This document shows, in pieces, positions 1-23,018 of a stretch of DNA of 23,018 nt (positions are counted from its first letter, which is position 1; each line of letters begins with the position of its first letter). Where the stretch lies: positions 1 through 23,018 of the IMG/VR virus record IMGVR_UViG_3300017788_000186. One strand, 5' to 3'. A program made the translations under genes and the position numbers. Source of the stretch: a virus. The notes below the pieces were generated by a model. That model was given only the letters and a program-made list of their open reading frames with translations. It did not search any database and was not told the DNA's origin.

Positions 1-476
1 ATTCTTTCACTAAACAATTTTTCCCAACCGTATTCTGTATCTGGTTGAGCCGGATATGCAGTATGCTCTTCACATATGGGATTATCGGGATCCTTTTGAT
101 TAAATTCTGGATAAACACATGCACTACTTGTATAAAGTATTTTTTTAATACCTTTTTTAGATGCTTCATGAATAACATTAAGATTTATCATCGCAGAATT
201 GTGCATAATATCCGAATCATGTTCATCAATTCCGATGTATCCGGTACCTCCCATATCGGCTGCTAATTGATAGATTTCATCGAGATTTTCAGTAATTAAA
301 TTTTCGACATTTCTTGTATCTCTCAAATCTCTGATATAAAATTCATCGGCTTCAGTTTCTTTAAATTGATTGTACTTTAAATCTGCACCAATTACATAAT
401 GACCCTCTTTTTTAAGAGCCGAAACTAGGTGTCCGCCTATAAACCCTCCGGCACCGCATACCAGTATTCTTTTCAT
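1..476 (-). CDS. GDP-mannose 3,5-epimerase-like sugar nucleotide epimerase (partial, C-terminus off window)
   Basis: Only the first 158 codons are present; the gene runs off the left edge. The translation begins MKRILVCGAGGFIGGH, a Rossmann NAD-binding glycine motif (residues 8-15). It continues with LAADMGG (71-77), SSACVYPEF (117-125) and Y149-xxx-K153, which marks it as an extended short-chain dehydrogenase/epimerase. The LAADMGG and SSAC(I/V)YPEF segments are hallmarks of GDP-mannose 3,5-epimerase, which converts GDP-mannose to GDP-L-galactose or GDP-L-gulose. The C120-to-Y149 spacing of 29 residues equals that of catalytic C145 and Y174 in the plant enzyme (from memory). The second catalytic lysine would lie off the window. 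The ATG at 476 has an AGGAG site 7 bases upstream that overlaps the previous gene's stop codon, so the two genes are probably co-translated. A GDP-fucose synthase or another NDP-sugar epimerase is a less likely alternative. It would supply an activated sugar to the glycosyltransferases upstream. Confidence 0.85.
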   Translation of the reverse strand, partial: MKRILVCGAGGFIGGHLVSALKKEGHYVIGADLKYNQFKETEADEFYIRDLRDTRNVENLITENLDEIYQLAADMGGTGYIGIDEHDSDIMHNSAMINLNVIHEASKKGIKKILYTSSACVYPEFNQKDPDNPICEEHTAYPAQPDTEYGWEKLFSER

Positions 477-483
477 TATATTA

Positions 484-488
484 CTCCT
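484..488 (-). promoter_or_regulatory. Ribosome binding site of the epimerase gene, overlapping the upstream stop
   Basis: AGGAG lies 7 bases before the ATG at 476. Its first two bases are the last two of the TAG stop (487-489) of the preceding gene, an arrangement that favours reinitiation by the terminating ribosome. Confidence 0.7.
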
Positions 489-1794
489 ACGTTCCATACT
501 TATTTAAAAGATATTCGATCTCCGGATCTTTCATTGTTAACAAATGATTTCTATTATATTCTAAAATTTCTTTAACTGCATAAGTTAGATCGATCATTTG
601 TTTATCTGACCAACACGATAAATCTTTAATTAAATTCATTATTGCTATAAATCTATCTTCGTGATCTAAAATAGAATCATACTCCTCGTTCCAGAACTCT
701 TCAAAAGTTTTAAAACCTAAATCTTTTAAATGTTGTAACGTTCCCGGAGCAGCAAAAATTATAAAAGGCTGCATAAATGCAATTGGCTTGTAGGTCTTTT
801 CTGTAATGTGTCTAATATTACTAAAAAAATAAGTTTCTGTAACAATGTTTATGTAGCTATTTTTATAAAAATCCTCTACTTGAGAAATCGACGATTCCAT
901 AGGATATTTAGAAAAATCTGGAGTATCAAGCGTCAAAGGTAAAAGAGACGAAGAGTCATAAACATCCGCTATATTAAAGTCAAATTTCTTATGGATACTA
1001 ATAAAATGAATCGCATTTTCAATGAACGATTTATCTGATTCTGGTTGAGTTTCGGACATGCTCATAAATGTATCTTTTAGCAGTCCTTTTTTAAAAAAAT
1101 CAAGATACACTAATAATCGATGTTCGTTATATCTTCGATTAAAACATAAGAATTTTTTTACTCTTTTACCCGGTTCGTAAGGTTTTTTTGATTCAATTAT
1201 GTTGCTGATATCACATTTATCAAACCTAAAGGTAGGAAAATATTCTATTTTTAATTCAGAAGAAATATTATTTCTTCTGCAAAAATCATCATGAACTTCT
1301 TGCCCATTCTGACAATTACTCATATACACGACCTGAGAAAGGGGAACATTTTTATGATTCAAATAATCGATCATAGACTTCAAAAAATGATCGTACATAT
1401 AACCCTCGTGTAACAATGTTATAAGCACATATCCTTCTTTGTTTAATATTTTTTGAACAACTGTGTCACTAATTTTATTGCGATCTAAAAATCCATTAGA
1501 TCGATGAAAAGATCCTAACATATCTCTATAATGAAACAGGTTAAAATTAAATTCATAAAAAAAACTACCGTCTGGTATGTTAGATGGTGAGCATAATCTT
1601 ATATTATTTTTAAATCTCGTATAAAAATGAGGTTTCTGTACAAATTCATAATTATATCCATTTTTTGAATAATCAATAGCCAATGCTGCTGTTGAAAAAT
1701 CTATCAGATTAGGAATATTATTATTTGTTAGGGGGCCATAAGGTCCTAACCATTCATAAACAAAATTTATTTTTTTAGAACTTTCCACATTCAT
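487..1794 (-). CDS. Putative glycosyltransferase of a marine-phage type
   Basis: This 435-residue soluble protein has no signal peptide or membrane segment. The C-terminal third carries the strongest signature: residues ~327-374 contain IRHITEKTYKPIAFMQPFII, then APGTLQHLKDLGFKTFEEFW. An E-K-T-(Y/W)-K-P motif followed by a glycine-containing loop and a conserved 'LGFKTF..FW.E.YD' block recurs in marine phage and giant-virus proteins that I recall as glycosyltransferase-like (GT-B or fucosyltransferase-like). The middle holds a basic segment, KKFLCFNRRYNEHR (213-226), which might bind a nucleotide-sugar phosphate. The first 20 bases of the gene overlap the end of the radical SAM gene, and no strong Shine-Dalgarno is visible, so translation is probably coupled. 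It sits directly before an NDP-sugar epimerase gene, which fits a role in sugar transfer. Family assignment comes from motif memory only; substrate and acceptor are unknown. Confidence 0.55.
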   Translation of the reverse strand: MNVESSKKINFVYEWLGPYGPLTNNNIPNLIDFSTAALAIDYSKNGYNYEFVQKPHFYTRFKNNIRLCSPSNIPDGSFFYEFNFNLFHYRDMLGSFHRSNGFLDRNKISDTVVQKILNKEGYVLITLLHEGYMYDHFLKSMIDYLNHKNVPLSQVVYMSNCQNGQEVHDDFCRRNNISSELKIEYFPTFRFDKCDISNIIESKKPYEPGKRVKKFLCFNRRYNEHRLLVYLDFFKKGLLKDTFMSMSETQPESDKSFIENAIHFISIHKKFDFNIADVYDSSSLLPLTLDTPDFSKYPMESSISQVEDFYKNSYINIVTETYFFSNIRHITEKTYKPIAFMQPFIIFAAPGTLQHLKDLGFKTFEEFWNEEYDSILDHEDRFIAIMNLIKDLSCWSDKQMIDLTYAVKEILEYNRNHLLTMKDPEIEYLLNKYGT

Positions 1795-3139
1795 TATAAA
1801 ATTCTTTCAATGAGGGGAACATTTCTAAAAAATCTGTTCCTCTTCTTCTATCATATTCTGTAAACCAATTGTAAAAATCTTTACGACCCTCTCTAACTCT
1901 TTCTTCAGAATAATGTGTGCCTTGCATATAATGAACAACACGTTTGAATTTTTCAAATTCTAATTCTGAAAACTTAGTTCTGTCATTATCATCTAAATTA
2001 TTAATGATGAAATTTAAATGATCGTGCATGTATGGCATGAACTTTTCTTTAGGCAATATGTTCATATCATATTGCAATGGCTCTTTTAGGAATGGGGTGT
2101 CAAACCTAACTCGTTGCCATTTGTTCTGATCGTATCCGTTATATTTTTTGCGCCATTCTAAAATCTTTTCTAACAAAGATCGAAAATTTGTTACTGTTAA
2201 GATATTAAAAGTAATCATAAACGTAACAGGCAAGATTGTCTTAGTTAGGTATGTGTTAAGATTGTGTTCCCATACTGTGAGATCTAACCCTGTGCGGATA
2301 TATTCTGCCGGCGGACCCCAAGTATCAATGCTGGTAAAAATTTTAAAGTCTTTGATTTTGCCGGCATTAACTAAATTGTTAACCCTTTCAACTAGTCTAT
2401 CGATTAATACGGGCTTTACACCAAAGTTACTGTTAATGTTTAATTCTAAATTTGGGAGAGGATTCTTTTCTAAATCCTCTAGCAACTTCCATGTGCTTTG
2501 TTGTAACAAAGGTTCTCCACCTGTGATACGTAAAATAGTCAAAGTCTCACGTATTTCAGGCCACCATTCCCACCAAGCAGCAACATAAGGGTTGGTTTCC
2601 TCTTCATTGATAGTAAACCAGTCTATATCATTGCGATGATTTTTGACCATCGTATAAGGACCGTAATCCTTAATTTCTTTATAATAGCTGCTGCTGTGTT
2701 TAGGATGGCAATAACCACACTTAAAATTACATTCGTTGCCAAAACTAATTTCTATGTACTGTGGATTGACCGGCTTTAATGGATTTTCTTTAATACTATT
2801 AAATCTTTCATCAGTGTATATACTAGCATTACGTTCTTTTCTATCACTGATATAATCGTCGCCTAACGCTTCTATGCTCCAACAATAATTACAACCAAAA
2901 GGCTTTTTACCCTCGATCATTTCTAGACGTTCTGCTGTTTTCTGTCGGGTATTATGTAGAGCATTCGGATTAAGTGCAATCTCTTCTAAAGGAATTTTAT
3001 GAGGTCTGGGATGATAACAACTATGCGTTTCTCCTGTTTGGAGATATATTGTAGTATGATGCCATTTTGCAAGACAGAATGTAGGAGAGATCTCATTCAT
3101 TATAGGAATAAATTTTTGTATCCTATTTCTGTCTTGCAT
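1775..3139 (-). CDS. Radical SAM protein with an N-terminal twitch/SPASM-like cysteine module
   Basis: The 454-residue protein has the radical SAM cluster motif C137-NFK-C141-GY-C144, which binds the [4Fe-4S] that cleaves S-adenosylmethionine. ITGGEP (205-210), the usual SAM amino-group motif, follows. Before the core, four cysteines lie at C22, C41, C83 and C86. The segment C22-LAKWHHTTIYLQTGETHS-C41 resembles the SPASM/twitch pattern 'C..pW....I...G.v..C', which normally follows the radical SAM barrel. Here it precedes it. An auxiliary iron-sulphur cluster is therefore likely, suggesting peptide/protein or sugar modification. The ATG at 3139 is chosen because AAAGGAG lies 7 bases upstream; the TTG just before it is poorly placed. 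The gene begins inside the end of the upstream glycosyltransferase-like gene, and its own 3' end overlaps the next gene by 20 bases. The family is firm; the substrate is unknown. Confidence 0.85.
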   Translation of the reverse strand: MQDRNRIQKFIPIMNEISPTFCLAKWHHTTIYLQTGETHSCYHPRPHKIPLEEIALNPNALHNTRQKTAERLEMIEGKKPFGCNYCWSIEALGDDYISDRKERNASIYTDERFNSIKENPLKPVNPQYIEISFGNECNFKCGYCHPKHSSSYYKEIKDYGPYTMVKNHRNDIDWFTINEEETNPYVAAWWEWWPEIRETLTILRITGGEPLLQQSTWKLLEDLEKNPLPNLELNINSNFGVKPVLIDRLVERVNNLVNAGKIKDFKIFTSIDTWGPPAEYIRTGLDLTVWEHNLNTYLTKTILPVTFMITFNILTVTNFRSLLEKILEWRKKYNGYDQNKWQRVRFDTPFLKEPLQYDMNILPKEKFMPYMHDHLNFIINNLDDNDRTKFSELEFEKFKRVVHYMQGTHYSEERVREGRKDFYNWFTEYDRRRGTDFLEMFPSLKEFYNECGKF

Positions 3140-4160
3140 CAAATTTCTCCTTTAACCAGTTAAAATCATTTATCATTTTAATTGCATCATTATTTTCTTT
3201 GTTTTCTTCTCCGTACTTTCTTCCCATCATGGCACCTAAGTATCCATAATATCCATATTCAACGTCATCATTTAAGGAGCACCATGCATCTAATCTTTCG
3301 AGACTTTCTGTTGTATTTTGTTTTTTAATAACTTGACTTGATAATTTAACACATTCTCTAAATGCACTTTTCCAGGTATTAAATGGATCTGTGTTAAATG
3401 CAGTAATATTACTAACTTCTTCCATTGCTTTAAATTTTTTGCTAATACTGGTAGTCATATCGGCACTATTAATATCAACTTCGAGAGTCAATTTGGTAGG
3501 CAATAATTTAACACCACCATATCCATACTCTAGATTGTTAATAGGATTACGGCTGCGCCAAACATGAACAACGTCTCTATCATGTTTAGGAATATAATAT
3601 TCCAATTTAAAATGATTGACTAGTACTGCATCAGCATCAACTACCCAAAACATAGGTGTTGTAACAAGTTTTGCAGCTTCTATGTGCGCTTGATGTATGC
3701 CTTTGACACCATGCACACGCTTGGCTGCAGGATATTGCTGTAGAAGCTTTGCATAGTTTTCATCTGCTAAGGATTCATTATAACTAATGAATACAATATC
3801 GGAAGGAATAGAGTATGTTGCATTAATATCAAGATCCTTTGTCTTGCCGGTAAAGAACTGATATTGCCATTCTCTATTTGTAACTTGAGTTTCTTTAGGA
3901 ATTAAATAAATACCGAGTTGTTTTTTATTATCTTGTAAAAATCTATGTATGTATTCTTTATCCCATTCTGGAACGATGTAACTAAAATCATAATCAATAA
4001 TACAATCGTCGTCGACTATCCAGGCAAATTTGGTAAAAGTATTTTTTAGTGCTTCTTGAATTGTTGATCTTTTCTGCGCATGTGGAAATTTATTTTTTAA
4101 TTCTTGCCATCTTTGATCAGAGGTAGGTGTTCCTTGATCTATAAAAAATAAATCATACAT
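3123..4160 (-). CDS. Duplicated-domain glycosyltransferase-like protein (DxD family)
   Basis: The 345 residues hold two related units. The second (residues ~120-315) closely matches the 298-residue neighbour: both have DxVFISYxE, then AKRVHGVKG, then an aspartate-alanine-aspartate in a hydrophobic strand (VVDADAV, D175/D177), then a GYGGVKL segment and an FRE(C/G)VK helix. The first unit (1-~115) is a shorter echo: a hydrophobic start, a predicted helix, then WIVDDDCIIDYDF (47-59). It has DDD/C where the other has DAD. Hydrophobic-DxD motifs of this sort bind metal and nucleotide sugar in GT-A fold enzymes. The family is familiar from marine phages but, as far as I recall, has no proven activity. 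It overlaps the preceding gene by 8 bases (ATGTATGA) with no good Shine-Dalgarno, and overlaps the radical SAM gene downstream. A duplication followed by decay of the first domain is the simplest explanation. Confidence 0.6.
   Translation of the reverse strand: MYDLFFIDQGTPTSDQRWQELKNKFPHAQKRSTIQEALKNTFTKFAWIVDDDCIIDYDFSYIVPEWDKEYIHRFLQDNKKQLGIYLIPKETQVTNREWQYQFFTGKTKDLDINATYSIPSDIVFISYNESLADENYAKLLQQYPAAKRVHGVKGIHQAHIEAAKLVTTPMFWVVDADAVLVNHFKLEYYIPKHDRDVVHVWRSRNPINNLEYGYGGVKLLPTKLTLEVDINSADMTTSISKKFKAMEEVSNITAFNTDPFNTWKSAFRECVKLSSQVIKKQNTTESLERLDAWCSLNDDVEYGYYGYLGAMMGRKYGEENKENNDAIKMINDFNWLKEKFDARQK
3147..3153 (-). promoter_or_regulatory. Ribosome binding site fixing the radical SAM start
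   Basis: AAAGGAG with a 7-base spacer to the ATG at 3139 decides between that ATG and the adjacent in-frame TTG at 3142. It lies inside the coding region of the preceding gene. Confidence 0.7.
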
Positions 4161-5049
4161 TTTTATTGGGGAAAAAATAAGTAGCGCAGAGATCGAAAGT
4201 TTCGTTATACAAATCTACTGTAAATTTACTCTGTTTTTCATCTAACCATAAAGGCCAGTCTAATCCCAACTGAAGGCGTATTTTAACCGCAAAATCTTGA
4301 GCATCGTTTTCTACAGATGAATGATTAACATTCTGTTCATAGATGTCTTTTAAAATATCAAAATCACGGACTTGAACATAATCCCAATCAGTACAATTGG
4401 TCATATAAGTTCCCATTCTTGCACCAAGTATAGCATATTTTCCATTATCGACATGAGAACCCACTGTTGACCAAACTTTCAATCGGTGTAAATTATGCCA
4501 CCACACCGATGTTTTGATTTCGTTTTTATTAATTTTTAACCCATCAATCAGTGTCATTTTGACACCTTCACGAAATCCTGCTCTCCAAGCCTGAAAAGGA
4601 CTGGCATTAATTATACTTTGACTGAAAGAAATTGGATGATTTTTATAACCATCCTCCCAACAAAAATCAACCTGCGCTCTGTCTGACTCGCTGGCTTCGT
4701 GTGTTTTCATTGATTTAATAAAATCTCGATGCCAGATCTTTACGCCGCCATTTCCATAACGTAGACCATTTATAGAATTTATGCCACACCAACCATATAC
4801 ACGAATCTTTTCATTTGACATGTCCAAATCCATATCAAAAAAGTTTGTGTCTACTATGTTATCGGCATCAACTGTAACTAACCATTCAGTTTCGGCTAAT
4901 TCCGCTGCAGCCTTGTGTGCAGCATCCGAACCTTTAACACCATGTACTCTTTTTGCCCACGGTACCTTTGTTAATAAATCTGCATAATTCTTTTCGGCAT
5001 TAGGCTCATCATAACTAATGAATACCGTATCAAATTCAATAATTTTCAT
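4153..5049 (-). CDS. Glycosyltransferase-like protein (DxD family), single domain
   Basis: This 298-residue soluble protein has a GT-A-like N-terminal half: TVFISYDEPNAEKNYADLL (8-26), AKRVHGVKG (32-40), then VTVDADNIVD (58-67) with the DxD pair D61/D63. A GNGGVKIWHRDF segment and AWRAGFREGVKM (about 153-164) follow. The C-terminal ~100 residues are rich in Trp, Tyr and Asp and are not shared in full with the neighbour. It is a paralogue of the second domain of the next gene. The ATG overlaps the upstream stop (ATGA, 4 bases). Its job is probably nucleotide-sugar-dependent transfer, inferred from the DxD motif and from nearby sugar genes; donor and acceptor are unknown. Confidence 0.6.
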   Translation of the reverse strand: MKIIEFDTVFISYDEPNAEKNYADLLTKVPWAKRVHGVKGSDAAHKAAAELAETEWLVTVDADNIVDTNFFDMDLDMSNEKIRVYGWCGINSINGLRYGNGGVKIWHRDFIKSMKTHEASESDRAQVDFCWEDGYKNHPISFSQSIINASPFQAWRAGFREGVKMTLIDGLKINKNEIKTSVWWHNLHRLKVWSTVGSHVDNGKYAILGARMGTYMTNCTDWDYVQVRDFDILKDIYEQNVNHSSVENDAQDFAVKIRLQLGLDWPLWLDEKQSKFTVDLYNETFDLCATYFFPNKNV

Positions 5050-5681
5050 CGCACTTCAAAATTTACTCTGTTAAAAATCTTAATATAATAAATGCTGATA
5101 TCTTGAGGCAATGTAGATCCGTCAAATTCAAATTCTGCATTTCCCGATTCATCAAAGTCTATAAGAGGTATTACAATTGGTGCTATTAATTTATTTGGAT
5201 CATTATAACTAGTAATATATAACCTTAATTTATAATCTGGATTACCTGTAAGAAGTTTTTTTACTTCGTCTTTTGCCGAATTAGATAGTAATCGACCAAG
5301 TATCTTCTTAGACTCTAACAGTATCGATATTCCAAAATCTAAATTTTCTAGATCTAATTCTTGTATCCATTCTATTCTAACAAAATTTCCATAATCATTA
5401 CTTTGTGCTTCATTATAAGAAATTTCTCTTTCTTTTATTTTAAGAGTTTCTTTATCAATTTCATATTGAAAAAGACCTTTAGCCTGAATTTCCTCAATTA
5501 AATGATGTTGATCTTCATCTAGTTTTTTAACTAATAGATTAGGAACAGGTATTCTATTTTTGTTATGATCTGGATTACTGGGGTGCAAACCTTTTAATCT
5601 GTAAGTAAATTGATCGTAAGATATATGCCAATCGGGTGTAGAATTTTTTATAAATTCTTCTAATTTTTCTTTAAATCCCAT
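5046..5681 (-). CDS. Unknown 211-residue protein inside the glycosyltransferase cluster
   Basis: I do not recognise a family. The protein is charged and soluble, without signal peptide or membrane helix. The N-terminal ~100 residues are mixed helical and hydrophilic (MGFKEKLEEFIKNS). Residues ~150-210 alternate hydrophobic and polar positions (YKLRLYITSYNDP, then IVIPLIDFDESGNAEFEFDG), suggesting a beta-sandwich. It starts at an ATG preceded by GAGGATAAAAG, a good ribosome site, and overlaps the upstream glycosyltransferase gene by 11 bases and the downstream one by 4. Sitting between two pairs of transferase-like genes in a coupled operon, it could be an accessory or acceptor-binding protein, but nothing in the sequence proves that. 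Confidence 0.6.
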   Translation of the reverse strand: MGFKEKLEEFIKNSTPDWHISYDQFTYRLKGLHPSNPDHNKNRIPVPNLLVKKLDEDQHHLIEEIQAKGLFQYEIDKETLKIKEREISYNEAQSNDYGNFVRIEWIQELDLENLDFGISILLESKKILGRLLSNSAKDEVKKLLTGNPDYKLRLYITSYNDPNKLIAPIVIPLIDFDESGNAEFEFDGSTLPQDISIYYIKIFNRVNFEVR

Positions 5682-6525
5682 CTTTTATCCTCTTTTTAAT
5701 TAATCTATTATAGGTATTAATTTCGTCGATGCCTACTAAACTTTTCTGAACATAATGAACTATATCTGTTTGTTCATAATTTCCTATTCGAAGATCGGCA
5801 TTCCTATCAAAATAAAAAGGTAAAACTTCTTGCCATTTTTCGGGTAATCCTAAACAATCTTGCACATTTGATTTCATATGTATAAATCTCGGAAATGGCA
5901 AATCAAAACTTATTTGATCTACAATCCCTAACATATCGGCAGCCAAACCAAATATTTCATCTGTTCCTAGTTTGCATCCATTATCTTTTTCTACAAAAGA
6001 ATTTCTGAATTCTTCTGGGTATTTAGTTATTAATTTTACCATCTCAAAAAAATCTTCTACTAAAAGATCATCTTTTTTAAAGAAAGTATAAGCAGAATAA
6101 AAATTAGGTAATTTATTTAAAGTTTGAAATTTTCTATAATAATCGTTAGTAACATTATCTCCTCTAAACGTTAGAGCATTTTTAGCCACATATAGGCAAG
6201 TTGAAGAAATTAATTTTTCGATCCAATGGCTGTAATCGTTCAAAAAAATCATATCGGCATCTAAACATACCGTAATATCCCAAGGAGTGATATCCCTCAT
6301 ATAAGATCTACCATCCCAATGTTTTTCCTTATTCCAAAAAATTACTCTATCAAACGCCCAGATATGATGTAAAATTGGCAACCAGGCTTCTGAATCTGTT
6401 GCTATTGCTACATTGTCATAACCAATCTTTTGAGTTTTTTTAATAGAAAGAGCCAAAAGGTGAGCCATGCGATGATAATTAGTAAAGGCAGATTCAGAAA
6501 CTACAATTAGATATCCAAATTTCAT
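5671..6525 (-). CDS. Putative GT-A glycosyltransferase (GT8-like)
   Basis: The 284-residue protein opens with a hydrophobic strand (KFGYLIVVS). It then has a predicted helix (HLLALSIKKTQ), the strand NVAIATDSE, and the metal-binding pair in VCLDADMIFLNDY (D89/D91). GTDEIFGLAADML (~187-199) supplies the later acidic position, and IVHYVQKS near residue 257 gives a histidine where GT8-type enzymes place a third metal ligand. This order (strand, helix, DxD, late acidic residue, C-terminal His) fits a retaining GT-A fold such as glycogenin or GT8. It overlaps the upstream paralogue by 4 bases (ATGA) and has GGAAG about 8 bases before the ATG. It is related in plan to the gene before it, so the two may act in sequence on one glycan. 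Confidence 0.65.
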   Translation of the reverse strand: MKFGYLIVVSESAFTNYHRMAHLLALSIKKTQKIGYDNVAIATDSEAWLPILHHIWAFDRVIFWNKEKHWDGRSYMRDITPWDITVCLDADMIFLNDYSHWIEKLISSTCLYVAKNALTFRGDNVTNDYYRKFQTLNKLPNFYSAYTFFKKDDLLVEDFFEMVKLITKYPEEFRNSFVEKDNGCKLGTDEIFGLAADMLGIVDQISFDLPFPRFIHMKSNVQDCLGLPEKWQEVLPFYFDRNADLRIGNYEQTDIVHYVQKSLVGIDEINTYNRLIKKRIKDGI

Positions 6526-7340
6526 AAAAATTCTTCCATGTTCTTCATGAGATCAGATTTGTTTAAAAAGTGGATATCGGTATTTCTGATTTCTAAAATT
6601 AAATTTTCCGGCTCAGTTAGTAAAAACTTAAGATAAGAATCTTTTTTCAGTTTTAAAATCTTTGCGGTGCTACGTAGAGTTTTAACACAGGGTAATCTAT
6701 AGATATTAATATTCATGTGGCCATTCATTATATGTTCGGCAATACTAAATGCTACATCATTACGATACATCCTGGAATCAAAAGAATATAAGTTAGAATA
6801 AAAAATATAATTTTCTTTGACAAATTCAACTAGGTTAAAAAATAATTTTGATTCTTGATTTCTTTTAAACATGATAGTTGTAGCCCATCTTAACGGTATG
6901 CTTATATCTGATACCATTACATCCCCTCGACCAAGAAAACTATCAGAAAAATAATCTACTCCGGCCGATATCATAAGACTCTGGTCCATGTCCCAGTATT
7001 GATTTAGCTTATCAGTAAAGATAAAATAGTCAGCATCAATTATTAACGTATGATCATATGGGGTGAGATCCCATGACGTAAATCTATTAAAATTTAAAAA
7101 CGATACTATCGAATTATCTAAAATTCTTTTATTTGTAGATTTAGGAATGTCGGATATTACAATATTATCAAAAGATTTTTTAAGTTCGTTAATATCATAT
7201 CTCGATATAGATTTTTCGTCAGATATTAAACTAACAGGCAATTTTAAATTTTTCGATGCTAATTTTGCCGATACTATTGAAAGTTTAACATAATCAATAT
7301 TTTCATTATTATGGGCAAAAATAATTATTCCTCTATTCAT
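6522..7340 (-). CDS. Putative GT-A glycosyltransferase (GT8-like)
   Basis: The 272 residues start MNRGIIIFAHNN, a first strand. LPVSLISDEKS follows, then TSWDLTPYDHTLIIDADYF with the DxD pair D102/D104. YRNDVAFSIAEHI (~190-202) and DIHFLNKSDL (about 255-264) provide the late acidic and histidine positions expected in a GT8-like fold. The phrase 'WDxTPxDxTxxxDAD' also occurs, more loosely, in the next gene (ITPWDITVCLDAD), supporting common ancestry. The first 8 bases overlap the end of the 118-residue gene (ATGAATAG), with only a weak ribosome site, so translation is probably coupled. Function as a sugar transferase is inferred from fold markers; the substrate is unknown. Confidence 0.6.
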   Translation of the reverse strand: MNRGIIIFAHNNENIDYVKLSIVSAKLASKNLKLPVSLISDEKSISRYDINELKKSFDNIVISDIPKSTNKRILDNSIVSFLNFNRFTSWDLTPYDHTLIIDADYFIFTDKLNQYWDMDQSLMISAGVDYFSDSFLGRGDVMVSDISIPLRWATTIMFKRNQESKLFFNLVEFVKENYIFYSNLYSFDSRMYRNDVAFSIAEHIMNGHMNINIYRLPCVKTLRSTAKILKLKKDSYLKFLLTEPENLILEIRNTDIHFLNKSDLMKNMEEFL

Positions 7341-7689
7341 AATCTTTTAAAAAATCTTTGATGTTTCTTTTTGATTTCAGTTTATTGCATTCTAACAGAT
7401 ATTCGTTTGATGTATAAAAATAAGTTTCAACGATATGGTCTTGAAATTTTTTAAGATCAGAAATTAGAATAGGATTTTGATTTATATCAAGAATAGGTAT
7501 ATTTTCTGTTCGACCTCTATCGACTAAAAATTGAACGAAAACTATTAAAGAATGATCAATCACAAAAAGACCACCCTCATATCCGATGGTCAATCCTGAC
7601 ATTAATTTATCTTTTAAAATTTTTTTTTGAATTTCTAAATTTTTTCTATAATTAGAAAATTCAAGAAATTGCTCAAGAGATGGTTCCAT
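7333..7689 (-). CDS. Small unknown protein, first gene after the late promoter
   Basis: I cannot name this 118-residue protein. It is mostly helical by composition (LEQFLEFSNYRKNLEIQKKI at the start; basic, Lys-rich end NKLKSKRNIKDFL). A short stretch, YEGGLFVIDHSLIVFVQFLV, looks like a beta hairpin followed by a helix rather than a membrane span. It begins at an ATG with GAGGT just upstream. A TATAAATA late promoter box lies 22 bases before its start codon, so it is probably the first gene of the modification operon. The following transferase gene overlaps its stop. Similar small proteins probably occur in marine T4-like phages, but I recall no function. Confidence 0.6.
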   Translation of the reverse strand: MEPSLEQFLEFSNYRKNLEIQKKILKDKLMSGLTIGYEGGLFVIDHSLIVFVQFLVDRGRTENIPILDINQNPILISDLKKFQDHIVETYFYTSNEYLLECNKLKSKRNIKDFLKDYE

Positions 7690-7711
7690 ATTACCTCAGT
7701 TATAGTTGAGA

Positions 7712-7719
7712 TATTTATA
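7712..7719 (-). promoter_or_regulatory. T4-type late promoter box TATAAATA
   Basis: The minus strand reads CATTATAAATATCTC here, an exact match to the T4 late promoter -10 consensus TATAAATA, which is read by host RNA polymerase with a phage sigma-like factor (gp55) and sliding clamp. It lies in the largest intergenic gap of the window (7690-7741), 22 bases before the ATG of the 118-residue gene, and separates the virion genes from the glycosylation cassette. Confidence 0.75.
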
Positions 7720-7741
7720 ATGAGATAAGAAATCTTAAAAA

Positions 7742-8752
7742 TTATCCGGCACTAAAAGAACCGTAAGAAGTGGTCGTAGGTATTGAAGAAACAACAATTC
7801 CATTGCTTCTAGAAATATCAACACTCGGTTCTACTGAAATTTTAACAAAGTCGCCATATCCGACTGCGCCAGCTCCACTACCACTGGGTTGACCTCCACT
7901 GTATCCAGAAGTAAGAACTATCCTAGCAGATACTCGGCTTGCAGATCCTAATTGTGCATTATTAGTGAAAACAAAAAACTTTACATTATTTACATTGGCA
8001 TAATTGCCATCTGTACTATTAACAGTAAAAACCGGAGGAGTAGTGGTGGTTACCGTAGTTCTGTGATTAGCGTAGAAAACCGATGCATTGACTCGTAAAT
8101 CAAAATTGGTGCTGGCAAAATTAATCATATCTCTCATATTTCGACTTTGTCTGCCCTGGGGACCTGCTAGATCTAAAGATTGGCTTTCAAAAAGAAACTT
8201 AAAAGAACCGCCGGCATTGAAAAACTGACAACATGTTGCCGCATTCGCAAAAGTGGCAGAATAGGTCCAAGTAGCAGAAGTAGAAAAATTAAGATTAAAA
8301 GTTTGAGACTCGTCCGGCGAAACAACATCCAATTCGCTAGGATCTGCCAAAAATCTATCAGTTTCTAAATTATCTATGATACCTTTATAATAATTGTATA
8401 CTTGTAATTTTATTTTGTCCGGTGCATATCTAGGATCATCTATAGAATTAACATCAAAGATATTATTAACGGTTGTCGTATCATCTTGTAACGTTAGATT
8501 ATCAGTTACCCAGAGAGCCCCCTTTTGATGAGATCTAGTTTTTATAATATCTAATCGAATATTATCCCATTCTGGATCATCTACTTTTGATGCTGCCGTT
8601 ACTGCCTGGGTTTGTAATAAAGATGTTCCATACCCATATTCATATCTATTTGGTCTTTCTGCAGATGTATAAAAATCAAAGCCGCTTTGTAGTACTGCAC
8701 CTAGTCTTTTTCTTAGATCAGAGTTAAAAGAATCCTGAGTTATTTTTGACAT
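7742..8752 (-). CDS. Virion structural protein, paralogue of the preceding gene
   Basis: The 336-residue protein shares its architecture with the 306-residue product just upstream. Common blocks are an N-terminal SFNSDLRKRL (8-17), EWDNIRLDIIKTRSHQKG (61-78), FFNAGGSF (177-184), AGPQG (196-200) and a glycine-rich GGQPSGSGAGAVGYGD segment (286-301). The rest is rich in Ser, Thr and Asn, typical of beta-structured phage tail proteins. Proteins with the 'FFNAGG...GPQG...SGSGAG.YGD' signature occur in marine T4-like phages, where they are annotated as structural (from memory). GAGGA lies about 7 bases before the ATG. The stop is followed by the largest gap in the window and a late promoter for the next operon. 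Place in the virion is unknown; position after the fibre genes suggests the tail tip or fibres. Confidence 0.65.
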   Translation of the reverse strand: MSKITQDSFNSDLRKRLGAVLQSGFDFYTSAERPNRYEYGYGTSLLQTQAVTAASKVDDPEWDNIRLDIIKTRSHQKGALWVTDNLTLQDDTTTVNNIFDVNSIDDPRYAPDKIKLQVYNYYKGIIDNLETDRFLADPSELDVVSPDESQTFNLNFSTSATWTYSATFANAATCCQFFNAGGSFKFLFESQSLDLAGPQGRQSRNMRDMINFASTNFDLRVNASVFYANHRTTVTTTTPPVFTVNSTDGNYANVNNVKFFVFTNNAQLGSASRVSARIVLTSGYSGGQPSGSGAGAVGYGDFVKISVEPSVDISRSNGIVVSSIPTTTSYGSFSAG

Positions 8753-8766
8753 TTACTTCCTCATAA

Positions 8767-9687
8767 TTAATATGTAATTGGCGCAACAGTGACTGACCAA
8801 TTTAACGGATACAAATAATTAGTGGGTAGGGGGGATACCACGGATAAGGCGCTTTGACGTTGTAAAATACTTATTCCCGCTAAAACTGATACCTGATCAC
8901 CATATCCAGCTGCACCAGCACCAGAACCCGACGGGGCCCCACCTTGATATATAGAATCTAATCTAACTTCAAGTATTAATTGATTAGCCAAAGATATATT
9001 TGACGAATTAATTGCCGATCTAAATCTAACCCTATTACCGGAATATATCGCATCTGCAGAACTTATCGGCGGAGTAAAATCTACATAATTAGAAGTAGAG
9101 GTCTTCCAGTTATCAAAACCAAAAAATTTTGTTCCCATCACAGATGCAAGAGTTACGAAATCTCTGGTCTGAGCTCCCTGAGGACCTGTTAATAAAGGGA
9201 TCAAATTTAAACTTAAAAGAAACCCGCCACCTGCATTAAAAAATTGATTGGCTTCTTGAGGCGTAGCCCAAGTAATAGTTGTCCTATGAAAGGCTTCGCC
9301 GCTAAAAGAAACATTTATATCTGGATTTACCAAAGTAGGAGGAATAACATCCTCATATTGGCCGATTGCCACCAGTGAGCTTTCTAATAAAGCTCTATCA
9401 GCTAATTGAACATATTTTTCTAAAATAGTAGCCGAAACAACGTCCGATTCACTGACATCTGGTAATTGTGATAATGTTGGTTGGATTCCGATTTGATGAA
9501 CTCTGGCCTTGATAATGTCTATTCGAAGATTATCCCATTGTGTGTCATCGATCAATGGATAAAGATTAGTAACAGGATCGAGCTCAATCGGAGAACTGGT
9601 GAGAGTATCGCCGTATTGATCCTCAATAACTTGCTTAATTTTATTTCTAATATTGTTATTAAAAGAACTGGCCGTTATGTCTGTCAC
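8767..9687 (-). CDS. Virion structural protein, GTG start
   Basis: This 306-residue protein carries the same blocks as its downstream paralogue: SSFNNNIRNKI (7-17), WDNLRIDIIKARVHQIG (51-67), FFNAGGGF (149-156), TGPQG (167-171) and GGAPSGSGAGAAGYGD (249-264). Identity is concentrated in these blocks and is low between them, so the duplication is old. The start is a GTG at 9687, chosen because AAGGT lies 7 bases upstream and the protein N-terminus then aligns with the paralogue. A role in the tail is inferred from neighbours and the beta-rich composition. No enzyme motif is visible. Confidence 0.65.
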   Translation of the reverse strand: MTDITASSFNNNIRNKIKQVIEDQYGDTLTSSPIELDPVTNLYPLIDDTQWDNLRIDIIKARVHQIGIQPTLSQLPDVSESDVVSATILEKYVQLADRALLESSLVAIGQYEDVIPPTLVNPDINVSFSGEAFHRTTITWATPQEANQFFNAGGGFLLSLNLIPLLTGPQGAQTRDFVTLASVMGTKFFGFDNWKTSTSNYVDFTPPISSADAIYSGNRVRFRSAINSSNISLANQLILEVRLDSIYQGGAPSGSGAGAAGYGDQVSVLAGISILQRQSALSVVSPLPTNYLYPLNWSVTVAPITY

Positions 9688-9694
9688 AACTTTT

Positions 9695-9699
9695 ACCTT
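9695..9699 (-). promoter_or_regulatory. Ribosome binding site supporting a GTG start
   Basis: AAGGT sits 7 bases before GTG at 9687, in the 13-base gap after the fibre gene stop. No ATG is available nearby, so it decides the start. Confidence 0.6.
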
Positions 9700-9700
9700 T

Positions 9701-11560
9701 TTATAAAATTAAGCATTCAACGATTTTAATTCCGATGTCATCGTCAGTTTCTAGTGCGATCGCAAATACATCATTAGCATTTGGGACTGCCGCAACTGCT
9801 GTTCCGTCATTGCCTGCTATTAACTTCTGACCTTTCTTTACTGATCCTGTAACTTTACAAGGCACACGACCCTTTAATGCTATATATGTCCCGCCCTCCA
9901 ATTCACTGTTCATCATGAAAGCAGGGTTGGCAGAAACTACACCGATCGCACGTTGACCCCACTGGCATGCTTCGACTTCATAATCTCCGTGTTCACAAAT
10001 TGTAACTACAGTTCCAGTTTCATACTCCTCGTCTGCAAGATATTTCTCTGCTAAGTCAGCATAACGTGCCGCAGTAGCGGTACCATTCATAATATTAACA
10101 TTAATATCTCCATTACTGTCTCTAGATACTATAGATGTTTTATCACCACTAGCAGGAACCGTAATTGATGCAGCTACATAAGTTATTCCGACTTTAGTAG
10201 TATCGGTTTTTTCAGAGATTCCTTTAAAAACCCTGGCAGTAATATCTCCATTGGCATCTCTTGCCGCGATTGTATTATTCAATGATCCACCAACAGGTGC
10301 AACTGTTCTGGCCAATCTTTTCTCACCATCATCAACAATCAATGACCCTGCTGATCCCGACACATCACCAGATAAACTTCCTACTACAGTAACTGGGGTT
10401 TGACTTGAACCTACAGAACCGGCAAAGAATCCAGTGAATGTCTTGGTTTGTGCATCATATGCTGTGGTTCCATCGTTAGCAACAATAGATCCAAAAAATT
10501 GATTAGTAGCCGCATTTAATAGTGTTTTAGTTCCCAGACTATTAATAACATTACCTTGTAAATTAGAAAATACCGTGGTAGAATAGATATTTCTATATTT
10601 GCTATCGCTCTTACCTATATCAAACACCGGAATCGTAGTACCGGTTGGAATGTTCGGAAAGAATCCATCTTTGTAGATAATAATCGGATCTCTATCAATA
10701 GTAACATCTTTAATCCTGAGCGTAATAGTTCCAGTGTCTTGAGTTAAACCTTGAGAGTTCTGGATAATTGGAAATTGTCCGCCTTCGACATAAATTCTTA
10801 GAGGTTTAATGCCCGGAAATCCAACTTCAAAACCGTCATATGAAAATGTTACCGGAGTTGTAAAACTGGCCTGATTAGATTTAATGTATTCAGATGCTGC
10901 AACTCCCCCCAACCTATCTGCGTCTGCGGCTGTTCCCCAAAATCTCCAATTAAGAGCAGTAACCCCTGTTATTGAATTGGCCTCTGGTAAAGTGATCCCT
11001 TTCTTAATTTCATTGAAGCCAGCAATCGGATTCGTAGTCGAATCTAATTTAAATGCTGCTTTGCTTATTACTGCTACTGTTTCGTCTGCAACTAATACTT
11101 TTACAATCGCATAGTTTGTACCACCTTCAGCGGTAACTACAACCGCACTAAAAGTTGACGCCCCAAACCCCGGTGCCGTTTGTGGGCCAACTAATATAAA
11201 TTCTGTTCCTGTCCAACAATTTAGTTGATTAGTGCTAGTATTGAACCAAAACTCGCCTTGCTGTAGACCAGTTGGTGCAGTTGCACCAATTTCGGCACCT
11301 CCTGCAGCCTTAAAAATACTTCCATCAAAATATCTAAGACGTTTTTTACCGCTATCGTACCAAATTTGCCCTGTTATTCTTTTTGGCGGCGGTGTTGTAT
11401 TGGCAAAATTTTCTAAAAGATGCAAGAAATTTTCGTTTTGCACCTCGCCGTATCCGGCATAATTTTTACCAACAAATCTTAGATCTGTTGTACTGTCAAT
11501 CGTACCGTCTGGTACATTGGTTAAAAAAGTTCCATTAAATCTGTCTACTTGATATGGCAT
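9701..11560 (-). CDS. Tail fibre protein with shared anchor module and peptidase-G2-like C-terminus
   Basis: The 619 residues begin with the anchor module shared by four genes here: GKNYAGYGEVQNENFLHLLE (31-50), GQIWYDS (64-70), a second GEFWFNTSTNQL (102-113) and LVGP (123-126). The middle has short fibre repeats such as LAR..AP.GG..NNTIAARDANGDI and SIVSRDSNGDI. The last ~120 residues start ARYADLAEKYLADEEYETGT and contain IGVVSANPAFMMNS and ALKGRVPCKVTG. That order (YADLAE, then a GVVS-P block, then a G-RVP-KV block) resembles the peptidase G2 / IMC-type self-cleaving domains found at phage fibre C-termini. A good GGAG lies about 8 bases before the ATG, and an AATAAATA late-promoter-like box lies 19 bases upstream. 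It likely acts as a receptor-binding fibre; self-cleavage is possible but no catalytic residues could be confirmed. Confidence 0.75.
   Translation of the reverse strand: MPYQVDRFNGTFLTNVPDGTIDSTTDLRFVGKNYAGYGEVQNENFLHLLENFANTTPPPKRITGQIWYDSGKKRLRYFDGSIFKAAGGAEIGATAPTGLQQGEFWFNTSTNQLNCWTGTEFILVGPQTAPGFGASTFSAVVVTAEGGTNYAIVKVLVADETVAVISKAAFKLDSTTNPIAGFNEIKKGITLPEANSITGVTALNWRFWGTAADADRLGGVAASEYIKSNQASFTTPVTFSYDGFEVGFPGIKPLRIYVEGGQFPIIQNSQGLTQDTGTITLRIKDVTIDRDPIIIYKDGFFPNIPTGTTIPVFDIGKSDSKYRNIYSTTVFSNLQGNVINSLGTKTLLNAATNQFFGSIVANDGTTAYDAQTKTFTGFFAGSVGSSQTPVTVVGSLSGDVSGSAGSLIVDDGEKRLARTVAPVGGSLNNTIAARDANGDITARVFKGISEKTDTTKVGITYVAASITVPASGDKTSIVSRDSNGDINVNIMNGTATAARYADLAEKYLADEEYETGTVVTICEHGDYEVEACQWGQRAIGVVSANPAFMMNSELEGGTYIALKGRVPCKVTGSVKKGQKLIAGNDGTAVAAVPNANDVFAIALETDDDIGIKIVECLIL
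11398..11470 (-). repeat. Anchor-module DNA repeat, copy in the fourth fibre gene
   Basis: This encodes the conserved GYGE..ENF.HLLENF part of the shared N-terminal module. Positions 11398-11419 are identical over 22 bases to 16108-16129, and 11405-11422 are identical over 18 bases to 14226-14243. Confidence 0.7.
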
Positions 11561-11579
11561 AATTTGGGCTCCGATATTA

Positions 11580-11587
11580 TATTTATT
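11580..11587 (-). promoter_or_regulatory. Candidate late promoter box AATAAATA
   Basis: One mismatch to TATAAATA, within the 33-base gap before the fourth fibre gene and 19 bases from its ATG. The AATAAATATAA context also occurs at 19079-19089 in the same position relative to a gene start. Confidence 0.45.
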
Positions 11588-11593
11588 TTAGAT

Positions 11594-12070
11594 TTACAAT
11601 AGATTTACGCCGCGTTTTGCCCGCTTAATTGCTTCTTCCTCGTCTTCGCTGATCCAATGGAAAGCTTCAGAATTTTGAAAACTAGATACTTTTTGTTGAT
11701 ATATTGCTCGTTGAGTATCTAGAAAATTTATCATTTCGTTAAAAGCATCGGTTTTTATTACAGTTTCGTTGGCTCTCAAAACATCTATAATTATATTCAA
11801 TTGCTTATGAATAGGGTATTGATCTAAAATCTTTACATTAGCACCGTATTTCACCACACTTTCAGTGATCACTGGCTTTATGTTGTAGTTACGAATTTCC
11901 CACTGACTGTAATCACCGTGAAAGTATTCCCCGGATTCCTCATCGATTTCAATATCGAGAATATTAAACTGAGTAAGGTCCATAAAATTAGTCGGAGTTT
12001 TATTGGTTATTTCCCCGATGAGTACTCCTGTAGATTTTAAAAATAATAATCTTCTGTTTTCTTTAGCCAT
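11594..12070 (-). CDS. Small protein between fibre genes, possible fibre assembly factor
   Basis: The 158-residue protein is not confidently recognised. Its N-terminal half is beta-like (RRLLFLKSTGVLIGEI, then FNILDIEIDEESGEYFHGDY). The second half contains ILDQYPIHKQLNIIIDVL, a pattern reminiscent of the 'YP..KQ.N' helix in phage tail fibre assembly chaperones, and ends with a charged helix (SEDEEEAIKRAKRG). The ATG directly abuts the stop of the dioxygenase gene (TAA then ATG), with a GGGGA about 7 bases upstream. Its position between fibre genes fits a chaperone or assembly role, but this rests on one motif and context. Confidence 0.5.
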   Translation of the reverse strand: MAKENRRLLFLKSTGVLIGEITNKTPTNFMDLTQFNILDIEIDEESGEYFHGDYSQWEIRNYNIKPVITESVVKYGANVKILDQYPIHKQLNIIIDVLRANETVIKTDAFNEMINFLDTQRAIYQQKVSSFQNSEAFHWISEDEEEAIKRAKRGVNLL

Positions 12071-12568
12071 TTATAATCCCCAATAAAGAACTAAACTGTA
12101 TTTAGGTCTTTCATTATCATCTATTTTTGTAACTTCATGTTCTATGTGCAAGGGCATATCTAACATCATTCCGGGTTTTTCCTCAATTAAATTTTCAACA
12201 TTATTTTCGTCATACCATACAAAATGATTTTTGTCAGATCTTAAAAAAATTAATTGAAACTTCCAATACAATCCCTGACTGTCTCTATGTCTTAAAAGAT
12301 AATCTCCCGGATCATATCTATTAATTACAAATTCACCTCTCTCATTCTTAGAGTAAGGTAATGTTCTCCAAACTGCTTCTTGCAACTTTTCACTAGCATT
12401 ATAATAAAATAAACTTTTTAAACTACTACTTCCATATTTTGTTTCAAAATTGTCTAGTCTTCCCTGTTGTCTTATTGAAAATTTGTCGCTTTCATTTTCT
12501 GCTAATTCAATAATCTCATTGTAATTAGACAAATAATTATCGATTGTTTTTATATTATCCTTGTACAT
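12071..12568 (-). CDS. 2-oxoglutarate/Fe(II)-dependent dioxygenase
   Basis: This 165-residue protein shows the complete facial triad and cosubstrate site of the superfamily. HRD at H94/D96 follows the strand INRYDPGDYLLR. The distal histidine is H144 in LHIEHEVTKI. R154 lies ten residues on, in NERPKYSLVLYWG, where the 2-oxoglutarate carboxylate is bound. The length matches a compact prolyl-4-hydroxylase-like catalytic core with no extra domain. Such enzymes hydroxylate protein side chains or small molecules using O2 and 2-oxoglutarate. The start codon lies inside the fibre gene upstream (14-base overlap), and the stop abuts the next ATG, so it is translated together with fibre genes. A fibre residue is therefore an attractive but unproven substrate. 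Confidence 0.88.
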   Translation of the reverse strand: MYKDNIKTIDNYLSNYNEIIELAENESDKFSIRQQGRLDNFETKYGSSSLKSLFYYNASEKLQEAVWRTLPYSKNERGEFVINRYDPGDYLLRHRDSQGLYWKFQLIFLRSDKNHFVWYDENNVENLIEEKPGMMLDMPLHIEHEVTKIDDNERPKYSLVLYWGL

Positions 12569-14381
12569 ATTGCCAACTGGATCTGGTGCTGTTAACCTGA
12601 TAAATTAAATCATTATTTCTTGACGGATTATCGACAGTGGTTGTTACCTCAGTTCCCGTTAAAAAGGATCTTCCAATGAATCTTCCAGTAGTCGATGCAG
12701 CCACCGATGATACGTTCTGTATAGTAGATGCAATTCTACATAATGTTCCTGCAGCAAATTGACTAGGGGGTGCCAACGTGTTTAATAATTCTACGACCGA
12801 ACCCGGGCCTCCCTGTGCAGTTTCATTTAATCCCTTTGTATCCAGACTAAAAAAAATCGGAGGAATTAAATCTTCCACCGATTTAGTTTTGTAATCAACA
12901 TATTCTTTAGTAGCTGCATGGAACGGCTGAGTCGGTCTAGCATGTAAGGTTAAAAAACCTGATAACTGACCTCCTGTTACTGGAAACTTTGAATCATCAA
13001 ATACCGTAATATTGACGGTTCCGTTAAAAGGTATACCATTTATATTCCTAGAAGTCTGTAATCTCGTTGCGGTGGCTGCGTTACCATTTAAATTTGCAGT
13101 GATCTCACTGGCTACAAAATTTCCTTGTGCGTCTCTTGCTACTAAATGCAATGGTTGATTCGTTGAATCAGCTTTGATATTCCAAGTTTCGGCAAACGCC
13201 CCAACATATGGATCGCCCGGCTGACCGCCACTTTTAATTGGTACTATATAGTTTCCCGCAAATAAACCTGCATTCGAATTTGCACTAATAACTATATTTT
13301 GTGTTCCATCAAATGATACACCATTAATAGTTCTCGAAACTAAAAGTTTTGAGGCAGTCTGTGCGTTTCCACTTATGTTACCTGTGACATCTCCAATAAA
13401 TGTTGCATTATTACCGGTATTGCCGCTGTCTAATACCTTAACTCCATTAGAAGAAAATATGTCGCCTGTGAGATTTCCTGTAAGATCACCATTGAAGGTG
13501 GCTGTAATTTCACCTGCAGAAAATCCACCTGTGCTATCCCTAGCTACTAGCTTACCGGTAATATTGCTAGAACTAGCATCTACACTCCATAGAACATCCT
13601 GTGTTCCATTAAATGATAGACTATTTCCTACTAAATGAGTACCTCGTGAAATTGAAAAGTTTAAAGAGGCCGGAACTGTGATATCTGCTGTTCCATCAAA
13701 GTTAACTCCATTAATTTTTCTAGGAACAAATAATTTTAATGCAGAAGCTGCAGTGCCATCTAATGCTCCGGTAATATCTGCTGTAGTAGCTAGAGTAATT
13801 CCTTTAGTAAGTTCGGAAAAATTAGGAATTGCATCGGCGGGCCCTATTGTAAAAATATCATTGGATATAATCGCTATAACAACACCATCAATAATCAATT
13901 GAGATATAGCATGAAAGTTTCCATTGAGATCTCTAATTTTTCTCGAGACTAGTCGAGTTGTACCAAACGGCGGATCAACTGCCTCTGGACCGATTATTTT
14001 CCAACCAGCCTGAGAATACGGACTAGTTCCGTCATAAACGAACAATTGATTTGTGGTACTTTTAAACCAAAAATCTCCAATAGACGGAGTAGAGGGAGAA
14101 ATTTCGCTAACTGATGCCGAAGATATCGGACCCCAATCAACGCCGTCATAGACATTTAAAATATTTTTTGAAGAATCAAACCAAATTTGACCCTTTATCG
14201 GAGTCGGTGGAGGACCCCCTGAAGAAAAATTTTCTAAAAGATGTATAAAATTTTCATTCTGAATTTCTCCATATCCGGCATAATTTCTTCCTACTAGTTT
14301 AAGACTTGTAGTAGTATCTATCCTTCCGTCTTCTAGAACTACTAATGCCGTTCCGTCCCATTTGTTAATTTGGTATGCCAT
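12555..14381 (-). CDS. Tail fibre protein with repeated INGV-FDGT motifs
   Basis: The 608 residues start with the shared anchor module: GRNYAGYGEIQNENFIHLLE (31-50), GQIWFDSSKN (64-73), GDFWFKSTTNQLFVYDG (102-118), IIGP (129-132). The shaft has three copies of a fibre repeat of the form L...R.INGV.F.GT..I (about residues 216-235, 346-364 and 441-459), separated by LTGNLTGD and NISGNAQTA type links. Residues 488-608 form a C-terminal module (ATKEYVDY, then a ~100-residue tail with FAAGTLCRIAS and SSWQYVQG) that is also present at the end of the preceding fibre protein. The final codons overlap the dioxygenase gene by 14 bases. AAGGA lies 7 bases before the ATG. It is probably a trimeric fibre or baseplate-attached adhesin. 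Confidence 0.75.
   Translation of the reverse strand: MAYQINKWDGTALVVLEDGRIDTTTSLKLVGRNYAGYGEIQNENFIHLLENFSSGGPPPTPIKGQIWFDSSKNILNVYDGVDWGPISSASVSEISPSTPSIGDFWFKSTTNQLFVYDGTSPYSQAGWKIIGPEAVDPPFGTTRLVSRKIRDLNGNFHAISQLIIDGVVIAIISNDIFTIGPADAIPNFSELTKGITLATTADITGALDGTAASALKLFVPRKINGVNFDGTADITVPASLNFSISRGTHLVGNSLSFNGTQDVLWSVDASSSNITGKLVARDSTGGFSAGEITATFNGDLTGNLTGDIFSSNGVKVLDSGNTGNNATFIGDVTGNISGNAQTASKLLVSRTINGVSFDGTQNIVISANSNAGLFAGNYIVPIKSGGQPGDPYVGAFAETWNIKADSTNQPLHLVARDAQGNFVASEITANLNGNAATATRLQTSRNINGIPFNGTVNITVFDDSKFPVTGGQLSGFLTLHARPTQPFHAATKEYVDYKTKSVEDLIPPIFFSLDTKGLNETAQGGPGSVVELLNTLAPPSQFAAGTLCRIASTIQNVSSVAASTTGRFIGRSFLTGTEVTTTVDNPSRNNDLIYQVNSTRSSWQYVQG
14220..14290 (-). repeat. Anchor-module DNA repeat, copy in the third fibre gene
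   Basis: Same coding block as the repeats at 11398-11470, 16106-16180 and 18265-18330; 14226-14243 matches 11405-11422 exactly. The segment encoding 'YAGYGE' is also nearly identical between these two copies. Confidence 0.65.
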
Positions 14382-14392
14382 TTCCTATTCCT

Positions 14393-16273
14393 TTACGGTT
14401 GTATCTGCCACGATCCCGATTCTAGGATGAAAGTTTTTACAACTCTTGTTATAATAATATCCGAATTTGGTATTGTAATCGGTGAGAATGAAATTTGACC
14501 GATTGCGCTGCCGAACGAAGTGGGACTAACATTTGTTACTACTGTTGTATATGAGGAAGTAAAATTAACTCCTTCTGTTATAGTAAGAGATTCATTTGTG
14601 TTAGTATAATAACTACACAACAATCTTAACACAGTTCCAGGTTGATGTTCAATTGGAAGAAACAATTGATTCAATATAGTCGATATTGCAGCATTGGTTA
14701 ATTGAGATCCCGGAGATGATGGGTCAGAAATATCCATACTAAATGCTAATGGGGCATTCTGAATCGCATAATCGACATATGCCTTCGGTACAGCGTCATT
14801 AGGCTGATTCGGACTTTCTACCTGTCGAGTTATTGCATTATAAACAAATTTTAAATCCTTAATTTCTCTACTACTAACTCTGATATTTCCCGAACCCGAA
14901 GGATTGAACACTAGGTCGGTATTAGTAAATCTTGTAGAAATTTCATTGTCATTAATAAAAATATCATCGACCGTGAAGTCAGTAAATGTGCCAAAAGATG
15001 TTAATCCCGGAGCACTAGTTATCTGAGAACCTAGCGATGTGCCATCAATAACTTTTATTCCATTAATTTTAAATGAGGGTGTTGGCTCACTTGCAGACGA
15101 TTCGAGATTGATACTTTCGGAGCTATTCCATGCTCTTGATGCATTGGTCCATATAAATGTGTGATCCTCTGTTCCCTTAAGGATTATTCCTCCACCGTCG
15201 GCATTAGAATTATTCTGAACGGGTCCTTTGGCTAATTCTATATTTTTGTCTTCAACATTTAAAACTGTAGTATTTAAAGTAACTGTATCTCCCAGTATTG
15301 TTAAATCTCCATTAACAAGTAAACTACCGCCTATTCGAGTTAAACTAGTAGGTACATTCTCAAATATATCAATAGTATCAGTATCACTTCTTGCATTAAT
15401 AACAGTTCTTAACTCAATGTCATTTTTATTTAAAACAAATAAAAGACCTTTAGCTCTGTCATAATTTCCAATAGTTAGATCACCAACCTGATTAATTTTT
15501 ATACTTGCTTGATTTGAAACTCCAAATGTATATCCATCGTTAGAGCTACTTGTTATAGAACCAATCATCGAAACTGCTGGAATATCTGTTCTCACAAATG
15601 ATGTAATTGGTTGATTAAATAGTTTTTCAGAGTTACTAACAGTTACATCAAATTTCACATCATAGGTAGGATCGGTCTCAAACCCCGGAAATTTTCCTGT
15701 GTTAAAACCAATATTAACATCTAGATCTCTCGGATATCCCACTATTTCATTCAATGGGCGGAATTTAGTATTACTAAAAATTCCTAAGAGCGATCCCCCA
15801 ACATACAAAAGAGCGATTGTTTGATCTCTACCTTGACTATCCTTTACTGTCTCAATTATAAATCCGCTCTTTCTTTGAAGTTTACTGTAAGCAGGGCTTA
15901 ACAGAACAGTCGATGTTCCAGTGTAGAAAAATAATTGATCTTTGCTTGTATCATACCATAGATCACCGGATCCCAACCCTAATGGCTGCACAGGGGTAAT
16001 AGCTGCAGAACCAACTGCTTTGAATTCGTTTCCAGTATAAACCTTTATTCTTAATTCTGATGTATCAAACCATAGTTGCCCAGCGATAGGTCTGGCTGGT
16101 CGAACACTATTGGCAAAATTTTCTAAAAGTTTAACAAAATTTTCGTTTAAGGATTCTCCAAAACCGCTGTAATTTTTACCTATAAGTGTGATCGACGAAC
16201 TTAATTGATCTATCTGTCCGTCCGGAACTGTTGCTAGAATATTTCCGTTTGTTTTATTAACAATATATGCCAT
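14393..16273 (-). CDS. Tail fibre protein with shared anchor and C-terminal modules
   Basis: This 626-residue protein has the anchor module GKNYSGFGESLNENFVKLLE (32-51), GQLWFDTS (65-72), GDLWYDTSKDQLFFYTG (103-119). A shaft segment of the type common in marine phage fibres follows: GGSLLVNGDLTILGDTVTL (315-333), then TTVLNVEDKNIELAKG (335-350), which resembles trimeric fibre connector repeats. IRVSSREIKDLKF and AVPKAYVDYAIQ (495-505) lead into a C-terminal ~120-residue module related to that of the next fibre protein (GTVLRLLCSYY and SGSWQIQP against GTLCRIAS and SSWQYVQG). AAGGT lies about 8 bases before the ATG. It is likely a second receptor-binding or structural fibre; its exact place in the virion is unknown. 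Confidence 0.7.
   Translation of the reverse strand: MAYIVNKTNGNILATVPDGQIDQLSSSITLIGKNYSGFGESLNENFVKLLENFANSVRPARPIAGQLWFDTSELRIKVYTGNEFKAVGSAAITPVQPLGLGSGDLWYDTSKDQLFFYTGTSTVLLSPAYSKLQRKSGFIIETVKDSQGRDQTIALLYVGGSLLGIFSNTKFRPLNEIVGYPRDLDVNIGFNTGKFPGFETDPTYDVKFDVTVSNSEKLFNQPITSFVRTDIPAVSMIGSITSSSNDGYTFGVSNQASIKINQVGDLTIGNYDRAKGLLFVLNKNDIELRTVINARSDTDTIDIFENVPTSLTRIGGSLLVNGDLTILGDTVTLNTTVLNVEDKNIELAKGPVQNNSNADGGGIILKGTEDHTFIWTNASRAWNSSESINLESSASEPTPSFKINGIKVIDGTSLGSQITSAPGLTSFGTFTDFTVDDIFINDNEISTRFTNTDLVFNPSGSGNIRVSSREIKDLKFVYNAITRQVESPNQPNDAVPKAYVDYAIQNAPLAFSMDISDPSSPGSQLTNAAISTILNQLFLPIEHQPGTVLRLLCSYYTNTNESLTITEGVNFTSSYTTVVTNVSPTSFGSAIGQISFSPITIPNSDIIITRVVKTFILESGSWQIQP
16106..16180 (-). repeat. 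Anchor-module DNA repeat, copy in the second fibre gene
   Basis: Positions 16108-16129 are identical over 22 bases to 11398-11419, although the intervening fibre genes differ widely. The repeat encodes the ENF.KLLENFAN segment. Confidence 0.7.
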
Positions 16274-16284
16274 TTTGTTATACC

Positions 16285-18429
16285 TTATGCTCTAAACGAT
16301 GCATCAAAAAAATCATTACCAAATCTAATGATATAATTTACAGTCTGATAAGGATTCATAATGGAGAATGGTTGACTAAGTGTTGCTGAAGATTGATCAG
16401 AAATATTTCCAGAACTGGGCAAACTTGCCAACTGACCAGCAACAGGAATACCACCCGATCGAGAAGTTGCGCCGACATCAATTGGAGTCGCAGTTGTAGA
16501 ATTTACCGCATAATATTGTTCACCCGGAGATCCGTCTGGCCTCGTTCCACGTAAATTATGCTGGTGTTGAGGAAGATTGCCTACATTCAACGTGTAACTG
16601 GCATCGCCAGAACTTCCTCCCACTGTCGACGCTGCACTACCTAATACTCGATTAGCTGATCCTCCGCCGGCTGATGCACTGGTCGAGGCAATCGTCGCTC
16701 CATTACTCATATTGTCGGCGCCTAGAGGAAATCTACCTCTGAAATCTGGAAGTTTAAAATAAAGATTAAGTTCACTTCCGGCTCGCCATTGATAATTGGG
16801 AGGAACGAATTTGTCTGTAACAACTTCATATAAATCAGCATATCTATTTCGAAGAACCTCTGCACCATCACATAGCAAATATCCCGGCGGAGCTACCGCA
16901 CCTGCAAACGGCAATATAGTACCAATAGGAACAGCCAACGGCCCTACAAAATCATCTCTAGTCATCCTTCCCAGTCTTTGTGCTGCTGTAGATCTAGGAA
17001 TGTAAACCAATACAGAAGTATCAAAAGCAGATCGGACTATCGACGGCTGATCTGCGATAAGGGCATTACCGTTTAATTCTGTATCAAATACTTTAATCGG
17101 TGTGTTTGACGATCCGTCAAACACGACGTCGTCTGTCAAGGTTATTGCACCAGTAAATCTAAAAGTGGTCGAAGTTCTTAATGAATTTGCAGTGTCTGCG
17201 TTACCGGATATGTTACCAGTAAATGCTCCGTCAAACTCCTGAGCAACTATCTTTTTAGCATAAATTTCATTAAATCGATTATTTGTTGCACTACCAATAT
17301 TAAAACTGTCAGTAATAGAAGGTAAAATATTTTTAGCAACAATATTTCCTTGAGCCTCTAATCCTCCCCCAACTATAAGTTTCTTTTTAATAGCGGCACC
17401 ACCTGTAACTTGTAAAGCACCACTGTTTAAATTGACTGACTCTAAATCACTAGTTAAAAATAATGAACCAGAAATCTTAGCATTACCTGTAACTTCTAAT
17501 GATTCTGTAGGAGCTAAAGTGTTGACTCCCACACGATCATTTATAACTCTAAGAACAGTCGAGGGTAAACTTAATTTCGATGTCTGGATGTCAATACTAG
17601 CTCCGGGCAAAGAATTATAAATTCTAGCACCAGATGTACCGTTAGCGATGTTTAATGTACTATCGGCGCCGACTGTTATACCTAAATCTGTTCTTACATT
17701 AAATTGAAAATCTGTTGTATTAATTGTATCAGATCTTAAAAATCTAGAAGCAGCCACATCTGCATTATTAATTCTTAATGCTTCAGATGATGATGAAACT
17801 CCTATAAGCCTCGTTGGAAATCCAGTCACAAAAGTCGACGTTGTTATGTTGATACCGGGTCTTATTCCTTGTTCAACAAATCCTTGTATATTTGACTTAG
17901 GATAAAATTGATCCTTACTAATAATAATAATCGGTTCATCATCGACATAAAAAGTTACGACTGTACGATCTTCGTTATTTTGATCTACTAAGGTTTCAAC
18001 TATCGGACCGGTCCTTTTTCCGTCGACAGTACTTACATAAGGTCCAACTAGGACCCATGACGATCCAGAATAAATCGATAGCTGTTGTTTGCTGGTATCT
18101 ACCCAAAGATCTCCCTTTCTACTTGAACCTAATTCAGGTCTTTCTACACCGGTTTGAATATTGGAAGCAGCCTTCCAATCGATACTGTCCCATATTTTTA
18201 ATTGCTCAGTAGTTGTGTCATACCATAATTGCCCCTCAACAGGATTTACCGGTCTGTTCGGACCAGAAAAATTTTCCAGAAGATGTAAAAAATTTTCAGC
18301 AATTATTTTTCCATATCCTGTAACATTTCTTCCGGGAAATCTCAAACTGGTATCATCATTCGGAACATTATCATAGACTGTAATCGGTACCTTACGATCT
18401 TTTTCTGTAAAATTTACGGTATATGGCAT
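16285..18429 (-). CDS. Tail fibre/adhesin with phage tail collar domain
   Basis: The 714-residue protein starts with the shared anchor module: GRNVTGYGKIIAENFLHLLE (33-52), GQLWYDTTTEQLKIW (66-80), GDLWVDTSKQQLSIYSG (106-122), VLVGP (126-130). A shaft follows with VGVNTLAPTESLEVTGNAKI (300-319) and FNIGSATNNRFNEIYAK (376-392), both typical fibre repeats. Residues ~500-570 are a classic tail collar domain: PIGTILPFAGAVAPPGYLLC, DGAEVLRNRYADLY and LPDFRGRFPLGAD. The end has NLPQHQHNL (618-626), an HxH metal-site-like motif, and NPYQTVNYIIRFG (692-704). This domain set is that of T4 gp12-type short tail fibres and related host-adhesion proteins. The ATG lies two bases after the previous stop, with GAGG just upstream. 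Confidence 0.88.
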   Translation of the reverse strand: MPYTVNFTEKDRKVPITVYDNVPNDDTSLRFPGRNVTGYGKIIAENFLHLLENFSGPNRPVNPVEGQLWYDTTTEQLKIWDSIDWKAASNIQTGVERPELGSSRKGDLWVDTSKQQLSIYSGSSWVLVGPYVSTVDGKRTGPIVETLVDQNNEDRTVVTFYVDDEPIIIISKDQFYPKSNIQGFVEQGIRPGINITTSTFVTGFPTRLIGVSSSSEALRINNADVAASRFLRSDTINTTDFQFNVRTDLGITVGADSTLNIANGTSGARIYNSLPGASIDIQTSKLSLPSTVLRVINDRVGVNTLAPTESLEVTGNAKISGSLFLTSDLESVNLNSGALQVTGGAAIKKKLIVGGGLEAQGNIVAKNILPSITDSFNIGSATNNRFNEIYAKKIVAQEFDGAFTGNISGNADTANSLRTSTTFRFTGAITLTDDVVFDGSSNTPIKVFDTELNGNALIADQPSIVRSAFDTSVLVYIPRSTAAQRLGRMTRDDFVGPLAVPIGTILPFAGAVAPPGYLLCDGAEVLRNRYADLYEVVTDKFVPPNYQWRAGSELNLYFKLPDFRGRFPLGADNMSNGATIASTSASAGGGSANRVLGSAASTVGGSSGDASYTLNVGNLPQHQHNLRGTRPDGSPGEQYYAVNSTTATPIDVGATSRSGGIPVAGQLASLPSSGNISDQSSATLSQPFSIMNPYQTVNYIIRFGNDFFDASFRA
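18265..18330 (-). repeat. Anchor-module DNA repeat, copy in the collar-fibre gene
   Basis: Encodes GYGK..AENFLHLLENF. It is the most diverged of the four copies at DNA level but keeps the aaaattttc / agaagatg pattern. Confidence 0.5.
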
Positions 18430-18431
18430 TT

Positions 18432-19064
18432 TTATACCTCACTGAAGCCAGTTAGGCTTTGTACGCGAATTGTATAATCAATTTGCATTAATCTGTTCAA
18501 CGATTTTTGAACCGGATGAAAAATTACATGAGTTAACAATTTGCCATTCCCCGAAGGATCATAACTTTTTAATCCTAATTCATCAAAAATAAAATTTCCA
18601 TCCATTGTTTGGCTGTTATCAAATGCTTCTTGACCTGCAGGTTCTCCATAATCCAAAAAACAAGTAATAACAATATCTGAATAGGTTGCACCGCTGATAT
18701 GTCTAACCTCCATTTTGTTCCTTACTGGATCTAAATTTTCTTTAGAATTTTGATCCACTATTTTTTGGTAGGTTTGATTATAAAGGCTACTATTTGTTCC
18801 TACAGTATTGGGAGTCAGATATGTTATCAAACCTGTAGGATCTACAGTTGTTCCGCCGGTTCCAAAGACCATTTGATAAACTGTCCCTCTACCCTGGGAT
18901 GACAAACTCTGAGCCAATGCGATGCTCATGTTTTCGTAATGGATCGCATTTCTTCTATTTTGAAATATCTCTCCAGATTCCGGGTCCCAAATCTTAATAT
19001 GTCCTTCGACGTGAAACCCCATTGTTTCGTTTGGTTTTTTCATAGGCTCTTGATCGCTTTGCAT
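18432..19064 (-). CDS. Virion structural protein of marine T4-like phages
   Basis: This 210-residue protein has the recognisable run MGFHVEGHIKIWDPESGEI, then RRNAIHYENMSIALAQSL, then VYQMVFGTGGTTVDPTG. I recall this pattern from structural proteins of marine T4-like phages, encoded near tail fibre genes. It has no enzyme motif and no signal peptide. It sits between the very large structural protein and the collar fibre. A candidate late promoter (AATAAATA) overlaps the upstream stop, 17 bases from this ATG. The ribosome site is weak (AGAG); an internal Met at residue 8 is possible but less favoured. Role in the virion, perhaps in fibre attachment, is inferred from order. Confidence 0.65.
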   Translation of the reverse strand: MQSDQEPMKKPNETMGFHVEGHIKIWDPESGEIFQNRRNAIHYENMSIALAQSLSSQGRGTVYQMVFGTGGTTVDPTGLITYLTPNTVGTNSSLYNQTYQKIVDQNSKENLDPVRNKMEVRHISGATYSDIVITCFLDYGEPAGQEAFDNSQTMDGNFIFDELGLKSYDPSGNGKLLTHVIFHPVQKSLNRLMQIDYTIRVQSLTGFSEV

Positions 19065-19081
19065 AATTTTTCTCTATGTTA

Positions 19082-19089
19082 TATTTATT
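19082..19089 (-). promoter_or_regulatory. Candidate late promoter box AATAAATA
   Basis: One mismatch from TATAAATA, overlapping the stop of the large structural gene and 17 bases from the next ATG. Same context (AATAAATATAA) as the box at 11580-11587. Confidence 0.45.
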
Positions 19090-22000
19090 CTGGTAATTTT
19101 GTGCGCTTATTTCTTAAAAAGTTAGAAATAACGGAATTATCATCTATTAATGATTTTCCCGACGATGCTGTTACTATGCCCGGTGAATAGAAGATTCTTC
19201 CAGATTTACCGATAACAACAATTTTAGATCCCGCAGGAACTGGTCTAGTTATTCGAATATATGGCGTAGTGCCGTTAACAGAAAATTCAGCTTCAACATC
19301 TTCGTCAGCTGCAGGACTAGATACAGCCAAATCCTCATTGTAAACTTTAATAGGATCTTTTCTTAATCGAATTCCATTAATAAAAACTTCATACTCATCA
19401 CATGGTCCGTATATTTCGGGTATTGTAGACTTAAACCAGTTAGATCTAACAGATTTTTTAGGAATTTTGTTTATCGGCCCAATCAATAAAGTACTTCCAT
19501 CGCTGATAAATTCCTGCTTTTCTTGATATTCTCTGTATGGCAAAGATTCGGTATTACTAGAATTAATAACATCACTGCCTAATTTGTGCAAAGTAGCTAT
19601 CGCTGTACCAAATATTCCTCTAGTTATTTGTCCCAATACATTACCATTTTTAGAATAATATTCTATTTTTTCATTATTAATAATAAGTTGTCCGGGAACT
19701 CTATTAATAATATCTGGCTCAATAAGTGAAGATGCATTGTTAACAACTACTTCAGTATCATAATAATTTAAATCTTTTGCTAATTTAATTTCCCCTAGAG
19801 AATATCTCTTATATTGAACCGAATTTAACATATCTTTAAAAATTTCATAAGCAATTGGTTCTTGATATGAATCTCTACCAAATAAAATTAATGTAATAGT
19901 ATCATTAGGATTTGTAGAATCTGTTAATGTTAAAAAATCAAAATTTCTATTAATATCATAATCGACTCCCGGAGTTAATCTATTACCATTTTTATAAACC
20001 CAGACTGAAGAAAAATCTTCTACCTGCCTCCTTAAAGGAAATACTCCTCTATTTCCCGGAAATCTGTCTTTGATCAATGACAATATAGGATATTCGCTGA
20101 ACCATGTAATTATTATCTTATCATTAGGATTTAAAATTAATGCATTAACAAATCTTATATTATTTTCTTCAATTACATATGCTACATCTTTTTCGAGTTC
20201 GACTCTTATTTGATCTCCAAATTTTAAATAAGTTGGGTCGATAGTTAATTCGTTATTAACTCCGTTAAATGTCCATTGGCCAATAAAATCTAACAGTTGT
20301 TCATTTACCCAAACTTTCACAAAATTTACATCGATGTTACCAGGGTTGTACGGTGGATCTTGACCGATTATAATGTTGTTATTTGATCCGTTATATTCTA
20401 CAAAAAGAGTATCAGCAGAATCTAAAAGTTTGCCATTGAGCTCTACTATCATATTGCCGACAGCCGAGCTTCTTTCAAGATTTACAAATCCATCTAAATT
20501 ATAAGTTCTGGTACTACCGTCATAAATTATTTCCTGCTGATTAACTCTAACAGCACTTTCGCTCGTGCTATCTGATTCTATAGAATCACCAAGAACAAGA
20601 ATTTTAATAGCGTCCTTAAATCTCGGAGGAACTCCAAACTCTATTAGAGTATTATCTTTATCATTTAATAAACCTTTGGAAGAAACAAACACTCCGGGAA
20701 CTTCTATTCCATTGTTTGTTACAATTACGGATTTTGTATCTGCGAATCTTGCTCTAGTTAAAAATAATCTTGTTGTTCCATCGCCAACAAATTCTTCATA
20801 GTCGAGAATTTGATAACCGCCGGGACCAATAGTTACTATTTCTAAAGTTTGCTCGGCGATAGGAACAGAACGAAATTCTATTCTCTCATCTGCAAGATTT
20901 AACCAATAATTACCGTCAGTACCGTATTGATCTAAACTCTGAATTTGTTTTGTTTTATCTAGATAAACAATAACAGACTTAGCTTCCAGTACATTCCTTC
21001 CGATCGGATAATATCTCCTTATACCATCTGTTCTGTAGATTTTGCTTCTTACTTGAGATGGACCGGTTGTTACTCTCTGAAAAACCTTAATAGAGACAGA
21101 ATCTAATATTTGACCAGGTACATTTTCTTCCGGAGCAGGTACCTGAACAGGACTCATAAATTTATCCCCCATGATCACTATTTCATCTGCTGTTTTTCCA
21201 GAAGCTGTAGAATATATACTATTAATATTTGAAAGATTTCCGCCAGATATATTAGTATCTTGTACGTTTAGATCAGAAATCGATAAAGATCCGTCGCTGT
21301 CAGATGGTCGAAATATTAATATATCGCCTGCCTGAGTATGCAAAATCGTAGGCAGATCGATTTCTTTAGTTATGCCATTACCTATAAATGTGTTCATTAC
21401 TGCAGCCGGTTCTGGAATCGATCTTCCATTCGGCTGGATTGTTGAACCGTCATAACTGTCATAATAGGGATCATCAATCCTTGTAAATTTACCTGTTCTA
21501 TCAGGTAAAGTAGAATAATCCCCTCTCTTGATGTAAACATTTATGGCCTGGCCGATTACTGGTGTAAAAGGAAGGGTTACGCTTGTTGTACTACCATCAG
21601 CAATAACATAGTAATCGGAATTTGGAGAGATACTATCCCAACTATCACTAAACCACGGAAGAGCATCCCACCCCCCTGTTGAATTAAAAGAACTACCCTG
21701 TATCAGCACTCCCCCAAAATCTAAACCCGTCATTAACTGTCTAGGATCTTTTCCAATCATACCGGTATCTGCATGATAAAATTTATTAATCCTATCAATA
21801 GCGTCTAAGATAGTTTCATTCTTATCATATGCAAGTTGAATAACAGATTTTTCTTTTGGTAGATTTTTAAATAAAATTCGTCCCTTTAATTCAGTAAAAT
21901 CTGATATTTTTTCATTATAGAGTTCTATTTCATATTCGCTCGACAAAATTAAATCATTATTGATTTTAATCTCAATTTTAGATTTGTCCTTGGTAGAAGG

Positions 22001-23018
22001 ATATTTTAAATTATAAATTGAAGTCAGTCCATTTGCAATTATAGTCTCTGAATGAACAAATTTCTTATAGGTGCCTTCTTTACTAATTCTATCAAATTTC
22101 ATAGAAACATTAAAAGATCTAACAGGATTGTTTCCTATAAATGCAACTGCTTTAGCTTCTTTTCCAGAGTCAATATAACCGCCAACTATTAAGACTGATG
22201 GTGCAGACGTATACCCTGTTCCTTGATCAGTTAGAACAATTCCAGAAATTTCTCCGTTTGAAATATAGGCTTGAGCTTTGGCACCTTTTCCGCCACCGCC
22301 CGTGATAACTACTGAAGGTAAATTAACGTATCCTTCGCCGGAATCATATACTTGTATTTCTAAAACTTTGAAAGTATTATTGTCATTCCAATATTTCCAA
22401 GGATATGATTTTAAAATTTCATTATTTTTAAGAACAGGTAATAATTTACCTTCTGTCGAATCATAATAAGGCGGAATATCAAAATCTGTAATTGTTGTTT
22501 GGGTATTTTCTAATGAATCATAAGAGCTGGTAAATTTACGAATTTTTGTTCTATAGGGTTTTACCTCTTTTAGATACTCTTCGTAACTCTCAAGATTATC
22601 ATTTCTATAATATGTTCTTTGATCAAGATTTCCAACTTTATGTATTGCATTTAAAAAACTAGTTTTAAATGCCCAATCTATATACAATTGTTCTGAAAAA
22701 ATATAATGGATACTATTAAAAAATATCTTATTCCAATAAAATTTTAAATCATTAATTAAAATATCCTCTTTTACAGATTTGATAATATTTCTAGTTTCAC
22801 TAACTGGTTGACTATCATAAGAAATAAAATCGTATGTTCCTGTTGTATCATAACCTATTTTATTTTTTTCATCATCATATATTAAATCTAATATTTCAAT
22901 CGTACCATTTTGACGACCAACCAATTCATATTTTTCTTGTAAACTTTCTGCGGTTTCGTTGATTAATCTTAAAACTGCCCAGCCGCCAGATGCATACTCC
23001 TGTACTTTAATCAAATCA
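19085..23018 (-). CDS. Very large virion structural protein (partial, N-terminus off window)
   Basis: At least 1,310 residues are present. The frame stays open to the window edge: the first Met-like codon is a TTG at 23014 preceded in frame by GAT, and the text reads as the middle of a protein. Residues are numbered here from that TTG. EEYLKEVKPYRTKI (145-158) and FDIPPYYD (178-185) are motifs I recall from giant structural proteins of marine T4-like phages. Two tandem G-GY..(L/A)PSV.I.GG units (226-240 and 265-279) follow. Then come at least six diverged beta repeats with a turn of the form F..DG.T..+.L (near 324, 469, 542, 741, 829 and 1168), several continuing to a 'V.V..NG' strand. YYDTEVVVNNASSLIEP (1084-1100) and GQITRGIFGT (1128-1137) form another block. 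It is probably part of the baseplate or a tail-tip/fibre component; no enzymatic motif was seen. Confidence 0.7.
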   Translation of the reverse strand, partial: DLIKVQEYASGGWAVLRLINETAESLQEKYELVGRQNGTIEILDLIYDDEKNKIGYDTTGTYDFISYDSQPVSETRNIIKSVKEDILINDLKFYWNKIFFNSIHYIFSEQLYIDWAFKTSFLNAIHKVGNLDQRTYYRNDNLESYEEYLKEVKPYRTKIRKFTSSYDSLENTQTTITDFDIPPYYDSTEGKLLPVLKNNEILKSYPWKYWNDNNTFKVLEIQVYDSGEGYVNLPSVVITGGGGKGAKAQAYISNGEISGIVLTDQGTGYTSAPSVLIVGGYIDSGKEAKAVAFIGNNPVRSFNVSMKFDRISKEGTYKKFVHSETIIANGLTSIYNLKYPSTKDKSKIEIKINNDLILSSEYEIELYNEKISDFTELKGRILFKNLPKEKSVIQLAYDKNETILDAIDRINKFYHADTGMIGKDPRQLMTGLDFGGVLIQGSSFNSTGGWDALPWFSDSWDSISPNSDYYVIADGSTTSVTLPFTPVIGQAINVYIKRGDYSTLPDRTGKFTRIDDPYYDSYDGSTIQPNGRSIPEPAAVMNTFIGNGITKEIDLPTILHTQAGDILIFRPSDSDGSLSISDLNVQDTNISGGNLSNINSIYSTASGKTADEIVIMGDKFMSPVQVPAPEENVPGQILDSVSIKVFQRVTTGPSQVRSKIYRTDGIRRYYPIGRNVLEAKSVIVYLDKTKQIQSLDQYGTDGNYWLNLADERIEFRSVPIAEQTLEIVTIGPGGYQILDYEEFVGDGTTRLFLTRARFADTKSVIVTNNGIEVPGVFVSSKGLLNDKDNTLIEFGVPPRFKDAIKILVLGDSIESDSTSESAVRVNQQEIIYDGSTRTYNLDGFVNLERSSAVGNMIVELNGKLLDSADTLFVEYNGSNNNIIIGQDPPYNPGNIDVNFVKVWVNEQLLDFIGQWTFNGVNNELTIDPTYLKFGDQIRVELEKDVAYVIEENNIRFVNALILNPNDKIIITWFSEYPILSLIKDRFPGNRGVFPLRRQVEDFSSVWVYKNGNRLTPGVDYDINRNFDFLTLTDSTNPNDTITLILFGRDSYQEPIAYEIFKDMLNSVQYKRYSLGEIKLAKDLNYYDTEVVVNNASSLIEPDIINRVPGQLIINNEKIEYYSKNGNVLGQITRGIFGTAIATLHKLGSDVINSSNTESLPYREYQEKQEFISDGSTLLIGPINKIPKKSVRSNWFKSTIPEIYGPCDEYEVFINGIRLRKDPIKVYNEDLAVSSPAADEDVEAEFSVNGTTPYIRITRPVPAGSKIVVIGKSGRIFYSPGIVTASSGKSLIDDNSVISNFLRNKRTKLPE

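Follow-up and report, generated by a model that had tools for sequence, protein, structure and literature searches.

The window, a stretch of 23,018 nucleotides of viral DNA, encodes four paralogous fibre genes (F1 to F4) with a common N-terminal anchor, and we consider it probable, at roughly 0.6, that they supply several fibre types to one baseplate, each docked by a slot-specific anchor, with slot 3 as an exchangeable receptor binder accompanied by cognate helpers. Paralogy, slot-specific descent, the baseplate-gene neighbourhood, hypervariability of the slot 3 tip and the linkage between tip and cargo were all computed. In the arrangement that we propose, F1 to F4 would coexist as trimeric fibres in the baseplate region of a jumbo myovirus of the RaK2-like kind, and each would dock by a variant, particular to its slot, of an ancient N-terminal module. 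Slots 1, 2 and 4 would then hold conserved appendages, and the slot 3 (F3) tip would be replaced together with its tip-cognate helpers, here gD and gC.

The N-terminal anchor and its slots

All of the genes discussed here lie on the minus strand. Slot 1 is occupied by F1 (16285..18429, 714 aa), slot 2 by F2 (14393..16273, 626 aa), the exchangeable slot 3 by F3 (12555..14381, 608 aa) and slot 4 by F4 (9701..11560, 619 aa). The range 9701-18429, described in the first-pass annotation as four fibre genes, does contain the four fibre ORFs, but the non-fibre genes gD and gC are also inside it, between F3 and F4. The further proposal of a common N-terminal module of about 180 residues was borne out, as all six pairs align in BLAST with E of about 3e-27 to 3e-45, and the first 200 residues of the pairs score 104-153 bits as against 25 or fewer in shuffles (200 shuffles per pair). 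The anchor comprises residues 1-180 of F1 (17890-18429), 1-181 of F2 (15731-16273), 1-177 of F3 (13851-14381) and 1-179 of F4 (11024-11560). The motifs named for it, GYGE..ENF..LLENF and the GQ(L/I)W(Y/F)D / GD(L/F)W blocks, are present with variants (GYGK in F1, GFGE in F2, and GEFW as the second block of F4).

The anchor module is also present in RaK2-like jumbo phages and in hundreds of viral contigs. A sequence search of solved structures found no relative of it, only chance matches, and a DNA-level search of phage records found nothing. The predicted anchor model has a pLDDT of 88; it resembles known folds weakly (best Z 4.2), and its beta parts give weak local matches to trimeric domains. 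The anchor may be pictured as an arm at the N-terminus, bearing the LLENF helix, followed by putative trimerising beta repeats. The GYGE..NENF..LLENF helix looks by eye like the N-terminus of T4 gp10, but homology between the two received no support from hhalign or from a shuffled profile scan: probabilities for the N-terminal region (A4) against T4 gp9-gp12 were at most 1%, and in the best case of the ungapped scan, the gp10 N-terminus, 14 of 300 shuffles scored as high.

The usual order in relatives is the giant protein (g6), g5, the fibre slots and then gA/gB. In the window, these neighbours are the C-terminal 1310 aa of the giant structural protein (g6, 19085..23017), g5 (18432..19064, 210 aa, phrog_11259), and the paralogues gA (8767-9687) and gB (7742-8752), a pair that ends the array in many relatives. 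Among 83 loci examined, 50 clusters are complete from g6 and g5 through the fibres to gA/gB or the genes behind them; 30 of these have four anchors, 16 have three, three have five, and one has six ORFs, a pair of which looks like a split gene. In a tree of 99 anchors from 28 chosen sources, the sequences group by slot, and slot order is constant across phages; the 13 slot groups need 13 changes, where the minimum is 12 and the shuffled mean is 69.7. Because of this grouping, the anchors are old and specialised paralogues rather than interchangeable copies. The idea that the fibres are docked by the same anchor does not fit well with slot-specific groups in constant order, which argue for specialised positions and not for one common dock.

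Fibre tips and the genes linked to slot 3

The distal ends had been described as diverging to different modules. The collar domain of F1 (residues 503-568, 16726-16923) is firm (Pfam, 8.5e-12) and occurs in F1 only, but F2 and F3 are not unrelated, since their C-terminal domains are weakly similar (29% over 72 aa, BLAST E 2e-4). The "peptidase-G2-like" end of F4 (9704-10213), which would be an intramolecular chaperone, is borderline, at 19.9 bits for the whole protein and 25.2 for the last 170 aa against a cut-off of 25 for PF11962; a Peptidase_G2 match at E <= 0.01 was obtained for 18 of 25 members scanned (F4, slot 4 and type B tips). Gp10_C reaches 16.4 bits in the fibres (Pfam cut-off 27), and Pfam found no depolymerase domain in them. 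The distal part of F3 has INGV-type repeats, and its last 110 or so residues form what we call a type C tip.

Conservation extends to the C-terminus in slots 1, 2 and 4, whereas slot 3 tips are hypervariable. Median identities over the C-terminal 200 aa are 0.56, 0.41, 0.20 and 0.56 for slots 1-4 in 28 of the 31 loci with four fibres (L035, whose slot 4 is short, and two near-duplicates were left out), and pairs with tip identity below 0.25 yet anchor identity above 0.4 number 0, 0, 221 and 26 of 378. Tip changes number at least 10 on the slot 1 and slot 2 trees. Behind the slot 3 tips we find a Tfa-like chaperone, nothing, or gD with gC; type A tips have the Tfa-like helper, and types C and D have gD and gC. 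The tip type matches its own downstream cargo in 36/36 typed genes, a linkage for which the permutation test leaves out three single-type loci and ignores the relatedness of the loci. Some results speak against a simple rule of one cargo per tip type. Two type A genes (L008 and L041) have no called Tfa ORF in one ORF set, although tblastn finds Tfa-like sequence in the gaps. In 29 genes that by position and size belong to slot 2, the type C match is weak (E about 1e-8 to 8e-6) and neither gD nor gC is present; a distant relative of the tip therefore does without both.

The suggestion that such a phage could bind several receptors is too broad, as slot 3 is alone in replacing its tips the way a host-range determinant should. 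Because only this tip keeps swapping, together with matching helper genes, slot 3 is most likely the host-choosing fibre, an exchangeable part that would bind the receptor. Unannotated jumbo-phage genes would in this way become a readable host-range map, with fixed slots, one exchangeable slot and helpers that predict the tip type, and the array becomes a place to seek host range in uncultured giant phages.

The cargo of type C and D tips is gD (12071..12568, 165 aa), which resembles 2OG-Fe(II) dioxygenases, and its constant partner gC (11594..12070, 158 aa, phrog_13209), a proposed fibre assembly helper. In a second scan, made by gD, gC follows gD in 80/80 loci, and an anchored fibre is upstream of gD in all 71 loci with a complete upstream ORF, although nine of these 71 fibres fit neither tip profile C nor D. 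Residues H94, D96, H144 and K156 of gD are kept in 81/81 aligned sequences; we take the first three to be the HxD...H iron triad and K156 to be the basic residue for 2-oxoglutarate. The match to PF13640 (2OG-FeII_Oxy_3) is sub-threshold, with 14.6 bits for the window's protein and 17.1 for the L020 homologue against a cut-off of 27, and a sequence search of solved structures found no match to gD. A conserved proline is present in 38 of 48 distinct gD-linked tips, which we regard as a lead only; the correlation in these tip data was computed on 30 of these distinct tips, with a p-value that takes no account of common descent.

In our preferred reading, gC and gD would mature the F3 tip. More tentatively, gD could be a 2OG dioxygenase of the prolyl hydroxylase kind whose dedicated task is to hydroxylate the slot 3 fibre tip, while gC helps in assembly; such an enzyme would belong to one class of exchangeable receptor-binding tips and be inherited and swapped with it on a multi-slot array. 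This would give a testable function to a group of phage 2OG dioxygenases that would otherwise pass for metabolic genes. Our literature search, mostly at the level of titles and with PMC9602691 in part, found no report of a phage tail fibre hydroxylase, nor, in sources likewise covered in part, of paralogous fibre arrays in jumbo phages. There is a likeness to modules of a tail fibre and its cognate chaperone (Tfa type; Alteromonas A5/V22), where tip and helper are also exchanged together (PMC10579305, in part), but the helpers of types C and D are gC and a gene resembling 2OG dioxygenases, and in a fixed array only a single slot takes part in the exchange.

Location and co-existence of the fibres

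In G001, the closest relative, the array is directly behind baseplate genes, in the order gp5-, gp25- and gp6-like, giant, g5 and fibres, and the full-length giant protein (4631 aa) adjoins the gp6-like and gp25-like wedge genes. This neighbourhood suggests a baseplate location. Since Pfam gave no sheath match in five large contigs, the presumed contractile tail rests on wedge and hub homology; Baseplate_J likewise had no Pfam match in the five. A candidate dock or wedge protein is g5, whose place beside the anchors is conserved across the environmental relatives and the RaK2-like jumbo phages; in the stretches fetched from XacN1 and RAS14 it did not turn up. Among solved structures g5 alone had no match and its profile only chance matches, and its predicted model is poor (pLDDT 54).

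The expectation that the N-terminal module is carried by several co-encoded virion proteins agrees with the annotation of a relative, as five anchored paralogues, in two clusters (gp316-318 and gp358-359), are marked "ESI-MS/MS" in the PA5oct record. RaK2 and CBB have one anchored gene each, and the CBB protein (CBB_231, 368 aa) was found in the virion by MS with 12 peptides and 53% coverage (PMC5259590, in part). XacN1 was reported to have no visible tail fibres (PMC5852040); we find six anchored ORFs there, which are fibre candidates for this phage.

These data bear on how the fibres might be mounted. A layered assembly, with one fibre (F1, for example) docked to the wedge and the others stacked on F1 or on each other, is possible though doubtful: anchors that differ by slot could each fit another partner, precedents exist in T4 gp10/11/12 and in CBA120 TSP1-4 (for the latter PMC8825819, in part), and Foldseek returned weak rows for the anchor model against CBA120 TSP4-N (best E 0.3). 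However, no gp10-like XD domain was found in Pfam, PHROGs or a PDB sequence search, and because the anchor core is kept where the gene is single (RaK2, CBB), the anchor probably binds something that is not a paralogue. That the fibres are instead whiskers along the tail sheath or collar is unlikely. CBB and phAPEC6 do have whiskers along the tail (PMC5259590 and PMC7247149, each in part), and the CBB gene and the second PA5oct cluster adjoin genes annotated as tail sheath or sheath stabiliser, but the array is contiguous with wedge and hub genes in the window's lineage, and the one anchored protein that CBB has is short for building hairs 119 nm long (PMC5259590, in part). Even less probable is a repertoire of four fibres competing for one dock, with one mounted per virion or by expression; the common anchor family and the changing tips of one slot would suit it, whereas slot-specific descent in constant order, three of four slots without turnover and the five marked PA5oct paralogues speak against it. 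Counted against our preferred reading, four fibres on the baseplate, were the lack of sequence relatives of anchor and g5 among solved structures and in T4 gp6-gp13, the weak fold matches, the poor g5 model, the negative search for g5 in XacN1 and RAS14, XacN1 without visible fibres, the negative Pfam search for a sheath, and the fact that one anchored gene suffices in RaK2 and CBB.

Comparison with known systems

The T4 block 5-6-7-8-9-10-11-12 resembles the array in running from hub and gp6-type wedge through a large and a smaller protein to four genes for peripheral proteins, trimeric in T4 and presumably so in the window; of the window's fibres, one (F1) has a collar domain. Unlike in T4, the four genes of the window are clearly paralogous, a gp25-like gene is inside the block in its lineage, and neither the anchor nor g5 has detectable homology to T4 gp6-gp13. 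The tailspikes TSP1-4 of the Kuttervirus CBA120 and RaK2 gp526-534 are comparable in that one adsorption apparatus holds several proteins that bind receptors and are related in their N-terminal domains (PMC8825819 and PMC10253068, both in part), but theirs are D1/XD domains with mostly depolymerase bodies and the window's anchor is another; no CBA120-type XD or D1 head domain was found in the window's fibres by sequence (Pfam, solved structures). The anchor core is common to the window, RaK2 gp065, CBB_231 and PA5oct gp316-318 and gp358-359, and the g5 neighbour to the window, RaK2, CBB, Atu_ph07 and the PA5oct gp358-359 cluster. The copy number differs, being one in RaK2 and CBB and two clusters in PA5oct, whereas the window's lineage has three to five slots in one array.

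Extent and organization of the fibre array

The multi-fibre array is real and widespread, and labour within it is divided, with a single exchangeable slot set apart from the fixed ones. The four fibre ORFs of the 23-kb window (F1 to F4, in slots 1 to 4, all on the minus strand) have in common an anchor module, roughly 180 aa at the N-terminus, and shuffled controls exclude chance similarity among the four copies. Two non-fibre genes, the 2OG-Fe(II) dioxygenase-like gD and gC (phrog_13209), lie between F3 and F4. Upstream of the array are g5 (phrog_11259) and g6, which encodes the C-terminal portion of a giant structural protein, and downstream are gA and gB (7742-9687), paralogues of each other (28.8% identity, E 1e-28) with glycine-rich ends and a copy number that differs among relatives.

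In tblastn searches, the F2 protein matched 51 phage records and the F1 anchor matched 72 (E <= 0.01), mostly jumbo phages (PA5oct-like, RaK2, CBB, GAP32, 121Q, Atu_ph07, XacN1, RAS14). A scan of viral contigs confirmed at least 578 relatives, and we compared 83 loci, namely the best 80 of these contigs together with L005-L007. The cluster is bounded on both sides in 50 of the 83, with four anchors in 30 clusters, three in 16, five in three, and six ORFs in one, where one gene seems to be split. When seven large contigs were searched whole, strong matches were confined to one cluster, with one extra weak match covering profile positions 92-144 only. Among the isolates, a single anchored protein occurs in RaK2 and in CBB; Atu_ph07 has one at its fibre locus and, elsewhere, a partial repeat match; PA5oct has five in two clusters; and XacN1 and RAS14 have six anchored ORFs each, in tandem.

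The first-pass annotation described a single anchor module carried by all four fibres. Common origin stands, but in a quick maximum-likelihood tree built from 99 anchors (28 chosen sources) every slot groups with its counterparts from other phages, and thus each has retained a version of its own. The 13 labelled slot groups need 13 changes on this tree versus 69.7 in shuffles, with deep between-slot branches partly unsupported and slot 3 scattered over several short branches.

The exchangeable slot and its cargo

Slot 3 is the exchangeable one. Among 28 non-redundant four-fibre loci, median identity over the last 200 aa (the tip) is 0.56, 0.41, 0.20 and 0.56 for slots 1 to 4, respectively, while shuffled sequences give 0.12-0.13. 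Four types of slot 3 tip can be told apart, A (n=14), B (n=13), C (n=6, including the window) and D (n=3), besides three singles, and the gap behind the gene follows the type: a sequence like the tail fibre chaperone Tfa behind type A (14/14), fewer than 50 bases behind type B (13/13), and gD plus gC behind types C and D (9/9). None of 100,000 permutations matched this linkage, although the loci are related to one another. Tip type switched 10 times or more on the slot 1 tree, and likewise on the slot 2 tree, so the linkage has survived repeated exchange; in slot 1, identity between the window (type C) and L008 (type A) is 71%. Among loci outside the type definition, the expected cargo was present for four of four type A genes and the one type D gene. 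The five-fibre loci have two genes between slot 2 and the last slot, with tips A and C, both slot 3-type. The type B tip is related to the Peptidase_G2-like end of slot 4, and a built-in chaperone would explain why type B needs no helper.

A further scan, queried with four gD sequences, confirmed 86 relatives, of which 80 were analysed; some of these contigs were also in the earlier viral-contig scan, and near-copies are present (48 distinct tips of 77). Directly behind gD is gC in 80/80 loci, and the ORF upstream is an anchored fibre in all 71 complete cases, the remaining nine being cut or missing at an edge. Pfam scores for gD are below cut-off. Its sequence looks like that of a working enzyme because the residues for iron and 2-oxoglutarate binding are conserved in 81/81 sequences; the lysine predicted as 2-oxoglutarate ligand is reminiscent of collagen prolyl hydroxylase. 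At the same place behind slot 3, L031:7733-8347 encodes a different 2OG oxygenase-like protein (phrog_2297, with a sub-threshold match to Pfam 2OG-FeII_Oxy_2). One report discusses the 2OG oxygenases of cyanophages as metabolic genes whose functions had not been the subject of specific study (PMC9602691). Tandem fibres, shared N-terminal domains, and exchange of tip and chaperone are each already known; in the literature searched, we found no report of the slot-wise fibre organization or of a tip-linked dioxygenase.

Anchor structure, virion evidence and neighbourhood

An AlphaFold2 model of the anchor, built with 106 sequences (pLDDT 88, pTM 0.57), has a helix at 38-53, followed by beta repeats that coincide with the GQLWYD and GDLW motifs and, after these, a sheet of three strands. 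Locally, residues 54-87 match CBA120 TSP3 585-622 (0.8 Å over 34 residues, at a low Z of 3.0), and residues 88-129 match both Mtd and the trimerisation domains of collagen XV/XVIII (low Z, about 4); on this model, the beta repeats would be trimerising parts. Residues 1-75, the part retained in RaK2 and CBB, are the putative docking part.

The PA5oct record carries the label "ESI-MS/MS", which we take to mean virion proteomics, on gp358, gp359, gp316, gp317 and gp318; the second PA5oct cluster (L095:13425-18923), far from the first, has three anchored proteins, all so labelled. For CBB virions, 12 peptides of CBB_231 (anchor) and two of CBB_230 (g5) were reported (PMC5259590). Tail fibre homologues and visible fibres are both described as absent in the XacN1 report (PMC5852040), although the genome has its six anchored ORFs at L090:4522-13575.

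In G001, the closest relative's contig, the array is preceded by genes matching a gp5-like hub/lysozyme, GPW_gp25, a gp6-type wedge family (phrog_10646, phrog_219) and a protein of 4631 aa beside g5 (L091:1264-15156) in which a carbohydrate-binding module (CBM_5_12) and an FG-GAP repeat occur. This order resembles the T4 baseplate block 5-6-7-8-9-10-11-12, and by analogy the array may work like that block; however, T4 gp6 to gp13 all lack detectable homology to the anchor or g5, and we have not filed the array as a member of it.

Glycosyltransferase-like and radical SAM genes cluster behind the array (487-7340), in an order largely kept in many relatives, and might serve in virion protein modification. 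Radical SAM genes are also found behind the Atu_ph07 anchored fibre. A 118-aa protein with no Pfam match (7333-7689) is behind the array in most relatives.
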